Source of the DNA: Pararhodobacter marinus
GTDB taxonomy: Bacteria > Pseudomonadota > Alphaproteobacteria > Rhodobacterales > Rhodobacteraceae
Assembly (NCBI RefSeq): GCF_003122215.1
Contig: NZ_QEYD01000006.1
Coordinates: forward strand, 124,001-188,000
Direction of reading: 5' to 3'
DNA: 64,000 bases
Made by a program: the position numbers and the translations under genes. Of this stretch, positions 1 through 64,000 are shown piece by piece (the first letter of the stretch is position 1; the number at the start of each line of letters is the position of its first letter). Below the pieces are notes generated by a model. The model saw only the letters and a list, made by a program, of their open reading frames with translations. It searched no databases and was not told the origin of the DNA.

Positions 1-265
1 GCGCGCCGATCAGTTCCTCGGTGAAGTCGATGACCGCGTTTTCGAGGAAGGGCAGCGAGACGGGGTCGATCACCACCTGCTGACCCTTGCCCTCGAGCAC
101 GAGGTCTTCGTCCTCGGGCGCGTCGAGCGTGATCTCGTATTGAAAGCCCGAACAGCCACCGCCCGAGACGGCGACGCGCAGCACCTGGGGCCCGCCGGCA
201 TTCTCGGCGATCTCGGCGAGGCGGTCGAAGGCACGGTCGGTGACGCGGGGCGGAAGCTTGAGCAT
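1..265 (-). CDS. erpA: Iron-sulfur cluster insertion protein ErpA/IscA-type (3' end cut by window)
   Basis: A-type Fe-S carrier that receives clusters and delivers them to apo-proteins in the cytosol. The visible 88 residues start MLKLPPRVTD at an ATG at 265 and contain the first conserved cysteine in the family motif SGGGCSGFQYEI, followed by the acidic stretch DAPEDEDLVLEG and the segment DPVSLPFLENAVIDF, all typical of ErpA/HesB. The C-terminal Cys-Gly-Cys pair that completes the cluster site would lie beyond base 1 and cannot be checked. The gene is divergent from the dGTPase-like gene, an arrangement I recall as common in Rhodobacterales. IscA or SufA is possible instead; the genomic context favours ErpA. 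Confidence 0.85.
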   Translation of the reverse strand, partial: MLKLPPRVTDRAFDRLAEIAENAGGPQVLRVAVSGGGCSGFQYEITLDAPEDEDLVLEGKGQQVVIDPVSLPFLENAVIDFTEELIGA

Positions 266-435
266 GGGCGGGGCCTTTTCGGCATGGGGAACGTCGTTAC
301 CGGGCAAGGTAGTGAGACTTGGCCCGGCTCTCAAGGGGAAGGGGCGATTGTCGCTTCCCTTGCCCCCCTCGTCTTGGGGCGCGCGCGCTGTTATAGGCGG
401 GCAAAAGGCGGCTTTCGCGCCGTCACCCATGTATC

Positions 436-1668
436 GTGACAGGAGCCGGGCGCCCGCCCGTGGACATCGTGACCGCCCCATTCGCCGCCGACCCGGCCCA
501 AAGCCGGGGCCGATTGTTCCCCGAGCGCATCTCGACCTTCCGCTCGCCGTTTCAGCGCGATCGCGACCGGATCATCCATGCCTCGGCCTTCCGGCGGCTC
601 AAGCACAAGACGCAGGTCTTCATCGAGCATGAGGGCGATTATTACCGCACGCGGCTCACGCATTCGATCGAGGTCGCGCAGGTCGCGCGCACGCTGGCGG
701 GGGCGCTGGGTCTGAACACAGACCTGGCCGAGGCGATCGCGCTGGCCCACGACCTGGGCCACACGCCGTTCGGCCATACCGGCGAGGACGCGATGTCCGA
801 GCTGATGGCGCCCTATGGCGGGTTCGATCACAACGCGCAGGCGCTGAGGATCGTTACCGCGCTGGAGCGGCATTACGCGGATTTCGACGGGCTGAACCTG
901 ACATGGGAGACGCTGGAAGGGATCGCCAAGCATAACGGGCCGATCCTTGCCGCCGATGGCAGCCCGCTGAAAGACGCGCTGCCGGTCGCGCTGGCCGAGT
1001 ATAACGCGCAGCACGATCTGTGGCTGCAGACCTATGCCAGCGCCGAGGCGCAGGTCGCGGCCATCGCCGATGACGTGGCCTATAACCACCACGATCTGCA
1101 TGACGGGCTGCGCTCGGGGCTGTTCTCGGAAGAGGACCTGATGGCGTTGCCGATCACCGGGCCGGCTTTCGCCGAGGTGGACGCGCAGTATCCGGGGCTC
1201 GACAGGATGCGGCGGCGTCACGAGGCGCTGCGGCGGGTTTTCGGCGTGATGGTCGAGGACGTGATCCTGGTGGCCAATACGCGGCTGCAGGCGGCCGAGC
1301 CCGCCGATGCGGATGCGGTGCGGCATCTGGGCACGAAGATCATCCGCTTTTCCGACCGGCTGTTCCGGGAGTTGAAGGTGATCCGGCACTTCCTGTTCAC
1401 CCGGATGTACCGCGCCGAGCGGGTGGTGGCGATGCGCGCCGAGGTGACGGAGGTCGTGCGCGATCTCTTCACGCTGTATATGGGCGATCCCGCGACGCTG
1501 CCCGAGGAATGGCGCGGGGATGTGGCCCGGGCGGGCGACGAGGCGGCGCTGGCGCGGATCGTGTGCGATTACGTGGCGGGCATGACCGACCGTTTCGCGC
1601 TGCAGGAACATGCGCGGCTGCTGGGATCGGATTCGGCGCGCTTCACGCGGTATATCGTTTCGGGGTGA
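436..1668 (+). CDS. dgt: dGTPase-like HD-domain deoxynucleotide triphosphohydrolase
   Basis: Member of the dGTPase-like family that cleaves dNTPs to deoxynucleosides and triphosphate, a cytosolic dNTP pool or genome-integrity function. The N-terminal core has the family segment FQRDRDRIIHASAFRRLKHK. The HD metal site is clear: His76 in RLTHSIEVAQ and His105-Asp106 in AHDLGHTPFGH; a further run, GGFDHNAQALRI, is also conserved. The protein is 410 residues if it begins at the GTG at 436, but no Shine-Dalgarno sits there. In-frame GTGs at 460 and 469 follow an AGGAG at 441-445 and are real alternatives, and family similarity begins only near PFAADP. Transcribed away from erpA and followed by argS. 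Confidence 0.9.
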   Translation: MTGAGRPPVDIVTAPFAADPAQSRGRLFPERISTFRSPFQRDRDRIIHASAFRRLKHKTQVFIEHEGDYYRTRLTHSIEVAQVARTLAGALGLNTDLAEAIALAHDLGHTPFGHTGEDAMSELMAPYGGFDHNAQALRIVTALERHYADFDGLNLTWETLEGIAKHNGPILAADGSPLKDALPVALAEYNAQHDLWLQTYASAEAQVAAIADDVAYNHHDLHDGLRSGLFSEEDLMALPITGPAFAEVDAQYPGLDRMRRRHEALRRVFGVMVEDVILVANTRLQAAEPADADAVRHLGTKIIRFSDRLFRELKVIRHFLFTRMYRAERVVAMRAEVTEVVRDLFTLYMGDPATLPEEWRGDVARAGDEAALARIVCDYVAGMTDRFALQEHARLLGSDSARFTRYIVSG

Positions 1669-1729
1669 CGGGTGGGGCCGGATGAGGGCCGGGGACTTCA
1701 ATCCGCCGGTCGCGCCTGCGGGATCCGCC

Positions 1730-1754
1730 GGATGAGTATTTGCAGCAGAATGAA
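1730..1754 (+). repeat. Short intergenic repeat, GGATGAGTATTT...CAGAATGAA type
   Basis: In the dgt-argS gap the motif GGATGAGTATTT, five bases, AGAATGAA occurs. An inverted copy with nearly the same sequence is at 21394-21419 beside atpC, and a looser relative is at 21316-21345. Repetition within one window shows it is not chance. Short repeats of this look are, from memory, scattered between genes in Rhodobacteraceae genomes; the function is unknown. Confidence 0.55.
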
Positions 1755-1839
1755 ATGAGGAGCGCGCCGCAGGCAGGGTCGGGCCCGTGTTGACCTTGGC
1801 AGTTTCCATGGTAGTGCAGAGCCAGCAAAGGACGCGACG

Positions 1840-3582
1840 ATGAACCTCTTTACCGATATCCGTGAACTGGTGCTGGATTGCCTGGCGGCGATGGCCGGGG
1901 CGGGCGAACTTCCGGCGGGGCTCGAGACCGCCAACGTGACCGTGGAGCCTCCGCGCGACGCGGCGCATGGCGACATGGCGACCAATGCGGCGATGGTGCT
2001 GGCCAAGCCCGCCGGTCTGAAGCCGCGCGAGATCGCCGAGGCGCTGGCCAGCCGGCTGGCGGGCGATCCGCGCGTGGCCTCGGCCGAGGTGGCGGGGCCC
2101 GGGTTCCTGAACCTGCGGCTGGTGCCCGGCGCCTGGCAGAAGGTCGTGGGCGCGGTGCTGTCGGATGGCCGGGATTTCGGCCGCGCGCGGCTGGGCGCGG
2201 GCATCAAGGTGAATGTGGAGTTCGTCTCGGCCAACCCGACAGGGCCGATGCATGTGGGCCATACGCGCGGCGCCGTTGTGGGCGACGCGCTGGCCGCACT
2301 TCTGGATTTCGCGGGCTACGACGTCACGCGGGAATACTACATCAACGATGGCGGCGCTCAGGTCGACGTGCTGGCGCGCTCGGCCTTCGAGCGCTACCGC
2401 GAGGCGCATGGGCTGAGCCCCGAGATCGCCGAGGGCCTTTATCCCGGCGATTACCTGATCCCGGTGGGCGAGGCGCTGAAGGCCGAGTTCGGCGAGCGTT
2501 ACCTGAACGCGCCCGAGGGCGAGTGGCTGCCGGTGTTCCGCGAGCGCTCGACCGAGGCGATGATGGCGATGATCCGCGCCGATCTGGACGCGCTGGGCGT
2601 TCGCATGGACGTCTATTCCAGCGAAAAGGCGCTGTACGGGACCGGGAAGATCGAGGCCGCGATCGACCGGCTGCGCGGCATGGGGCTGATCTACGAGGGC
2701 GTGCTGGAGCCGCCCAAGGGCAAGACGCCCGAGGATTGGGAGCCGCGCGAGCAGACGCTTTTCAGGTCGACCGCGCATGGCGACGACGTCGACCGCCCGG
2801 TGAAGAAATCGGACGGCGCCTGGACCTATTTCGCCCCCGATATCGCCTATCACGACGACAAGGTGCAGCGCGGCTTCGACGTGCTGATCGACATTCTGGG
2901 CGCCGACCATGGCGGCTATGTCAAGCGGATGAAGGCGGCGGTGGCGGCGCTGTCGGACGGGCGCGTGCCGCTGGATGTCAAGCTCATCCAGCTGGTGAAG
3001 CTTTACAAGAACGGCGAGCCCTTCAAGATGTCGAAGCGGGCGGGCACCTTTGTCACCCTGCGCGATGTGGTCGACGAGGTGGGGGCGGACGTGACCCGCT
3101 TCGTGATGCTCACGCGCAAGAACGACGCGCCCCTGGACTTCGATTTCGACAAGGTGCTGGAGCAATCGCGCGACAACCCGGTCTGGTATGTGCAATACGC
3201 CCATGCCCGCGTGGCCTCGGTCCTGCGCAAGGCGGGCGAGGCGGGGGTGGATACCTCGGACGCGGCGCTGGCTGGCGCGGATCTGTCCAGGCTGGACCAT
3301 CCCGCCGAGATCGCGCTGATCCGCAAGCTGGCCGACTGGCCGCGCCAGGTGGAAATCGCCGCGCGCGCGCATGAGCCGCATCGCGTCGCGGGCTACCTGA
3401 CCGAGCTGGCCGCCGATCTGCACGGGCACTGGAACAAGGGCAATGACGAGCCCTCTTTGCGCTTCGTGCAGGACGATCCGGCCACAATGGGCGCCAAAAT
3501 CGCGTTGGCCCGCGCGACTGGCGTTGTTATTTCTGCCGGTCTTGCTATCCTTGGTGTCACTCCGGTCGACGAAATGCGCTGA
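1840..3582 (+). CDS. argS: Arginyl-tRNA synthetase
   Basis: Class I aminoacyl-tRNA synthetase that charges tRNA-Arg in the cytosol. 580 residues, the usual bacterial length. An N-terminal Arg-tRNA additional domain occupies about residues 1-95. The HIGH-type signature is HVGH at 138-141 within [11 protein letters not shown], and the KMSKS-type loop is KMSKR beginning at Lys396, as is common in ArgS. The C-terminal DALR anticodon-binding domain includes [11 protein letters not shown], a hallmark of the family. The ATG at 1840 has AAAGGA seven bases upstream. It lies between dgt and the SPOR-domain gene, a conserved Rhodobacterales order. Confidence 0.97.
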
Positions 3583-3688
3583 AAATACAGGCTGGCGCTC
3601 GACTGGAGACCCCGGACAGGCACATCGTGGCGGGGTTTTTCGAATGTAGGCCAAGACCGGAAAAATCCGGCGGGTTTGTGAGGCGAGC

Positions 3689-5041
3689 ATGGCACATGGG
3701 TTTTACGAGGGGTATGCACCCCCCGGTCCGCAACCGAATCCGTATTCGGGCAACGGGGCAGGGGTTGTGCGCACGCGCGATCCCGTGACGGGTTATGCCC
3801 CGGCACGCGCCGCGCCGTTCCCACAGCAGGCGCCCCATCCGGCGCCCTATCCGGCATCGCCGCCGGTCTATCAGGCCTATCCGCATCCGGCCTCCTATCC
3901 GGCGCCTCGGGCACCGGCGGGCTATGCGCCTGCGCCGCATCCCGATCCCCATCCCGCGCCGCCGCCTTCGGGCTATGCGCCGCCCTATCCCGCGGCGCAG
4001 CCGGTCCAGCCGGCCCCGGCGGGCTATGCCCCACAGGCGGTGCCGCCCGCCGGGCCGGTCCATGGCGGCTCGGGTTCCGGAGGAGGGGCGTCGATGCCGC
4101 CCCCAGGCGGGGGCCGGAACCGGGCCGTCCGGGCCGTCAACGTCATCGGCGCGCTGTTGTCGGTGGCGCTGGTCGTGGGCGTCGGTGTGTGGTCCTATCG
4201 GCTGATGGTGCGCGACGTGACCGGGGTGCCGGTGATCCGCGCCCTGGCCGGGCCGATCCGGACCTCGCCCGACGATCCGGGCGGACGGCAGGCGAATTAT
4301 CAGGGGCTGGCGGTCAATGCCGTCGCCGCGCAATCCGACTCCGAGGGCAGCGCCGAGATCGCGCTGGCGCCCCCGCCCGCGAGCCTTGCCGACGAGGACC
4401 GCGCGGGCGAAGAGTTGACCGGGCGGCAGGTCCAAAGCGGCTCGGCCCCGATCACCGCGCCCGACGCGGTCGGCGCCGCCATCGCGCAGGCGATGAGCGA
4501 TGCGCCCCCCGCAACGGTGCAGACAGCCGCCGCACGGGCTGAACCGCTGGACCTGGTTCCGGCCTCGGTGCCGGGCGTGTCCCGCTCGCCGGTGCCGCGC
4601 GCGCGCAACGCGCAGGCCGTGGCGCAGGCGGCAAGCCGCCCGGCGCAGCCGGTGGCCGCCCCTGAACCGACGCAAGTGGCGTCCCAGACCGGCGGGGCGG
4701 GCGACCAGCAGGCCGAAGCGCTGTTGCAGGAGCTGGTGACGCGGCTGAGCGCGCCCGATGTGACCGATATCGACCCCGATTCGCTCACGCCCGGCACCCG
4801 GCTGGTGCAGCTCGGCATCTATCAGGACGAGGATTCGGCGCGCCGGGCCTGGGACTCGATCAATCAGCGCTTCCCCGCCTTCCTCGAGGATCGCGGGCGT
4901 GTGGTCGAGGCGGCGACGTCGGGCGGGCGGGTGTTCTACCGCCTGCGCGCGGCCGGTTTCGCCGACGAGCCCGAGGCGCGGCGTTTCTGCTCGATGCTGA
5001 TCGCCGAGAACCTGGACTGCATCCCGACGCTGATCCGGTGA
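3689..5041 (+). CDS. SPOR domain-containing inner-membrane protein with proline-rich N-terminus
   Basis: Bitopic membrane protein likely to bind denuded peptidoglycan glycan strands through its SPOR domain. Residues 1-140 are a cytoplasmic Pro/Ala/Tyr-rich tract with several GYAP units; residues about 148-172 form one transmembrane helix after a basic NRAVRAVN stretch; a low-complexity periplasmic linker follows; the last about 80 residues, from GTRLVQLGIYQDEDSARRAW to the end, are a SPOR domain. SPOR proteins in this position between argS and nagZ are usual in Rhodobacterales. The neighbouring nagZ acts on peptidoglycan turnover products, which fits a wall-related role. No individual gene name can be supported. 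Confidence 0.85.
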   Translation: MAHGFYEGYAPPGPQPNPYSGNGAGVVRTRDPVTGYAPARAAPFPQQAPHPAPYPASPPVYQAYPHPASYPAPRAPAGYAPAPHPDPHPAPPPSGYAPPYPAAQPVQPAPAGYAPQAVPPAGPVHGGSGSGGGASMPPPGGGRNRAVRAVNVIGALLSVALVVGVGVWSYRLMVRDVTGVPVIRALAGPIRTSPDDPGGRQANYQGLAVNAVAAQSDSEGSAEIALAPPPASLADEDRAGEELTGRQVQSGSAPITAPDAVGAAIAQAMSDAPPATVQTAAARAEPLDLVPASVPGVSRSPVPRARNAQAVAQAASRPAQPVAAPEPTQVASQTGGAGDQQAEALLQELVTRLSAPDVTDIDPDSLTPGTRLVQLGIYQDEDSARRAWDSINQRFPAFLEDRGRVVEAATSGGRVFYRLRAAGFADEPEARRFCSMLIAENLDCIPTLIR

Positions 5042-5048
5042 TGCGCTG

Positions 5049-6029
5049 ATGCGTCGGGCGGTCATCCTGGGACTTTCGGGGCCGCGCGTGCTGCCCGGCG
5101 AGGCGGCGCTTTTCCGCGACGCCGATCCGTGGGGGTTCATCCTGTTTCGCCGCAATATTGAGGACAGCGCGCAGCTTCGCGCGCTGACCGACCGCCTGCG
5201 CGACATCGTCGGCTGGGACGCGCCCGTCTTCGTCGATCAGGAGGGCGGCACGGTGCAGCGCCTGCGCCCGCCCCTGGCGCGGGACTGGCCCGACGCCTCG
5301 GCGCAGGCGGGGGGCGAGGCGGCGGTGCGGCTCAGGCACCGGCTGATGGCCCATGAATTGCGCCGCCACGGGATCGACGGCAATTGCGCGCCGGTGATCG
5401 ATGTGGCGGGGCCCGACACGCATCCTTTCCTGCAGCGCCGGATCTGGGCGCAGGCGCCCGAGGCCGTGGCCCGGATCGCGCGCGCGGCGGCCGAGGGGAT
5501 GCTGGCGGGCGGCGTGCTGCCGGTCATAAAGCATCTGCCGGGCCATGGCGCGGCGAATGCCGACAGCCATGTCGACCTGCCGCGGTGTCATGCCTCGCTG
5601 AGCGCGTTGGAGGCGCGGGATTTCGTGCCCGTGAGGGCGCTGGCCGATCTTCCGCTGGGGATGTCCGCGCATGTGGTCTACGAGGCGCTCGATCCGCAGG
5701 AGCCCGGCACGCATTCGCCGGTCGTTCTGCGCCATCTGCGCGAGGTTCTGGGATTTGACGGTCTGCTGATGACCGACGATCTGAACATGAACGCGCTGGG
5801 TGGCTCCATCCCGGAAAGGGCCGCGCGGGCCATCACGGCGGGCTGCGATATCGCGCTGCATTGTTCGGGCGATCTGGCCGAGATGACGGGCGTCGTCGCG
5901 GCGGTGGGGCTGCTTGAGGGGCAGGCGGCAAAGCGCGCCGGGCGGGCTTTGGCCGCGCGCCATGCGCCCGAGCCGATTGACATCGCCGCCGCCAATGCCG
6001 AATTTGAACGCCTGACCCGCACGGCCTGA
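5049..6029 (+). CDS. nagZ: Beta-N-acetylhexosaminidase (GH3), peptidoglycan recycling
   Basis: Glycoside hydrolase family 3 enzyme that removes GlcNAc from GlcNAc-anhydroMurNAc peptides in the cytosol during wall recycling. 326 residues, the length of single-domain NagZ. The diagnostic loop KHLPGHG (Lys161-His162) followed by ADSHVDLP carries the catalytic His region, and TDDLNMNAL (Asp243-Asp244) holds the nucleophilic Asp. VDQEGGTVQRL is the conserved substrate-binding stretch. No signal peptide, as expected for NagZ. Starts seven bases after the SPOR gene stop, so the two are probably co-transcribed. Confidence 0.95.
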   Translation: MRRAVILGLSGPRVLPGEAALFRDADPWGFILFRRNIEDSAQLRALTDRLRDIVGWDAPVFVDQEGGTVQRLRPPLARDWPDASAQAGGEAAVRLRHRLMAHELRRHGIDGNCAPVIDVAGPDTHPFLQRRIWAQAPEAVARIARAAAEGMLAGGVLPVIKHLPGHGAANADSHVDLPRCHASLSALEARDFVPVRALADLPLGMSAHVVYEALDPQEPGTHSPVVLRHLREVLGFDGLLMTDDLNMNALGGSIPERAARAITAGCDIALHCSGDLAEMTGVVAAVGLLEGQAAKRAGRALAARHAPEPIDIAAANAEFERLTRTA

Positions 6030-6066
6030 GACATTCGGCCCGAACACCGGAAGGCAGCTTGCCAGC

Positions 6067-6879
6067 ATGACCGACGCCGCGCCGCAGACGGGCGATGCCA
6101 TTGCCGCCCGGCTCGACGATGAGGCGCTCATCGTCGATGTCGACGGCTACGAGGGGCCGCTCGACCTGCTGCTGACGCTCTCGCGCCGCCAGAAGGTGGA
6201 TCTGCGCAAGATCTCGGTGCTGCAACTGGCCGAGCAGTATCTGCGCTTCGTCGAGGCCGCGCGCGCGCTCCGGATCGAACTGGCCGCCGATTATCTGGTG
6301 ATGGCCGCGTGGCTCGCCTTCCTGAAATCGCGTCTGCTTCTGCCGCCCGATCCCACCGAAGAGGGGCCAAGCGCCGAGGATCTGGCAGCCCACCTGGCCT
6401 TCCAGCTGGAACGTCTGGAAGCGATGCGCGAAGCTTCGGGGCGGCTGATGGGGCGTGACCGGCTGGGCCGCGAGTTCTTTGCCCGCGGCGCGCCCGAAAC
6501 CCACGCCATCGAGAAGCGCACGCAGCATACGGCGACCCTGCTGGAACTGGTGCAGGCCTATGCCCGGCTCCGGACGCGCGACGATTTCCGGCCCTATGCC
6601 TTCGACCGCACGGATATCTACCCGCTGGAAACCGCGCTGGAGCGGTTGCGCGGGATGATCGGCGAGACGATGAGCTGGTCGGATCTGGCAGGTTTCCTGC
6701 CGCCCGGCTGGCGCGTGGCGGGGTCGCGGCGACGCTCGGCGCTGGCCTCGACCTTTGCCGCGTCGCTGGAACTGGCCAAGCAGGGCCGGCTGGATATTCA
6801 GCAATCCGAGACTTTCGCGCCGATCCGGGTTCGCGCCCGGCAGGACGGGCGCGGCGACGACCGGATACAGGATCCGTGA
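6067..6879 (+). CDS. scpA: Segregation and condensation protein A
   Basis: Kleisin subunit that with ScpB and SMC forms the condensin-like complex organising the chromosome. 270 residues. The N-terminal kleisin motif VDGYEGPLDLLLTLSRRQKVDL and following ISVLQLAEQYLRF are characteristic, and the C-terminal winged-helix part contains EMSW-like TMSWSDL. Overlaps the start of scpB by four bases (ATGA), so translation is coupled. The upstream gene nagZ ends 37 bases earlier on the same strand. Confidence 0.95.
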   Translation: MTDAAPQTGDAIAARLDDEALIVDVDGYEGPLDLLLTLSRRQKVDLRKISVLQLAEQYLRFVEAARALRIELAADYLVMAAWLAFLKSRLLLPPDPTEEGPSAEDLAAHLAFQLERLEAMREASGRLMGRDRLGREFFARGAPETHAIEKRTQHTATLLELVQAYARLRTRDDFRPYAFDRTDIYPLETALERLRGMIGETMSWSDLAGFLPPGWRVAGSRRRSALASTFAASLELAKQGRLDIQQSETFAPIRVRARQDGRGDDRIQDP

Positions 6880-7559
6880 TGACCGACACCGAGACCGACG
6901 ACGACCTTCCCCAGACCGGCGCCGATCCCAACGCGACGCCCGGCCTGTTCCCCGTGCCGCCCATCGCCGAGCAGGAGCGGATGATCGAGGCGGTGCTGTT
7001 CGCCTCGGCAGAGCCGGTGACGGTGGCCGAGTTGGCGAAGCGCCTGCCCGAGGGCTGCGACGTGGCCGAGGCGCTGGTGCATCTGCGCAACCGCTATGCC
7101 GGGCGCGGCGTGCATCTGGTGCGGGTGGGGGATGCGTGGGCGATGCGCACGGCGGCGGATCTTGGCTGGCTCATGCGGACCGAGCAGGTCGAGCAGCGCA
7201 AGCTCAGCCGCGCGGCCATCGAGACGCTGGCGATCATCGCCTATCACCAGCCCGTCACCCGCGCCGAGATCGAGGAAATCCGTGGCGTGTCGCTGTCGCG
7301 GGGCACGATCGACCAGCTGATGGAGATGGGCTGGATCCGTTTCGGGCGCCGCCGCATGACGCCCGGGCGACCGCTGACCTTCGTGGTGACGGGCGATTTC
7401 CTGGATCATTTCGGGCTGGAGACGCCGCGCGACCTGCCGGGGCTGAAAGAGCTGCGCGAGGCGGGGCTTCTGGACAGCCGGGGCATGCCCGGGGCGCAAC
7501 TGTCCGACGACGAGGACGAGCCCGAGGATCCCGGCCAGACCGAGCTGTTCGAGGACTGA
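6876..7559 (+). CDS. scpB: Segregation and condensation protein B
   Basis: Winged-helix partner of ScpA in the SMC complex. 227 residues with the family opening RMIEAVLFASAEPVTVAELAKRLP and the central LSRAAIETLAIIAYHQPVTRAEIEEIRGV, both hallmark ScpB segments. The start at 6876 overlaps the scpA stop (ATGA); a second ATG follows immediately at 6879. The acidic C-terminal tail is species-specific. In many Rhodobacterales tatABC follows scpB; here a small lipoprotein gene follows instead. Confidence 0.95.
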   Translation: MMTDTETDDDLPQTGADPNATPGLFPVPPIAEQERMIEAVLFASAEPVTVAELAKRLPEGCDVAEALVHLRNRYAGRGVHLVRVGDAWAMRTAADLGWLMRTEQVEQRKLSRAAIETLAIIAYHQPVTRAEIEEIRGVSLSRGTIDQLMEMGWIRFGRRRMTPGRPLTFVVTGDFLDHFGLETPRDLPGLKELREAGLLDSRGMPGAQLSDDEDEPEDPGQTELFED

Positions 7560-7717
7560 ACCCGACGCGCGGGCCATGCCGTCTGCGCGACGGATCGCCC
7601 GGCGGCAATCCGCCCATGCGGGCGCGTGTCGCGGCTTTACCCTCGATAGTGCGATTGTTTCGTGGAACTTGTTGCATCAGCGCGCGTTTACGCCGTGTTC
7701 ACGAACAGGAGACTTCC

Positions 7718-7990
7718 ATGAAATCCATGATCCTCGCCACCGCAGCGATTGCCAGCCTCAGCCTCGGCGCCTGCACCATGTCGAACAACGAACGCACGGC
7801 TCTGGGCGGTCTGGCCGGCGCTGCGGGCGGTCTGATCCTTGCCGACGCGCTGAACGCCAACCCGAACTGGACGATCGTCGCGGCTCTGGGCGGCGCTGCT
7901 GCCGGTGCGCTGGTCGCGCGCAACCAGAACACCGGTCAGTGCGCCTATTCGAACGGCGACGGCACCTATTACACCGGCGCCTGCGTCTGA
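7718..7990 (+). CDS. Small glycine-zipper lipoprotein
   Basis: 90-residue predicted lipoprotein of unknown function. A short signal peptide ends in the lipobox LGAC with Cys19 as the acylated residue. Residues about 29-67 hold two Gly/Ala-rich hydrophobic runs (LGGLAGAAGGLILADAL and VAALGGAAAGALVA) resembling glycine-zipper segments of outer-membrane-anchored small proteins. The C-terminal part has two cysteines (QCAYSNGDGTYYTGAC) that could pair in the periplasm. AGGAGA lies eight bases before the ATG. It has its own 158-base upstream gap, so it is probably transcribed alone. Too short to stand out among overlapping reading frames, but composition and RBS support it. Confidence 0.75.
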   Translation: MKSMILATAAIASLSLGACTMSNNERTALGGLAGAAGGLILADALNANPNWTIVAALGGAAAGALVARNQNTGQCAYSNGDGTYYTGACV

Positions 7991-8045
7991 TCGCGGCCCG
8001 GCGGCCCTTGGCTGACCCGACCGGCCCACGGGGCCGTGCGACAGG

Positions 8046-9155
8046 TCAGAACAGGCTGAGCTGATCCCCCGCGCGCGGCGGCTTGCGGAATTGTCCGCAA
8101 TCGAGATCCGGATGGATCTTGGTATAGCCCAGCCGCGTGCGGGTTTTCTCTATCCGCTGGGCGAGAAGCTCGGCATAGGCGCCTTGTCCCCGGAACCGGG
8201 CATGGAAAGCCGGGTCGTAATCGCGACCGCCCCGCATCTCGCGCAGCAGTTTCATCACCTTCGCCGCGTGGTTCGGACGGTTCTCGTGCAGCCAGTCCTG
8301 GAACAGCGCATTCACCTCGCCCGGCAGCCGCAATAACGCCCACCAGGCCGAGCGTGCGCCCGCGTCGCGCCCGGCTTTCAGGATCGCCTCGGCCTCGTGA
8401 TCGGTCAGGCCCGGGATGATCGGCCCCATCATCAGCCGCACGGGGATGCCCGCCCCAGCCATCGCGCGGATGATCGCGAGCCTGCGCGCGGGCGTCGGCG
8501 CGCGGGGCTCCATCGCACGGGCAAGCGCGGGGTCCAGTGTCGTCACGGTGATCCCCACATCGACCAGGTTGCGCCGCGCCATGTCCGAAAGGATGTCGAT
8601 ATCGCGCTCGATCAGCGCGCCGCGCGTGGTGATCGTGACGGGGTGGTTCCAGTCGCTGAGCACCTGAAGGATCGAGCGCGCGATGCGGTGCTGCGCCTCG
8701 ATGGGTTGCCACAGGTCGGTATTCGTTCCCAGCGCCATCGGCTGCACCCTGTAGCCCTTGCGCCCGATCTCGCGCTCCAGCACCTGGGCGGCATTCGGGC
8801 GGGCGATCAGCCGGGTTTCGAAATCCAGCCCGGGCGACAGGCCAAGATAGGCATGCGTCGGGCGGGCATAGCAATAGATGCAGCCATGCTCGCAGCCCCG
8901 ATAGGCATTGACGGCCCGGTCGAAGCCCAGATCGGGCGACTGGTTCCAGGATATCGCGCTGCGCGGCTCTTCCAGCCGGACCTCGCGCGTGACATCCGGG
9001 GTGTCGTCGGGGAGATCCCAGCCGTCATTCTCGTAGTGCCGGCTTTGGGCGTCGAATCGCGGCGCGGGCTGTGCCAGCGTGCCCCGCGCGCGGGCGCGGC
9101 GGGTCGGATCCTTCAGCAGATCGGGCAGGGGAGGGGTTGCGGGTTTCCGGGACAT
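8046..9155 (-). CDS. PA0069-type radical SAM protein (SplB-like), SOS-regulated
   Basis: Radical S-adenosylmethionine enzyme related to spore photoproduct lyase. The cluster motif is a variant, CEHGCIYCYARP (Cys-x3-Cys-x2-Cys), which binds the 4Fe-4S cluster. The substrate is not known; the family is annotated PA0069 or Rv2578c-type. 369 residues from the ATG at 9155; an upstream in-frame ATG at 9203 would overlap the operator and is rejected. A perfect alphaproteobacterial SOS box lies at 9167-9181, 11 bases before the ATG, so the gene is probably repressed by LexA and induced by DNA damage, which suggests a DNA or nucleic-acid repair role. Confidence 0.88.
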   Translation of the reverse strand: MSRKPATPPLPDLLKDPTRRARARGTLAQPAPRFDAQSRHYENDGWDLPDDTPDVTREVRLEEPRSAISWNQSPDLGFDRAVNAYRGCEHGCIYCYARPTHAYLGLSPGLDFETRLIARPNAAQVLEREIGRKGYRVQPMALGTNTDLWQPIEAQHRIARSILQVLSDWNHPVTITTRGALIERDIDILSDMARRNLVDVGITVTTLDPALARAMEPRAPTPARRLAIIRAMAGAGIPVRLMMGPIIPGLTDHEAEAILKAGRDAGARSAWWALLRLPGEVNALFQDWLHENRPNHAAKVMKLLREMRGGRDYDPAFHARFRGQGAYAELLAQRIEKTRTRLGYTKIHPDLDCGQFRKPPRAGDQLSLF

Positions 9156-9166
9156 GAAAATGATCT

Positions 9167-9181
9167 GAACATAACATGAAC
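9167..9181 (-). promoter_or_regulatory. LexA (SOS) box, GTTC-N7-GTTC
   Basis: On the minus strand the sequence reads GTTCATGTTATGTTC, a perfect match to the direct-repeat SOS operator used by alphaproteobacterial LexA. It sits 11 bases upstream of the radical SAM start codon, within the probable promoter, and so should block transcription until DNA damage. Confidence 0.8.
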
Positions 9182-9312
9182 AATTTTCAAGTCCCGTTGC
9201 CAAACCGCCCCTTGTTGTCGCCTTTCAGACGGCGCATGTCGTGAATGGCGCAGTGACGAAACATGTTCTGCCGCAATCAGTGTCGAAAGACCTTTAATCA
9301 GGGAAGCTTGCC

Positions 9313-10017
9313 ATGGCCGAGGACGAAGACATCATCCTGTCCGAGCTCAGTGACGACGATCTCGTCGCGCAGATGATGGACGACCTCTATGACGGCCTCA
9401 AGGACGAGATCGAAGAGGGCGTCAACATCCTGCTCGAACGCGGCTGGACCCCCTACGACGTGCTCACCAAGGCCCTTGTCGCCGGTATGACCATCGTCGG
9501 CCACGATTTCCGCGACGGGATCCTGTTCGTGCCCGAAGTGTTGCTGGCCGCCAACGCGATGAAGGCGGGCATGGCCATCCTGAAGCCGCTGCTGGCCGAA
9601 ACCGGCGCACCGCGCATGGGCAAGATGGTGATCGGCACCGTGAAAGGCGACATCCACGATATCGGCAAGAACCTTGTCGGCATGATGATGGAAGGCGCCG
9701 GGTTCGAAGTCGTCGATATCGGCATCAACAACCCGGTCGAGAAATACATCGAGACGCTGGAAGCCGAAGGCGCCGATATCCTCGGCATGTCGGCGCTGCT
9801 GACCACGACGATGCCCTATATGAAAGTCGTGATCGACACGATGAAGGAAAAGGGCATGCGCGACGACTTCATCATCCTGGTGGGGGGCGCGCCGCTGAAC
9901 GACGAATTCGGCCGGGCCATCGGTGCGGACGCCTATTGCCGCGATGCCGCCGTCGCGGTGGAAACCGCGAAAGCGCTGGTCGCGCGCAAGCACAACCAGG
10001 GTACCGCGCGCGCCTGA
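9313..10017 (+). CDS. Methyltransferase-associated corrinoid (B12-binding) protein
   Basis: Cytosolic corrinoid carrier of the MtbC/MtaC-like class that shuttles a methyl group between two methyltransferases. 234 residues: an N-terminal helical B12-binding domain (about 20-95) and a Rossmann B12 domain with the lower-ligand motif DIHDIG (Asp113, His115, Gly118), then the SALLTTTMPYMK and GGAPLNDEFG loops typical of the family. No methyltransferase partner is present nearby; the adjacent gene encodes an aldehyde dehydrogenase and is separated by a terminator. AAGC/GGGAAG precedes the ATG. Closed by a strong terminator at 10042-10070. Confidence 0.9.
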   Translation: MAEDEDIILSELSDDDLVAQMMDDLYDGLKDEIEEGVNILLERGWTPYDVLTKALVAGMTIVGHDFRDGILFVPEVLLAANAMKAGMAILKPLLAETGAPRMGKMVIGTVKGDIHDIGKNLVGMMMEGAGFEVVDIGINNPVEKYIETLEAEGADILGMSALLTTTMPYMKVVIDTMKEKGMRDDFIILVGGAPLNDEFGRAIGADAYCRDAAVAVETAKALVARKHNQGTARA

Positions 10018-10041
10018 GCGCCATCATCACCGGCGATCCCC

Positions 10042-10070
10042 AAGGCCCCCGCTCCGTCGGGGGCCTTTTT
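10042..10070 (+). terminator. Rho-independent terminator after corrinoid gene
   Basis: Ten-base-pair stem AAGGCCCCCG/CGGGGGCCTT with a six-base loop followed by a run of five Ts, 24 bases after the corrinoid gene stop. Confidence 0.9.
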
Positions 10071-10159
10071 CGTATTGCGGTCGCGCTTGTGGTGCGCCCC
10101 CCCTTTCGTCCGGCGCGCTCGCTGCCTATCCTCTGCCCGACCTGATACCGGAGACCCTC

Positions 10160-11662
10160 ATGACCCAACTTTCCTCCGCTGCCGAGATCCTCGCTGCCTG
10201 CGGTTTCGACAAGGCCGAGCTCGCGGGCGGCACGCTCGCGGTGACCAGCCCCATCGACGGGGCCGAGATCGCCCGGCTGGCCGAGACGCCGGTGGACGAC
10301 ATGCCCGCCATCATCGCGCAGGCGGGCGCCGCCTTCGACGCCTGGCGCCGGGTGCCCGCGCCGCGCCGGGGCGAGCTGATCCGCCTGCTGGGCGAGGAGC
10401 TGCGCGCATCCAAGGACGCCCTGGGCGCGCTGGTGACGCTGGAGGCGGGCAAGATCGTCTCCGAGGGGCTGGGCGAAGTGCAGGAGATGATCGACATCTG
10501 CGACTTCGCGGTGGGCCTGTCGCGGCAGCTTTACGGGCTGACCATCGCGTCCGAGCGTCCCGGCCATGTGATGCGCGAGACGTGGCATCCGATGGGGCCG
10601 GCGGCGGTGATCACCGCGTTCAACTTCCCCGTCGCGGTGTGGTCGTGGAACACCGCGCTGGCGCTGGTTTGCGGCGATCCGGTGATCTGGAAGCCGTCCG
10701 AGAAGGCGCCGCTGACCGCGCTGGCCTGCGCGAAGATCTTCGCGCGGGCCGTCGCGCGCTTCGGCGATGCGCCCGAAGGGCTGCTGCAGGTGGTGATCGG
10801 CGGCGCGGATCTGGGCGCGGCGCTGACCGCGTCGCCCGATGTGCCCATCGTTTCGGCGACCGGCTCGACCCGGATGGGGCGGATCGTCGGGCCCGAAGTG
10901 GCCAAGCGTTTCGGGCGGACCATTCTGGAGCTGGGCGGCAACAACGCGATGATCGTCGCGCCCTCGGCCGATCTGGACATGGCGGTGCGCGCCATCGTGT
11001 TCTCGGCGGTGGGAACGGCGGGGCAGCGCTGCACCTCGCTGCGGCGGCTGATCGTGCATAATTCCGTCCGCGAGGCGCTGGTCGAGCGGCTGGTCGCGGC
11101 CTATGCGACGCTGCCGATCGGCGATCCGCGCAAGGCGGGTACGCTGGTCGGCCCGCTGATCGATGCCGACGCGCGGGACCGGATGCTGGCGGCGCTGGAG
11201 CGCGCGCGCGCCGATGGCGGCACCGTGCATGGCGGCGAGCCCGCCAAAGACGCGCCCGAGGGCGGGGCCTATGTCGCGCCGGCGGTGGTCGAGATGCCGG
11301 GCCAGACCGAGGTGGTGCGCGAGGAAACTTTCGCGCCAATCCTCTACGTGATGGGCTACGACGACCTGGAAGACGCGTTCGCCATGCAGAACGATGTCCC
11401 GCAGGGGCTGTCCTCGTGCATCTTCACGCTGGATCTGCGCGAGGCCGAGGAGTTCCTGCAGCGGTCGGATTGCGGGATCGCCAATGTGAATATCGGCCCG
11501 TCGGGCGCCGAGATCGGCGGCGCGTTCGGGGGCGAGAAAGAGACCGGCGGCGGGCGCGAAAGCGGCTCGGATGCGTGGAAGGGCTATATGCGCCGCGCGA
11601 CGAACACGGTGAATTACTCGGCCGCGCTGCCGCTGGCACAGGGCGTCAAATTCGACGTCTGA
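10160..11662 (+). CDS. amaB: ALDH7-type aldehyde dehydrogenase (probable piperideine-6-carboxylate/aminoadipate semialdehyde dehydrogenase)
   Basis: NAD(P)-dependent aldehyde dehydrogenase; the closest subfamily by eye is antiquitin/ALDH7, which oxidises alpha-aminoadipate semialdehyde in lysine catabolism. 500 residues. The catalytic cysteine is Cys291 in GTAGQRCTSLRR, and the general-base glutamate lies in ILELGGNNAMIV; both contexts are diagnostic of ALDH7 rather than betaine or succinate-semialdehyde types. Cofactor-binding segments TAFNFPVAVWSWN and SATGSTRMGRIV are present. Start ATG at 10160 after GGAGACC. No lysine-catabolic neighbours are visible, so the substrate is by family inference. 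Transcribed alone between two terminators. Confidence 0.85.
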   Translation: MTQLSSAAEILAACGFDKAELAGGTLAVTSPIDGAEIARLAETPVDDMPAIIAQAGAAFDAWRRVPAPRRGELIRLLGEELRASKDALGALVTLEAGKIVSEGLGEVQEMIDICDFAVGLSRQLYGLTIASERPGHVMRETWHPMGPAAVITAFNFPVAVWSWNTALALVCGDPVIWKPSEKAPLTALACAKIFARAVARFGDAPEGLLQVVIGGADLGAALTASPDVPIVSATGSTRMGRIVGPEVAKRFGRTILELGGNNAMIVAPSADLDMAVRAIVFSAVGTAGQRCTSLRRLIVHNSVREALVERLVAAYATLPIGDPRKAGTLVGPLIDADARDRMLAALERARADGGTVHGGEPAKDAPEGGAYVAPAVVEMPGQTEVVREETFAPILYVMGYDDLEDAFAMQNDVPQGLSSCIFTLDLREAEEFLQRSDCGIANVNIGPSGAEIGGAFGGEKETGGGRESGSDAWKGYMRRATNTVNYSAALPLAQGVKFDV

Positions 11663-11691
11663 GCAGCGTCAACCGCTTGATAGGCCATGAA

Positions 11692-11717
11692 AAAAGGCGC
11701 CCCGAGGGGCGCCTTTT
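11692..11717. terminator. Bidirectional terminator between amaB-like gene and clpA
   Basis: Hairpin AAAAGGCGCCCC-GA-GGGGCGCCTTTT: flanking A and T runs make it work on both strands, ending the dehydrogenase (+) and clpA (-), which are convergent. Confidence 0.88.
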
Positions 11718-11736
11718 ACGTTGAACCGGTCGAAGA

Positions 11737-14055
11737 TCAGTCCGCCGTCAGAAGGGGCGGTTTCGAGCCCGAGAGCCGGGGCTTGTCGGATTCCTCGATC
11801 TCCAGCGCGATCTTGTCGTCGCGCACGATCACGCGGACCAGACCGCCTTTGGTGAGGCGACCGAACAGCAGTTCCTCGGCCAGCGGCTTCTTGACGTTTT
11901 CCTGAATCACGCGGGCAAGCGGGCGCGCGCCCATCTTGTCGTCGTAACCCTTTTCGCCCAGCCACGAGGCTGCTTCGTCCGTCAGCTCGAAGGTCACGTT
12001 GCGGTCCATGAGCTGCGCTTCGAGCTGCAGCACGAACTTCTCGACGACCTTGAAGATGGTCTGCTTGGCCAGCGGGCCGAAGCTGATCACCGCGTCCAGA
12101 CGGTTGCGGAACTCGGGCGTGAAGGTCCGCTCGATGGCGGCGGTGTCCTCGCCCTCGCGCCGGTCGCGCCCGAAGCCGATCGCGGCCTTGGCCTGTTCGG
12201 CGGCGCCCGCATTCGAGGTCATGATCAGGATCACGTTGCGGAAATCGACCTGGCGACCGTTATGGTCGGTCAGTTTCCCGTGGTCCATGACCTGCAGCAG
12301 GATGTTGTAGACATCCGGGTGGGCCTTTTCGATCTCGTCAAGCAGCAGCACGCAATGCGGATGCTGGTCGACGCCATCGGTCAGAAGCCCGCCCTGATCG
12401 AAGCCGACATAGCCCGGCGGCGCACCGATCAGTCGCGAGACCGCGTGTTTCTCCATGTATTCCGACATGTCGAAGCGCAAAAGCTCCACACCCAGCGTGT
12501 TCGCCAGCTGTTTCGCCACCTCGGTCTTGCCGACGCCGGTCGGACCGGCGAACAGGTAGTTGCCGATCGGCTTTTCGGGCTCGCGCAGACCGGCCCGGGC
12601 CAGCTTGATGGCCGAGCTGAGCTGTTCGATGGCCGAATCCTGACCGAAGACCACGCGCTTGAGCGTCGTTTCCAGATCGCGCAGCATCTCGGTGTCGTTC
12701 TTGGACACGCTTTTCGGCGGGATGCGGGCGATCTTGGCGACCACGGCCTCGATTTCCTTGGGCGACACGGTTTTCCGGCGCTTGGTGGGTGCCAGAAGAT
12801 GCTGCGCCGCGCCCGCTTCGTCGATCACGTCGATCGCCTTGTCGGGCAGCTTGCGGTCGTTGATATAGCGCGAGGCCAGTTCGACCGCGGTGCGGATCGC
12901 ATCATTGGTGTAGCGCAGGTCGTGGTGCTTTTCGAAATAGGGCTTCAGACCCATCAGGATCTTCACCGAGTCCTCGACCGAAGGTTCGTTCACGTCGATC
13001 TTCTGGAACCGGCGGCTGAGCGCGCGGTCCTTTTCGAAGTGCTGACGGAATTCCTTGTAGGTGGTCGAGCCCATGCAGCGCAGCTTGCCGCCCTGCAGCG
13101 CGGGTTTCAGCAGGTTCGAGGCATCCATCGCCCCGCCCGAGGTCGCGCCGGCGCCGATCACGGTGTGGATCTCGTCGATGAAAAGGACGGCGTCCTCATG
13201 CTCTTCAAGCTCTTTCACCACGGCTTTCAGCCGCTCTTCGAAATCGCCGCGATAGCGGGTCCCCGCCAGCAGCGCGCCCATGTCGAGCGAATAGATGGTC
13301 GAGCCGGCCAGGATGTCGGGGGTTTCGCCGTCGACGATCTTCTTGGCCAGACCCTCGGCGATCGCCGTCTTGCCCACGCCGGGATCACCCACCAGAAGCG
13401 GGTTGTTCTTGCGCCGGCGGCAGAGCACCTGAATGCAGCGTTCGACCTCGGCCGAGCGGCCGATCAGCGGATCGACATCGCCCTTGCGGGACTTGGCGTT
13501 CAGATCGACGCAGAACTTGGCCAGCGCCGAATCCTTGGGATCGGTCTTTGCCTGCTGCGCCTCGCCCTGACCTTCCTCGGCGCCCGAGACGGGGCGCGCT
13601 TCGGAGAAGCCGGGATTCTTGGCCACGCCATGGGCGATGAAGTTGACCGCGTCGTAGCGGGTCATGTCCTGCTCTTGCAGGAAATAGGCGGCGTTCGATT
13701 CGCGCTCGGCAAAGATCGCCACCAGCACATTGGCGCCGGTGACTTCGTTGCGGCCCGAGCTTTGAACATGGATCGCCGCGCGCTGGATCACGCGCTGGAA
13801 GGCGGCGGTGGGCACCGCTTCGGAGCCTTCGACATTGGTGATCAGCGTGGAAAGGTCGTCATCGATGAAATCGTCGAGCGTCTTGCGCAGCTCGTCGATA
13901 TCGACGTTACAGGCCTGCATGACGCGGGCGGCTTCGGGTTCGTCGATCAGCGCGAGCAGCAGATGCTCGAGCGTGGCAAGCTCGTGCCGGCGGGTATTGG
14001 CCAGGGCCAGCGCGCCGTGGATCGCCTGTTCGAGGGTCGCGGAAAACGAGGGCAC
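11737..14055 (-). CDS. clpA: ATP-dependent Clp protease ATP-binding subunit ClpA
   Basis: AAA+ unfoldase that delivers substrates to ClpP in the cytosol. 772 residues, close to E. coli ClpA. Layout: N-terminal Clp repeat domain (residues 1-about 145, [20 protein letters not shown]); linker with Glu/Gln/Ala-rich stretch; first AAA module with Walker A GDPGVGKT at 223-230 and [19 protein letters not shown]; second AAA module with [13 protein letters not shown] near 505 and [21 protein letters not shown]-terminal D2-small domain. The IGL-type ClpP loop is present as AAIGFGRDR. No clpS is seen upstream in this window, where it often lies. Ends at the bidirectional terminator. Confidence 0.96.
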
Positions 14056-14275
14056 GGTCTTGCTCCTTCAGCTTGCGCGGCGTGTGAGCCGCAGGGGCGG
14101 ATCGGCGGAAGGATGCCCGCCGGGTCCGGGCCACCACAGGGTGGGTCCATGTAATTAAACTTTGGTTTTCCCGGCGGCGCTTCAAGTGTTTTCTGCTACA
14201 GAAATGCGTCACGTTTCAGTTTGATGCCTTTTGAGGCGTCATATTCGCCCGTGACATCGCCTGACAATGCGGCGG

Positions 14276-15028
14276 TTACGCGTTGTCCTTCTGACGCCGG
14301 ATCGCCGCCAGAACGTCGCGCGCAGAGCCGCCGGGAACGCCGGCCGCCTTGGCCACCTCGGGAAGGTGACAGCGCAGATATGGGTTCAGAAGCCGTTCGC
14401 TTTCAAGGGTTGTGCCGGTCGTGGGCAGATTTTTCTCGGCCAGGACCGGCAATTCGGCCTGCCGCGCGGCCAGCGCATCGGGGTCGGGCGCGTATTTCGC
14501 GGCGAAGGCCAGATTCGCGGTGGCATAATCATGGCCTGATAGGATGCGGGTCTGGTCGGGCAGCTGGTTGAACCGCTCGATCGTGTCGAACATCTGGTCG
14601 GGCGTGCCTTCGAACAGCCGGCCGCAGCCATGGGTCATCAGGCTGTCGGCCGAGAACAGCGCCGCACGGTCGGGATAATGAAACGCGACATGCCCGATCG
14701 TGTGGCCGGGCGCGTGAAGCACCTCGGCCCCGCCGGGCAGCGTGTCGCCGGGGGCGAAGGCGTGATCGAGGGGCGGAAGCCGGGGGGCATCGGCCTCGGC
14801 GCCGTAGACCTTGGCGCCGGTTTTCTCGACCAGCTCGGGCACCGCGCCGATGTGATCGTTGTGGTGGTGGGTGATGTAGATCCGGCTCAGCGACCAGCCG
14901 AGCCGGTTGAGTGCCGCCAGGATCGGCGCGGCTTCGGGGGCGTCGATCAGGGTGGTCTCGCCCGTGGCCGGGTCATGGACCAGATAGGCGTAATTGTCCT
15001 GAAGGCAGCGGACGATCTCGATGGTCAT
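14276..15028 (-). CDS. gloB: Hydroxyacylglutathione hydrolase (glyoxalase II)
   Basis: Metallo-beta-lactamase-fold thioesterase that hydrolyses S-lactoylglutathione to lactate and glutathione, the last step of methylglyoxal detoxification. 250 residues. The binuclear site is THHHNDHIG (His54, His56, Asp58, His59), with HAPGHTIGHVAFHYP, FSADSLMTHGCGRLFEG and LSGHDYATANLAFA giving further ligands and the substrate loop. It is divergent from the methyltransferase gene at 15135, a pairing I recall from other Rhodobacterales. Start ATG at 15028 after CAGGAG on the minus strand. Confidence 0.94.
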   Translation of the reverse strand: MTIEIVRCLQDNYAYLVHDPATGETTLIDAPEAAPILAALNRLGWSLSRIYITHHHNDHIGAVPELVEKTGAKVYGAEADAPRLPPLDHAFAPGDTLPGGAEVLHAPGHTIGHVAFHYPDRAALFSADSLMTHGCGRLFEGTPDQMFDTIERFNQLPDQTRILSGHDYATANLAFAAKYAPDPDALAARQAELPVLAEKNLPTTGTTLESERLLNPYLRCHLPEVAKAAGVPGGSARDVLAAIRRQKDNA

Positions 15029-15134
15029 GGGAACTCCTGCGTCATTCGCGGCTTTGCAAAGGGGATGCGATGGGGCAGGGTGCAGTCTCGAACGCCCCCG
15101 TCAAGGGTGAAACACAGCGCCGTTACCGAGGATC

Positions 15135-15911
15135 ATGCATCTCGACGTACACCAGTTGCGGGACTTCTATTATCGCAGCCAGCTCGGGCGGGCGGCGCAG
15201 AAGGGTGTGCGCGACCGGGTGGTCGAGCGCTGGGGCGATGTCAGCGGGCTGAACGTGGCGGGTTACGGATTCGCGGTGCCGATCCTGCGCCCGTTCCTGG
15301 GCGTGGCCGAACGCGTGATCGGGCTGATGCCCGCGCCGCAGGGGGTCATGCACTGGCCCGCCGAGGGCGCCAACCATTCCGTCCTGTGCGACGAGGCGCG
15401 CTGGCCGCTCGCCAATGACAGCATCGACCGGCTGGTGGTGATGCACGGGCTGGAAACCTGCGAGATGCCGCTGGCCCTGTTGGACGAGATGCACCGCGTG
15501 CTGTCGCCGCAGGGGCGCGCGCTGGTCGTGGTGCCCAGCCGCGGGGGGATGTGGGCGCGCTCGGATCTCACGCCGTTCGGCTTCGGGCGGCCCTATTCGC
15601 GCGGCCAGATCGAGCGGCTGATGCGCGAGGCGGATTTCGTCTGCTCGGCGCATACCTCGGCACTGTTCTTCCCGCCCTCGTCGCGGCGCTTCTGGCTGCG
15701 CTCGGCGCGCGCGCTCGAACGGGCAGGGGGGCGCTGGGGCCCGGACCGGCTGGGCGGGGTGCTGATGGTCGAGATCATGCGCCGCGATACCGCCCCGCCG
15801 CGCGGGTTGCGGGTGGCCGAGCGCAAGCCTCTCCGTGTGCTCGAAGGGATCCCGGTAAGCGGCGCCCAGCCCGCCTGGCGCCGCCCGCCTGAGAGCGAGC
15901 ATAACCGCTGA
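15135..15911 (+). CDS. Class I SAM-dependent methyltransferase (type 11), substrate unknown
   Basis: 258-residue cytosolic protein with a methyltransferase type 11 core: LPLANDSIDRLVVMHGLE-like segment (here ARWPLANDSIDRLVVMHGL, about 92-110), then DEMHRVLSPQGRALVVVPSRGG (about 122-143), which are motif II/III equivalents. Motif I is weak (LNVAGYGFAVPILRPF) compared with the standard GxGxG, so SAM binding may be atypical. Near-identical layouts beside gloB occur in Rhodobacterales, from memory, without an established substrate. The ATG at 15135 follows CCGAGGATC; the basic C-terminal tail is poorly structured. Confidence 0.75.
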   Translation: MHLDVHQLRDFYYRSQLGRAAQKGVRDRVVERWGDVSGLNVAGYGFAVPILRPFLGVAERVIGLMPAPQGVMHWPAEGANHSVLCDEARWPLANDSIDRLVVMHGLETCEMPLALLDEMHRVLSPQGRALVVVPSRGGMWARSDLTPFGFGRPYSRGQIERLMREADFVCSAHTSALFFPPSSRRFWLRSARALERAGGRWGPDRLGGVLMVEIMRRDTAPPRGLRVAERKPLRVLEGIPVSGAQPAWRRPPESEHNR

Positions 15912-16290
15912 GTGCCGGGCGCTGGGACGAAGGCCGGCGCCGCTGCGGTGACAAGCGCGAATCCACGCCGAATCTTTAACGCGCGAAGTCTGGGCGGGTC
16001 TGCGGCGAATTTAGCCCCTCGGGACGCGGATTAGGCGTTGACATGCGGGGCTTTCTGCGCCGCGGCGCCATTCTTGCGCGGGAAAGCCGCCGGGTTGCGA
16101 CAATCTGTCCTGCGCCCCCCGGACTAAGCGCTAACAAGGCCCCCATTCACGACTCGTTGATGGTTGCTAGACCGGGAATGCTCTGCTACATCCGCACCGA
16201 ATTTGAGGTGCCGCGCCCTGTCTTCGAGCACCCAGACCACGCCCCGGCCTGGCGCGAGGCCAAAGGGCGTACTAACTCGAAAGGGTGGAC
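15912..16290 (+). other. Intergenic region upstream of the ATP synthase cluster
   Basis: 379 bases without a convincing gene. It should contain the atpH promoter. A TTGACA at 16038-16043 has no good -10 at the right distance; TTGCTA (16164-16169) with TACATC 17 bases later is the next best, and weak. No hairpin terminator was found after the methyltransferase gene. Confidence 0.4.
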
Positions 16291-16851
16291 GTGTCCGAAC
16301 CTGCTTCGATTTCCACCGGCATCGCTGCACGCTATGCCACCGCCGTCTTCGAACTGGCGAAAGAAAGCTCGGCGCTTGCCGGGCTCGAATCCGATCTCGA
16401 CACGCTGGAAGCCGCTCTGAACGACAGTGCCGACCTGCGCGCGGTCCTGTCGTCGCCGGTCTACAGCCGTGACGACACGCGCAGCGCGGTCACCGCGCTG
16501 GCATCGAAAATGAACCTGTCGCAGATCATGACGGGCACGCTGGGCATGATGGCCCAGAACCGCCGCCTGTTCGCCCTGCCGGCCCTGATCGCCGAACTGC
16601 GCCGCATGGTCGCCGAGGAAAAAGGCGAAGTGACCGCCGATGTGACCTCGGCCAGCGTGCTGACCAAGGCGCAGGCGGACCAGCTGGCCGAGACGCTGAA
16701 AGCGCGCATCGGAAAGACTGTGAAACTGAATGTCGCCGTCGATGAAAGCCTCATCGGTGGCCTGATTGTCAAAGTGGGCTCGAAGATGATCGACACCTCG
16801 ATCAAGTCAAAGCTCGCGGCCCTCCAGAACAGCATGAAAGAGGTCGGATAA
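16291..16851 (+). CDS. atpH: ATP synthase F1 subunit delta
   Basis: Peripheral-stalk subunit linking F1 to the b subunits. 186 residues from the GTG at 16291 (reading [22 protein letters not shown], the usual alphaproteobacterial beginning). GAAAGGG lies about seven bases upstream. A GTG two codons earlier (16285) is also in frame but overlaps that ribosome site. The C-terminal region [21 protein letters not shown] is the delta-subunit signature. Stop overlaps the atpA ATG by one base, so translation is coupled. First gene of atpHAGDC; the Fo genes are elsewhere, as is normal in this group. Confidence 0.95.
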
Positions 16852-18389
16852 TGGGTATCCAAGCAGCTGAGATCTCTGCGATCCTCAAGGAGCAGATCAA
16901 GAACTTCGGCCAGGAAGTCGAAGTGGCCGAAGTCGGCCGCGTTCTCTCGGTCGGCGACGGTATCGCCCGTGTCCACGGGCTGGACAACGTCCAGGCCGGC
17001 GAGATGGTGGAATTCCCCGGCGGGATCCGCGGCATGGCGCTGAACCTTGAGCGCGACAACGTCGGTGTCGTTATCTTTGGCTCGGACCGCGACATCAAGG
17101 AAGGCGACACCGTCAAGCGCACGCAGTCCATCGTGGACGTGCCCGCCGGTGAGGCGCTGCTCGGCCGCGTCGTCGACGCTCTGGGCAACCCGATCGACGG
17201 CAAGGGCCCGATCGACGCCTCCGAGCGCCGCATCGCCGACGTCAAGGCACCGGGCATCATCCCCCGGAAATCGGTGCACGAGCCGATGGCCACCGGCCTG
17301 AAATCGGTCGACGCCATGATCCCGGTCGGCCGTGGCCAGCGCGAGCTGATCATCGGTGACCGTCAGACCGGCAAGACCGCGATCGCGCTCGACTCGATCC
17401 TGAACCAGAAGACCTATAACGACGCCGCCGGCGACGACGAGAGCAAGAAGCTCTACTGCGTCTACGTCGCCGTGGGTCAGAAGCGCTCGACCGTCGCCCA
17501 GCTGGTGAAGAAGCTGGAAGAGAACGGCGCGCTGGAATACTCGATCATCGTCGCCGCGACCGCCTCGGACCCTGCGCCGATGCAGTACCTCGCGCCCTAT
17601 ACCGCGACCGCGATGGCGGAATTCTTCCGCGACAACGGCCGTCACGCGCTGATCATCTACGATGACCTGTCGAAACAGGCCGTGGCCTACCGCCAGATGT
17701 CGCTGCTGCTGCGCCGTCCGCCGGGGCGTGAAGCCTATCCGGGCGACGTGTTCTACCTGCACTCGCGCCTGCTGGAGCGTTCGGCCAAGCTGAACGAGGA
17801 AAACGGCGCGGGCTCGCTGACGGCGCTGCCGATCATCGAAACCCAGGGCGGCGACGTGTCGGCCTTCATCCCGACCAACGTGATCTCGATCACCGACGGC
17901 CAGATCTTCCTGGAAACCGACCTGTTCTACCAGGGTATCCGCCCGGCCGTGAACACCGGTCTGTCGGTGTCGCGCGTGGGTTCGTCGGCTCAGACCAACG
18001 CGATGAAATCGGTCGCCGGTCCGGTCAAGCTGGAGCTTGCCCAGTACCGCGAAATGGCCGCCTTCGCGCAGTTCGGTTCGGACCTGGACGCCGCGACGCA
18101 GCGCCTGCTGAACCGGGGTGCCCGCCTGACCGAGCTGATGAAGCAGCCGCAATACTCGCCGCTGACCAACGCGGAAATCGTCTGCGTGATCTATGCTGGC
18201 ACCAACGGCTATCTCGACCCGATCAAGGTGTCGGACGTGAGCCGTTTCGAGAAGGGTCTCCTGGCCCATCTGCGTGGCAAACATGCCGATCTTCTGGCCG
18301 ACATCACCAATAACGACCGCAAGGTGAAGGGCGAGCTGGAAGACAAGATCAAGGCCGCGCTGGACGAATACGCGAAAGACTTCGCCTGA
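16851..18389 (+). CDS. atpA: ATP synthase F1 subunit alpha
   Basis: Non-catalytic nucleotide-binding subunit of the F1 hexamer. 512 residues. Starts [21 protein letters not shown]-loop [10 protein letters not shown] at about 169-178; the arginine-finger region [14 protein letters not shown] near 375 and [20 protein letters not shown] are intact. The start overlaps the atpH stop, and atpG follows after 23 bases. Confidence 0.98.
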
Positions 18390-18412
18390 GGGCGGGGGAG
18401 AGGACAAGGTAG

Positions 18413-20741
<2,329 letters not shown>

Positions 20742-20761
20742 TCCGACCATAGGAGGGCCTC

Positions 20762-21181
20762 ATGGCCGATACGATGCAGTTCGACCTCGTCTCGCCTGAG
20801 CGGAAGCTGATGTCCGCCCAGGCCTCCGAGGTCCGGATCCCCGGCGCGGACGGGGACATGACGGCGATGCCGGGGCATTCGGCGACGATCACGACGCTGC
20901 GGCCCGGTGTGCTGACGGTGACGGCGGACGGTCAGACGACCGAGTTCGCCGTGACCGGCGGCTTCGCCGAGATCACGCCCGAGGGCGTTTCGGTCCTGGC
21001 CGAGCGATCGCTGCCCAAGGGCGAGGTCACCCAGTCCATCATGGACGAATGGGTTGCCGAAGCGCACAAGGCGCATCAGGAAGCCCATCACACGGTGGTC
21101 GACGACGCGGCAAAGCTGCTGTCGGACATGGTGGCGATGGGGACGCATATCGGGCTTGACCCGAACATGCCGAGCCTCTGA
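20762..21181 (+). CDS. atpC: ATP synthase F1 subunit epsilon
   Basis: Small rotor subunit that couples F1 to the c-ring and can inhibit ATP hydrolysis. 139 residues. The N-terminal beta-sandwich has [34 protein letters not shown], strongly conserved; a short C-terminal helical region follows. AGGAGGG precedes the ATG. The gene is followed 22 bases later by a terminator that ends the atp operon. Confidence 0.96.
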
Positions 21182-21203
21182 TCGCCGATCCGATCTGATC
21201 GCG

Positions 21204-21231
21204 AAGGCCCCGCCATCCGGCGGGGCCTTTT
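21204..21231 (+). terminator. Rho-independent terminator of the atp operon
   Basis: Ten-base-pair stem AAGGCCCCGC/GCGGGGCCTT with a six-base loop and a T run, directly after atpC. Confidence 0.9.
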
Positions 21232-21278
21232 GCGTCCGGCGGGGCGGACAGCGATGGAAGAGGCACTTACAGAGGGGC

Positions 21279-21297
21279 AGGGGGGCTTTGCCCCCCT
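21279..21297. repeat. Perfect GC hairpin in intergenic repeat element
   Basis: Stem AGGGGGGC/GCCCCCCT with a TTT loop. It is followed 18 bases later by the repeat-like GGATATTTGCGGAACAAAGA. The pair resembles the hairpin-plus-tail intergenic elements I recall from Rhodobacteraceae genomes; without a T run it is unlikely to be a terminator. Confidence 0.5.
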
Positions 21298-21393
21298 CGG
21301 CGCTGCGCGCCTCACCCCCCAGGATATTTGCGGAACAAAGACGCGCAGATTTGTCTAAAATTCTTCGCGTCCCCTCCGTGCCCGTTTGTGTGC

Positions 21394-21419
21394 TTCATTC
21401 TGCCAAAAAATACTCATCC
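21394..21419 (-). repeat. Inverted second copy of the GGATGAGTATTT repeat
   Basis: On the minus strand this reads GGATGAGTATTTTTTGGCAGAATGAA, matching the 1730-1754 copy except in the short centre. See that entry. Confidence 0.55.
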
Positions 21420-21466
21420 GCGATCCGCCACCCCGCGCCACAGGCGGTAAACGTGTTGCGGACATG

Positions 21467-21494
21467 AAAAAAGCGCCCGTTTCCGGGCGCCTTT
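21467..21494 (-). terminator. Rho-independent terminator of prs
   Basis: Stem GCGCCCG/CGGGCGC with a four-base loop; on the minus strand it is followed by six Ts. Lies 27 bases after the prs stop. Confidence 0.85.
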
Positions 21495-21521
21495 CGGGGC
21501 TGTCACGGCCGGGCCGATGTC

Positions 21522-22538
21522 TCAGCGCGAATAGAGCCCTTCGTAGATCGGTGTCAGCGTTTCCATGTCGAAAAGCGACGAGACCGAGGTGCCGTTCCAG
21601 GTGTTCAGGATCGCCTGGGCGAACATCGGCGCGGTGGGGACGATGCGGATATTCGACGTGGCGCGCACGGCCTCGGTCGCCTCGATCGAATCCGTGATGA
21701 CCAGGGATTTCATCACCGAGTTGCGGATCCGCTCGACCGCGGGGCCCGACAGGACACCATGGGTGATGTAGCTGTGCACCTCGGTTGCGCCGGCATCCAT
21801 CAGCACCTCGGCCGCCTTGCACAATGTCCCGGCCGTGTCGCAGATATCGTCGACGATGATGCAGGTCTTGCCCGTCACGTCGCCGATCACCGTCATTTCG
21901 GCGATCTCGCCCGGTTTCTCGCGCCGCTTGTCGACGATGGAGAGGGGGGCGTTGATGCGCTTGGCCAGTTCGCGCGCGCGCGCCACGCCGCCGACATCGG
22001 GCGAGACCACCATCAGGTCCGAGAGCCGGTCGCGGAACGTATGCAGCACGTCGAGCGCGAAGACCGGGGCGGCATAGAGGTTGTCGACGGGGATGTCGAA
22101 GAAGCCCTGGATCTGGGTTGCGTGCAGATCGAGCGTCAGCACCCGGTCGATGCCCGCTTCCGAGATCAGGTTGGCCACCAGCTTGGCCGAGATCGGCGTG
22201 CGGGCCTTGGTGCGGCGATCCTGGCGGGCATAGCCGAAATAGGGGATGACGGCGGTGATGCGCGCGGCCGAGGAGCGCTTCAGTGCATCGGCGATGATCA
22301 GCAGCTCCATCAGGTTGTCATTAGCCGGGTTCGAGGTCGGCTGGATGATGAACATGTCCTCGCCGCGCACGTTCTCGTAGACCTCGACGAAGATCTCCTG
22401 ATCGTTGAAGCGTTCGACGCGCGCTTCGACCAGATTGACGCTCATGCCGCGATGCAGCGACATGCGCCTTGCGATGGCTTTTGCAAGCGGCTGGTTCGCA
22501 TTGCCGGCAATCAGTTTCGGTTCGGTCATGGCGGGCAT
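21522..22538 (-). CDS. prs: Ribose-phosphate pyrophosphokinase (PRPP synthetase)
   Basis: Makes PRPP from ribose-5-phosphate and ATP for nucleotide, His and Trp synthesis. 338 residues from the ATG at 22538, which has GAGG five bases upstream on the minus strand; the ATG three codons later (22529, [10 protein letters not shown]) is the start seen in relatives but lacks a ribosome site. The ATP-binding segment [23 protein letters not shown], the flexible loop [15 protein letters not shown] and the PRPP loop [17 protein letters not shown] are all intact. Followed by its own terminator. Confidence 0.96.
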
Positions 22539-22630
22539 CGGGACCTCGGTTGGGCGGGAATCGCGCGGTTGACACCGCTTAGCACCCCGCTAGGGTCTTG
22601 CAAAGTCGCAGGCCGGAGGGGTGTGCCCAT

Positions 22631-23242
22631 ATGCAACAGATTGATTACTACCTGACAATCCTCTCCCCCTGGACCTACCTGGCGGGGTCGCGTCCGGCCG
22701 AGATCGCCGCGAAACACGGGGCGAAACTGCGCTACAAGCCGGTCGATCCGGGCGCCTTGTTCCAGCGGACGGGCGGGCTGGCGCTGCCCGACCGGCACGA
22801 GAGCCGCCGCGCCTATCGTCTGCAGGAGCTGCGCCGCCAGTCGAAGAAGGCGGGCGTGCCGCTGACCCTGCAACCCGCTTTCGCGCCGACCAATCCGGCG
22901 CCCGCCGCCTATGCGATCATCGCCGCGCAGGAGGCGCGCGACAAAGGGGCGGAGGGCGATCTGGACGGGCTGGTGCAGGCGCTGCTGAGGGCCTGCTGGG
23001 TCGAGGACCGCAACGTCGCCGAGGACGAGGTCATCACCGGCGCGCTGAAGGCTGCGGGTTTCGACCCGATGCTGTCGATGAGCGGGATGCTGACCGGGGC
23101 CGAACTGTATGGCCGCTTTCTGGAAGAGGCGGTCGCGGCCGGGGTCTTCGGCTTTCCGTTCTTCGTTGTGGACGGGACCGAGCATTTCTGGGGACAGGAC
23201 CGGCTGGACGATCTGGACCTGTATCTGGCGGGCGCGCTGTGA
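22631..23242 (+). CDS. 2-hydroxychromene-2-carboxylate isomerase family protein (DsbA fold)
   Basis: 203 residues of the kappa-GST/DsbA-like HCCA isomerase family. The active-site region is YLTILSPWTYLAGSRPAEI (Ser12 in place of the CxxC of DsbA), and the C-terminal VFGFPFFVVDGTEHFWGQDRLDDLDLYL is the family hallmark. Known members isomerise a naphthalene-pathway intermediate with glutathione, but most relatives lie outside that pathway and their role is unknown. No naphthalene genes are nearby. The start ATG is at 22631; an upstream in-frame start would run into the prs promoter. Its stop overlaps the next gene by four bases. Confidence 0.82.
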   Translation: MQQIDYYLTILSPWTYLAGSRPAEIAAKHGAKLRYKPVDPGALFQRTGGLALPDRHESRRAYRLQELRRQSKKAGVPLTLQPAFAPTNPAPAAYAIIAAQEARDKGAEGDLDGLVQALLRACWVEDRNVAEDEVITGALKAAGFDPMLSMSGMLTGAELYGRFLEEAVAAGVFGFPFFVVDGTEHFWGQDRLDDLDLYLAGAL

Positions 23243-24069
23243 CGGCAATGACGATGGCGTCCCGCCGCATGGGGCGCGAGGACGGTCTGCCCGCGCTGCT
23301 GGCGCATTGCTTTCTGGGTCATGGCGGAAGCTGGAAGGCGCTGCTCGACGCGCTGCCGGTGCCTCTGGATGCGCTGGTGCCCGATCTGCCGGGGCATGGG
23401 CGCAGCCCGATGCCGGCGGAGCCCGGCGATTTCCACGATTCGGTCGCACGGGCGCTGGGGGCCGAGATCCGGCGGCCCTCGCTCTTGATCGGGCATTCCT
23501 TCGGCGCGGCCTCGCTGTTGCGCCATGCGTTGCACCACCAACAGGACGCGACGGGACTGGTCCTGATCGAGCCGGTTTTCTTTGCCGCCGCCGCCGGGAC
23601 CCAGGCCTATGGTGATTACCGGCGCGAGACCGAGGCGATGGAAGCCGCGCTCGGAGCGGGTCGTCCGGACGAGGCCGCGCGGCTGTTTCTGGCAGGCAAT
23701 CCCGGCTCGCCCGATTTCGACGCGCTGCCCGCGCCTGCGCAGGCGCTGATGGCGGTGCAGATCGCGCTGGTTCAGGCCACCGATGCCGGGTTGTTCGGCG
23801 ATAGTGGCCAGCTTCTGGCGCCGGGGCTGATGGCGCGCTTCGACAGGCCCGTCCTGATCGTCGTGGGCAGCGAGACCGCGCCGATCTTCCCCGCCATCCA
23901 GCGCGGCCTTGCGGGACGTCTGGCACGGGTTGACTGCGCCGTGATCGACGGGGCGGGCCATATGGCGCCGCTGTCGCATCCGCAGGCGGTCGCGGCGGTG
24001 ATCGGGGACTGGATCAAACGGCAGGGGCTGGACCGGGTGGCGCAGGGTGCGGGGGCGCCAGGGCTTTAG
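23239..24069 (+). CDS. Alpha/beta-fold hydrolase
   Basis: 276-residue serine hydrolase. Nucleophile elbow GHSFG within LLIGHSFGAASLLRHAL; oxyanion region HCFLGHGGSWKALLDALP; catalytic His in VIDGAGHMAPLSHP; acid probably in the LIVVGSETAP loop region. The PDLPGHGRSPMP strand is typical of the family. Start is a GTG at 23239 overlapping the upstream stop (GTGA), or the ATG at 23248. Translational coupling suggests it works with the HCCA isomerase-like protein; the substrate is unknown. Confidence 0.82.
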   Translation: MTAMTMASRRMGREDGLPALLAHCFLGHGGSWKALLDALPVPLDALVPDLPGHGRSPMPAEPGDFHDSVARALGAEIRRPSLLIGHSFGAASLLRHALHHQQDATGLVLIEPVFFAAAAGTQAYGDYRRETEAMEAALGAGRPDEAARLFLAGNPGSPDFDALPAPAQALMAVQIALVQATDAGLFGDSGQLLAPGLMARFDRPVLIVVGSETAPIFPAIQRGLAGRLARVDCAVIDGAGHMAPLSHPQAVAAVIGDWIKRQGLDRVAQGAGAPGL

Positions 24070-24094
24070 TGCCGGGCAAGATGCCGAAATGACT

Positions 24095-24130
24095 GAAAGC
24101 CCCTCGTGCCATGGGACACGAGGGGCTTTC
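24095..24130. terminator. Bidirectional hairpin terminator
   Basis: Fourteen-base-pair perfect stem GAAAGCCCCTCGTG/CACGAGGGGCTTTC with an eight-base loop, between the convergent hydrolase gene (+) and the small conserved gene at 24167-24490 (-). Confidence 0.85.
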
Positions 24131-24166
24131 AGGATAGCCCGGCACAGCCGCCGGGCGGGCAGGGGA

Positions 24167-24490
24167 TCAGGCCGCTTCGGCGTCCTGCAGAGCGGCCATG
24201 CGGCGCTCGCTTTCTTCACGCGACAGCGCGACCGAGGTGCGCACACCGGCGGCGACGAATTGCATCAGGCCCGAAACGACACGCTCGTTGGGGTCGATTC
24301 CGGCACAGCTCAGGACTTCGCGACCATCGCGCGAACGCGCCCAGCGGGCGATCTGCTCGGGCCCGTTGCCGTATTTCTTGTCGTCGGCGATCGCATCGTC
24401 CAGCGCGGCCAGCACCACGGCCGCGAACAGCTTGCGCGCACGCTGGCCCTGCTCGTGGTTGTAAGCCGTGCCATCCACGGAGTCGAACAT
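24167..24490 (-). CDS. Small conserved Rhodobacterales protein (DUF6280-like)
   Basis: 107-residue protein without an assigned function. It resembles a short family that, from memory, is confined to Rhodobacterales and carries the label DUF6280; the conserved core is QGQRARKLFAAVVLAALDDAIADDKKYGNGPEQIARWARSRDG, but only the start and end of this are quoted to show it is helical and charged, with LSCAGIDPNERVV after it. No signal peptide or membrane segment. Start ATG at 24490 follows AAGGACGG on the minus strand; longer in-frame extensions upstream run through the AT-rich promoter region and are rejected. Divergent from efp. Confidence 0.75.
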   Translation of the reverse strand: MFDSVDGTAYNHEQGQRARKLFAAVVLAALDDAIADDKKYGNGPEQIARWARSRDGREVLSCAGIDPNERVVSGLMQFVAAGVRTSVALSREESERRMAALQDAEAA

Positions 24491-24584
24491 GTTACCGTCC
24501 TTATTCTTGGTCTTGCATTTTCTGGCGTCCGCCTCTGTACCGAGAACAGGGTGCGATTCGCTACCGATCTTTTGCATGACCGTC

Positions 24585-24599
24585 ATGCATTTATTGCAT
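24585..24599. promoter_or_regulatory. ATGCA-N5-TGCAT palindrome in the efp divergent promoter region
   Basis: Perfect palindrome ATGCATTTATTGCAT in an unusually AT-rich patch between efp and the small minus-strand gene, with a third TGCAT at 24573-24577. A regulator site is possible; none can be named. Confidence 0.35.
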
Positions 24600-24704
24600 A
24601 ACAGTCTTATCTTTGTGCCTCTGTTCGGTTTGCTTGCACGGCGTGACCCTGCAAGATATAGGCAGGCGCAAGACGATCTCAACGCTTTCTGAAGAGTTTT
24701 CTCC

Positions 24705-25268
24705 ATGCCCAAGATCAACGGCAACGAAATCAAGCCCGGCAACGTGCTGGAACACGACAACGGCCTGTGGGTTGCCGTGAAAGTGGGTCATGTGAAGCCC
24801 GGCAAGGGCGGCGCCTTTGCCCAGGTCGAGATGAAGAACCTGCGCGACGGTCGCAAGCTGAACGAGCGGTTCCGCTCGGAAGACAAGGTCGAGCGCGTGC
24901 GTCTCGAGCAGAAGGACCAGCAATTCCTGTTCGAAGCCGACGACATGCTGACCTTCATGGACAGCGAGACGTTCGAGCAGATCGAACTGCCCGCCGACCT
25001 TCTGGGCGACCGCCGTCCGTTCCTGCAGGACGGCATGACCGTCACCATCGAATATTACGGCGACGAGGCGCTGAACGTGTCGCTGCCGCAGAAAGTCACC
25101 TGCAAGGTCGTCGAGACCGAACCGGTGGTGAAGGGTCAGACCGCCGCCAACAGCTACAAGCCCGCGGTTCTCGACAACGGCGTGCGCATCATGGTGCCGC
25201 CGTTCATCGCGCAGGACGAGGATATCATCGTCCACACCGAGACCTTCGAATATTCCGAGCGCGCCTGA
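24705..25268 (+). CDS. efp: Translation elongation factor P
   Basis: Relieves ribosome stalling at polyproline stretches. 187 residues with three beta-barrel domains. The tip loop is KPGKGGAF with Lys34 the site modified in many bacteria. The family signature near the C-terminus, [22 protein letters not shown], is present although relatives usually have a slightly different loop there. No modification enzyme gene (epmA or epmB) is in the window. The SPOR protein at 3689, with its many proline runs, is a natural client. Confidence 0.95.
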
Positions 25269-25271
25269 ACC

Positions 25272-25730
25272 ATGCGCGCTCTTCTCCGAGCCTTCGCCGA
25301 TGCGACGGGTCCGGGCCTGAAGGCGTTGCGCTATGCGATCGGGCTGGGGGCCGTCCTTTCGGGGGCGGCCTTTGCGCAGCAGGGGGACAGGATGACACCG
25401 CCACCCCGGCCGGACGGGCAATGGAGCGTACGACTTCTCGCCGGTGTGACGGTCAGCGCCGAGGACGAGGTCACGCTTGCTTTCGATGCCGGGCGGGTCA
25501 GCGGCTCGACCGGGTGCAACCGGGTGTTCGGCGGCTACAGCCTGATGCCCGGTTTCGCCTTCGAGGGCCTGGGCATGACGCGGCGGGGCTGCGTCGGGCG
25601 CATGGCCGAACTCGAGCGCGCCTTCACCACGATGGTCGAGGGTGTCAACGACTGGCGCATCGACCCCGAGGGGCGGCTGGAACTGCTGAAAGACGACAGG
25701 CCGCTTCTGCGCGCCGTGCCTCTGCCCTGA
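25272..25730 (+). CDS. META domain-containing (HslJ-like) secreted protein
   Basis: 152 residues. A basic N-terminus then LGAVLSGAAFAQQ gives a probable signal peptide cleaved near residue 36. The META/HslJ fold is shown by VSGSTGCNRVFGGYSL (about 77-92) and GLGMTRRGCVGRMAELE (about 99-116), with the two conserved cysteines. E. coli HslJ is linked to novobiocin resistance, but the biochemical role is unclear. Starts three bases after the efp stop, so it is probably co-transcribed with efp. Confidence 0.8.
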   Translation: MRALLRAFADATGPGLKALRYAIGLGAVLSGAAFAQQGDRMTPPPRPDGQWSVRLLAGVTVSAEDEVTLAFDAGRVSGSTGCNRVFGGYSLMPGFAFEGLGMTRRGCVGRMAELERAFTTMVEGVNDWRIDPEGRLELLKDDRPLLRAVPLP

Positions 25731-25757
25731 CCTGCGCCTGACCTGCGCCCGACCGCC

Positions 25758-26369
25758 ATGTTCGACCGATATCTCCGTCCCCTGATCGACCCGCCGCTGA
25801 ACCGGGCGGGGCGCGCGCTGGCGCGGCTGGGCATACGGGCCAATACCGTCACCGCCCTGGGGCTCGCGCTGGGACTGGGCGCGGGACTGGCTGTGGCGCT
25901 GGGGGCCCATGGCTGGGCGCTGGCGCTGATCGCGGGCTCACGGCTGGCCGACGGGCTCGACGGGGCGGTCGCACGGGCGACCAGGCTCAGCGATCTGGGC
26001 GGCTACCTGGATATCGTTGCCGATTTCGTCTTTTACGCGGCGATCCCGCTGGCCTTCGTCTGGGCCGACCCGGCGGCGAACGGCTGGGCGGGGGCGGCGT
26101 TGCTGGCGGCGTTCTATGTCAACGGCGCCTCGTTTCTGGGTTACGCGATCCTTGCCGCCAAGCACCGGCTCGAGACCGAGGCACGCGGGCGGAAATCGTG
26201 GTATCACGCCGGCGGATTGCTGGAGGGAAGCGAGACCATCGCCTTCTTCGTGGCGTTCTGCCTGTGGCCCGCGGCCTTTCCGGCGCTCGCGCTGGTCTTT
26301 GCGGTTCTGTGCCTGCTGACGGCGGCGATCCGGCTGGCCATGGCCGCCGATCAGTTCGGTCGGCGCTGA
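25758..26369 (+). CDS. CDP-alcohol phosphatidyltransferase family membrane protein
   Basis: 203-residue integral membrane enzyme that transfers a phosphatidyl group from CDP-diacylglycerol to an alcohol. The catalytic motif appears as DGAVAR, then GGYLDIVAD, that is DGxxAR-x7-GxxxDxxxD; the spacing is seven residues where most family members have eight. About six hydrophobic segments are visible. The alcohol acceptor cannot be told from sequence. Follows the META gene by 27 bases and ends four bases before the convergent acyltransferase gene. Confidence 0.82.
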   Translation: MFDRYLRPLIDPPLNRAGRALARLGIRANTVTALGLALGLGAGLAVALGAHGWALALIAGSRLADGLDGAVARATRLSDLGGYLDIVADFVFYAAIPLAFVWADPAANGWAGAALLAAFYVNGASFLGYAILAAKHRLETEARGRKSWYHAGGLLEGSETIAFFVAFCLWPAAFPALALVFAVLCLLTAAIRLAMAADQFGRR

Positions 26370-26373
26370 GCGC

Positions 26374-27345
26374 TCAGCGGTCCGATTGCAATAAGGGCCG
26401 TATGAAGCCCAGCGTCCAGATCAGCGCATAGGTGGCCATCGTCGGGACCAGCACGCCGATCACGGTCAGCGCCCAGACATTGCCGATCCCCACCGAGAGC
26501 GCGCTGAGGATGACGATGTAATGCAGGAAATAGACGAACATCGAGATCATGCCCAGCGGGGCGCGGGGCGCGGGCAGCGGAGTGCGCATCATCGCCAGCA
26601 GCAGCGTGACGCAGAAGGCGACGGCGAGCGGCGGCAATTCCGGCGGCGCGGCCGGGCTGAGCCCCGCGTAATGCAGCGAAAACGCCGCCTCGATCAGCCG
26701 CAGCACCGCCAGCCCGGCGAGGATCAGCCACAGCACCGGGGCGCGCGGCAGCCAGTCCAGCCCCTTCTTGCGGATCACGCCCGCCAGCAGGTAGCCCATG
26801 GCGACGAAAGGATATTCGACAAACGCGCCGTTGCGGTAGCTGTTCAGCGGCATGTCGATGCTGGTGTAGAAATCCACCGACTGGATCGCGTTGCCGGTAA
26901 GCAGCAGCACCAAGGCCGAACCGGCAAGCCAGCGTTGCGCCGCGATTTCCGAAGGCGCGAAGCGCAGCACCGTCATCACCATCGCCACGGCAACGACAAG
27001 GGCGGCCATGTACCACAGGTGAATCGGCCCGAAGATCAGCTGATAGATCAGGTCGGGCATCGACATATGGCTACCATCCAGCCAGATCGGCAGATAGACA
27101 AGGCACCAGAACAGATAGGCGCAGCCCAGCACGGTCAGCCATCGCGCTGTCCGTCCCTTGCGGTGGGTCGCGTGCAGCAGGAAACCCGAGATCATCGCGA
27201 AGACCGGCACGGCGTTGCGCACCAGCCCCTGGCCGAACAGGTAAGTGGGAACGTGGAAATGCCCGCTCAACAGGACCGCATGCGCCCAGACCACGCCGGT
27301 GGCGACCAGGAACTTCAGGTAATCGATCGAGTGTATCCGTGTCAT
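26374..27345 (-). CDS. Acyltransferase 3 family membrane protein
   Basis: 323-residue polytopic protein of the OafA/NodX acyltransferase-3 family, which O-acylates cell-surface sugars. The N-terminal signature IHSIDYLKFLVATGVVWAH carries the conserved His of the first membrane helix, followed by VFAMISGFLL with the usual FxxSGF-like motif. About ten hydrophobic segments follow. Start is the ATG at 27345 (MTRIHSIDYLK); a longer upstream reading frame has no membrane or domain sense and is rejected. No polysaccharide genes are adjacent, so the target is unknown. Confidence 0.82.
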   Translation of the reverse strand: MTRIHSIDYLKFLVATGVVWAHAVLLSGHFHVPTYLFGQGLVRNAVPVFAMISGFLLHATHRKGRTARWLTVLGCAYLFWCLVYLPIWLDGSHMSMPDLIYQLIFGPIHLWYMAALVVAVAMVMTVLRFAPSEIAAQRWLAGSALVLLLTGNAIQSVDFYTSIDMPLNSYRNGAFVEYPFVAMGYLLAGVIRKKGLDWLPRAPVLWLILAGLAVLRLIEAAFSLHYAGLSPAAPPELPPLAVAFCVTLLLAMMRTPLPAPRAPLGMISMFVYFLHYIVILSALSVGIGNVWALTVIGVLVPTMATYALIWTLGFIRPLLQSDR

Positions 27346-27473
27346 ACGCCCGAGTCTTGCGACGAATTCGGGCGGAAATATGCTCGGTCGGCGGAAATTC
27401 CTGCGCCAATTCGGACCAAATCCAGAGCATTCTGGCGATTTCGTGGGGCAGCGGCTAGACGCTGCGCGCAGGG

Positions 27474-27497
27474 GGCGGGGCCTGAAGCGGCCCCGCC
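27474..27497 (-). terminator. Possible terminator hairpin after MetE-like gene
   Basis: Nine-base-pair stem GGCGGGGCC/GGCCCCGCC with a six-base loop, ten bases after the stop on the minus strand. It lacks a T run, so it may slow rather than end transcription. Confidence 0.4.
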
Positions 27498-27506
27498 GCG
27501 TCGCGA

Positions 27507-28607
27507 TCAGGCCTCGCCCCAGATCGCCTCGGCGGTCTTGACCACCAGCTCCAGCTTGCGGCGCTGGTCGTCCTCGGTCAGGTCGTTGCCTTCCTCGGTC
27601 GAGGCAAAGCCGCATTGCGGCGCGATGCCGAGCTGGTCGATATCGACGAATTTCGACGCTGCCTCGAACTGGCGCTTCAGGTCATCAAGGCTTTCCAGCT
27701 GCGGCGTCTTGGTGGTGATGAAGCCCGGCAGCACCCGCTTCTTGCCCTTCGGCAGCAGGCCCAGCGGCTCCAGCCCGCCCGCGCGCTCGCTGTCGTATTC
27801 CATGAAGTAGATATCGACGCTGGTCTGGTTGAAGATCGCATCCGCTGCCGCGTCGTAGCCCCCCGTCGCCACGAAGGTCGAGCGGAAATTGCCGCGGCAC
27901 ATATGCATCCCGATCTGCATGTCGGCGGGGCGGTCCTTGATCGCCTCTTCCAGCATCCACGCATATTTCTTGATCAGGCGGTCGGGGTCTTGGCCCATCT
28001 GGCGGCGAATCTCGCGCTGGTTCTCGTCCCCCAGATAGGCGAAAAAGATGTCGTCAAGCTGCAGGTAGCGGCAGCCCGCGTCATAGAAGGCCTGCACCGC
28101 TTTGCGGTAGGTCTTGGCGATGTCCGCCATGAACAGGTCCTGGTCGGCATAGGGCGCGTGCTTGTTGGTCGCGGGCGTCACGCGGAAATGCACCGCCGAC
28201 GGTCCGGGGATCGAGATTTTCGGGCAGACCGTGGTGTTCTTTTCGACGAACTGGAAATGTTCGAGCATCGGGTGATCGGCGGGAAAGTCGAGCGGGCCGT
28301 TGACCTCGGCGATCTGCTTGACGGTCGCGCCCTTGAAGCCCAGCGCGTCGCCGTCCAGCTCGATGATGTCGAGCCCGTCGAGCATCCCCATGAAGTCGAA
28401 ATGCCAGAAGGCGCGGCGCGCCTCGCCATCGGTGACGACCTTCAGCCCCACCTCTTCCTGCATCCGGATCAGGGCGGGGATTTCCCGATCCTCGATCTCG
28501 CGCAGCGCGTCGCCGGTCAGCCCGGCCTTGCGCGCCTCGGCGATCTTGCGCGGGCGCAGAAGGCTGCCGACATGGTCGGCGCGGAACGGGGGGGTAAGGT
28601 TGGTCAT
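27507..28607 (-). CDS. MetE C-terminal-like cobalamin-independent methyltransferase
   Basis: 366-residue protein equivalent to the C-terminal catalytic half of MetE, of the YxjG/YxjH type. Zinc ligands can be placed as His and Cys in MHMCRGNF, Glu in FMEYDSERAG and Cys in IAPQCGFAS. The N-terminal RADHVGSLLRP and DGEARRAFWHFDFMG segments are family hallmarks. In relatives the methyl donor or acceptor is often not 5-methyl-THF triglutamate and homocysteine, so the precise reaction is uncertain. Start is the ATG at 28607 after AGGACAG; upstream in-frame starts are less plausible. A 50-codon open frame precedes it on the same strand. Confidence 0.85.
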   Translation of the reverse strand: MTNLTPPFRADHVGSLLRPRKIAEARKAGLTGDALREIEDREIPALIRMQEEVGLKVVTDGEARRAFWHFDFMGMLDGLDIIELDGDALGFKGATVKQIAEVNGPLDFPADHPMLEHFQFVEKNTTVCPKISIPGPSAVHFRVTPATNKHAPYADQDLFMADIAKTYRKAVQAFYDAGCRYLQLDDIFFAYLGDENQREIRRQMGQDPDRLIKKYAWMLEEAIKDRPADMQIGMHMCRGNFRSTFVATGGYDAAADAIFNQTSVDIYFMEYDSERAGGLEPLGLLPKGKKRVLPGFITTKTPQLESLDDLKRQFEAASKFVDIDQLGIAPQCGFASTEEGNDLTEDDQRRKLELVVKTAEAIWGEA

Positions 28608-28623
28608 GATCTGTCCTGCTGGG

Positions 28624-28776
28624 TCACGCGGCACGGGCGCCGCCGGGGAAGGGAAGGGTCCGGAACCGGGTCTGCCGGACGCCGAGACCGGGTTCGGACG
28701 AGGCCACGCGCAGCACGGCGCGGGTAGCGCCGCGCAGGCGGTGCGGCTTCGAAGGCTCACGGTAAATCATGCGCAT
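28624..28776 (-). CDS. Possible 50-residue small protein upstream of MetE-like gene
   Basis: Open frame MRMIYREPSKPHRLRGATR... ending 16 bases before the MetE-like start, on the same strand. It is strongly basic, and its third codon positions are almost all G or C, as in real genes here. The ribosome site (GGGGTAAG) is only moderate. It could be a small expressed protein or a leader peptide; no family is recognised. It lies in a 283-base gap otherwise holding the divergent promoters. Confidence 0.4.
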   Translation of the reverse strand: MRMIYREPSKPHRLRGATRAVLRVASSEPGLGVRQTRFRTLPFPGGARAA

Positions 28777-28890
28777 GGGCTTACCCCAAGGGCCGGGCAC
28801 ATGGAAGGCTCTGGCCCGGGGGCGTTGGGGTGGTTCACCTTTCGTCGCAACATGCGCTATCACCGCGCAGGCAAGAGAGCGGGGGCACGG

Positions 28891-29778
28891 ATGAGCGGGC
28901 AAAGCGAGACGACGGCGACGGAATGCCGGTGGGAGATTGACGGGCTGGTCCTGGCCGGGCTGGCCTGGGGCCCCGAGGACGGGACGCGGGTTCTGGCGCT
29001 GCATGGCTGGATGGATCACGCCGCCAGCTTTCAGGAACTTGCCCCGCGACTGACCGGCTGCCGGGTGGTGGCGCTGGACCTGAGCGGGCAGGGGCTGAGC
29101 GCGCATCGGGCGCCGCATGCCACCTATAATATCTGGGACGACCTGCCACAGATCGCCGGCCTGCTGGACCTTCTGGGATGGCGCGACTGCGTGCTGATGG
29201 GCCATTCGCGCGGCGCCAATATCGCCACGCTGTTCACAGCCGCCCAGCCCCAACGGGTGCGCGCGCTGATCGCGTTGGATTCGCTGGTGCCTGCGCCGTC
29301 CGAGGCGGGCGTGGTGGCCACGCTGCGCGCCTTCGTCGAGGAAACGCGCGCCCAGCAAAGCCGCCCGCCCCGGACCTTTCCCACGCGCGAGGCCTATCTG
29401 GAGCGCCGCCGCGCGCAGGGGAATGCGCCGCATGTCTCCGAAGCGCTGGCCGGTCGCGCGCTCGAGCCGGTGCCGGAGGGCTTTCACCTGCGCGGCGACC
29501 GGCGGCTTTTCGCAAGCTCGGCGGTCAAGCTCACGCAGGCGGATATCGAGGCGGTGCTGCGCGCGATCCGCTGCCCGGTGCTGAACATCTGGGCCGAGAC
29601 CGGCATCGCCGCCACCCGCCCCGAGGCCGCCCGGCTGCCCGACTTCGGCGCCGCGCTGATCGCCGATTATCAGACGCTCCGGCTTCCGGGCGACCATCAC
29701 TTCCATCTCGATCCCGCGATTGCCGGCCGGATGGCCGACGCCATCGGGGATTTCCTGGCGCGCCGCCTGCCCGGCTAG
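28891..29778 (+). CDS. Alpha/beta-fold hydrolase
   Basis: 295-residue serine hydrolase. Oxyanion strand VLALHGWMDHAASFQELAP, the DLSGQGLS strand-turn, nucleophile elbow GHSRG in VLMGHSRGANIATLF, and a C-terminal His in LPGDHHFHLDP. It matches the broad epoxide hydrolase/haloperoxidase-like class; the substrate is unknown. Start ATG at 28891 after GAGAGCGGGGG; divergent from the MetE-like gene and convergent with the lpd remnant. Confidence 0.82.
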   Translation: MSGQSETTATECRWEIDGLVLAGLAWGPEDGTRVLALHGWMDHAASFQELAPRLTGCRVVALDLSGQGLSAHRAPHATYNIWDDLPQIAGLLDLLGWRDCVLMGHSRGANIATLFTAAQPQRVRALIALDSLVPAPSEAGVVATLRAFVEETRAQQSRPPRTFPTREAYLERRRAQGNAPHVSEALAGRALEPVPEGFHLRGDRRLFASSAVKLTQADIEAVLRAIRCPVLNIWAETGIAATRPEAARLPDFGAALIADYQTLRLPGDHHFHLDPAIAGRMADAIGDFLARRLPG

Positions 29779-29796
29779 GCCCGTTCGGCCAACCCG

Positions 29797-30447
29797 TCAC
29801 AGATCGGTCAGGGTGCCCAGAAGCGCCTCGGCGGCGAAGCCCACGGTTTCCGACAGTGTCGGGTGCGGGTGGATCGTCAGGGCGATATCCTCGGCATCCG
29901 CGCCCGTCTCGATGGCCAGCGCGATTTCCGCGATCAGGTCGCCCGCATTCGCGCCGACGATGGCCCCGCCCAGAACCCGCCGGGTCTCGGCATCGAAGAT
30001 CAGCTTGGTCAGCCCGTCGCTGCGCCCCATCGACAACGCCCGGCCCGACGCCATCCAGGGAAAGCCCGCCTTGCCGATCCGGATCCCGTCTGCCTTCGCC
30101 TTCGCCTCGGTCAGGCCGACACAGGCGATTTCGGGGTCGGTGTCGGCGACCGAGGGGATGCAGGCGGGCTCGAAGGCCGCGTTTTCGCCGCAGGCGACCT
30201 CGGCCGCGACCTTGGCTTCGTGCGTGGCCTTGTGCGCCAGTATCGGCTGACCCACGACATCGCCGATGGCGAAGATAGGCGACTGCGATGTACGCATCCG
30301 GGCATCGACCGACAGGAAACCCTGCGCCGTCAGCGCGATTCCCGCTTGTTCGGCGCCGTTCCGGTCGGCATCGGGCCGCCGGCCCACCGCGACGAGGATC
30401 CGGTCATAACGCTCGTGAAAGGTGTCGGCGGCGGTCTCGAACTGGGC
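29797..30447 (-). pseudogene. lpd: 3' fragment of dihydrolipoyl dehydrogenase (PDH-type lpd)
   Basis: Only the C-terminal part of E3 remains: RILVAVGRRPDADR (FAD/NAD domain end), FAIGDVVGQPILAHKATHEAKVAAE, IPSVADTDPEIACVGLTEAKAK, and the dimer domain ending TIHPHPTLSETVGFAAEALLGTL with the His-Pro active site. The FAD site and redox-active disulphide are missing, so it cannot be a working enzyme. The frame is open up to a TAG at 30448-30450, where the aceE remnant begins in the same frame; the intervening aceF and 5' lpd sequence is gone. A deletion within an aceE-aceF-lpd operon explains this. Confidence 0.85.
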
Positions 30448-31471
30448 CTAAAGCCTGTCGCCTGCTGCGCTGTCCTCAGCGGGCTTGTAGAATTTCAGCG
30501 TTTCGACTGCCTTGTCCGAAAGCGGCAGATCAAACCCGTCGCGGAAGACCATCAGCGCCCCGACAAAGTGTCTTGGCCTGATGCGCGCTGATGCGGGATT
30601 CGCCCGCGCCGCCCATGCCGTAACTCTTCCTGGTCTTCGCCAGAATGACGGTCGGGCGCCCCTTGTGCGCCTCGGGCGCTGCGAAGGCCGCATGGCATTT
30701 CTTCAGGTCATGGCCGCCGCTCTTGAGCTTGTGGATGTTGTCATCGCTCACAGGCCGCACAAGCGCCGCCGATTCCGGGTCCAGATCGAAGAACTTCGCG
30801 CGGTCGTAATCGTCCATCTCGCCGTCGCCGGACACGCCCCAGACATGCCGCCCCCCGGTATCGGACAGCCCGCGCGCCTGAAGATAGCGCAAGAACCGCG
30901 CCTGATGGATCGCGCTGAGCGGGCCAATCCCCATCGAGCCGGTGGGCACCTGCCAGAGTTCTTTCATTAGCCACGGATGCGGGTGCCAACACAGGCGCTT
31001 GCCGGGCACTTCCTGTCGGCAATTGGCGATGTCGTCTTCGTTCAGTCGGCCTTCGAGAAAGGCGCGGGCATAGATGCCGGGGCGGAATGCGGCTGGAAAT
31101 AGACCAGATCGGCGGCGAAATCGTCGGTCTTGCCGCGGAAGACATGGTTGAAGCCGACCTCGAAGATTTCGGCCGCCGAGGCGCAAGAGGCGATAGGCCC
31201 GCCCAGCTCGCAATAGGCCCGGTTCGCGCACACCCCCATCTCCAGCGCGTTCCAGCGGGTGATCGAGAACCCGGTTGAGCACGAAACTCGCGCGCTGGGG
31301 ATCGGCATGCCGCATGAGGCTGTCGAGCGCGTCGATTCATTTGGCGGTTTCGGCGGGATCGGCATCGCTGGGGCGGGGGGTTCGGTCGGGTTGGCTCTGG
31401 GTGGTGGGCGTCGCCTCTGCGCGCAGGATAGCCGACAGCGCGACGTGGATGTTGCCAAAGACGCCTCGATG
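30448..31471 (-). pseudogene. aceE: Degenerate aceE (homodimeric pyruvate dehydrogenase E1)
   Basis: Recognisable E1 blocks occur in order but in different frames. ETAK-stop-IDALDSL has the expected Trp codon replaced by TGA (31337-31339). ITRWNALEMGVCANR and FNHVFRGKTDDFAADLVYFQ are in a second frame. PGIYARAFLEGRLNEDDI through GRHVWGVSGDGEMDD is back in the first. After GEMD about 100 codons are missing, then DNIHKLKSGGHDLKKC and KTRKSYGMGGAGE continue. FDLPLSDKAVETLKFYKPAEDS is in a third frame and ends at a TAG. The C-terminal half is deleted. At least three frameshifts, one nonsense codon and two deletions make it dead. Confidence 0.88.
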
Positions 31472-31512
31472 GAAGGGTCAATTGGAGGAAGCGTCTGAAA
31501 ATAGTACAATCA

Positions 31513-31995
31513 ATGACACGATCAGCGAATAGAGTCGCCGGCCTTGACGCAATCGATCTGGCCATCCTGACCGAGCCGCAACGCGATGCCCGGATGTCGA
31601 TTCAGGACCTCAGCCAGCGTGTCGGGCTGTCCCCGCCCCCCTGCGCGCGCCGCGTGCGGATCCTTGAGGAAAACGGTATCGTCCGGAGTTACACGGTCGT
31701 TCTGGACGAGGCCAAGGTGGGCATCCCGATCAGCGTCTTCGTCTCGGTGAAGCTGGATCACCAGATCGACGACCGGCTGCGCAACTTCGAAGAGGCGATC
31801 CGGAAATTCCCCGAAGTGACGGATTGCTGGCTGATGACGGGGGACAGGGATTACCTGGTCCGCGTGGCGGTGGCGGATCTCATCGAGTTCGAAAGTTTCC
31901 TGACCGGGAAACTGACCAAGGTGGTCGGTGTTGCCTCGCTTGAATCCTCGATCCCGATCCGACGCGTGAAAGAGAAATCCGCCCGCTTGTCCTGA
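31513..31995 (+). CDS. Lrp/AsnC family transcriptional regulator
   Basis: 160-residue leucine-responsive-type regulator: N-terminal helix-turn-helix (DAIDLAILTEPQRDARMSIQDLSQRVGLSPPPCARRVRILEENGIV) is described here by its ends only because it is long: DAIDLAIL to LEENGIV, residues 12-55; then the RAM ligand domain with LRNFEEAIRKFPEVTDCWLMTGDRDYLVRV. Divergent, 41 bases from the 5' end of the dead aceE. Lrp-type genes beside aceE in relatives suggest it once controlled pyruvate dehydrogenase. It is intact, so it may now have another target or be on the way to loss. Confidence 0.88.
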   Translation: MTRSANRVAGLDAIDLAILTEPQRDARMSIQDLSQRVGLSPPPCARRVRILEENGIVRSYTVVLDEAKVGIPISVFVSVKLDHQIDDRLRNFEEAIRKFPEVTDCWLMTGDRDYLVRVAVADLIEFESFLTGKLTKVVGVASLESSIPIRRVKEKSARLS

Positions 31996-32085
31996 CCACC
32001 CCGAGGCCGCGCAGGCGCAGGGCGTCGAGACGCGCCACGCCCGGATGGATAAGTCAGGCTTATAAGACCAATACTATTCATTCAT

Positions 32086-32097
32086 TTGACATATAAT
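32086..32097 (+). promoter_or_regulatory. Candidate promoter for the ABC operon (TATAAT)
   Basis: A consensus TATAAT at 32092-32097 sits 41 bases before the ATPase start codon in an AT-rich patch. A TTGACA immediately abuts it (32086-32091), too close to act as its -35; no good -35 lies 17 bases upstream. An activator-dependent promoter is possible. Confidence 0.4.
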
Positions 32098-32137
32098 GCA
32101 CCGCGCCCCTACGGTCCCGACGTCTGGGAGGCACGCG

Positions 32138-32938
32138 ATGTTGGAAACCACGGGTATCGACGCAACGAAGAGCGGAACGCAGGAGGTTCTGCGCGTCGAC
32201 GGGGCCTCGGTCCGGTACGGCGCGGCCACGATCCTCGATGGCGTCGACCTGACGCTGAACAGGGGCGAATTCGTCTGCGTGATCGGTCCCTCGGGCAGCG
32301 GCAAGACGACCTTCCTGCGGCTTCTGGCGGGGCTGGTGGCGCCGGCTGAGGGGCGCGTGCTGTTTCGTGGCGCCGAGCATCGCGCGCCGTCGCGTGAAAT
32401 CGCCATCGTGTTTCAGGATTACGCCAATGCGCTGCTGCCGTGGCGCGACGCCGAGGGCAACGTGTCGCTGGCGCTGGAAGCGGCGGGCGTGCCGCGCGCC
32501 GAACGCGCCGGGCGCATCCGGGCGCTGCTGAGCAAGGTGGGACTGGCGGGAAGCGAGAAGAAATTCCCCTCGGAAATGTCAGGAGGGATGCAGCAGCGGC
32601 TGCAGATCGCGCGCTGCCTGGCGCAGGAGCCCGACGTGCTTCTGATGGACGAACCCTTCGGCGCGCTGGACGCGATGACCCGGCAGAAGCTGCAGGACGA
32701 ATTGCTGGGCATCGTGCGCGACAGCAACGTGACCGCCTTTTTCGTCACGCATGATCTGGAAGAGGCGATTTACCTGTCCGACAGGATCGTCGCACTCGAG
32801 CCCGATCCGGGCCAGGTGTGCCGGGTTTTCGACGTGACGCTGCCCAAGCCGCGCAACCAGCTTTCCACCCGCGAGATGCCGGAATTCCTGCGCCTGCGCC
32901 GTGAGCTCTTCGATTTCATCGAGCGTTTCGAGCCATGA
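32138..32938 (+). CDS. ABC transporter ATPase (SsuB/TauB type)
   Basis: 266-residue cytosolic ATPase of the nitrate/sulfonate/taurine importer class. Walker A GPSGSGKT at 50-57, Q-loop in VFQDYANALLPWRD, signature MSGGMQQRLQIARCL, Walker B VLLMDEPFGALDAMTR, and switch His in FFVTHDLEEA. Start is the ATG at 32138, which has GGGAGG seven bases upstream; the ATG 14 codons earlier (32096) overlaps the TATAAT and is rejected. Overlaps the first permease gene by four bases. First gene of a four-gene importer operon. Confidence 0.92.
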   Translation: MLETTGIDATKSGTQEVLRVDGASVRYGAATILDGVDLTLNRGEFVCVIGPSGSGKTTFLRLLAGLVAPAEGRVLFRGAEHRAPSREIAIVFQDYANALLPWRDAEGNVSLALEAAGVPRAERAGRIRALLSKVGLAGSEKKFPSEMSGGMQQRLQIARCLAQEPDVLLMDEPFGALDAMTRQKLQDELLGIVRDSNVTAFFVTHDLEEAIYLSDRIVALEPDPGQVCRVFDVTLPKPRNQLSTREMPEFLRLRRELFDFIERFEP

Positions 32939-33687
32939 CGGCACTCAAGGGGCTGGCTCTTCCCGTCGCGCTGCTGGTCTTGTGGCAACTGGCCGTCGTC
33001 CTGAGCGGGATGCAAAGCGACACCATCGCCGCACCGGACGCGATTTTCGCGGCGCTGGGCCGCGCGCTGACCGAGCCCGCCTTCTGGGCCGATACCGGCG
33101 ACACGCTGGCGGCGGGCGGCATGGGGCTGGCGCTGGGCTTCGGTCTGGGCACGCTGTCGGGCGTCCTGTTCGGACTGATCCCGCCCGTGGGCCGCGTCAT
33201 GCGCGTGACTGTGGAATTGCTGCGCCCGCTGCCCGCCATCGCCATCCTGCCCATCGCGCTGCTGATCTTCGGCTTCGGCTATCGGCTGGAAGTCGCCATC
33301 GTGGCCTTCGGCACATGCTTTCCCGTCCTTGTCCTGACCGAGGCTGCCGTGCGCCAGATCGAGCCCCGGCTGTCCGAGGTCGCGCGGGCGCTGGCGCTGA
33401 GCCCCGGCGCGCGGGTGCGCAAGATCGTGTTGCCCGCCGTGCTGCCGCGCCTTTTCGTGGCGCTGCGGCTGGCTGCCGGGATTGGGCTGATCATCGCCAT
33501 CACGGTCGAAATCGCCGCCAACCCGATCGGGCTGGGCGCGCGGCTGATGCAGGCATCGAACTCGCTGCGGCCGGCTGATATGTACGCCACGCTGTTCTGG
33601 ATCGGCGCCATCGGCTGGGCGCTGAACTGGGGGATGCTGCGGCTTCAGCTCTGGCTGTTCCCGGCCACGCGGGGGGCCGCGCAATGA
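32935..33687 (+). CDS. ABC transporter permease (SsuC/TauC type), first
   Basis: 250-residue inner-membrane permease with about six helices. The ATPase-coupling EAA loop region reads SEVARALALSPGARVRKIVLPAVLPRLF. The N-terminal LKGLALPVALLVLWQLAVV and later AIAILPIALLIFGFGYR are typical of the class. Starts within the ATPase stop (ATGA) and ends by overlapping the next permease by four bases. Confidence 0.9.
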   Translation: MTALKGLALPVALLVLWQLAVVLSGMQSDTIAAPDAIFAALGRALTEPAFWADTGDTLAAGGMGLALGFGLGTLSGVLFGLIPPVGRVMRVTVELLRPLPAIAILPIALLIFGFGYRLEVAIVAFGTCFPVLVLTEAAVRQIEPRLSEVARALALSPGARVRKIVLPAVLPRLFVALRLAAGIGLIIAITVEIAANPIGLGARLMQASNSLRPADMYATLFWIGAIGWALNWGMLRLQLWLFPATRGAAQ

Positions 33688-34448
33688 GACATCTGCATCG
33701 CGGCCTGTGGTTCATGGCTTCGCTGGCGCTGCTGGTCGCGCTGATCTGGGGCTGGCAGGTGCTGGCCGATGCCCGCATCCTGCCGCGCGCCTTCTTTCCC
33801 GGCCCCGACCGGACGTGGCGCGCGCTGAGCCGTGGCTTCGCCTCGGGCACGCTGGTGGCGGATACGCTGACCACCTTGCGCCGTCTGGGGCTGGGCTGGG
33901 TGCTGGCCTCGCTGCTGGGGGTGGGGCTGGGTGCGCTGGTAGGCACGTCGAAATGGGCGCAGGACTGGGTCGCGCCGATCTTCGAGGTGCTGCGCCCGCT
34001 GCCTGCCTCGGCCATCGCGCCGGTTCTGCTGCTGTTTCTGGGCCTGACCGACAGCATGATCCTGACGCTGATCGCCTTCGGCGCGCTCTGGCCGATGCTG
34101 CTGACCACGGTGCACGGCTTTTCCAACATCCATCCGCGCCGCAAAGAGGTCGCGCGTTCGCTGGGCATGGGGCGCGGCGCTTTCATCGCCAAGATCGCCC
34201 TGCCGGGCGCGCTGCCCGACATCATGGGCGGTCTGCGGCTGGGCCTGACGGTGGCGCTGATCCTGGTCGTGGTGGGCGAGATGATCACCGTGCAGGGCGG
34301 GCTCGGGGCCCGGATCCTGCTGGCCGCGCGGGCCTTCAACGCCGCCGAGATCTTTGCCGGGGTCGCCCTTCTGGGCGTCATCGGTCTGGTGACCAATGCC
34401 CTGCTGGGGCTGGTCGAAACACGGGCATTGCGCTGGCAGCGACGCTGA
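33684..34448 (+). CDS. ABC transporter permease (SsuC/TauC type), second
   Basis: 254-residue permease clearly different in sequence from the preceding one. The EAA loop reads RKEVARSLGMGRGAFIAKIALPGALPDIMGGLR, quoted by its ends RKEVARSLGMG and LPGALPDIMGG. Two unlike permeases in one operon suggest a heterodimeric channel, whereas SsuC and TauC systems usually use one permease twice. Four-base overlap with the upstream permease; the binding-protein gene follows after 44 bases. Confidence 0.9.
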   Translation: MRHLHRGLWFMASLALLVALIWGWQVLADARILPRAFFPGPDRTWRALSRGFASGTLVADTLTTLRRLGLGWVLASLLGVGLGALVGTSKWAQDWVAPIFEVLRPLPASAIAPVLLLFLGLTDSMILTLIAFGALWPMLLTTVHGFSNIHPRRKEVARSLGMGRGAFIAKIALPGALPDIMGGLRLGLTVALILVVVGEMITVQGGLGARILLAARAFNAAEIFAGVALLGVIGLVTNALLGLVETRALRWQRR

Positions 34449-34492
34449 GCGCGCTGCCCGCAGAAATGCTAACCATGTCGGGAGGACCTGGA

Positions 34493-35437
34493 ATGAACCG
34501 CAGAACCTTGATGATGGGCAGCGCTGCCCTGCTGATGACCGTCCTGCCGCTGCAGGCGCAGGAGCGCACGTCCGTGACGCTGCTTTACACCGCCACCACC
34601 GGCTTCATGACCGCCTGGGTCGCGGCGGATCAGGGCTTCTTCGCCGATCACGGCGTCGATGTGGATCTGCAGCTGGCGCAGAACGGCTCGATCATCGTCG
34701 CGGGCGTGGTCTCGGGCTCGGCACAGGTCGGGCTGCCCACGCCGACGGTCGCGCTGCAGGCCATCGAGAACGGTCTCGACCTGCGCACCTTCGCCTCGAC
34801 CAACATCTTCCCCGAGACGTCGAATGCCGGGGTCGTGGTCGGCGCCGAGAGCGGGATCGAAGCCGCAGCCGATCTGGTCGGCAAGACGGTCGGCGTGCCG
34901 GGGATCGGCGGGCTTCTGGACGTGACCATGCGCCAATGGCTGATCTCGCAGGGCGTGGATGTGGGCGATGTGAACATCGTCGAAATCGCGCTGCCGCAAA
35001 CGGGCGACGCGATCCGCGCCGGGCAGGTCGATGCCGTGGCCAGCGTCGACCCGTTCTCGAGCCGCGCGGTCGATATGGGCGTGGGGCGCCTGATCGGCAA
35101 TTATCTGGACGTCATTCCCGATGGCTCGGCCGCCGGGATCTTCGTCACCACCGCCGAATGGGCCGAAGAGCATCCCGAGGCGATCACCGGCATGCAGCTT
35201 GCGCTGGCCGAGGCCGCCGACTTCATCCGCGAGAACGATGCCGAAGCGCGCGAGAGCATCACGCGCTACACGACGCTTCCCGCGCCGGTCGTGGCGAATG
35301 TGCCTTTCCCCAATCTGGGCGGCGCGCTGGAGCCGGAAACGAGCCTCGGCTTCTGGAACCGGCTGGCGCTGGAACAGGGGCTGATCTACGAACTGGTCGA
35401 TCTGGACACCTTCGTGATCCCTTTCCCGACCGAGTGA
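34493..35437 (+). CDS. ABC transporter substrate-binding protein (NMT1/SsuA-like)
   Basis: 314-residue periplasmic binding protein. Signal peptide MNRRTLMMGSAALLMTVLPLQAQ with cleavage near Ala22-Gln23. Mature protein opens SVTLLYTATTGFMTAWVAADQGFFADHGVDV, given here by its ends SVTLLYTATTG and DQGFFADHGVDV, a standard NMT1/SsuA arrangement, followed by VGLPTPTVALQAIENG. GGAGG lies eight bases before the ATG at 34493. The ligand is unknown; the neighbouring FAH-fold hydrolase, cyclase and amidohydrolase genes suggest a small organic acid, amide or ring compound. Confidence 0.9.
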   Translation: MNRRTLMMGSAALLMTVLPLQAQERTSVTLLYTATTGFMTAWVAADQGFFADHGVDVDLQLAQNGSIIVAGVVSGSAQVGLPTPTVALQAIENGLDLRTFASTNIFPETSNAGVVVGAESGIEAAADLVGKTVGVPGIGGLLDVTMRQWLISQGVDVGDVNIVEIALPQTGDAIRAGQVDAVASVDPFSSRAVDMGVGRLIGNYLDVIPDGSAAGIFVTTAEWAEEHPEAITGMQLALAEAADFIRENDAEARESITRYTTLPAPVVANVPFPNLGGALEPETSLGFWNRLALEQGLIYELVDLDTFVIPFPTE

Positions 35438-35461
35438 ACGGACGGGACCGCGTGAAACCGG

Positions 35462-35486
35462 GCGGCGGGGCACGGATCCCCGCCGC
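35462..35486. repeat. Intergenic hairpin between binding-protein and FAH genes
   Basis: Nine-base-pair stem GCGGCGGGG/CCCCGCCGC with a seven-base loop, no T run. It may limit read-through from the importer operon into the FAH gene or stabilise the upstream mRNA. Confidence 0.45.
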
Positions 35487-35507
35487 TTCCATTGACGGGA
35501 GAGCTCC

Positions 35508-36473
35508 ATGAAATTTGCCACGCTTGCCAACAACACGCCGGATGGCCGGCTGCATCTTGTCAGCCGCGACCTGTCGCGCTGCGCTCCGGCAGAGGCCGCG
35601 CCGACGCTGCAGGCCCTGATCGAGAACTGGGACGCGCTGGCCCCCGCCCTGCAGACCCAGTACGAGGCGCTGAACGCGGGTGGCGGCGAGCCTTTCGATC
35701 CCGCCTCGGCGCTGGCGCCGCTGCCGCGCGCGTGGCAATGGCTGGACGGGTCGGCTTATGAAAGCCACGGCACGCTGATGGCCAAGGTTTTCGGCATCGA
35801 CAACCACGCCGACAAGGAACGGCCGCTGATGTATCAGGGCCTGTCGGATCATTTCCTCGCGCCTTGCGCCGATGTCCCGCTGCCGACCGAGGACGATGGC
35901 ATCGATTTCGAAGGCGAATTCGGCGTGATCTGCGACGCGGTGCCGATGGGCACCGATGCGGCCACGGCGCGCGGGCATATCCGGCTGCTGGTACAGATCA
36001 ACGACTGGTCGCTGCGCGCGGTCGCTCCCATCGAGATGCGCACGGGCTTCGGCTGGGTGCAGGCGAAACCGGCCTGCTCGATGGCCCCCGTGGCCGTCAC
36101 GCCCGATGAATTGGGCGATGCATGGCGCGACGCGCGTATCGACCTGCCGCTGGTGGTCGACTGGAACGGCGAGCGTTTCGGCGCGGCGGGCGGCTATGAC
36201 ATGGGCTTCGGTTTCGATCAGCTTGTCGCCCACGCCGCGCGGACCCGCAAGCTGGTGGCGGGGACGGTGATCGGCTCGGGCACCGTGTCGAACGAGAATT
36301 ACCGCGAGATCGGCTCGTCCTGCATCGCCGAGCGGCGCGGCATCGAGATGCTGGACGAAGGCGCCGCGCGCACCGGGTTCATGCGTTTCGGCGACCGCGT
36401 GCGGATGGAATGCCGCATGGCCGATGGCACGCCCCTGTTCGGTGCCATCGACCAAAAGGTCGTCAAAGGCTGA
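35508..36473 (+). CDS. Fumarylacetoacetate hydrolase family protein
   Basis: 321-residue FAH-fold enzyme that hydrolyses or hydrates a beta-diketone or oxo-acid type substrate using a divalent metal. Metal ligands can be assigned to Glu135 and Glu137 in GIDFEGEFGVI and Asp166 in VQINDWSLR; the C-terminal VIGSGTVSNENYREIGSSC is the substrate-loop signature. The N-terminal about 80 residues match the extra domain of fumarylacetoacetase-like members. GGGAGAG precedes the ATG. Its 3' end overlaps the convergent amidohydrolase by 11 bases. Confidence 0.87.
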   Translation: MKFATLANNTPDGRLHLVSRDLSRCAPAEAAPTLQALIENWDALAPALQTQYEALNAGGGEPFDPASALAPLPRAWQWLDGSAYESHGTLMAKVFGIDNHADKERPLMYQGLSDHFLAPCADVPLPTEDDGIDFEGEFGVICDAVPMGTDAATARGHIRLLVQINDWSLRAVAPIEMRTGFGWVQAKPACSMAPVAVTPDELGDAWRDARIDLPLVVDWNGERFGAAGGYDMGFGFDQLVAHAARTRKLVAGTVIGSGTVSNENYREIGSSCIAERRGIEMLDEGAARTGFMRFGDRVRMECRMADGTPLFGAIDQKVVKG

Positions 36474-37497
36474 ACAACGCCTCGGCATTGCCCCCCATGA
36501 TCGCCGCGCGGTCCTGGGCGGGCAGGGCCTCGGCCAGTGTGTCGGGGCGGCAATCGGCCATGTCGAACGGGTAATCCGTGCCGAACATCACCCGCGCCGC
36601 CCCCATCCGCGCGATCAGGGCGCGCAGCTGCTCGGGGTCAAAGACGACAGTATCGACCCAGATCCGCGAGAGATAATCCGAAGGCCGCTCGCGGCACTGA
36701 CGCGCCTCGGGGCGCACGCGCCATGTGTGATCGAGCCGCCCGATATAGGCGGGCAGATAGCCGCCGCCATGCGCGCCCACCAGCTTCAGGCCGGGGAAGC
36801 GATCCAGCACGCCCGAGATGATCAGCGACGACAGCGCGATGGTGGTTTCCAGCGGCTGACCGATCGTGTTCGACAGGTAGAACGACGACAGCCGGGGGCC
36901 CAGCGACGTGCCGAGCGGGTGGATGAAGACCGGCATCCCCGCTTCCTCGGCGGCGTGCCAGACCGGATCGAAAGCCGGGTCGGACAATTCGCGCGACCCG
37001 ACCGAGGCGGAAATCTCGACGCCCTTCAGCCCCACCGCCCTGGCCTGCCGGATCTGGTCGGCGGCCAGGTCGGGATGCTGCATCGCCACGATGCCCATGC
37101 CGGCCAGCCGGTCCGGCGCCCGCGCGACCAGCCCGGCGGCGGCGGTATTGGCGGCTTCGACGAGATCGGCGGCGAGCGTGGGATCGGCCCAGTAAGCATA
37201 GAGATGCGGAGAGGGCGAGACGACCTGCAGGTCGATGCCCATCAGGTCCAGATCGGCCAGCCGCTTGTCCAGCGACGCCATCCGCGCCCCGGCGGCTGGC
37301 AGCATCACCGCAAGGTTATGCGCCATCGAGGCGGCGCCCGTGCCTTTCGCCTGCGCCTCCATCTCGGCCTGACGATCCGGGCGCCCGGCCAGCAGCGCCT
37401 CGGCCTCGGGGGCGCCGCAATGGCCGTGCATGTCGATCACACGCGGCACGTCGATCCGGGGCAGGGCGGTGTCGGGCAGGGGGTTGAGCACGCTCAT
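36463..37497 (-). CDS. Amidohydrolase family protein (ACMSD-like)
   Basis: 344-residue TIM-barrel metal enzyme in the amidohydrolase_2 group, which includes aminocarboxymuconate semialdehyde decarboxylase and other decarboxylases or hydrolases. Metal ligands: His24 and His26 in VIDMHGHCG, His in PVFIHPLG, His in LVGAHGGGYLP and Asp in MFGTDYPFDM. The start ATG at 37497 overlaps the cyclase stop (ATGA), so the two are translated together. The pairing with a cyclase suggests consecutive steps on a ring or amide compound. Which reaction it performs cannot be told by eye. Confidence 0.85.
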   Translation of the reverse strand: MSVLNPLPDTALPRIDVPRVIDMHGHCGAPEAEALLAGRPDRQAEMEAQAKGTGAASMAHNLAVMLPAAGARMASLDKRLADLDLMGIDLQVVSPSPHLYAYWADPTLAADLVEAANTAAAGLVARAPDRLAGMGIVAMQHPDLAADQIRQARAVGLKGVEISASVGSRELSDPAFDPVWHAAEEAGMPVFIHPLGTSLGPRLSSFYLSNTIGQPLETTIALSSLIISGVLDRFPGLKLVGAHGGGYLPAYIGRLDHTWRVRPEARQCRERPSDYLSRIWVDTVVFDPEQLRALIARMGAARVMFGTDYPFDMADCRPDTLAEALPAQDRAAIMGGNAEALFSL

Positions 37498-38267
37498 TCG
37501 TCGAAGATCGCCACGGCGCGCACCCAGCCGGCCGAGCCTTTCTCGACCTTCACCGGGAAGGCGCAGACGGTATAGCCCGTGGCCGGCAGCGTTTCGAGAT
37601 TGGAAAGCTTTTCCATGTGGCAATAGGCGGCTTCGGCCCCGGCCTTGTGGCCTTCCCAGGCGAGCGCCTTGTTGCCGGTTTCGGCGATCTGACGCCTTTG
37701 ATGGATCAGCGGCGTGTCCCAGCTCCAGGCATCGGTGCCGCAGACCCGCATCCCGCGGTCGGTCAGCCACAGGGTCGCCTCGCGTCCGATGCCGCAGCCT
37801 TTGGACAGGTAATCGTCATGGCCATAGCGCAACCCGGCCGAGGTGTTCACCAGCACGATATCGCCCGGTTTCAGATCGTGGCCGATGCGCTTGAACTCGG
37901 CTTCGATCTCGGCGGCGGTGACGACATGGCCGTCGGGCAGGGCGCGGAAATCCAGCTTCACGCCCGGTCCCATGCACCACTCGAGCGGCACCTCGTCGAT
38001 GGTGATCGCCCGCTCGCCGTTATTCATCGTCGGGTGGTAATGCCACGGCGCGTCCAGATGCGTGCCGACATGCGTGGTGATGTCCAGCTCTTCCGAGGCC
38101 GGGCCCGCCCCGCCCAGCATTTCCGACGGCTCGATCCCCAGCATCGCCGCGAAGTCCTTGGCGCCATGCGCATGATCCAGATAGCGGATCTTCGGCAACA
38201 GGGGCGGCGGGTCCGACTTGATACCCGCTTTCAGCGTAACAGACAGATCGACAATCCGACGTGCCAT
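37494..38267 (-). CDS. Cyclase family metal-dependent hydrolase (kynurenine formamidase/isatin hydrolase-like)
   Basis: 257-residue member of the cyclase family, which includes KynB and isatin hydrolase. The metal motif HxGTHxDxPxH is intact as HVGTHLDAPWH (His66, His70, Asp72, His76), and VLVNTSAGLRYGHDDY and AVAIFDE match the family. Known members open an amide in a ring or hydrolyse a formamide. Transcribed from the 98-base gap it shares with the LysR gene, and overlapping the amidohydrolase by four bases. Substrate unknown. Confidence 0.87.
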   Translation of the reverse strand: MARRIVDLSVTLKAGIKSDPPPLLPKIRYLDHAHGAKDFAAMLGIEPSEMLGGAGPASEELDITTHVGTHLDAPWHYHPTMNNGERAITIDEVPLEWCMGPGVKLDFRALPDGHVVTAAEIEAEFKRIGHDLKPGDIVLVNTSAGLRYGHDDYLSKGCGIGREATLWLTDRGMRVCGTDAWSWDTPLIHQRRQIAETGNKALAWEGHKAGAEAAYCHMEKLSNLETLPATGYTVCAFPVKVEKGSAGWVRAVAIFDE

Positions 38268-38327
38268 GGACTTCCCCCCGATATCACCCTTTGCGGGGAC
38301 CGTATTTTCCGGCTAGGCATATGTCTA

Positions 38328-38351
38328 ATGAATACAATAAATGACTTTCAT
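38328..38351. promoter_or_regulatory. Candidate LysR-type operator, ATGAA-N14-TTCAT
   Basis: Inverted repeat ATGAA...TTCAT in the AT-rich gap between the divergent cyclase and LysR genes, ending 14 bases before the LysR start. LysR-type regulators usually bind such an interrupted palindrome in a divergent gap. Confidence 0.4.
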
Positions 38352-38365
38352 AAGGTTGGTGCATA

Positions 38366-39283
38366 GTGCGGCTGAACCGTCTGGACATGAACCTGATCAT
38401 CGCGCTGGAGGCGATCCTGCGGCTGCGCTCGGTCACGGCGGCCGCGGCCGAGCTGAACCTCACACAGCCTGCCGTCAGCCAGGCGCTGCGTCGCCTGCGC
38501 GAGCATTTCGACGACCCGATCGTCAGCCTTGCCGGACGAAGGATGCGCCCGACCGAGTTCGGCGAGCAATTGTTCGTCGCCGCGACCCAGCTTCTGAACG
38601 AGACACGGCATTTCTCGCAGATGCGGCCCGGTTTCGATCCGGCCTCGACCGAGCGGAAATTCTCGATCATCGCGTCGGATTTCGTCCTCAAGGTGCTGTT
38701 CGCGCCGCTTCTGCCGGTGCTCGCGCGCGAGGCACCGGGCGTGACCCTGCAGATGGTGCCCATCGACGCGCCCTCGGATGCGCGGTTCCAGCGCGGCGAG
38801 GTGGATTTCGCGGTCATTCCGGACCGCTTCCTGTATGACGGCCATCCCCATCAGCGGCTTTTTACCGACGATTTCGTCTGCGTCCTCAGCGAGGATCATC
38901 CCGACATCGCTGACAGCATGAGCGCCGAGACCTACCTGTCGCTGCGCCATGTCGTCACCGAGTTCGGCGGGACCTGGCGCGGCAGCCATTTCGAACAATG
39001 GGCGCTCGACAATGCGATCTCGCTGAAGGTGGCCTGCAGCGTTCCCAGCTTCGCGATGCTGGCCGATTGTCTGGTCGGCACGCCCTTCGTCGCCAGCATG
39101 CATCGCAGCCTGTGGAACAGCCTGCCCGCCGGGACCGGCCTGCGCGCGGTGCCCCATCCCTTGCCGGTGCCGAGGATCTCGGAAAACCTGCAATGGCATG
39201 AAATCCGGGAATTCGACAGCTCGGTCCGGTGGTTTCGCGACCTGGTGATCCGCACCGCGCGCGCCCGTTTCCCCGACAGCTGA
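38366..39283 (+). CDS. LysR family transcriptional regulator (NodD/NahR type)
   Basis: 305 residues. The N-terminal helix-turn-helix is RLNRLDMNLIIALEAIL to QAVSQALRRLREHFDDP, as in the NodD/NahR/LinR branch. The effector domain begins KFSIIASDFVLKVLFAPLLP. The start is GTG at 38366. Divergent from the cyclase-amidohydrolase pair, which it most likely controls in response to a pathway metabolite. Convergent with the TolC-like gene, six bases apart. Confidence 0.88.
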   Translation: MRLNRLDMNLIIALEAILRLRSVTAAAAELNLTQPAVSQALRRLREHFDDPIVSLAGRRMRPTEFGEQLFVAATQLLNETRHFSQMRPGFDPASTERKFSIIASDFVLKVLFAPLLPVLAREAPGVTLQMVPIDAPSDARFQRGEVDFAVIPDRFLYDGHPHQRLFTDDFVCVLSEDHPDIADSMSAETYLSLRHVVTEFGGTWRGSHFEQWALDNAISLKVACSVPSFAMLADCLVGTPFVASMHRSLWNSLPAGTGLRAVPHPLPVPRISENLQWHEIREFDSSVRWFRDLVIRTARARFPDS

Positions 39284-39289
39284 GAGCGC

Positions 39290-40750
39290 TTAATCCGCGC
39301 CGCCCGCGATCTGACCCGAGGCATAGGCCAGCAACGCCGCAGACGAGCGCGCGGTGCGCTGCGCCTCGACCCGCGCGAGCTGCGCGTCATAGAGCATCCG
39401 CAACGCGGTATCGACCTCGCCCACGGTGGCCAACCCGCGTTCGGACATCGAGCGCGCGGCGTCATAGGTCGTCTGCGCGGTCGACACCATCTCGCCCGCC
39501 GCGGCATTGGCGGCGAGCGAGGCGCGCAGGGCCTCGTAAGCGGCGATGATCTCGCCCTCGGCCATGGCGCGCAGGTTCTCGGCCTCGGCCAGCGCGGCTT
39601 CGTGTCCCGCCTGCGCCTCGGCCAGCTGCAATTGCCGGGCATTGCCGTCCCAGATCGGGATCGACACGCCCAGATACAGCCCCGCGACCTGTTGCGAGCG
39701 CTCGCCGCCGAGGCTGCCTGCGCCGGTATCGAGCGATCCCGTCAGCATCCGGCGGCCCAGCGTGGCCGAGGCCACGATGCGCGGTCGGAACGAGGCCTCG
39801 ACGGCGCGCACATTCGCCTCGCTCGCGCGGGCGCGGGCGAAGGCGGCCTGCAGATCGGGGCGGCGTTGCAGCGCATCATCGAGGAACGCATCGACCGCTT
39901 CGGGCGGGCGCGGCGGCAGGCGCAGGGTGCTGGACAGATCCACGCGGATCGGCTGGCGCGGCGACAGGCCGCACAACGTGGCCAGCCGGACCGAGGCGGC
40001 GCTGGTTTCCGACCGCGCGCGAGTCAGGTCGAACCGAGCCTGCGCCAGCACCTGCTCGGCCTGCGCCAGTTCGGTCACGGTGGCCAACTGCTGGCCGCGC
40101 CGGGCCCGCGCCATCGAGGCGATCTCGTCGGCGGCGGCAAGGCGGCGGCGCTGGATATCCTCGCGCTGGGCGGCGGCCTGAAGGTCGTAGAAAGCCTGCG
40201 TCACGTCATGGATCAGGGTCTGATGCGCGGCGACGAAGTTGACGTTGCCGGCAAAGGACAGCTCTTGCGCGCCCTCCCTGAGCGCCGCGCGCCGCCCGAA
40301 ATCGAAGAGCAGCCATTGCACCGAAAGAACCGCCGCGTTGACGCCGGTGCCGGCGCGCACATCGCCGCCGGGCAATACGCCCAGCGGATCGCTGACACCC
40401 GCGCTGTCCGAGGCATGGCGCCCCGCGAGGATCTCGGCGCTGAGCCTTGGCAGATAGGCCGCCTCGACCATGCCCACCGCCAGCGCCGCCTGCCGCGCCC
40501 GCAGCCACGCGGCGCGGGTCAGGGGGTTGTTGGTCTGGGCGATGTCGATCAGCGTGATCAGGTCATAGCGCTGTCCGGGCACCGGCGCGCGGCTGGCGGT
40601 GCCGCCGGGGACGCGGACATCGGCGGGCAGGGTGAAACCGCTCATCCCCGCCAGCGGCGCCGACGGATCGGCCGGTGCCAGCGCGGCGCTGTCGAGATTG
40701 GCGCAGGCGGCAAGCAGCACCAGCAGGGGGAGGGCGTTAGGCCGGGGCAT
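39290..40750 (-). CDS. TolC-family outer-membrane efflux lipoprotein
   Basis: 486-residue outer-membrane channel of an efflux system. Signal peptide with lipobox LAAC (Cys16). Two OEP domains with long helices: about residues 95-280 and 300-480, e.g. YDLITLIDIAQTNNPLTRAAW and LRMLYDAQLARVEAQR. Start is the ATG at 40750, 14 bases inside the 3' end of the FUSC gene; a longer upstream frame is rejected because the lipoprotein signal begins here. Last gene of the DUF1656-HlyD-FUSC-TolC operon. Confidence 0.88.
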   Translation of the reverse strand: MPRPNALPLLVLLAACANLDSAALAPADPSAPLAGMSGFTLPADVRVPGGTASRAPVPGQRYDLITLIDIAQTNNPLTRAAWLRARQAALAVGMVEAAYLPRLSAEILAGRHASDSAGVSDPLGVLPGGDVRAGTGVNAAVLSVQWLLFDFGRRAALREGAQELSFAGNVNFVAAHQTLIHDVTQAFYDLQAAAQREDIQRRRLAAADEIASMARARRGQQLATVTELAQAEQVLAQARFDLTRARSETSAASVRLATLCGLSPRQPIRVDLSSTLRLPPRPPEAVDAFLDDALQRRPDLQAAFARARASEANVRAVEASFRPRIVASATLGRRMLTGSLDTGAGSLGGERSQQVAGLYLGVSIPIWDGNARQLQLAEAQAGHEAALAEAENLRAMAEGEIIAAYEALRASLAANAAAGEMVSTAQTTYDAARSMSERGLATVGEVDTALRMLYDAQLARVEAQRTARSSAALLAYASGQIAGGAD

Positions 40751-42239
40751 GGCGGCTCCGATGCAGGAAGGCGTGATAGCGGGTTTCCGCAAGGGCGATA
40801 TCGGCCGAAAGGTCGGCCTCGCGTTCATAGCGCGCCATCTCGGCCAGACGCCGGGCACGCGCAAGGGGGGCGCGTAACCGCGCGATGGCGCGACCGCTGT
40901 CAGGGGGCGGGGCTGTGGACAGGGCGGTATCCATCTCGGCAATGGCGTCACGCGCGTCGTCGCGGGCCGATTCCGGCCACAGCGTCGCGAACACGGCCCA
41001 GATCACCGCGCTGCCGAACAGGATGCCGACGATCCGGCTGGTCGCCGCCGAAATCCCCGAGGGCGGCCCGAAGCCCGACAGCAGCACAAGGAAGTAACAC
41101 AGCGCCAGTTGCCAGCCCGCATAGGCGATCCTCTCGCTGCCCAGTCCGATCCATGCGGCGATGAAGGTGGGCGGCGCGAGCAACAGCAAAAGCCCGCCGA
41201 TATCGTCCGCGCGCGGCATCAGCCAGAACATCACCGCCATGCCGATCGCGGCCCCGATCAGCGCGCCGGTAAAGCGCAGGACGATGCGGTGATGCGTCTC
41301 GCCCCGTGTCCCCAGCGCGACGTAGAAGCAGGTGATCATCGCGGTGTGGATTTGGAACAGGCCGAAGGCGGTGTAGAACCCGTAAGTGATCATCACCGCC
41401 GCCAGAACCTTGATCGCGAACCTGACCGGGCGCGGATCGCTGAAGGCGCCGGGGAGCAGGAAGGGCTCGCGCTCGGGCGGCGGGGCGGCGCGGGCAGGGG
41501 CGGGGATCAGCCCGGCCTCGGCCAGCGCGAGCCGGTGATAGGCATCGTCCGCGCGCCGCAAGAGGCGGGTGGCCTCTTCGCCCCGCGCCTCGCCCAGCAT
41601 CCGGGCGAATTTGCGGTATTCGTCGAGCGGCTGCAGGCCCTCGTCCAGCAGCGCCTTGGCCTGTTCGCCATGCGGGGCGAGCAGCGCGCGGTCGAGCGCC
41701 GCGATATGCTCTTCGGCCCGGGCAAGCGGGCGCGGCCCGGCCAGTGCCGACCAGAAGGCCATCAGCCCCAGCGGCAGCACCAGCACCACCCAGATCCATT
41801 CGAAGGCACGGTTGATGAGCTCGGGCTCGGGGATCACGTCGACCAGCGTCAGCATGAACGCGAAGACGAAACCCGCCGTGCCCGCCAGCGGCCCCAGCTT
41901 GGACGCCTGCGACAGGAACATGCCGACGAAGGTGAAGCCTGCCAGCGCCGCAAGGCGCAGCATCGGGTCCTCCAGCACGCCGCGCAGCAACAGCACCCCC
42001 AAGCCCACCGCCAGCGAAGCCGCCGCGATCAGCTTGAGGGCGGTGAAGATCGTGTCGCCTGCATTGTCGCGAAACGCGAAGAAGATCAGGTAGCACGACA
42101 AAGCCGCCTCGGGCACCCGCAGGGCCATGGCGAGCGTCGTCGTGACCAGCACAAGCCCGGTGATGGTCAGCGCATCGCGCATCCGGCCCGGTTGCGGGGC
42201 CAGTTCGGCCAGCAGCGAGGGCGCGGCGCGCGGGGTCAT
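40737..42239 (-). CDS. FUSC family inner-membrane transporter (AaeB-like)
   Basis: 500-residue membrane protein of the fusaric-acid-resistance/AaeB class. About five to six helices in the N-terminal half (ALTITGLVLVTTTLAMAL, TFVGMFLSQASKLG, WVVLVLPLGLMAFWSAL), a cytoplasmic helical stretch with AEEHIAALDRALL, and a second membrane block with FAIKVLAAVMITYGFYTAFG and LSGFGPPSG. It is shorter than AaeB (about 655). Works with the HlyD-type adaptor to export aromatic acids or similar. Overlaps both neighbours. Confidence 0.88.
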   Translation of the reverse strand: MTPRAAPSLLAELAPQPGRMRDALTITGLVLVTTTLAMALRVPEAALSCYLIFFAFRDNAGDTIFTALKLIAAASLAVGLGVLLLRGVLEDPMLRLAALAGFTFVGMFLSQASKLGPLAGTAGFVFAFMLTLVDVIPEPELINRAFEWIWVVLVLPLGLMAFWSALAGPRPLARAEEHIAALDRALLAPHGEQAKALLDEGLQPLDEYRKFARMLGEARGEEATRLLRRADDAYHRLALAEAGLIPAPARAAPPPEREPFLLPGAFSDPRPVRFAIKVLAAVMITYGFYTAFGLFQIHTAMITCFYVALGTRGETHHRIVLRFTGALIGAAIGMAVMFWLMPRADDIGGLLLLLAPPTFIAAWIGLGSERIAYAGWQLALCYFLVLLSGFGPPSGISAATSRIVGILFGSAVIWAVFATLWPESARDDARDAIAEMDTALSTAPPPDSGRAIARLRAPLARARRLAEMARYEREADLSADIALAETRYHAFLHRSRHAPA

Positions 42240-43270
42240 GGATGCGACGTGCCGTCCGCACCAAGGATACGCACCGAGGCCGACGCGCCCAGCCGCAACA
42301 GGCCCGCCGGCGCGTCGTCGAGCTCGATCTCCACCGGGAAGCGCCGCGCGGCGCGCACCCAGTCGAGCTTGTTTGCGACCAGCGGCAGGCCCAGAAGCTC
42401 GGCCTCGTCATTCGCGCGCACGCCCCAGCCGATGCCGGTCACATGCCCGCCCAGAGGCCGGTCGGGCGCGGCCAGCAGGAAGACGCGGACGCGATCGCCC
42501 TCGGCGATGCGGGGCAGTTCGGTTTCGCGAAACAGGGCAGAGACGCGCCATGCGCTGTCGTCGATCAGCGAAAACAGCGGCGCGGCGGTGACGACGAATT
42601 CCCCCTCGGTCAGGGTCAGCCCGGCGATATAGCCCGCGCGGGGCGCGAAGATTTCAGTATTGCGGCGGTTGCGCTCGGCCAGCGCGACGGCGGCGCGAGC
42701 GCTGTCGACCTGCGCGCGGCGGGTATCGAGCGTGCCGACGAAGGCATCGGTGCCGCTGGCATGGCTTTGCGCCTGTTCCAGCGTGACCTCGGCATCGCGC
42801 ACGGCGGTGCGGGCGCTGTCAACCTCCTGCGCGGTGACGTAGCCCTGCTCCAGCAGCGGCTCCAGCCGGGCAAGCGTCTGCCGGGCCAGCGCCAGATTGG
42901 CCTCGGCCCGGTCGATCTGGCCCGAGGCGACATCGGCATTCGAGCGTTCGAGCGCGCGGTTGCCTTCGCCCTGACGCAGCTCCGATTCGGCCGAGGCCAG
43001 CGCCGCCTGCGCCTGTGCAAGAGCAAGGTCATAGGCTTCGGGGTCGATGCGGAACAGAAGATCGCCCGCCTCGACATGCTGGTTGTTCTCGACCGCGACC
43101 TCGATCACCAATCCCGGCACGATGGCCGAGATTTCGACGACGGGCGCGTCGATGGTGGCGGCGTCGGTCGTCGGGTGGCGGTCGGATTGCATCCAGGCCC
43201 AGCCGGCCAGCGTGATGGCCGCCAGCGCCAGCATGGCCACGACAATTCGCAAAAGCCCGCGCGTTGTCAT
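42236..43270 (-). CDS. HlyD/AaeA-family membrane fusion protein
   Basis: 344-residue periplasmic adaptor. An N-terminal anchor LLRIVVAMLALAAITLAGWAW is followed by the lipoyl half-motif TIDAPVVEISAIVPGLVIEVAVENNQHVEAGDLLF, given here by its ends, then an about 100-residue alpha-hairpin (LAQAQAALASAESELRQGEG and onward) and the beta-barrel GYIAGLTLTEGEFVV. Start is the ATG at 43270, overlapping the DUF1656 stop by four bases. Links the FUSC inner-membrane protein to the TolC-like channel. Confidence 0.9.
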   Translation of the reverse strand: MTTRGLLRIVVAMLALAAITLAGWAWMQSDRHPTTDAATIDAPVVEISAIVPGLVIEVAVENNQHVEAGDLLFRIDPEAYDLALAQAQAALASAESELRQGEGNRALERSNADVASGQIDRAEANLALARQTLARLEPLLEQGYVTAQEVDSARTAVRDAEVTLEQAQSHASGTDAFVGTLDTRRAQVDSARAAVALAERNRRNTEIFAPRAGYIAGLTLTEGEFVVTAAPLFSLIDDSAWRVSALFRETELPRIAEGDRVRVFLLAAPDRPLGGHVTGIGWGVRANDEAELLGLPLVANKLDWVRAARRFPVEIELDDAPAGLLRLGASASVRILGADGTSHP

Positions 43271-43485
43271 TGGTATCCCCCGATCCACAGGACATAGAGC
43301 CCGACGCCCGACAGTACCGCGACCGACAGGTGGAACACCGCCGGTGCGGGCAGGTGGCGGGCCAGGCCCGTCACGATCAGCACCTCGCGCAGGACCAGGG
43401 CCAGGATCATCCCGGCAAGGGCGGCAAACAGCCAGACCGGGAAAGAAGAGCCATAAATGGCGATGACCGGGGATCGCGGAGTCAT
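43267..43485 (-). CDS. DUF1656 small membrane protein (AaeX-like)
   Basis: 72-residue protein with two hydrophobic helices, VWLFAALAGMILALVL and FHLSVAVLSGVGLYVLWIG. This is the size and layout of DUF1656/AaeX proteins that precede HlyD-FUSC efflux genes. Start ATG at 43485 with GAGG five bases upstream on the minus strand. First gene of the efflux operon. Confidence 0.85.
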   Translation of the reverse strand: MTPRSPVIAIYGSSFPVWLFAALAGMILALVLREVLIVTGLARHLPAPAVFHLSVAVLSGVGLYVLWIGGYQ

Positions 43486-43824
43486 GGGGCCTCGGAGGAA
43501 TCTGTCGGCGGGCGCAGGCACATTTGTCTGCCCCTCGCCGGGCGGCTGCAAGGCGTGACGTTCCGGCACGTCCCGGGTGAACAGGGCCCGCGGCAGGGAC
43601 CACAGGCTTGCCGAGGCGGAATGCAGGCCGGGTATCACGGGCCAAAGCATTCCATCTGTAAATGCATGAAATTCAGACTATCAATTCGACTGATGCCTTG
43701 GCGCCCCTTAGCCTGCAGCTTGGGCAGGACCCGCCCTGGCGGGGTCTGCGTGGCGTCCGGGACCGGATCGTGACGGGCGAACAGGCGGGCGGCAGGACTA
43801 TCGGCTCGGAGGGAGGAGCCCCGA
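43486..43824. other. Divergent intergenic region between the efflux and TRAP operons
   Basis: 339 bases without a supported gene. The stretch 43650-43695 is markedly AT-richer and probably holds the divergent promoters; it contains the interrupted repeat TCAG-N13-CTGA (43673-43693), which could be a regulator site but is weak. GGGAGGAG at about 43810 is the ribosome site for the TRAP gene. Confidence 0.4.
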
Positions 43825-45753
43825 ATGCAGAGCAAAGAGAGTAACGCCGGCCCCGTGGCCCGGGCGATGGAGCAGGTCACCGGGCTGGTCGCGGTGATCG
43901 CGGTGGGCGGGATCCTTGCGGGGGCGGTGATCGTGGTGGGGGACGTGCTGGCACGATGGCTGTTCGGCACCGCCATCGTCGCGCTCAACGAGATCATGTC
44001 GGGCGTCTTTGCCGTCGCGGTCGCGGCAACCCTGCCGGCGGGCGCCGCGCGGCGGGTCAATCTGCGCATCGACCTGCTGGGCGCGCAGACCGGGCCGCGG
44101 ATGACCGCGTGGCTCACGCTGATCGGCTCGCTGATGCTGGCCGGGTTCTTCGCGCTGCTGGCCTGGCGGTTGTCGGTGCTGGGGCTGCGCTATCACGTTC
44201 AGGGGCGCGCCACCTCGATCTGGAACTGGCCGCTGGCGCCCACCTATTTCGCCATCGCGGGCTTCATGGCGCTGGCGGCTTTGGTGCAACTGGTCAATGC
44301 CGCCGAGGACCTGCGCCGGGCGTTGTCCACCCGCCGGGGCGCGGGCTCAAGCCCCGTCGTGATCCTTCTGGCCGTCGCGCTGGCGCTTCTGGCCGGGGGC
44401 GGCCTGATCTGGGGCTGGGCGGATTTTGCCGGTCTGGCGGGCTGGGCCGGGGCGCATCCGGCGGCGGCGGTGGGACTTGCTTTCGCGGTGTTGTGGATCG
44501 GCGTCCTTCTGCAACTGCCGCTCGCCACGGTGACGGCGGCGATCGGGCTGGCGGGGACGCTGCTGTATCTCGGCGGTTCGACGGCGGGGAACGTCTTTGC
44601 CGGGGACAGCGCGGATTTCCTGCGCGATCCGCAGGTCGCGACGCTGCCCCTGTTCCTGATCATGGGCGCCTTCGCGGTGGCCGCCGGTGTCTCGGACGAC
44701 CTGTTCCGCGTGGCGCAGGCGCTGCTGGGGCGGGTGCGCGGCGGGCTGGCCTATGCCACTGTCGCGGGCTGCGCGGGCTTCGGCGCGGTGAGCGGGAATT
44801 CGGTCGCGACCTCGGCCACGTTCGGGCGGCTCGCGCTGCCCGAGATGACGCGGCGCGGCTATGCGCCGGCGCTGTCCTCGGCCACCGTCGCGGCCGGCGG
44901 GACGCTGGGCGCGCTGGTGCCGCCGTCCGGGGTGATCATCCTGTTCGCACTTCTGACCGAGGAATCCATCGCGGCCCTGTTCGTCGCGGCGATGGTGCCC
45001 GCCCTGCTGGCGCTGCTTTTGTACTTCGCGACGATCTGGCTGACGATCCGGCTGAACCCGGATCTGGTCCCGCGGGCCGAGACCGGTGCGCGCAGCGACC
45101 TGATCCCGGCGCTGACCGGCGCCTTCCCGGTGATCGTGCTGTTCGCGGTGGTGATCGGCGGGCTCTATGGCGGGCTGTTCACCGCCACCGAAAGCGCCGC
45201 CGTGGGGGCGGTGGGGGCATTCCTGCTGGCGCTGGCGCGCGGGCGGCTGAACCGCAGCGCGCTGCTGCGGGTGTTTTCCGAGACCACGGCCTCGACCGCG
45301 ATGATCTACGCGCTGATCTTCGGCGCGCTGATCTTCTCCTTCTTCATCAATCTGGGCGGGACGCCGCAGATGGTCACCGACTGGATCGGCGGGATCGAGG
45401 CGCGGCCCATCGTCATCCTGTTCGTGCTGATCCTGTTCTACCTGCTCCTGGGCTCGGTGATGGACAGTTTCGCGGTGATGGTGATCACGGTCCCCGTGGT
45501 GACGCCGCTGGTGCTGGATCTGGGCTATGACATCCTGTTCTGGGGCGTGCTGATGCTGGTCGTGGTGGAAACCGGCATGATCACGCCACCCTTCGGCATG
45601 AACCTGTTCGTGCTGAAGGCGCTGCAGAAGGACGTGAATCTGGGCACGGTGATGCGCGGTGTCGTGCCGTTCATCCTGGCCGATCTGGTGAAGATCGTGC
45701 TCTTGGTCGCGGTCCCGGCGTTGTCGCTGTGGTTGCCGTCGACCATGAACTAG
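43825..45753 (+). CDS. TRAP transporter fused permease (DctQ-DctM)
   Basis: 642-residue inner-membrane subunit of a TRAP importer in which the small DctQ-like subunit (about residues 15-165, four helices, with VGDVLARWLFGTAIVALNEI) is fused to the large DctM-like subunit (about 185-642). DctM hallmarks include LPLFLIMGAFAVAAGVSDDL, GCAGFGAVSGNSVATSATFG, AAGGTLGALVPPSGVII, and GMITPPFGMNLFVLK near the end. The matching binding-protein gene lies convergently just downstream. Start ATG after GGGAGGAG. The transporter imports organic acids or similar anions using an ion gradient. Confidence 0.93.
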   Translation: MQSKESNAGPVARAMEQVTGLVAVIAVGGILAGAVIVVGDVLARWLFGTAIVALNEIMSGVFAVAVAATLPAGAARRVNLRIDLLGAQTGPRMTAWLTLIGSLMLAGFFALLAWRLSVLGLRYHVQGRATSIWNWPLAPTYFAIAGFMALAALVQLVNAAEDLRRALSTRRGAGSSPVVILLAVALALLAGGGLIWGWADFAGLAGWAGAHPAAAVGLAFAVLWIGVLLQLPLATVTAAIGLAGTLLYLGGSTAGNVFAGDSADFLRDPQVATLPLFLIMGAFAVAAGVSDDLFRVAQALLGRVRGGLAYATVAGCAGFGAVSGNSVATSATFGRLALPEMTRRGYAPALSSATVAAGGTLGALVPPSGVIILFALLTEESIAALFVAAMVPALLALLLYFATIWLTIRLNPDLVPRAETGARSDLIPALTGAFPVIVLFAVVIGGLYGGLFTATESAAVGAVGAFLLALARGRLNRSALLRVFSETTASTAMIYALIFGALIFSFFINLGGTPQMVTDWIGGIEARPIVILFVLILFYLLLGSVMDSFAVMVITVPVVTPLVLDLGYDILFWGVLMLVVVETGMITPPFGMNLFVLKALQKDVNLGTVMRGVVPFILADLVKIVLLVAVPALSLWLPSTMN

Positions 45754-45785
45754 CGCGGCGCGCGCTCCTGTCCCGCTTCACGAAA

Positions 45786-45810
45786 AAAGGGCCCCGTCGA
45801 GGGGCCCTTT
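45786..45810. terminator. Bidirectional terminator between TRAP subunit genes
   Basis: Ten-base-pair stem AAAGGGCCCC/GGGGCCCTTT with a five-base loop and flanking A and T runs, between the convergent DctQM and DctP genes. Confidence 0.88.
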
Positions 45811-45830
45811 CCATGCGCGGTTGCGGTTTC

Positions 45831-46850
45831 TCACTCGGCGATCGCGGCCGAGGCGTCGTCCAGCGACTGGCGGTAGATCTCGAGCGCCTCGGCGCCGCCG
45901 GGCGTGCGCTCGATATAGGCGGCTTCGATCGGGCCGCCCACGCGCTCGACCAGCTCGGCCACTTGCGCGTCGGTCATCGTGTGGAAGCGCCGCTCGCCGT
46001 CGCTTTGCACGAAGGCCAGCGCATCCGCTTCCCAGGCGTCGATGGCGGCGCCCGTCTGGCGCGAGGTTTCGCAGGTCGAATGCCGTTCCAGGATCTCCTG
46101 CGCCGCGTCGGGCAGGGCCTCGAACCGGTCACGCATCATGAAGACCAGCCCCAGCCCGCCGCCCAGAGGGGCGATCAGGTGGTCGGTCGTCACCTCGTTC
46201 AGCCGGAAGCCCGGAAAAGCGGTAAAGTTCATCACCAGGCCTTCTGCCGTGCCGCGCTGCAGCGCCTGATACATCTCGGGCACGTTGATCGACAGGGGCG
46301 TGCCGCCATAGGCCTGGATCAGTCCCGAGACCACCGGGCTGCCGGTCATCACCTTCATGCCCGCCATATCCTCCATCGAGGTGGCGGGATGATTCTGGAA
46401 ATGCAGGCTGGCCTGCGGGAACTGCACGAAGAGCAGCGGCACGATATCCGCCGTCTCGTCGCCGAAACCGCCCGCTTCGTAGAACAGGCAGGCCGCCAAT
46501 GCGCCCTGTTCGGCGTTTTGCACCATGAAGGGCAGGGTGGTGACCAGCGAGCGGGGGAAGCGACCGGCATCGAAGGCGGTGATGCCGAACACCATCTGCA
46601 CGACATCGTCCTGGATCCGGTCGAAGAAATTCGTGTGGTTCACGATCATCGGCCCGTTGCGAAGCTGGATTTCCAGCACCGAGGGATCCTCGGCGTTGAT
46701 CGCCTCGACCCAGGGAGTCAGGATGCGGGTGACAAGCGGGTGCTGTTCGGGATTCGCGGTGCCGAAGCCCAGCGTCTCCTGCGCGACGGCGGGTCCGGTT
46801 GCGAGAAGCGCCGCGCTGGACAAAAGCGCGGCGAGAGTGCGGCGGATCAT
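45831..46850 (-). CDS. TRAP transporter substrate-binding protein (DctP family)
   Basis: 339-residue periplasmic binding protein. Signal peptide MIRRTLAALLSSAALLATG then AVAQ, cleaved after Ala. The DctP fold shows MVFGITAFDAGRFPRS, LHFQNHPATSMEDMAGMKV and the TRAP-family selectivity helix GTPLSINVPEMYQALQRGTAEGLVMNF, given here by its ends GTPLSINVPEMYQ and GTAEGLVMNF. GGGAGG precedes the ATG at 46850. It is convergent with the DctQM gene and in the same direction as the LysR gene 113 bases upstream, so transport genes are split over two strands. Confidence 0.9.
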   Translation of the reverse strand: MIRRTLAALLSSAALLATGPAVAQETLGFGTANPEQHPLVTRILTPWVEAINAEDPSVLEIQLRNGPMIVNHTNFFDRIQDDVVQMVFGITAFDAGRFPRSLVTTLPFMVQNAEQGALAACLFYEAGGFGDETADIVPLLFVQFPQASLHFQNHPATSMEDMAGMKVMTGSPVVSGLIQAYGGTPLSINVPEMYQALQRGTAEGLVMNFTAFPGFRLNEVTTDHLIAPLGGGLGLVFMMRDRFEALPDAAQEILERHSTCETSRQTGAAIDAWEADALAFVQSDGERRFHTMTDAQVAELVERVGGPIEAAYIERTPGGAEALEIYRQSLDDASAAIAE

Positions 46851-46963
46851 GGGTTCCTCCCCTATATCTTTGCATCCCCCGAAAGACAGGGGCCGGGAAA
46901 GACCGTAGCGGCGCCTCATGTTTTTGAAAATTTGATTGGTTCAATGGAAGGTATTCATGGGAT

Positions 46964-47869
46964 TCATGGATCTGGCGCGACCGAGGCGATCAGCCGCTCG
47001 CGCAGCCAGACCAGCGCCGGATCGGTGTCGCGCATGCTGTGCCACTGGATGACCTGTTCCAGCGGCGCCATGGACAGCGGCGGTTCCGCCATGGCGAGCC
47101 CCGGATCCTGTTCCACCATCCGCCGCGCCAGCCGCCGCTGCACCAGCGCGATGCGATCCGACCCGCGCACCAGATCGCCGAGCGAGGAAAACGAGAAGGT
47201 CGTCACCGCCACGTTGACCGCCACGCCCGCATCGCGCAACAGATGCGCGGCATAGCTCTGCCCGCCGACCGGCGGCTCCATCGCGACATGTTCGAGCGCG
47301 GCAAAGGTCGCAAGGTCAAGATGCCCGGCCGCCGGATTGGTCGCGTCCAGGATGCAGACCATCGGGTCCCTCAGCAGCGTCTGCGACGGGTGGTCGGGGG
47401 ACGAATAGACGCGCGGTGCGATCAGAAGATCGGTATCGCCACGTTCAAGCTGCAAGCCCGGATAGGTGCGCTGCGGCTTGATCGTCAGCCGCATCGACGG
47501 GGCCTCGCGGGCGACCTGTTGCACGAAGGGCGGCACGACGGTCGCCAGGCTGTAATCCGACACCATCAGCGCAACGTTGCGGGTGCTGGTGGCGGGGTCG
47601 AAAACCGGGGGGGTGGCAACGGCGGCCTCGATCCGCACCAGAATGTCGCGCACGGGGCCCGCCAGCGCCTCGGCGCGGGGGGTCAGTTCCATGCGCCGGC
47701 CCACCTGCACCAGCAGCGGGTCCTCGAAATATAGCCGCAGCCGGTTCAGCGCGTTCGACATCGCCGACTGGGTGATCGACAGCTCGTCGGCGGCGCGGCT
47801 GACGCTTTGCAGGCGGATCAGCTTGTCCAGTGCCGCCAGCAGGTTGAGGTCGAGATTTTGAAAACGCAT
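46964..47869 (-). CDS. LysR family transcriptional regulator
   Basis: 301 residues from the ATG at 47869 (MRFQNLDLNLLAALDKLI). An upstream in-frame ATG at 47905 has no ribosome site and would overlap the operator. Helix-turn-helix: VSRAADELSITQSAMSNAL. Effector domain starts about 90 with RNVALMVSDYSLATVVPPF, NodD/NahR-like. Divergent from the seven-gene catabolic operon and upstream of dctP, hence the likely regulator of both uptake and breakdown. Confidence 0.9.
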   Translation of the reverse strand: MRFQNLDLNLLAALDKLIRLQSVSRAADELSITQSAMSNALNRLRLYFEDPLLVQVGRRMELTPRAEALAGPVRDILVRIEAAVATPPVFDPATSTRNVALMVSDYSLATVVPPFVQQVAREAPSMRLTIKPQRTYPGLQLERGDTDLLIAPRVYSSPDHPSQTLLRDPMVCILDATNPAAGHLDLATFAALEHVAMEPPVGGQSYAAHLLRDAGVAVNVAVTTFSFSSLGDLVRGSDRIALVQRRLARRMVEQDPGLAMAEPPLSMAPLEQVIQWHSMRDTDPALVWLRERLIASVAPDP

Positions 47870-47904
47870 GACCGGAATCCCAGTAATCGGATGAATACCA
47901 TACA

Positions 47905-47926
47905 TTGATACTTACAATTTCATCAA
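47905..47926. promoter_or_regulatory. Candidate LysR-type operator, TTGAT-N12-ATCAA
   Basis: Perfect five-base inverted arms TTGAT and ATCAA around a 12-base AT-rich spacer, in the 109-base gap between the LysR gene and the catabolic operon. Position and geometry fit a LysR recognition site. Confidence 0.5.
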
Positions 47927-47978
47927 TGCTCATTCCCTCGCTATGGTCCCCCGGAACGAACGGCGAAGGAGGATGCGC

Positions 47979-49136
47979 GTGTTCCGCTATTTCCCCACGA
48001 ATTATGTCTGGGACCTGTCGATCAACCTGTCGATCGAGATGGGCGGCCGGCTGGGCGAGATCGAGGCGATGTGCGCGCCGCTGAAAGAGGCCGCGCTCAC
48101 GCCCGAGGACGGGGGCACGCTGGCATTCCGCAAGGTCTGGTCCGAAGGCGCCGATAACCTGATCGACCTCGCCCAGGACGATCTGGCCCGCGGACGCAGC
48201 CTGTCGGCCTCGAACAAGCTGATGCGCGCGGCGAATTACCTGATCACCGCCGAACGCCTGCAGGCGCATGGCTCGGAAGGGCGGATGGCGCTGTACCGCA
48301 AGCATCTGGCGACCTTCTACCAGGCGCTGGGTCTTGGCGGGAGCGGTGGCTACCGCGTGACCATCCCCTATGAAGGCAAGCATCTGTCGGGCATCTTCCT
48401 GCCCGCCGAGAATGTCACCGGCCCGCAGCCGGTGCTGGTGCAGGTCAACGGCTTCGACAGCACAAAGGAAATGCGCTTCATGGCGCAGCTACCGGGGATG
48501 CTGGCCAAGCGCGGGATCGCCTCGCTGGTGCTGGACCAGCCGGGCACGGGCGAGGCTCTGCGCCTGCAGGAACTGACCGCGCGCCATGACAGCGAACACT
48601 GGGCGACGCCAGTCTATGAATGGCTGGCCGCGCGTCCCGATGTCGATGCCGCGCGCATCGGCATGGAGGGCGTCAGCCTTGGCGGCTATTACGCGCCGCG
48701 CGCCGTGGCCTTCGAGCCGCGCTATGCCTGCGGCGTGAGCTGGGGCGCCAACCACGACTGGCGCGACGTCCAGAAGCGGCGGCTCGAGCGCGAGGGCGAG
48801 TTCCCGGTGCCGCATTACTGGTCCCATGCCGCCTGGGTGTTCGGCGCCAAGGATACCGACGACTTCATGCAGAAGGCCGAAGGCATGCATCTGGACGGCG
48901 TTCTGGACCGCATCCGCGTGCCGTATCTGGTCACGCACGGCAAGCATGACAGCCAGATCCCGCTGAAATGGGCGTATCGGACCTATGAGCAACTGGTGAA
49001 CAGCCCGCGCCGCGAACTGGTCATCTTCGACGAACGCACCGGCGGCGTGCAGCATTCCAGCATCGACAATTCGGGCCCCGCGCTCGACTGCATCTGCGAT
49101 TTCGTGGCCGAGTCGCTCGGCGGCCGGATCGCCTGA
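47979..49136 (+). CDS. Alpha/beta hydrolase, C-C bond hydrolase type (2,6-dihydroxypseudooxynicotine hydrolase-like)
   Basis: 385-residue serine hydrolase with a helical N-terminal cap domain (1-about 120). Nucleophile Ser233 in MEGVSLGGYYAP, the acid in THGKHDSQIP and His in GGVQHSS. The layout matches the family that contains 2,6-dihydroxypseudooxynicotine hydrolase and related C-C hydrolases. Start chosen as GTG at 47979 (MFRYFPTNYVWDL): AAGGAGG at 47966-47972 is six bases before it but directly abuts the in-frame ATG at 47973. First gene of the operon; 13 bases before the dioxygenase gene. Confidence 0.85.
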   Translation: MFRYFPTNYVWDLSINLSIEMGGRLGEIEAMCAPLKEAALTPEDGGTLAFRKVWSEGADNLIDLAQDDLARGRSLSASNKLMRAANYLITAERLQAHGSEGRMALYRKHLATFYQALGLGGSGGYRVTIPYEGKHLSGIFLPAENVTGPQPVLVQVNGFDSTKEMRFMAQLPGMLAKRGIASLVLDQPGTGEALRLQELTARHDSEHWATPVYEWLAARPDVDAARIGMEGVSLGGYYAPRAVAFEPRYACGVSWGANHDWRDVQKRRLEREGEFPVPHYWSHAAWVFGAKDTDDFMQKAEGMHLDGVLDRIRVPYLVTHGKHDSQIPLKWAYRTYEQLVNSPRRELVIFDERTGGVQHSSIDNSGPALDCICDFVAESLGGRIA

Positions 49137-49149
49137 GGAGGAACAGGAC

Positions 49150-50094
49150 ATGCAGATCATCGGACCCGATCTTCTGGTCTTCGGCGTGGACGACGTGCCC
49201 GCCTGCCACGAATTCCTCAGCGCCTACGGGCTGGATTGCGCGGATTACACGCCCGAGAAGGGCGGCACCTATCTGGCGCTCGACGGAACCGGGCTGGTCA
49301 TCCGCCCGCGCAACGACCCGTCTCTGCCGCTCGCGCTGAAAACCGGCACCACGCTGCGCCTGCAGGTGCTGGGCGTGGTGGATGCGGCCGCGCTCGATGC
49401 CGTCGAGGCCGAGCTGTCGCGCGACCGTCAGGTTCTGCGTCTGGCCGATGGCAGCCTGCGCACGCAAGACGATCAGGGATTCGAGCTGGCCTTCCGCGTC
49501 ACCACGCGCAAGCCGCTCGATATGCCGGGCGAGAAGGTGAACGCGCCCTATGCGCCCGCGCGTCCGGCCAATGCGCTGGGCGTCACGCAGGACATGCCCG
49601 CAAAGCCCCGGACCCTGTCGCATGTCGTGCTGTTCGTGCCCGATATCGACGGCGCCGTGGGCTTCTACCGCGACCGGCTGGGCTTTCGCATCACCGATAC
49701 GCTGACCGGCGCGGGGCCGTTCCTGCGCCCGCAGGCCAATCCCGACCACCACACGCATTTCTTCATCCGCACGCCCCCCTACATGCAGGGGATCGAGCAC
49801 CTGGCCTTTCATCTGGGCGGGCCGACCGAGCTGATGCTGGCGGGCAGCCGGATGATGGAACAGGGCTACGAGAGCTTCTGGGGCCCGGGCCGTCACAAGT
49901 TCGGCTCGAACTGGTTCTGGTATTTCAAGAGCCCGCTGGCCTGCAATGTCGAGTTCGACGCCGACATGGACACCCATGACGACGACTGGGCCCCGCGCGA
50001 GGCGCCGATGGGTCCCGAGGCCAGTCAGGCCTTCCTGATGCAGTGGCGTGCGAAATGGGCGCCCGGCGGGGGGCCGGGCGGGCCTAAGGGCTGA
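49150..50094 (+). CDS. Two-domain VOC protein, type I extradiol dioxygenase
   Basis: 314 residues with two vicinal-oxygen-chelate domains. The C-terminal domain carries the iron site: His158 (LSHVVLFVPD), His217 (IEHLAFHLGG) and Glu258 (CNVEFDADMD), and the extradiol signature GPGRHKFGSNWFWYFKSP. It should cleave a catechol-like or dihydroxylated ring next to the hydroxyls with O2. AGGAGGAAC precedes the ATG. In a pathway the neighbouring FAD monooxygenases would provide the hydroxylated ring and the upstream C-C hydrolase would split the product. Confidence 0.87.
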   Translation: MQIIGPDLLVFGVDDVPACHEFLSAYGLDCADYTPEKGGTYLALDGTGLVIRPRNDPSLPLALKTGTTLRLQVLGVVDAAALDAVEAELSRDRQVLRLADGSLRTQDDQGFELAFRVTTRKPLDMPGEKVNAPYAPARPANALGVTQDMPAKPRTLSHVVLFVPDIDGAVGFYRDRLGFRITDTLTGAGPFLRPQANPDHHTHFFIRTPPYMQGIEHLAFHLGGPTELMLAGSRMMEQGYESFWGPGRHKFGSNWFWYFKSPLACNVEFDADMDTHDDDWAPREAPMGPEASQAFLMQWRAKWAPGGGPGGPKG

Positions 50095-50124
50095 ACGGAC
50101 GAAACCTTGGGGGAGGAGGCAGTC

Positions 50125-51363
50125 ATGAGCGGGGAATGGCGGACAGGCCGGCGCGTTGCCATCGTCGGGGCCGGGCCGGGCGGCCTGTCGGCGGCGATCG
50201 CCTTCTTGCAGGCGGGCTACGACGTGCGGATTTTCGAGCGCGCCGCGCAACCCAAGCCCTTGGGCGGCGCAGTGCTGCTGTCGGTGCCGGTGATGGCGAT
50301 CCTCCGGTCCTATGGCATCGACATCGAGAACAATTTCGGCTCGAAAACGATTACCCATTTCGCCAATAGCCGGGGCAAGCTCCGCGCCACGCTGCCGTTC
50401 AACCGCTCGGTCGAGCAGGCCTTCGGCATCGAGGGCTGGCATTACGGCATCCTGCGGATGAATACCTATGACAAGATGATGCGCGTTCTGGCCGACAGGG
50501 CGCCCGCCGCGCTGGTCGCCGGGCACGCGCTGGATCGTTACGAGGACGCGCCCGGGGGCATCCGGCTGCATTTCACCAATGGCGCCGAGGTCGAGGCCGA
50601 TCTGCTGGTCGGCGCGGACGGGATCCGTTCGGCCGTGTCGCGGCAGGCTTTCGGGGATCCGGGGCTGTTCCATATCGGCCTGCGCGTCTGGCTGGCATGG
50701 TGCGAGGACCTGCCGGGGATCGACCGCGACCACGGATACATCCACCATTCGCGCAGCCTGCAGGCCAGCTATTTCCCGATGAAGCACGATGGCCGACCCG
50801 GCTTCGAGTGGTGGCTGGTCGAGCAATCGGATCCGGCGCAGCCCGCACCCGCCGATATCCGCGCGCACCTGATGAACCGGCTTTCGGCCTTTCCGCCCGT
50901 CCTGCGCCGACTGGCAGAGAATACGGATTTCGCCACGCAGGTCTTCCCGTGGGAGATCTACAACCGGCCCTCTCTGTCGTCCTGGTGCACCGGGCGCGTG
51001 GCCTGTGTGGGCGACGCGGTGCATCCTGTCTCGCCCTATGCGGCCTATGGCATGGGCATGGCGATCGAGGACGGCTATTTTCTGGCCCGCGCGATGAAAG
51101 GGCAGGCGCTGACGCCCGAAAACATCGCCGAAGGTTGCCGAGCCTACGAGGCCGAGCGGGTCGCCTATTGCAACCATCATGTGGAATTCGCGCGCAAGAT
51201 GGGCAACCAGTTCCACCGTGCGCCCTCGCCCGTGGCCCTGCTGCGCGATCTGGTCTTCGATCATACGCCCCTGCTGCAGACGCTGATCGCCAAGGATTAC
51301 CTCGCCGATGCCGAGCGCATGTCGCTCAGCCTGAAGGAATTGCATGTCGCCCGGGACGGATGA
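50125..51363 (+). CDS. FAD-dependent aromatic monooxygenase (salicylate hydroxylase-like), first
   Basis: 412-residue class A flavoprotein hydroxylase. FAD-binding GAGPGG in RVAIVGAGPGGLSAAIAFL (about 15-20), the DG motif in LLVGADGIRSAVS and the GD motif in VACVGDAVHPVSPYAAYGMG are all intact. It hydroxylates an aromatic ring with NAD(P)H and O2. Start is the ATG at 50125 behind GGAGGAGG; an earlier GTG/ATG-type frame start adds only seven residues. Its 3' end overlaps the Rieske gene by 20 bases. Confidence 0.9.
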   Translation: MSGEWRTGRRVAIVGAGPGGLSAAIAFLQAGYDVRIFERAAQPKPLGGAVLLSVPVMAILRSYGIDIENNFGSKTITHFANSRGKLRATLPFNRSVEQAFGIEGWHYGILRMNTYDKMMRVLADRAPAALVAGHALDRYEDAPGGIRLHFTNGAEVEADLLVGADGIRSAVSRQAFGDPGLFHIGLRVWLAWCEDLPGIDRDHGYIHHSRSLQASYFPMKHDGRPGFEWWLVEQSDPAQPAPADIRAHLMNRLSAFPPVLRRLAENTDFATQVFPWEIYNRPSLSSWCTGRVACVGDAVHPVSPYAAYGMGMAIEDGYFLARAMKGQALTPENIAEGCRAYEAERVAYCNHHVEFARKMGNQFHRAPSPVALLRDLVFDHTPLLQTLIAKDYLADAERMSLSLKELHVARDG

Positions 51364-51715
51364 TCCGCCGCTCTGCCGGCTCGACGACCTTGCGCAGGGC
51401 GAGGCGCGCGGCTTCGACGTGCCGGGGCTTCGCGCCAAGGTCATCGTCGTGCGGCGGGGCGACACCGTGCGCGGCTGGCGCGACCTGTGTCCGCATTACG
51501 CGGGCGGCACGCCGATGGCGTGGAAGCGCGACGCCTATCTGAACGGCGCGCGCACGCATCTGGCCTGTCACGCGCATGGCGCGTGGTTCGATATCGATAC
51601 CGGGGTCTGCGTGCAGGGTCCCTGTCTGGGCAAGCGGCTGACCCGCGTGCCGCTGAAAATTGACGACAAGGGCGGCATCCATCCGGAGCGACCGCCAAGG
51701 GGGAGAGAGACATGA
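51344..51715 (+). CDS. Small Rieske 2Fe-2S protein
   Basis: 123-residue ferredoxin-like Rieske protein. The cluster ligands are complete: Cys49-x-His51 and Cys75-x2-His78, in DLCPHYAGG and LACHAHGAWFD. It has the size of the ferredoxin component of ring-hydroxylating dioxygenases or of a stand-alone Rieske electron carrier, but no oxygenase alpha subunit is present. Start ATG at 51344 with AAGGA six bases upstream, inside the previous gene; overlaps the next FAD gene by four bases. The tight coupling suggests it transfers electrons to or from one of the flavoproteins. Confidence 0.87.
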   Translation: MSPGTDDPPLCRLDDLAQGEARGFDVPGLRAKVIVVRRGDTVRGWRDLCPHYAGGTPMAWKRDAYLNGARTHLACHAHGAWFDIDTGVCVQGPCLGKRLTRVPLKIDDKGGIHPERPPRGRET

Positions 51716-52833
51716 CGGAGAAACGGCGCATTCTGGTCGTGGGGGGCGGCTTTTCGGGCATGAGCGCGGCGATCCTGCTGGCCGAGGCAGGGAACGCGGT
51801 CGACCTGGTCGAGATCGATGCTGACTGGCGCAGCTATGGGGCGGGGATCAGCCTGAATGGCGGGATCTTCCGCGTGTTCCACCGGCTGGGCATCCTTGAG
51901 GCGTTCAAGGCGGTGGGGGCGATGACTGACGGGGTCGAGATGCGCAATCCCGCCGATGCGGTCGTCGCCCGCCTGCCCACGCCCTCGCTGCAAGAGGGGG
52001 CGACGGGCAATGGCGGCGTGATGCGCCCGGTTCTGGCGAAACTTCTGTCCGACCGGGTGCGCGAGACCGCGACGAATATTCGCCTGGGCGTCAGCGCCAC
52101 GGGCTATGACAACCGCGCGGATGGTGTGAGCGTCACCTTCAGCGACGGGACGACGGGCGAGTATGACCTCGTGATCGGCGCCGACGGGCTGTATTCGACC
52201 ACCCGCGCCGCGATCTTCCCCGATGCGCCGAAGCCCCGCTATATCGGCCAGGCGGTCTGGCGCGCCGTGCTGCCGCTGCCCGAAGGGGTGAACACCGTCA
52301 CGATGTGGATCGGCTCGAAGCTGAAATACGGGGTGAACGGGGTGTCGGACGGCAAGGCCTATCTCTTCGTGACCGAGGATCGCCCGACGAACGCGCGCAT
52401 CCCCCAAGACGCCCAGCTGGGGATGTTACGGGAATTGCTCGAACGGTTCCCGGCCAAGACCATTCAGGACATCGCCGCGGGCCTCGATGACGACAGTCAG
52501 GTGATCTATCGCCCGCTCGAACAGATGCTGATGCCGCGCCCGTGGCACAAGGGTCGCGTGGTGCTGATCGGCGACGCGGTCCATGCCACGACCCCGCATA
52601 TGGCGGCGGGGGCGATGATCGGCATGGAGGATGCGGTGGTGCTGGCCGACGAACTTGCCGCGCACGATATCGAAACCGCCCTGAGCGCGTTCCAGGAGCG
52701 CCGCTGGGAACGCTGCCGCATGGTGGTCGAGAATTCGGGCCGGCTGGCCGAGATCGAACAGGGCCACGGCACGCACGAGGAACACACCCGCCTGATGGGG
52801 CAGACGCTGGGCGCGCTGGCCGCGCCGATCTGA
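51712..52833 (+). CDS. FAD-dependent monooxygenase, second
   Basis: 373-residue class A flavoprotein hydroxylase. FAD motif GGGFSG in ILVVGGGFSGMSAAILL, DG motif LVIGADGLYSTTR, GD motif VVLIGDAVHATTPHMAAGAM. It shares the fold but is clearly a different enzyme from the one at 50125, so two hydroxylations may occur in sequence. Starts ATGA over the Rieske stop, after GGGGGAGAG. Cupin gene follows four bases after its stop. Confidence 0.9.
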   Translation: MTEKRRILVVGGGFSGMSAAILLAEAGNAVDLVEIDADWRSYGAGISLNGGIFRVFHRLGILEAFKAVGAMTDGVEMRNPADAVVARLPTPSLQEGATGNGGVMRPVLAKLLSDRVRETATNIRLGVSATGYDNRADGVSVTFSDGTTGEYDLVIGADGLYSTTRAAIFPDAPKPRYIGQAVWRAVLPLPEGVNTVTMWIGSKLKYGVNGVSDGKAYLFVTEDRPTNARIPQDAQLGMLRELLERFPAKTIQDIAAGLDDDSQVIYRPLEQMLMPRPWHKGRVVLIGDAVHATTPHMAAGAMIGMEDAVVLADELAAHDIETALSAFQERRWERCRMVVENSGRLAEIEQGHGTHEEHTRLMGQTLGALAAPI

Positions 52834-52837
52834 GGGG

Positions 52838-53410
52838 ATGATGGATTTCCCCCCGATCACCCGCGTCGTCACCGGCCACGATGCCGACGGCCGGGCGGTG
52901 CTGGCCGAAGTCGGCCCGCTGCCGCATGTGACGCGGATCGACGCCATCCCCGGCACCGTGTTCCACGAGATCTGGGCGACCGAGGGCGCGCCCGCGCCGG
53001 TGGGCAACACGGCGGACCCGACCCTGGGTCCGCTGATGCTGCCGCCGCCGCGACACGGGACCCGCATCCGCATCGTCGATATCCCGCCCGATACCGAGGA
53101 TTTCCTGCGGCAGGGCGCAAGCCGGATGCAGGACGCTTTCACCCAGATCGGCGACGCCGCTGCTTCGACCGTGGCCGAGGACAGCCCGCATCCGCTGATG
53201 CATCGCACCGAAAGCGTCGATTACGGCGTGGTGCTGGCGGGGGAATGCACGCTGGTGCTGGATCGTGGCGAAGTGCTGCTGAAACCCGGCCATGTCGTCG
53301 TCCAGCGCGGCACCAACCATGCCTGGGCCAACCGCTCGGGCGCGATGTGCCGGATGCTTTTCGTGCTGGTCGATGGTGCCTACCTGCCGGGCATCGGCCC
53401 CGGGGCCTGA
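52838..53410 (+). CDS. Cupin domain-containing protein
   Basis: 190 residues. The C-terminal single cupin is visible as HPLMHRTESVDYGVVLAGE and LVLDRGEVLLKPGHVVVQRGTNHAW (given by ends LVLDRGEVLL and QRGTNHAW), with two histidines, a Glu and a later His as potential metal ligands. The first about 90 residues are not clearly cupin. In a catabolic operon it could be a ring-cleaving dioxygenase, an isomerase or a decarboxylase; the sequence does not decide. Two tandem ATGs begin the gene, four bases after the FAD gene stop. Confidence 0.82.
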   Translation: MMDFPPITRVVTGHDADGRAVLAEVGPLPHVTRIDAIPGTVFHEIWATEGAPAPVGNTADPTLGPLMLPPPRHGTRIRIVDIPPDTEDFLRQGASRMQDAFTQIGDAAASTVAEDSPHPLMHRTESVDYGVVLAGECTLVLDRGEVLLKPGHVVVQRGTNHAWANRSGAMCRMLFVLVDGAYLPGIGPGA

Positions 53411-53462
53411 CCGGACGGCGCCCGGTCCCCGGCCAATTTCTTCCAGACCAAAGGACTTTCCC

Positions 53463-54374
53463 ATGACCCATGCCTCGATGCCGCCGCCTTCCAGCTTCAC
53501 CACCCTCGGCACCGGGGGCGGGCCGATGCAGAACCCGCTCGCCTCGCAACCCGCGCATCTGGTGATGAACGGCCCGCGCCCGGTGCTGGTCGATTGCGGC
53601 GAGGGAGCGATGGGTCAGCTCAGGAAGGCGGGCGTGGATTTCCGCGATGTCGGCGAGGTTTTCCTCACGCATCACCATTTCGACCATATCGGCAGCCTGT
53701 TCGCCTGTCTGGGGCTGAACATGATGACCATGCGCCGGGCGCCGCTGACGATCTGGGGGCCGCCCGGGACGAAGGCGATCCTCGACAGCCTGATCGCGGC
53801 CTGCGACGTGCCGCAGGCGATCGGGTTCGGCGTCAAGGGCCAGACGCTGCCGCATCCGCGCGACTTCCTGCGGGTCGAAGAGATCACCGGCGGGGCGCGG
53901 ATCGACCTTGGCGAGATGGTCGTCACCGCCTGCGAGAACACCCATTACCGCGCCGAAAGCGAGGCAGGCCAGCCCGGCCCCGTCTCGCTGTCGCTGCGTT
54001 TCGACCTGCCGGGGCGCAGCCTGTTCTTCACCGGCGATACCGGCCCCTGCCGCGCGGTCGAGGATCTGGCGCAGGGCGTCGATCTTCTGGTCAGCGAAAT
54101 GATGGATCTGGACATGACCATGGAGCGCGTCCGCGCCAGCAACCCGCATATGCCCGACGAGGCCATCGCCCGGATCCGCACGCATCTCTCCGCCCATCAC
54201 CTCAGCCCCGAACAGGTGGGCGATCTGGCCAGCCGGGCCGGCGCCGCGCATGTCGTCGCCACCCATTTCGCGCCGGGCTGCGCGACGCCCGACACCGCCG
54301 ATGCCTACGCCGCCCGCATCGCCGCACGGTTTGCCGGCCGCGTCTCGATCGGCCGCGATCTGCAGAGCTACTGA
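53463..54374 (+). CDS. Metallo-beta-lactamase fold hydrolase
   Basis: 303-residue cytosolic hydrolase of the RNase Z/arylsulfatase-like branch. Metal motif THHHFDHIG (His70, His72, Asp74, His75), further ligands in FFTGDTGPC and VVATHFAPGC. No signal peptide. As the last gene of the catabolic operon, it may hydrolyse a lactone, ester or thioester intermediate, by analogy to MBL enzymes in other catabolic gene sets. AAAGGA precedes the ATG, 52 bases after the cupin stop. Confidence 0.85.
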   Translation: MTHASMPPPSSFTTLGTGGGPMQNPLASQPAHLVMNGPRPVLVDCGEGAMGQLRKAGVDFRDVGEVFLTHHHFDHIGSLFACLGLNMMTMRRAPLTIWGPPGTKAILDSLIAACDVPQAIGFGVKGQTLPHPRDFLRVEEITGGARIDLGEMVVTACENTHYRAESEAGQPGPVSLSLRFDLPGRSLFFTGDTGPCRAVEDLAQGVDLLVSEMMDLDMTMERVRASNPHMPDEAIARIRTHLSAHHLSPEQVGDLASRAGAAHVVATHFAPGCATPDTADAYAARIAARFAGRVSIGRDLQSY

Positions 54375-54464
54375 CACCGGCGGCCGGCACGGCAAGGCGC
54401 GTCTGGTCATTGTCAATCCGGGCGAGCGGGGTAGAGTGCCAGCGCTTGCCGGGGCAGGGACAGA

Positions 54465-55295
54465 ATGACGCGCAGAACCATCTATGACAGCGAGGACATC
54501 CGGATCACGCAGGATGTGCTGGAGGGCGCATCGAGCGTGATCGTCTTCTTCTCAAGCTTCAAGGAAGCGGATTGGCAAGCCGTCGCCGGACGCGAGGACA
54601 CGATCCGGTTCCGCGGGCATTCGGGCGTCTTCGTGACCGCGAAAAGCAACCATTGGTGGCAGGTGCCCGATCTCGCCCAGATGTGCGCCTGTATCAGGGC
54701 CGCGACACGGGGATATTCGCAGCGGATCGCTTACGGGTCCAGCAAGGGCGCTTTCGGGGCGCTGTTGCTGTCCTCGGATATCGACGCCACGCGCGTGATC
54801 GCCGTGGCGCCGCAGACCGCGATATCGGATCCGGCGCTTCCGATCCTTCCGGTCTGGCGCGAGGCGATCGCGCAAAGGCCGATCTTGCGTGACAATGTCG
54901 CCGAAAGCCTGAAGCTCGTCCCCGAGCTGATGTACGATCCGCACAAGGACACCGACAAACCCCATATCGACGCGCTGAAAGCGCGTGTCGAGGTCACCGA
55001 ACTCCGCTTTCCGTTCGGTGGGCACAAGCTGCTCAGGACGTTCAAGGAAGCCGGCATCCTTGGCAATGTCATGGGACGGGTGTTCGATGCGCCGGCATCC
55101 GAGGCAGAGCTGCACGCGATCTTCGACCCGGCGAAACGGCGCTCGGCCTCTTATCTTCACAACCATGGCTCGCGGCTTGCCGAAGCCGGGGATTTCGAGC
55201 GCGCGCGGTCCGAAGCGCGCGCGCTCGAAACGGTCGATCCGGTACGGGCCGACAATCTGAAGGCGATCATCGACGACCTTCAGGCCGCGGACTGA
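54465..55295 (+). CDS. Unassigned protein with alpha/beta-hydrolase-like GSSKG motif
   Basis: 276 residues, no signal peptide. SQRIAYGSSKGAFGALLLSS has the G-x-S-x-G pattern of a nucleophile elbow (GSSKG) between a predicted strand and helix, and FFSSFKEADWQAV near the N-terminus could be the oxyanion loop. The last 50 residues, with YLHNHGSRLAEAGDFERARS, resemble a tetratricopeptide-type helical hairpin. I do not recognise a characterised family. It lies alone between the catabolic operon and catB; the ATG at 54465 follows GGGGCAGGGAC. A role cannot be stated. Confidence 0.65.
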   Translation: MTRRTIYDSEDIRITQDVLEGASSVIVFFSSFKEADWQAVAGREDTIRFRGHSGVFVTAKSNHWWQVPDLAQMCACIRAATRGYSQRIAYGSSKGAFGALLLSSDIDATRVIAVAPQTAISDPALPILPVWREAIAQRPILRDNVAESLKLVPELMYDPHKDTDKPHIDALKARVEVTELRFPFGGHKLLRTFKEAGILGNVMGRVFDAPASEAELHAIFDPAKRRSASYLHNHGSRLAEAGDFERARSEARALETVDPVRADNLKAIIDDLQAAD

Positions 55296-55401
55296 CCGGA
55301 GAGTTAGCCCTCTTCGAGGTCAGCAAACCCCCGACAGCCCGCGCAGGCTATTGTCCGGGCCGTTTCGCTTCGCGGGGAAGCCTAGGCACAGCCCGGGACC
55401 G

Positions 55402-56037
55402 TCACGCCGACCGGATATGCGCGCGCCAATGCGCGTGAAGCGGCTCGACGGCGCCGCTGGTCAGAAGCGGCATCGCGTCTTTCAGCTGGTCCTCGGGCCA
55501 GTCCCACCAGCGCATTTCGCGCAACAGCGCGATGAGCCGATCGTCGAACCGCTTGCGGATCGTGCGGGCGGGATTCCCAGCGACGATCGCAAAGGGCTCG
55601 ACATCGCGTGTCACCATCGCGCGGGTGCCGATCACCGCGCCGTCGCCTACCGTGATGCCGGGCAGGATGATGGCCTCGGCGCCGATCCAGACATCGTTGC
55701 CGATGACGGTGTCGCCCGCCGGCCGGTAGCCGTTCGCGGCGCCCGCGAAGGCCGGCACGTCTGACATCCAGTAGAAGGGAAAGGTGCTGATCCAGTCGCT
55801 CCGGTGCCCCTGATTGCCTGCCATGATGAAGGCCGCGCCGGAACCGATCGAACAGAAACTGCCGATCACCAGCCGGTCGACGCCCGGATCGGGCAACAGG
55901 TAGCGCGCGCAATCGTCGAAGCCGTGGCCGTGGTAATAGCCCGAGTAATAGCTGTAGCGCCCGACGATGATATTGGGGTTCGTGACCTGACGGTCCAGCG
56001 TGATCCCGCGAAACGGGCTTGCGAAAGGGTTGGTCAT
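55402..56037 (-). CDS. catB: CatB-type xenobiotic O-acetyltransferase (type B chloramphenicol acetyltransferase family)
   Basis: 211-residue left-handed beta-helix acetyltransferase. It closely resembles CatB proteins over its whole length by eye: [42 protein letters not shown], the catalytic His78 in [13 protein letters not shown], then [21 protein letters not shown] and [18 protein letters not shown]. CatB family members use acetyl-CoA to acetylate chloramphenicol or related xenobiotics, but chromosomal homologues vary in strength and target. Start ATG at 56037 with AGGAGA upstream; extension to 56073 is rejected. No attC-type recombination site or integrase is adjacent, so it is not in an integron cassette here. 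Confidence 0.88.
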
Positions 56038-56243
56038 CTGACGTCTCCTGACCATGAAAGAGGCATGCACCATGGGCGCGCTCGCGTCGGGCGGCGCGCC
56101 GTCGCCCCGGTTTCAGGTCCGGGGCGTCTTTAGCGGGTTCGGTCCGCCGATTTCATGGGCTTGCCCTCCGTAGGTCGGGATCAGAGGGGCAATCCTAGCG
56201 GCCCGCCCGGGGTGCAGCAAGGGCCGCGCCGCGCGCTGTTGTC

Positions 56244-56702
56244 TCAGCGCGCCCAGGCCGGCCACTGGACGATGACGGCGCCTGCCAGCACCAGCGCGGT
56301 GCCCAGAAGCCGCGACGGCTCGACCGGGCGGGGCGCCAGCCCGACCCCGCCGAACCCGTCGATCAGCAGCGCCGCGACAAGCTGACCCGCAATCACCGCG
56401 ATCATGAAGCTCGCCGCACCCAGCTTCGGCATCAGCACAAGCGCCGCAGTCACATAGACCACCCCCGCGACCCCGCCGATCCAGATCCATTTCGGCTGCC
56501 CGGACAGTCCCGCCAGCGATGGCAGCGGCACGCGCAGCATCAGAAGCAGCGGCAAGACGCACAGCGCGCTGATCGCAAGCGAGGCAAGCGTTGCCCAAAG
56601 CGGATGACCCAGCGCCCGGCCCAGCGCCGCATTCGCGCCGCCCTGGAACGGGACGGCGCCCCCGGCCAGCGCCGCGACAAGGGCGAAGAAGAGCGTCGGC
56701 AT
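56244..56702 (-). CDS. YdcZ/DUF606-family DMT-type membrane protein
   Basis: 152-residue protein with five hydrophobic helices, the first MPTLFFALVAALAGGAVPF with QGGANAALGRALG after it, a hallmark of DUF606/YdcZ, and the last TALVLAGAVIVQWPAWAR. These are half-size members of the drug/metabolite transporter superfamily that may act as dimers. Start ATG at 56702 after AAAGGA. Divergent from the LysR gene at 56787, its likely regulator. The substrate is unknown. Confidence 0.85.
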   Translation of the reverse strand: MPTLFFALVAALAGGAVPFQGGANAALGRALGHPLWATLASLAISALCVLPLLLMLRVPLPSLAGLSGQPKWIWIGGVAGVVYVTAALVLMPKLGAASFMIAVIAGQLVAALLIDGFGGVGLAPRPVEPSRLLGTALVLAGAVIVQWPAWAR

Positions 56703-56764
56703 GACAAGATCCTTTCTGTTTTCACTGTCTTTGCCGGATCGCCGAGCGCATTTGAAATTCGTCC

Positions 56765-56782
56765 TGAATGAGATGATATTCA
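56765..56782. promoter_or_regulatory. Candidate LysR-type operator, TGAAT-N8-ATTCA
   Basis: Perfect palindromic arms TGAAT and ATTCA around eight bases, ending five bases before the LysR ATG, in the 84-base gap between divergent genes. A site so close to the start codon would suit autorepression. Confidence 0.5.
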
Positions 56783-56786
56783 CTTC

Positions 56787-57698
56787 ATGAATAATTTGCG
56801 CAGCGTCGATCTGAACCTTCTCGTCGTGCTCGACGCCCTTCTGGCCGAGCGTCATCTGTCGCGGGCAGCCGAGCGGCTGAACATGAGCCAGCCGGCTGTC
56901 AGCCACGCGCTGGCGCGGCTGCGGCACCTTCTGGACGATCCGCTGTTCCACCGCCGTCGGCGCGAGATGGTGCCGACCCTGCGCGCGCTGGAACTTGCTG
57001 TGCCGCTGGCCGAGGCGCTGTCGCAGATCCGCACCGTCCTGACCCCCGGGGCCTTCGACCCCGCCGCGCGCCATGTGTTCCGGCTGGCCATGTCGGATTA
57101 CGGCGCGGCGCTGCTTCTGCCGGGGCTCATGCGCCTTCTGCGGCACGAGGCGCCGGGCATCGACCTGATCGTCACCCAGCGCAGCCGCGAGGGGATGGTG
57201 GGCGCGGTGATCGACGGCGAGGTCGATCTGGCTTTCGGTGTCTTTCCCGATCTGCCCGCCCGCTGCGAGTCGCAGGGTCTGCTCGAGGACCGCTATGTCT
57301 GCCTGCTGGATCCCGCCGCGCAGCCGCAACCCTGGCAGGGCCTGACGGAACGGGCCTATTGGGCGGCGCCCCATGTTCTGGTTGCCGTGCATGGCGAGGC
57401 GGCGACCGAGATCGACCTGCATCTGCGCGCCCGGCGCAAGACGCGCCGGATCGGGCTGGTTCTGCCGCACTGGAATGTGGCGCCGCAGGTGATTGCCGGA
57501 ACCGACCTGATCCTGACCATCGCCCGCCGTAGCCTGGATCGCGTGCCGCCGGGCCTTCAGGTGGCGGAGCCTCCGCTGGACCTTCCGCCGATCCCCTTCG
57601 CCGCGATCCATGCCAGCCGCCGGCGCGGCGACCCGGCGCTGCGCTGGCTTGAGGACCGCGCGCGGCAGGTGCTGAGCGGGCAGGCGGAAGGGAAGTAA
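56787..57698 (+). CDS. LysR family transcriptional regulator
   Basis: 303 residues. N-terminal helix-turn-helix NNLRSVDLNLLVVLDALL to QPAVSHALARLRHLLDDP, NodD/NahR-type; the effector-binding domain begins near residue 90 with HVFRLAMSDYGAALLLPGLM. Divergent from the YdcZ-type gene. The thiolase operon begins 203 bases downstream in the same direction, so it could also act there. Confidence 0.88.
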   Translation: MNNLRSVDLNLLVVLDALLAERHLSRAAERLNMSQPAVSHALARLRHLLDDPLFHRRRREMVPTLRALELAVPLAEALSQIRTVLTPGAFDPAARHVFRLAMSDYGAALLLPGLMRLLRHEAPGIDLIVTQRSREGMVGAVIDGEVDLAFGVFPDLPARCESQGLLEDRYVCLLDPAAQPQPWQGLTERAYWAAPHVLVAVHGEAATEIDLHLRARRKTRRIGLVLPHWNVAPQVIAGTDLILTIARRSLDRVPPGLQVAEPPLDLPPIPFAAIHASRRRGDPALRWLEDRARQVLSGQAEGK

Positions 57699-57769
57699 GA
57701 CCGCGCCACGCGGGCGACGGCCCGGATTTTCGCTCGGCATGGTGTTGCAACCGGGCGGGCTTTCAGAAA

Positions 57770-57782
57770 TGATATACTATCA
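57770..57782. promoter_or_regulatory. Palindrome TGATA-TAC-TATCA upstream of the thiolase gene
   Basis: A 13-base perfect interrupted palindrome, TGATATACTATCA, 119 bases upstream of the thiolase-like start. Its centre contains TATACT, which resembles a -10 element, so a repressor bound here would block the promoter. GntR- or TetR-type regulators use sites of this kind; none adjacent can be assigned. Confidence 0.45.
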
Positions 57783-57901
57783 CAGTCACGCACCCGAATG
57801 CACAGGGCCGCGGTCGCGCAACGGTGCGATTGCCGGGAGCCGTAGGCGCCGTCTCTGCCCGGCCGCGTGACGGACATGACCCAAGGGGAGAACAGTCAGC
57901 G

Positions 57902-59080
57902 ATGACACAGAAAGCCTGTATCGTCGGCGCTTACGAGCATCCGACGCGCGATGCGCGGGACATTCCGCTGGCCCGGCTTCATGCCGAGGTCGCCGCCGGC
58001 GCGCTGGCGGATGCCGGCCTGACCATCGCCGATGTCGACGGCTATTTCTGCGCGGGCGACGTGGCGGGTTGGGACGCGCCGGGCGTCGGGCCGTTTTCGA
58101 TCGTGGAATACATGGGGCTGAACCTGCGCCATCTCGACACCACGGAAAGCTGGGGCTCGGCCTATATCAACCATGTCGCCCATGCCGCGCAGGCCATCGC
58201 CGAGGGCAAGTGCCGCGTCGCGCTCATCACCCAGGCCGGGCGGCCGCGGGCCGAGCGCTCGTCGCCCGCGCAGATGCACCGCAATCAGGGCCAGTCCGCG
58301 CATGAAGCGCCGTTCGAGCTGCCCTATGGCCCGGTCGTCACCAACATGTACGGCATGGTCGCGCAGCGCCACATGTACGAGCATGGCACTACGCCCGAAC
58401 AGCTTGCCTGGATCAAGGTCGCGGCCTCGCATCACGCCCAGCACAACCCCAACGCCATGCTGCCCAAGGTGGTCACGGTCGAGGACGTGGTGACGTCTCC
58501 CGTCGTCGCCTCGCCCCTGCACCGGCTGGATTGCTGCGTCATCAGCGATGGCGGCGGGGCGCTGGTCGTGGTGCATCCCGATATCGCGCGCGAACTGGGC
58601 AAGCCCGCCATCACCCCGCGCGGCGCGGGCTTCACGGTCAAGCACATGAATGGCGGCCATTTCGACATTCTCGCCTCGGGCGGAGTCAAATCCGGCGCCG
58701 AAGCCTTTGCCGAGGCCGGGGTCACGCCCGCCGATATCCGCTATGCCTCGATCTATGACAGCTTCACCATCACCGTGCTGGTTCAGCTTGAAAATCTCGG
58801 TTTCTGCGCGCCGGGAGAGGGCGGGCGCTTCGTCGCGGAGGGGGGCCTGATCTCGGGCGTGGGGCGGCTGCCGGTCAATACCGATGGCGGCGGCCTGTGC
58901 AGCAACCATCCGGGCAATCGCGGCGGCATGACCAAGCTGGTCGAGGCCGTGCGCCAGCTGCGCGGCGAGGCCCATCCCGCCGTGCAGGTTCCCGATTGCA
59001 GCCTTGCGCTGGTCCATGGCACCGGCGGGCAGCTGGGCGCCCGCCACGGCAGCGCCACCCTGATCCTGGAAAGGGCCTGA
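57902..59080 (+). CDS. Thiolase-like (lipid-transfer/SCP2-type) protein lacking catalytic cysteines
   Basis: 392-residue thiolase-fold protein. The acyl-accepting Cys near residue 90 is replaced (the region reads DTTESWGSAYINHVAHAA), and the second active-site Cys near the C-terminus is replaced in VHGTGGQLGARHGSATL. The His motif is SNHPGNRGGM. It therefore is not a usual degradative thiolase; it resembles the lipid-transfer/Ltp2-like branch, some of which act as retro-aldolases on CoA thioesters in complex with a DUF35 protein. The DUF35 gene begins one base after its stop, supporting such a complex. Substrate unknown. Confidence 0.82.
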   Translation: MTQKACIVGAYEHPTRDARDIPLARLHAEVAAGALADAGLTIADVDGYFCAGDVAGWDAPGVGPFSIVEYMGLNLRHLDTTESWGSAYINHVAHAAQAIAEGKCRVALITQAGRPRAERSSPAQMHRNQGQSAHEAPFELPYGPVVTNMYGMVAQRHMYEHGTTPEQLAWIKVAASHHAQHNPNAMLPKVVTVEDVVTSPVVASPLHRLDCCVISDGGGALVVVHPDIARELGKPAITPRGAGFTVKHMNGGHFDILASGGVKSGAEAFAEAGVTPADIRYASIYDSFTITVLVQLENLGFCAPGEGGRFVAEGGLISGVGRLPVNTDGGGLCSNHPGNRGGMTKLVEAVRQLRGEAHPAVQVPDCSLALVHGTGGQLGARHGSATLILERA

Positions 59081-59081
59081 C

Positions 59082-59474
59082 ATGAGCGACGCGAACCTTC
59101 CCCTCTCGCCGCAACGGACCGCAGAGACCGACGCCTACTGGGACGCCGCGAACGAAGGCAGACTGCTGTTGAAGCGCTGCCCCGGGACGGACAAGGCGTT
59201 CCATCCGCCGCGCGATTTCAGCCCCTTCACCGGCCGTCCGGATACCGAGTGGATCGAGGCCGAGGGCACCGGCACACTTTATTCCTACAGCGTGTCGATG
59301 GTGGGCGGCGAGCCGCATTGCATCGCCTATGTGCAGCTCACCGAGGGCTCGATCATCCTGTCCGCGCTGGTCGACTACGCGCCGTCGGAGCCCCGCATCG
59401 GGCAGGCGCTGAAGGTCGTGTTCCGGCCCAGCCGGGACGGGCAGATGCTGCCGTTCTTCACGCCGGTATCCTAA
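59082..59474 (+). CDS. DUF35/OB-fold protein with degenerate zinc ribbon
   Basis: 130 residues. The N-terminal rubredoxin-like ribbon normally has four cysteines; here only one remains (KRCPGTDKAFHPPRDFSPFTGR), with the others replaced, while the conserved HxPPR core is kept. The OB-fold follows with WIEAEGTGTLYSYSVSM and IGQALKVVFRPSRDG. DUF35 proteins pair with thiolase-fold partners as aldolases or in acyl transfer. Directly follows the thiolase-like gene. Its TAA overlaps the convergent SDR stop. Confidence 0.85.
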   Translation: MSDANLPLSPQRTAETDAYWDAANEGRLLLKRCPGTDKAFHPPRDFSPFTGRPDTEWIEAEGTGTLYSYSVSMVGGEPHCIAYVQLTEGSIILSALVDYAPSEPRIGQALKVVFRPSRDGQMLPFFTPVS

Positions 59475-60280
59475 GGCGCCATCAATGCCTTGATCCCGCC
59501 GATGAACGTCGCGTCGTCCTGCAATTTGCGGCGGTCCAGCAGGTCGGTGGCGTCCGGCCCGGCGCGGAAGCGAAGCTGATCGCCGGTTGCGGTCGCGGCC
59601 TGCCAGATCACGTCCGCGACCCGCTCGGGCGGGGAGGGATTGGCGGCAAGCTGGGCGAAAAGCCGGCCCATCGCGGCGGCGGTGGGGGCGTAATCGGCCA
59701 GATCGTCGCCCATGGCGAAGTCAAAGGACCGTCCGCCGAAATCCGTCCGGACCATGCCGGGTTCGACGATCCGGACACGGATGCCCAGCGGCTCCAGCTC
59801 GTAATGCAGGGCCTCGGACAGACCTTCGACCGCGAACTTGGTGCCGTGATAGAGCGTGCCCAGCGGAAAGGTGATCTGCCCGCCGATGGACGAGATATTG
59901 ACGATGGTGCCCGCGCGCCGCTCCCGCATCCGGGGCAGGACGGCCTTTGTCACCTCCAGAAGGCCGATGACATTGGTCTCGAACTGGCGGCGGATGCGGT
60001 CGGTGGCAAACGCTTCCAGCGGGCCGTAGGCGCCGTAGCCCGCGTTGTTCAGCAGGACGTCGATGGCGCCGAACCGGTCGATCCCTTCGGCCACGGCTGC
60101 GGTGATCGACGCACTATCGGTGACGTCCAGCCGTGTCACCAGAAGCGCGTCGCCCTTGCCGAGATCCGAGGCGGAGGGATCGCGCATGGTGGCGACGACG
60201 TTCCAGCCCTCGGACTGAAAGCGCTGAGCGGTGGCCTTGCCGATGCCCGAGGACGCGCCGGTGATGAAGATGGTGGGCAT
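59471..60280 (-). CDS. Short-chain dehydrogenase/reductase
   Basis: 269-residue NAD(P)-dependent oxidoreductase. Cofactor motif TGASSGIG at 7-14, NNAG at 78-81, catalytic Tyr144 and Lys148 in LYHGTKFAVEG. VRIVEPGMVRTDFGG and the following region match the SDR family. Second gene of a two-gene SDR operon, 12 bases after the upstream SDR. Convergent four-base overlap with the DUF35 gene. Substrate unknown. Confidence 0.87.
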   Translation of the reverse strand: MPTIFITGASSGIGKATAQRFQSEGWNVVATMRDPSASDLGKGDALLVTRLDVTDSASITAAVAEGIDRFGAIDVLLNNAGYGAYGPLEAFATDRIRRQFETNVIGLLEVTKAVLPRMRERRAGTIVNISSIGGQITFPLGTLYHGTKFAVEGLSEALHYELEPLGIRVRIVEPGMVRTDFGGRSFDFAMGDDLADYAPTAAAMGRLFAQLAANPSPPERVADVIWQAATATGDQLRFRAGPDATDLLDRRKLQDDATFIGGIKALMAP

Positions 60281-60292
60281 GAGAAGGCTCCT

Positions 60293-61162
60293 TCAGGCGT
60301 TGAGACGCAGCATGTCGGCATTGCCGAAACGGGTCAGGACGGTGCGTGTGACGTCGTGCAGCGCCGCGTTGTAGCGTTCGATCTCGGGGCCGATGCCGCT
60401 GTGATCGACGACGGTGCGGAACGGCTTTTGCCCGAAAGGCAGCGCCAGCAGGGCAACGACGGCCTCGGCGATGCGCTCGGGGCGCTGGTCGGGGAGGGCG
60501 TCGAGCATCTGCGCCAGTCCCTGCGCCGACAGTGCGGGGATCGCGGCGAAATCGCCGTAGGCGGCCTCGCGCTGCGTGTCGGTCGGGGTGACCATGGCGT
60601 CGAAGAAAGCCGTGGGCATGGCGCCCGGCTCGATCAGGCAGGATTCGATCCCGAAGTCCGACAGCTCGGTCCGGTAGCATTCGACGATGGCTTCAAGCGC
60701 CCATTTCGATGCCGAGTAGGTGCCGTAGAAGGGCGTCGCGATACGTCCGATCAGGCTGGACGTGTACAGCACGGTGCCGCGCCCCTGCGCCCGGAAATGC
60801 GGCAGCGCGGCGCGCATCACCCGCTGCACGCCCATGACGTTCACGTCGAAGACGCGGGTCATGTCCTCGGGCGTCATGAGTTCCTGAATCCCGTAGGCGC
60901 CGATCCCGGCATTGTTGAACAGCACGTCCAGCCCGTCGAGCGCCGCGATGGCATCCGCCATGCCCGCTTCGGTGCTGGCGGTATCGGTCACGTCCATGGT
61001 GACGATACGCGCGCCCGCTTCCTGCAGCGCGGCAATGGTCGCGGCATTGCGGCCATCGGGGCTGCGGGCGCTGCCTGCCACGGTATGTCCCTGCGCCAAC
61101 AGCGCCCGCGCCGTCGGCAGCCCTAGGCCGCCCGAGATTCCGGTGATGAATATTCTGGCCAT
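60293..61162 (-). CDS. Short-chain dehydrogenase/reductase
   Basis: 289-residue SDR. TGISGGLG at 7-14 is the cofactor motif, NNAG at 83-86, catalytic YSASK with Tyr149 and Lys153. Start is the ATG at 61162 (MARIFITG); an upstream frame start at 61192 is rejected for lack of sense. It is the first gene of the SDR pair, divergent from the AraC regulator, across a 159-base gap that holds a paired direct repeat. Confidence 0.87.
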   Translation of the reverse strand: MARIFITGISGGLGLPTARALLAQGHTVAGSARSPDGRNAATIAALQEAGARIVTMDVTDTASTEAGMADAIAALDGLDVLFNNAGIGAYGIQELMTPEDMTRVFDVNVMGVQRVMRAALPHFRAQGRGTVLYTSSLIGRIATPFYGTYSASKWALEAIVECYRTELSDFGIESCLIEPGAMPTAFFDAMVTPTDTQREAAYGDFAAIPALSAQGLAQMLDALPDQRPERIAEAVVALLALPFGQKPFRTVVDHSGIGPEIERYNAALHDVTRTVLTRFGNADMLRLNA

Positions 61163-61224
61163 CTGTCTTGTCCCTGCTTTGCGATGACACAACGATACTC
61201 CGCAGGGTCGGCGGTTTCTTTCCG

Positions 61225-61254
61225 GATCCTCCGAGGAACTTGACCGATCCTCCG
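61225..61254. promoter_or_regulatory. AraC-type direct repeats, GATCCTCCG spaced 21 bp
   Basis: Two identical GATCCTCCG copies at 61225-61233 and 61246-61254, exactly 21 bases (two helical turns) apart, in the gap between the divergent SDR and AraC genes. The second copy overlaps the expected -35 position for a TGATAAT -10 at 61272-61278. This matches how AraC-family proteins activate or control promoters. Confidence 0.6.
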
Positions 61255-61321
61255 GATGTCGGAATTTTCGGTGATAATCTGCCTTGCTCTCGTGATATCA
61301 GGTGGAGGAAAGGAGAACCGC

Positions 61322-62206
61322 ATGACGGACCTGCTGGATCGCGCGACGACACTTCTGGACGAGGCGCAACTGCCGCAAGGGGCCTTGGCCCATGCGCCAA
61401 GTGGCCTGCACCTGTTGCGCTACGCGGCTCCAACGGCTCAGACCGCCACGCTCTATCGCCCGCTCCTGTGTCTGGTGCTGCAGGGCGCCAAGCAGGTCAG
61501 CACCGGCACCCGCAGCCTGACGGTGACACAGGGACAGTCGCTGATCGTCAGCCACGCGTTGCCGGTGGTGTCGCGCATCACCGAGGCCACGGTCGAGACG
61601 CCCTATCTGGCGCTGGTTCTGCCGCTGGATCTGGACCTCTTGCGGGGGCTGGCCCCCGCGGTGCCGCCCGCCCGGGTGCCGCGACACGCCGATCCGTTCT
61701 CGATCACGCGATGCCCGACGGACAGGGGAATGGAGGACGCGCTGGCCCGCCTGATCGACCAGAGCCGGTGCGACGAGACGCGGCAGATGCTGGCACCGAT
61801 CACCCGGCAGGAACTTCATGGCCGGCTGCTTCTTGGGGCCCATGCCGACGCGCTGCAACGGCTTCTGTGGCACGAGACCGCTGCCAGCCGCATCTTTCGC
61901 GCCACGCGCGAGATCCAGTCCGACCTATCGCGTACGCTGGTCGTGGGCGAGCTTGCGCAGCGTGTCGGGATGAGCCCGTCTGCCTTTTTCGAGCATTTCA
62001 GGGCGATCACCTGCACGTCGCCCCTGCAATACCAGAAAGAGCTTCGCCTGCTGAACGCCCGCGACGCGCTGCGGTCTTCGGATGCCAAGGTCTCGGACGT
62101 CGCCTTTCGCGTGGGTTATGAAAGCCCGGCCCAGTTCTCGCGCGATTACTCCCGGAAATTCGGGCGGTCGCCCCGCCAGGACCGGGTGGCCCTGGCGGCG
62201 GAATGA
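61322..62206 (+). CDS. AraC family transcriptional regulator (AraC_N type)
   Basis: 294 residues. N-terminal AraC_N cupin-like sensor domain (about 25-170: LYRPLLCLVLQGAKQVS and PYLALVLPLDLDLL) and a C-terminal pair of helix-turn-helix units (LVVGELAQRVGMSPSAFFEHFRA, quoted by its ends, and VSDVAFRVGYESPAQFSRDYSRKFG). AGGAAAGGAG lies upstream of the ATG at 61322; a longer frame from 61256 covers the operator and is rejected. Divergent from two SDR genes; regulators of this type commonly sit beside SDRs that they control. Confidence 0.9.
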   Translation: MTDLLDRATTLLDEAQLPQGALAHAPSGLHLLRYAAPTAQTATLYRPLLCLVLQGAKQVSTGTRSLTVTQGQSLIVSHALPVVSRITEATVETPYLALVLPLDLDLLRGLAPAVPPARVPRHADPFSITRCPTDRGMEDALARLIDQSRCDETRQMLAPITRQELHGRLLLGAHADALQRLLWHETAASRIFRATREIQSDLSRTLVVGELAQRVGMSPSAFFEHFRAITCTSPLQYQKELRLLNARDALRSSDAKVSDVAFRVGYESPAQFSRDYSRKFGRSPRQDRVALAAE

Positions 62207-62232
62207 CCGGCGCGGCGATAGAACGTCGCCCG

Positions 62233-62262
62233 CCGGTTTGACAACCTCGTTTGTCAAACCGG
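62233..62262. repeat. 12-bp perfect inverted repeat, CCGGTTTGACAA-N6-TTGTCAAACCGG
   Basis: Perfect 12-base arms around a six-base loop between the convergent AraC gene (+) and acyl-CoA synthetase gene (-). It has no T run in either direction and its arms are AT-rich by local standards, so it is not a typical terminator; a protein-binding site or a structured mRNA end are both possible. Confidence 0.55.
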
Positions 62263-62331
62263 CTGCGCCGCCGGGGGTTTCACGTCCTTTGCATGATGCT
62301 TAGGGCGCGGGCGCCGCCCGGCTGGGCGGCA

Positions 62332-63981
62332 TCACGCAGCGCTGGTGCGCGCGAGGTCCGCGGCCTGATCGCGCAGCAGGAACTTCTGGATCTTCCCGGT
62401 CGAAGTGCGCGGGATCGGGGCGAACACGAAATGGCCCGGCACCTTGTAGGGCGCCAGCGTCTCGCGGCACCACGCGCGCAGCGTTTCGGCATCGGCCTGC
62501 TGCCCCTCGGCCAACTCGACAAAGGCGCAGGGGGTTTCCCCCCATTTGTCATGCGGCATGGCGACGACGGCGGTCACGGCAACGGCGGGATGGCGATAGA
62601 GCGCCTCTTCGACCTCAATCGACGAGATATTCTCGCCGCCCGAGATGATGACGTCCTTGGAGCGGTCCTTGAGCTGGATATACCCGTCGGGATGCATGAC
62701 GCCCAGGTCGCCCGAGTGGAACCAGCCCCCGGCGAAGGCCTCCTGCGTTGCCTTGGGATTGCGGAAATAGCCTTTCATCACCACGTTGCCGCGGAACATC
62801 ACCTCTCCGATGGTCCGCCCGTCGCGCGGGACGGGCTGCATGGTTTCGGGATCCAGCACATCGAGCTGTTCCAGCGGCAGATAGCGCACGCCCTGACGCG
62901 ATTTCAGAGCGGCCTGTTCGGCGCGGGGCAGGTCGGACCAGCTGTCGTGCCAGTCGTTGACCACGGCGGGACCGTAGGTTTCCGTCAGCCCGTAAAGGTG
63001 GGTGACGTCGAAGCCCGCATCGCGCATGTCTGCGAGCAGCTTTTCGGGCGGCGGGGCGGCGGCGGTGAAGAACTGCACGGTCCTGTCCAGCGCGCGCTTC
63101 TGATCCTCGGGTGCCGTGATCATCAGCGACATGACGATGGGCGCGCCGCAAAGATGGGTCACCCCCTCGTCAGCCAGCGCGGACCAGATCGGCGCGGCGC
63201 GGACCTGACGCAGGCAGACATGGGTGCCGGCAATGGCGGACAGGGTCCAGGGAAAGCACCAGCCGTTGCAATGGAACATCGGCAGGGTCCAAAGGTAGAC
63301 CGCTTGTTTCTGCATAGACGTGGTGATCGCATTGCCCTGCGCCAGCAGATAGGCGCCCCGGTGATGCGAGACGACGCCCTTGGGGTCGCCGGTCGTCCCC
63401 GAGGTGTAGTTGATCGAGATCGCGTCCCATTCGTCTTCGGGCATCAGCCAGGCGAAGCCGGGATCGCCCGCCGCCACGAACGCCTCGTAGTCGGTCGCCG
63501 CGCTCGGGCTGTCGACCCTGAGGCCGTCGAATTCGGCATCGTCGTACTCGATCAGCAGCGGCCCGGCCTTGGCGAGGGCCAGCGCCGCCTGCATCAGCGG
63601 CATGAATTCGCGGTCGACGATCACCACGCGCGCCATCGCGTGATCCAGCTGGAAGGCGACGATTGCCGCATCCAGCCGGGTGTTGATCGAATGCAGCACC
63701 GCACCGCACATCGGCACGCCGTAATGGCATTCCAGCATCGCCGGCGTGTTGGGCAGCATCACCGAAACCGTGTCGCCGCGCCCGATCCCGTGGCGTGCCA
63801 GGGCGGAGGCCAACTGCCGCGACCGGGTATAGAAATCTCGGTAAGACCGGCGCAGCGCCCCATGGACGATGGCGACATGGTCGGGGAACACGCTGGCGGC
63901 GCGTTCCAGAAAGGTCAGCGGGGTCAGTGGCTGGTGGTTGGCCGGGTTGCGGTCCAGATCGGTATTGTAGGGATTTTGCAT
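62332..63981 (-). CDS. Acyl-CoA synthetase (AMP-forming)
   Basis: 549-residue AMP-binding enzyme that activates a carboxylic acid to its CoA thioester through an acyl-adenylate. P-loop motif YTSGTTGDPKG near 210; acyl-CoA synthetase motifs YGLTETYGPAVV and GWFHSGDLGVMHPDGYIQLKDR (given by ends GWFHSGDLG and QLKDRSKDVI), and the catalytic Lys in PRTSTGKIQKFLL near the C-terminus. It matches medium- and long-chain types without a clear chain-length signature. ATG at 63981, 19 bases from the window edge; the sequence upstream is not visible. Convergent with the AraC gene. Confidence 0.92.
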   Translation of the reverse strand: MQNPYNTDLDRNPANHQPLTPLTFLERAASVFPDHVAIVHGALRRSYRDFYTRSRQLASALARHGIGRGDTVSVMLPNTPAMLECHYGVPMCGAVLHSINTRLDAAIVAFQLDHAMARVVIVDREFMPLMQAALALAKAGPLLIEYDDAEFDGLRVDSPSAATDYEAFVAAGDPGFAWLMPEDEWDAISINYTSGTTGDPKGVVSHHRGAYLLAQGNAITTSMQKQAVYLWTLPMFHCNGWCFPWTLSAIAGTHVCLRQVRAAPIWSALADEGVTHLCGAPIVMSLMITAPEDQKRALDRTVQFFTAAAPPPEKLLADMRDAGFDVTHLYGLTETYGPAVVNDWHDSWSDLPRAEQAALKSRQGVRYLPLEQLDVLDPETMQPVPRDGRTIGEVMFRGNVVMKGYFRNPKATQEAFAGGWFHSGDLGVMHPDGYIQLKDRSKDVIISGGENISSIEVEEALYRHPAVAVTAVVAMPHDKWGETPCAFVELAEGQQADAETLRAWCRETLAPYKVPGHFVFAPIPRTSTGKIQKFLLRDQAADLARTSAA

Positions 63982-64000
63982 CGCTCAGGCGTCCTGCCAA

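Follow-up and report, generated by a model that had tools for sequence, protein, structure and literature searches.

A conserved fde-type operon with an accessory FAD hydroxylase and a candidate arylsulfatase gene in a member of the Rhodobacterales

Seven genes of a Pararhodobacter-like member of the Rhodobacterales form an operon that very probably serves the oxidative degradation of flavonoids via (meta) cleavage of the A ring, in the manner of the fde pathway. The operon is real, well conserved and known in kind, and is a variant of the fde type with an accessory hydroxylase. The accounts of flavonoid A-ring cleavage known to us concern soil and plant-root bacteria. In Rhodobacterales, this core is joined by TRAP transport genes and a gene for a sulfatase-like enzyme, and a sulfatase-transporter module, plausible here, would be new if shown.

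Operon layout and core enzymes

All seven open reading frames are tightly packed on the + strand in the 47870..54374 region of the window, the 64,000-nucleotide stretch that was analysed (Table 1). Each has a Pfam or profile match to the family named in the first-pass annotation, and the divergent LysR gene with TRAP genes beyond it is also as described there. Comparison with relatives most likely puts the start of LysR, judged from a conserved block, at 47869 rather than 47905, that of the hydrolase at a GTG (47979, not 47943) and that of the first FAD hydroxylase (FMO1) at the ATG at 50125, preceded by a GGGGGAGGAG stretch. The metallo-beta-lactamase gene most likely starts near 53460, since the listed start of its reading frame falls within the cupin gene. 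The inverted repeat upstream of the operon has perfect 7-bp arms, which are identical in three related loci (L050, L051 and L053), with its block partly conserved in two more (L055 and L056), and is likely the LysR site. In Herbaspirillum, FdeR is a LysR activator reported to act at the fdeR-fdeA intergenic region (PMC10799723). The LysR protein of the window would activate the operon via the repeat between the divergent genes.

Table 1. Features of the operon and associated genes, in positions of the window
Feature	Position	Strand	Remarks
TRAP membrane protein, fused DctQ-DctM	43825..45753	+	PF04290 + PF06808; kept in L050, L051, L053
TRAP solute-binding protein DctP	45831..46919	-	PF03480; adjoins LysR also in L050, L051, L053
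LysR-type regulator, FdeR-like in position	46964..47869	-	PF00126/PF03466; start from block conserved in relatives
Operator-like inverted repeat CATTGAT-N12-ATCAATG	47903..47928	.	LysR/operon intergenic
Alpha/beta C-C hydrolase, 2,6-dihydroxypseudooxynicotine hydrolase type	47979..49136	+	
FdeC-type type I extradiol dioxygenase	49150..50094	+	
FMO1, accessory group A FAD hydroxylase	50125..51363	+	
Small Rieske [2Fe-2S] protein, FdeD-like	51344..51715	+	
FMO2, group A FAD hydroxylase in an FdeE-like position	51712..52833	+	
Cupin, akin to those in other fde-type operons	52838..53410	+	PF07883
Metallo-beta-lactamase-fold hydrolase, candidate S4-type arylsulfatase	53460..54374	+	
Fumarylacetoacetate-hydrolase family enzyme (FAH)	35508..36473	+	76% to L051 gene; relative inside operon in L051, L053
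PF04199 cyclase-family hydrolase	37494..38267	-	65% to cyclase beside L051 operon
Second LysR regulator, divergent from cyclase	38366..39283	+	

The best solved match of the hydrolase is 2jbw (68.6 bits), a 2,6-dihydroxy-pseudo-oxynicotine (DHPON) hydrolase, which is a C-C hydrolase (reference in PMC11069340); this backs the earlier assignment to the C-C type. The extradiol dioxygenase has an intact His-His-Glu set, as first described: H158, H217 and E268 do not vary among the sequences aligned (25 of 25). Its Pfam match is confined to the C-terminal domain, and TIGR03213 covers residues 9-282 at 39.9 bits, far under the cut-off of 366. The dioxygenase family is set apart in the class sample (190 genomes; best non-own match 59%, next 38%), whereas its edge is less sharp outside that sample: among 398 genomes of a Pseudomonas-like family (family inferred), 46 had a dioxygenase match, with a tail down to 46%. 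The small Rieske protein matches PF00355 with 33.6 bits (cut-off 20.3) and has visible CPH and CHAH pairs; it was not among the 9 matches of the genome-wide PF00355 scan. Both FAD hydroxylases match PF01494, and the second, FMO2, scores 472.5 bits against NF005313 (cut-off 372).

The first-pass annotation recognised no named pathway in this combination. That view does not hold for the core of hydrolase, dioxygenase, Rieske protein, FAD hydroxylase and cupin, which is of the fde type known from Herbaspirillum and Variovorax. It does hold for the exact set of seven genes, which matches no published pathway: two of its enzymes, the additional hydroxylase and the metallo-beta-lactamase enzyme, depart from the core, and none of the papers returned by literature searches for this gene set was recognised as describing the module. 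With the fde cluster of Herbaspirillum seropedicae SmR1 (naringenin), in which FdeC is Hsero_1005 and FdeE is Hsero_1007 (PMC10755750), the window shares the order dioxygenase-Rieske-FAD hydroxylase and the divergent LysR gene; unlike that cluster, it adds an FAD hydroxylase, the metallo-beta-lactamase enzyme and TRAP transport, and has its FAH and cyclase genes apart from the operon. The Rieske protein, called lone at first pass, is accounted for by FdeD, a Rieske protein reported to carry electrons for the FdeED hydroxylase (PMC8552027). With the isoflavone cluster ifc of Variovorax sp. V35, for which a dioxygenase resembling FdeC, a hydrolase of the DHPON type and two cupins are reported (PMC11069340), the window shares these three kinds of enzyme and an FAD hydroxylase, 8-hydroxylating in ifc; the ifc enzyme, IfcA, is 36.3% identical to FdeE (PMC11069340). 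A Pseudomonas genome is also reported to contain a cluster that resembles the naringenin genes (PMC8515041). A Herbaspirillum RNA-seq paper (PMC4440368) contains no fde gene name. The kinship of the window to FdeC, FdeD, FdeE and the Ifc proteins is seen in gene order, family and published descriptions rather than in direct alignment.

To our knowledge, just two clusters of the fde/ifc type have published substrates, both of them flavonoids. With so few, the same enzymology could act on a non-flavonoid substrate such as a chromone, a coumarin or the like, in which a pyranone carries a fused resorcinol- or phloroglucinol-type ring, and some host genera are marine or soda-lake by name. We regard such a substrate as improbable, because both published substrates are flavonoids and FdeE is described as acting broadly on flavonoids (PMC11303751). 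The fde assignment, which we prefer, is made at the level of flavonoids, the sequence leaving their class unfixed.

Related loci and the proposed pathway

A one-genome-per-species scan with the dioxygenase profile gave at least 499 relatives among at least 597 pattern matches. The best 80 were kept and joined by 8 annotated plasmid loci, so that the 88 loci are the closest relatives and not a random sample. Genes were counted by tblastn with the proteins of the window and accessory proteins of two plasmids (E 1e-8), any passing identity being counted; several of the stretches are short, and counts refer to the stretch analysed.

In these 88 loci (the best 80 of at least 499 relatives and 8 from plasmids), the number with a relative is 88 for the dioxygenase, 84 for FMO2, 80 for the hydrolase, 78 for the Rieske protein, 75 for LysR, 69 for the cyclase, 68 for FAH, 49 for an MFS transporter, 48 for the cupin (36 of them at 66-76% identity) and 42 for an epimerase; a close epimerase was not found within the window. 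The FMO2 relatives fall at 50-91% identity in 69 loci and at 34-42% in 15, and FMO2 of the window belongs with the majority, not with the set of 15; it is 35% identical to the hydroxylase of a Bradyrhizobium cluster. In 64 of the 87 loci with a near-full dioxygenase, the genes follow one another as dioxygenase-(FMO1)-Rieske-FMO2 on a single strand, and conservation of the gene set over the 88 loci exceeds chance. An Acidovorax locus (L113) has a divergent LysR gene followed by a ten-gene run of transporter, hydrolase, dioxygenase, Rieske protein, FMO2, MFS, cyclase, cupin, FAH and epimerase, in which genes 3, 4 and 5 match FdeC, FdeD and FdeE in kind; we infer that the transporter is FdeA-like. 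No Herbaspirillum was present among the named loci in the best 80 of at least 499 dioxygenase relatives. An fde/ifc-like set surrounded by transposase genes lies on a conjugative plasmid of Bradyrhizobium elkanii from a soybean nodule (L046:13934-29386), and Bradyrhizobium accounts for 7 of the 30 plasmid matches listed, with a dioxygenase identity of about 56%.

The order of reactions proposed at first pass, hydroxylation followed by O2-dependent ring opening and C-C cleavage, finds support both in the enzyme families and in the pathway that the operon resembles. FMO2 and its Rieske partner would hydroxylate C8 of the A ring to give a 7,8-catechol, as reported for FdeE and IfcA, and the extradiol dioxygenase would open the catechol ring, as reported for FdeC and IfcB. 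In Variovorax, mutants and recombinant enzymes assign the 8-hydroxylation of daidzein to IfcA, ring opening to IfcB and a step on the pyranone to the cupin IfcD (PMC11069340). The alpha/beta hydrolase, the FAA-hydrolase or both may then release a four-carbon A-ring fragment and leave an aryl-substituted lactone or pyranone; in the naringenin route, the A ring is lost, putatively as oxaloacetate, to yield 5-aryl-3-oxo-valero-delta-lactone, whose ring opens (PMC10755750). The step of the hydrolase is uncertain, since disruption of the Variovorax hydrolase gene is reported to leave daidzein degradation unaffected (PMC11069340). By analogy with IfcD, the cupin might process the lactone or pyranone ring together with the cyclase, whose role is a guess. 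The B-ring product could enter 4-hydroxybenzoate and protocatechuate routes. Elsewhere in the genome, two 4-hydroxybenzoate 3-monooxygenase and three intradiol-dioxygenase matches over cut-off, which could serve the B ring, were found; each monooxygenase frame has one TGA, taken as the end codon.

The FAH and cyclase genes lie 10-12 kb upstream of the operon on other transcripts. Of all genes in the genome, these two best match genes inside or beside the L051 operon, and the pathway therefore seems to be split over about 19 kb of the window; a second cyclase relative (57%) is found on another contig. Other genes occur in this part of the window. An AsnC regulator and an ABC transporter with an NMT1-like binding protein (31513-35437, +) precede FAH, and an Amidohydro_2 enzyme (36463-37770, -) reads with the cyclase; these are possibly further pathway or uptake genes. 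An outer-membrane efflux protein, a FUSC-type inner-membrane protein and an HlyD adaptor stand in a row at 39290-43645 (-), a set of the aromatic-acid efflux type that also adjoins the operon in L050.

The accessory hydroxylase

FMO1 is 26% identical to FMO2 and has 6-hydroxynicotinate 3-monooxygenase as its nearest solved structure. The latter would accord with an undescribed ring-cleavage operon, as proposed at first pass, that acted on a pyridine acid or hydroxybenzoate. We consider such a pathway very unlikely, since the core matches fde/ifc and since FMO1 is a rare insertion that had no match in 80 of the 88 dioxygenase loci (the best 80 of at least 499 relatives and 8 plasmid loci) or in the stretch around the sister cluster L050, and so does not define the pathway. 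Where a relative is present, it lies between the dioxygenase and Rieske genes in four loci (Roseibium, Rhizobium straminoryzae, Peteryoungia and Sulfitobacter), as in the window, and elsewhere within the stretch in the four others. At E 1e-90, FMO1 was found in 1 of 240 genomes of the class, this being its own genome, and in 2 of 290 genomes of the family, both with the dioxygenase; in the second of these, from the same genus, FMO1 and the operon are on different contigs. FMO1 is scattered over the tree of 87 dioxygenases and looks like an optional hydroxylase that is gained and lost with fde clusters. On a conjugative plasmid of Burkholderia anthina (L045:8609-10342), an FMO1 homologue is flanked by short dioxygenase-like and short Rieske-like pieces, as if a second dioxygenase-FMO1-Rieske set had left a remnant.

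The metallo-beta-lactamase-fold enzyme and TRAP transport

Among solved structures, the last enzyme of the operon is closest to an arylsulfatase (222 bits, compared with 64 for RNase Z). This is 8gyg from P. atlantica, named an arylsulfatase by its depositors, with which it has 38% identity and the stretches EMMD and PHMP in common. The HxHxDH zinc-binding pattern of the RNase Z-like metallo-beta-lactamase fold is present in the window enzyme, and motif and fold are shared with S4 arylsulfatases (AtsA of Pseudoalteromonas carrageenovora; 8gyg), from which it differs in being encoded in a flavonoid-degradation operon. Membership of S4 is defined in PMC5066984 by at least 30% identity to AtsA (P28607), and the likeness given here was measured to 8gyg, not AtsA. 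The N-terminus, judged by eye, suggests that the candidate sulfatase is cytoplasmic.

Within the bacterial family, the enzyme is present in 7 of 9 dioxygenase-positive and 1 of 71 dioxygenase-negative genomes, often near TRAP genes; the Fisher value of 9e-8 overstates independence, as the genomes are related. In the single dioxygenase-negative genome (L180:9391-10287), distant TRAP relatives (24-39%) lie in the same 20 kb, and enzyme and transporter may be a unit independent of the flavonoid genes. Over the 88 loci (the best 80 of at least 499 relatives and 8 plasmid loci), a relative of the enzyme occurs in 19; eleven of these are just 35-43% identical to that of the window and may differ from it in function, and a TRAP match is absent from the stretch in 8 of the 19.

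The metallo-beta-lactamase fold is able to hydrolyse lactones, and the gene is within the operon. The enzyme could accordingly be a lactonase that opens an aryl-oxo-delta-lactone after removal of the A ring, and thus a core enzyme with no sulfate involved; the published pathway does run through a delta-lactone with ring opening (PMC10755750). We find a lactonase doubtful, because the enzyme is in just 19 of the 88 fde-type loci in the stretches analysed although every such pathway should need lactone opening, because an arylsulfatase comes nearest to it among solved structures, and because one genome has it near TRAP-like genes but lacks the dioxygenase.

As a tentative alternative to a lactonase, we suggest a sulfatase in an fde pathway that was rebuilt in Rhodobacterales for sulfated flavonoids of seagrasses or salt-tolerant plants, in which TRAP import and S4-type desulfation would be followed by fde degradation of the aglycone, with FMO1 widening the range. 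Sulfated flavonoids are reported to be prevalent in seagrasses (PMC11810914). The S4 family is described as having one characterised member, with an artificial substrate, and an in vivo function that is hard to predict (PMC5066984). None of the papers found in literature searches linking arylsulfatase, flavonoid sulfate and flavonoid catabolism was recognised as describing the module. If true, the suggestion would give S4 sulfatases a substrate found in nature and their first physiological role, and would point to a route returning seagrass phenolics to the carbon cycle. Located 3´ of the operon, at 54465-55295 (+), is a gene for a 276-residue protein with no Pfam match over cut-off, which the sister locus L050 also has, at 68% conservation.
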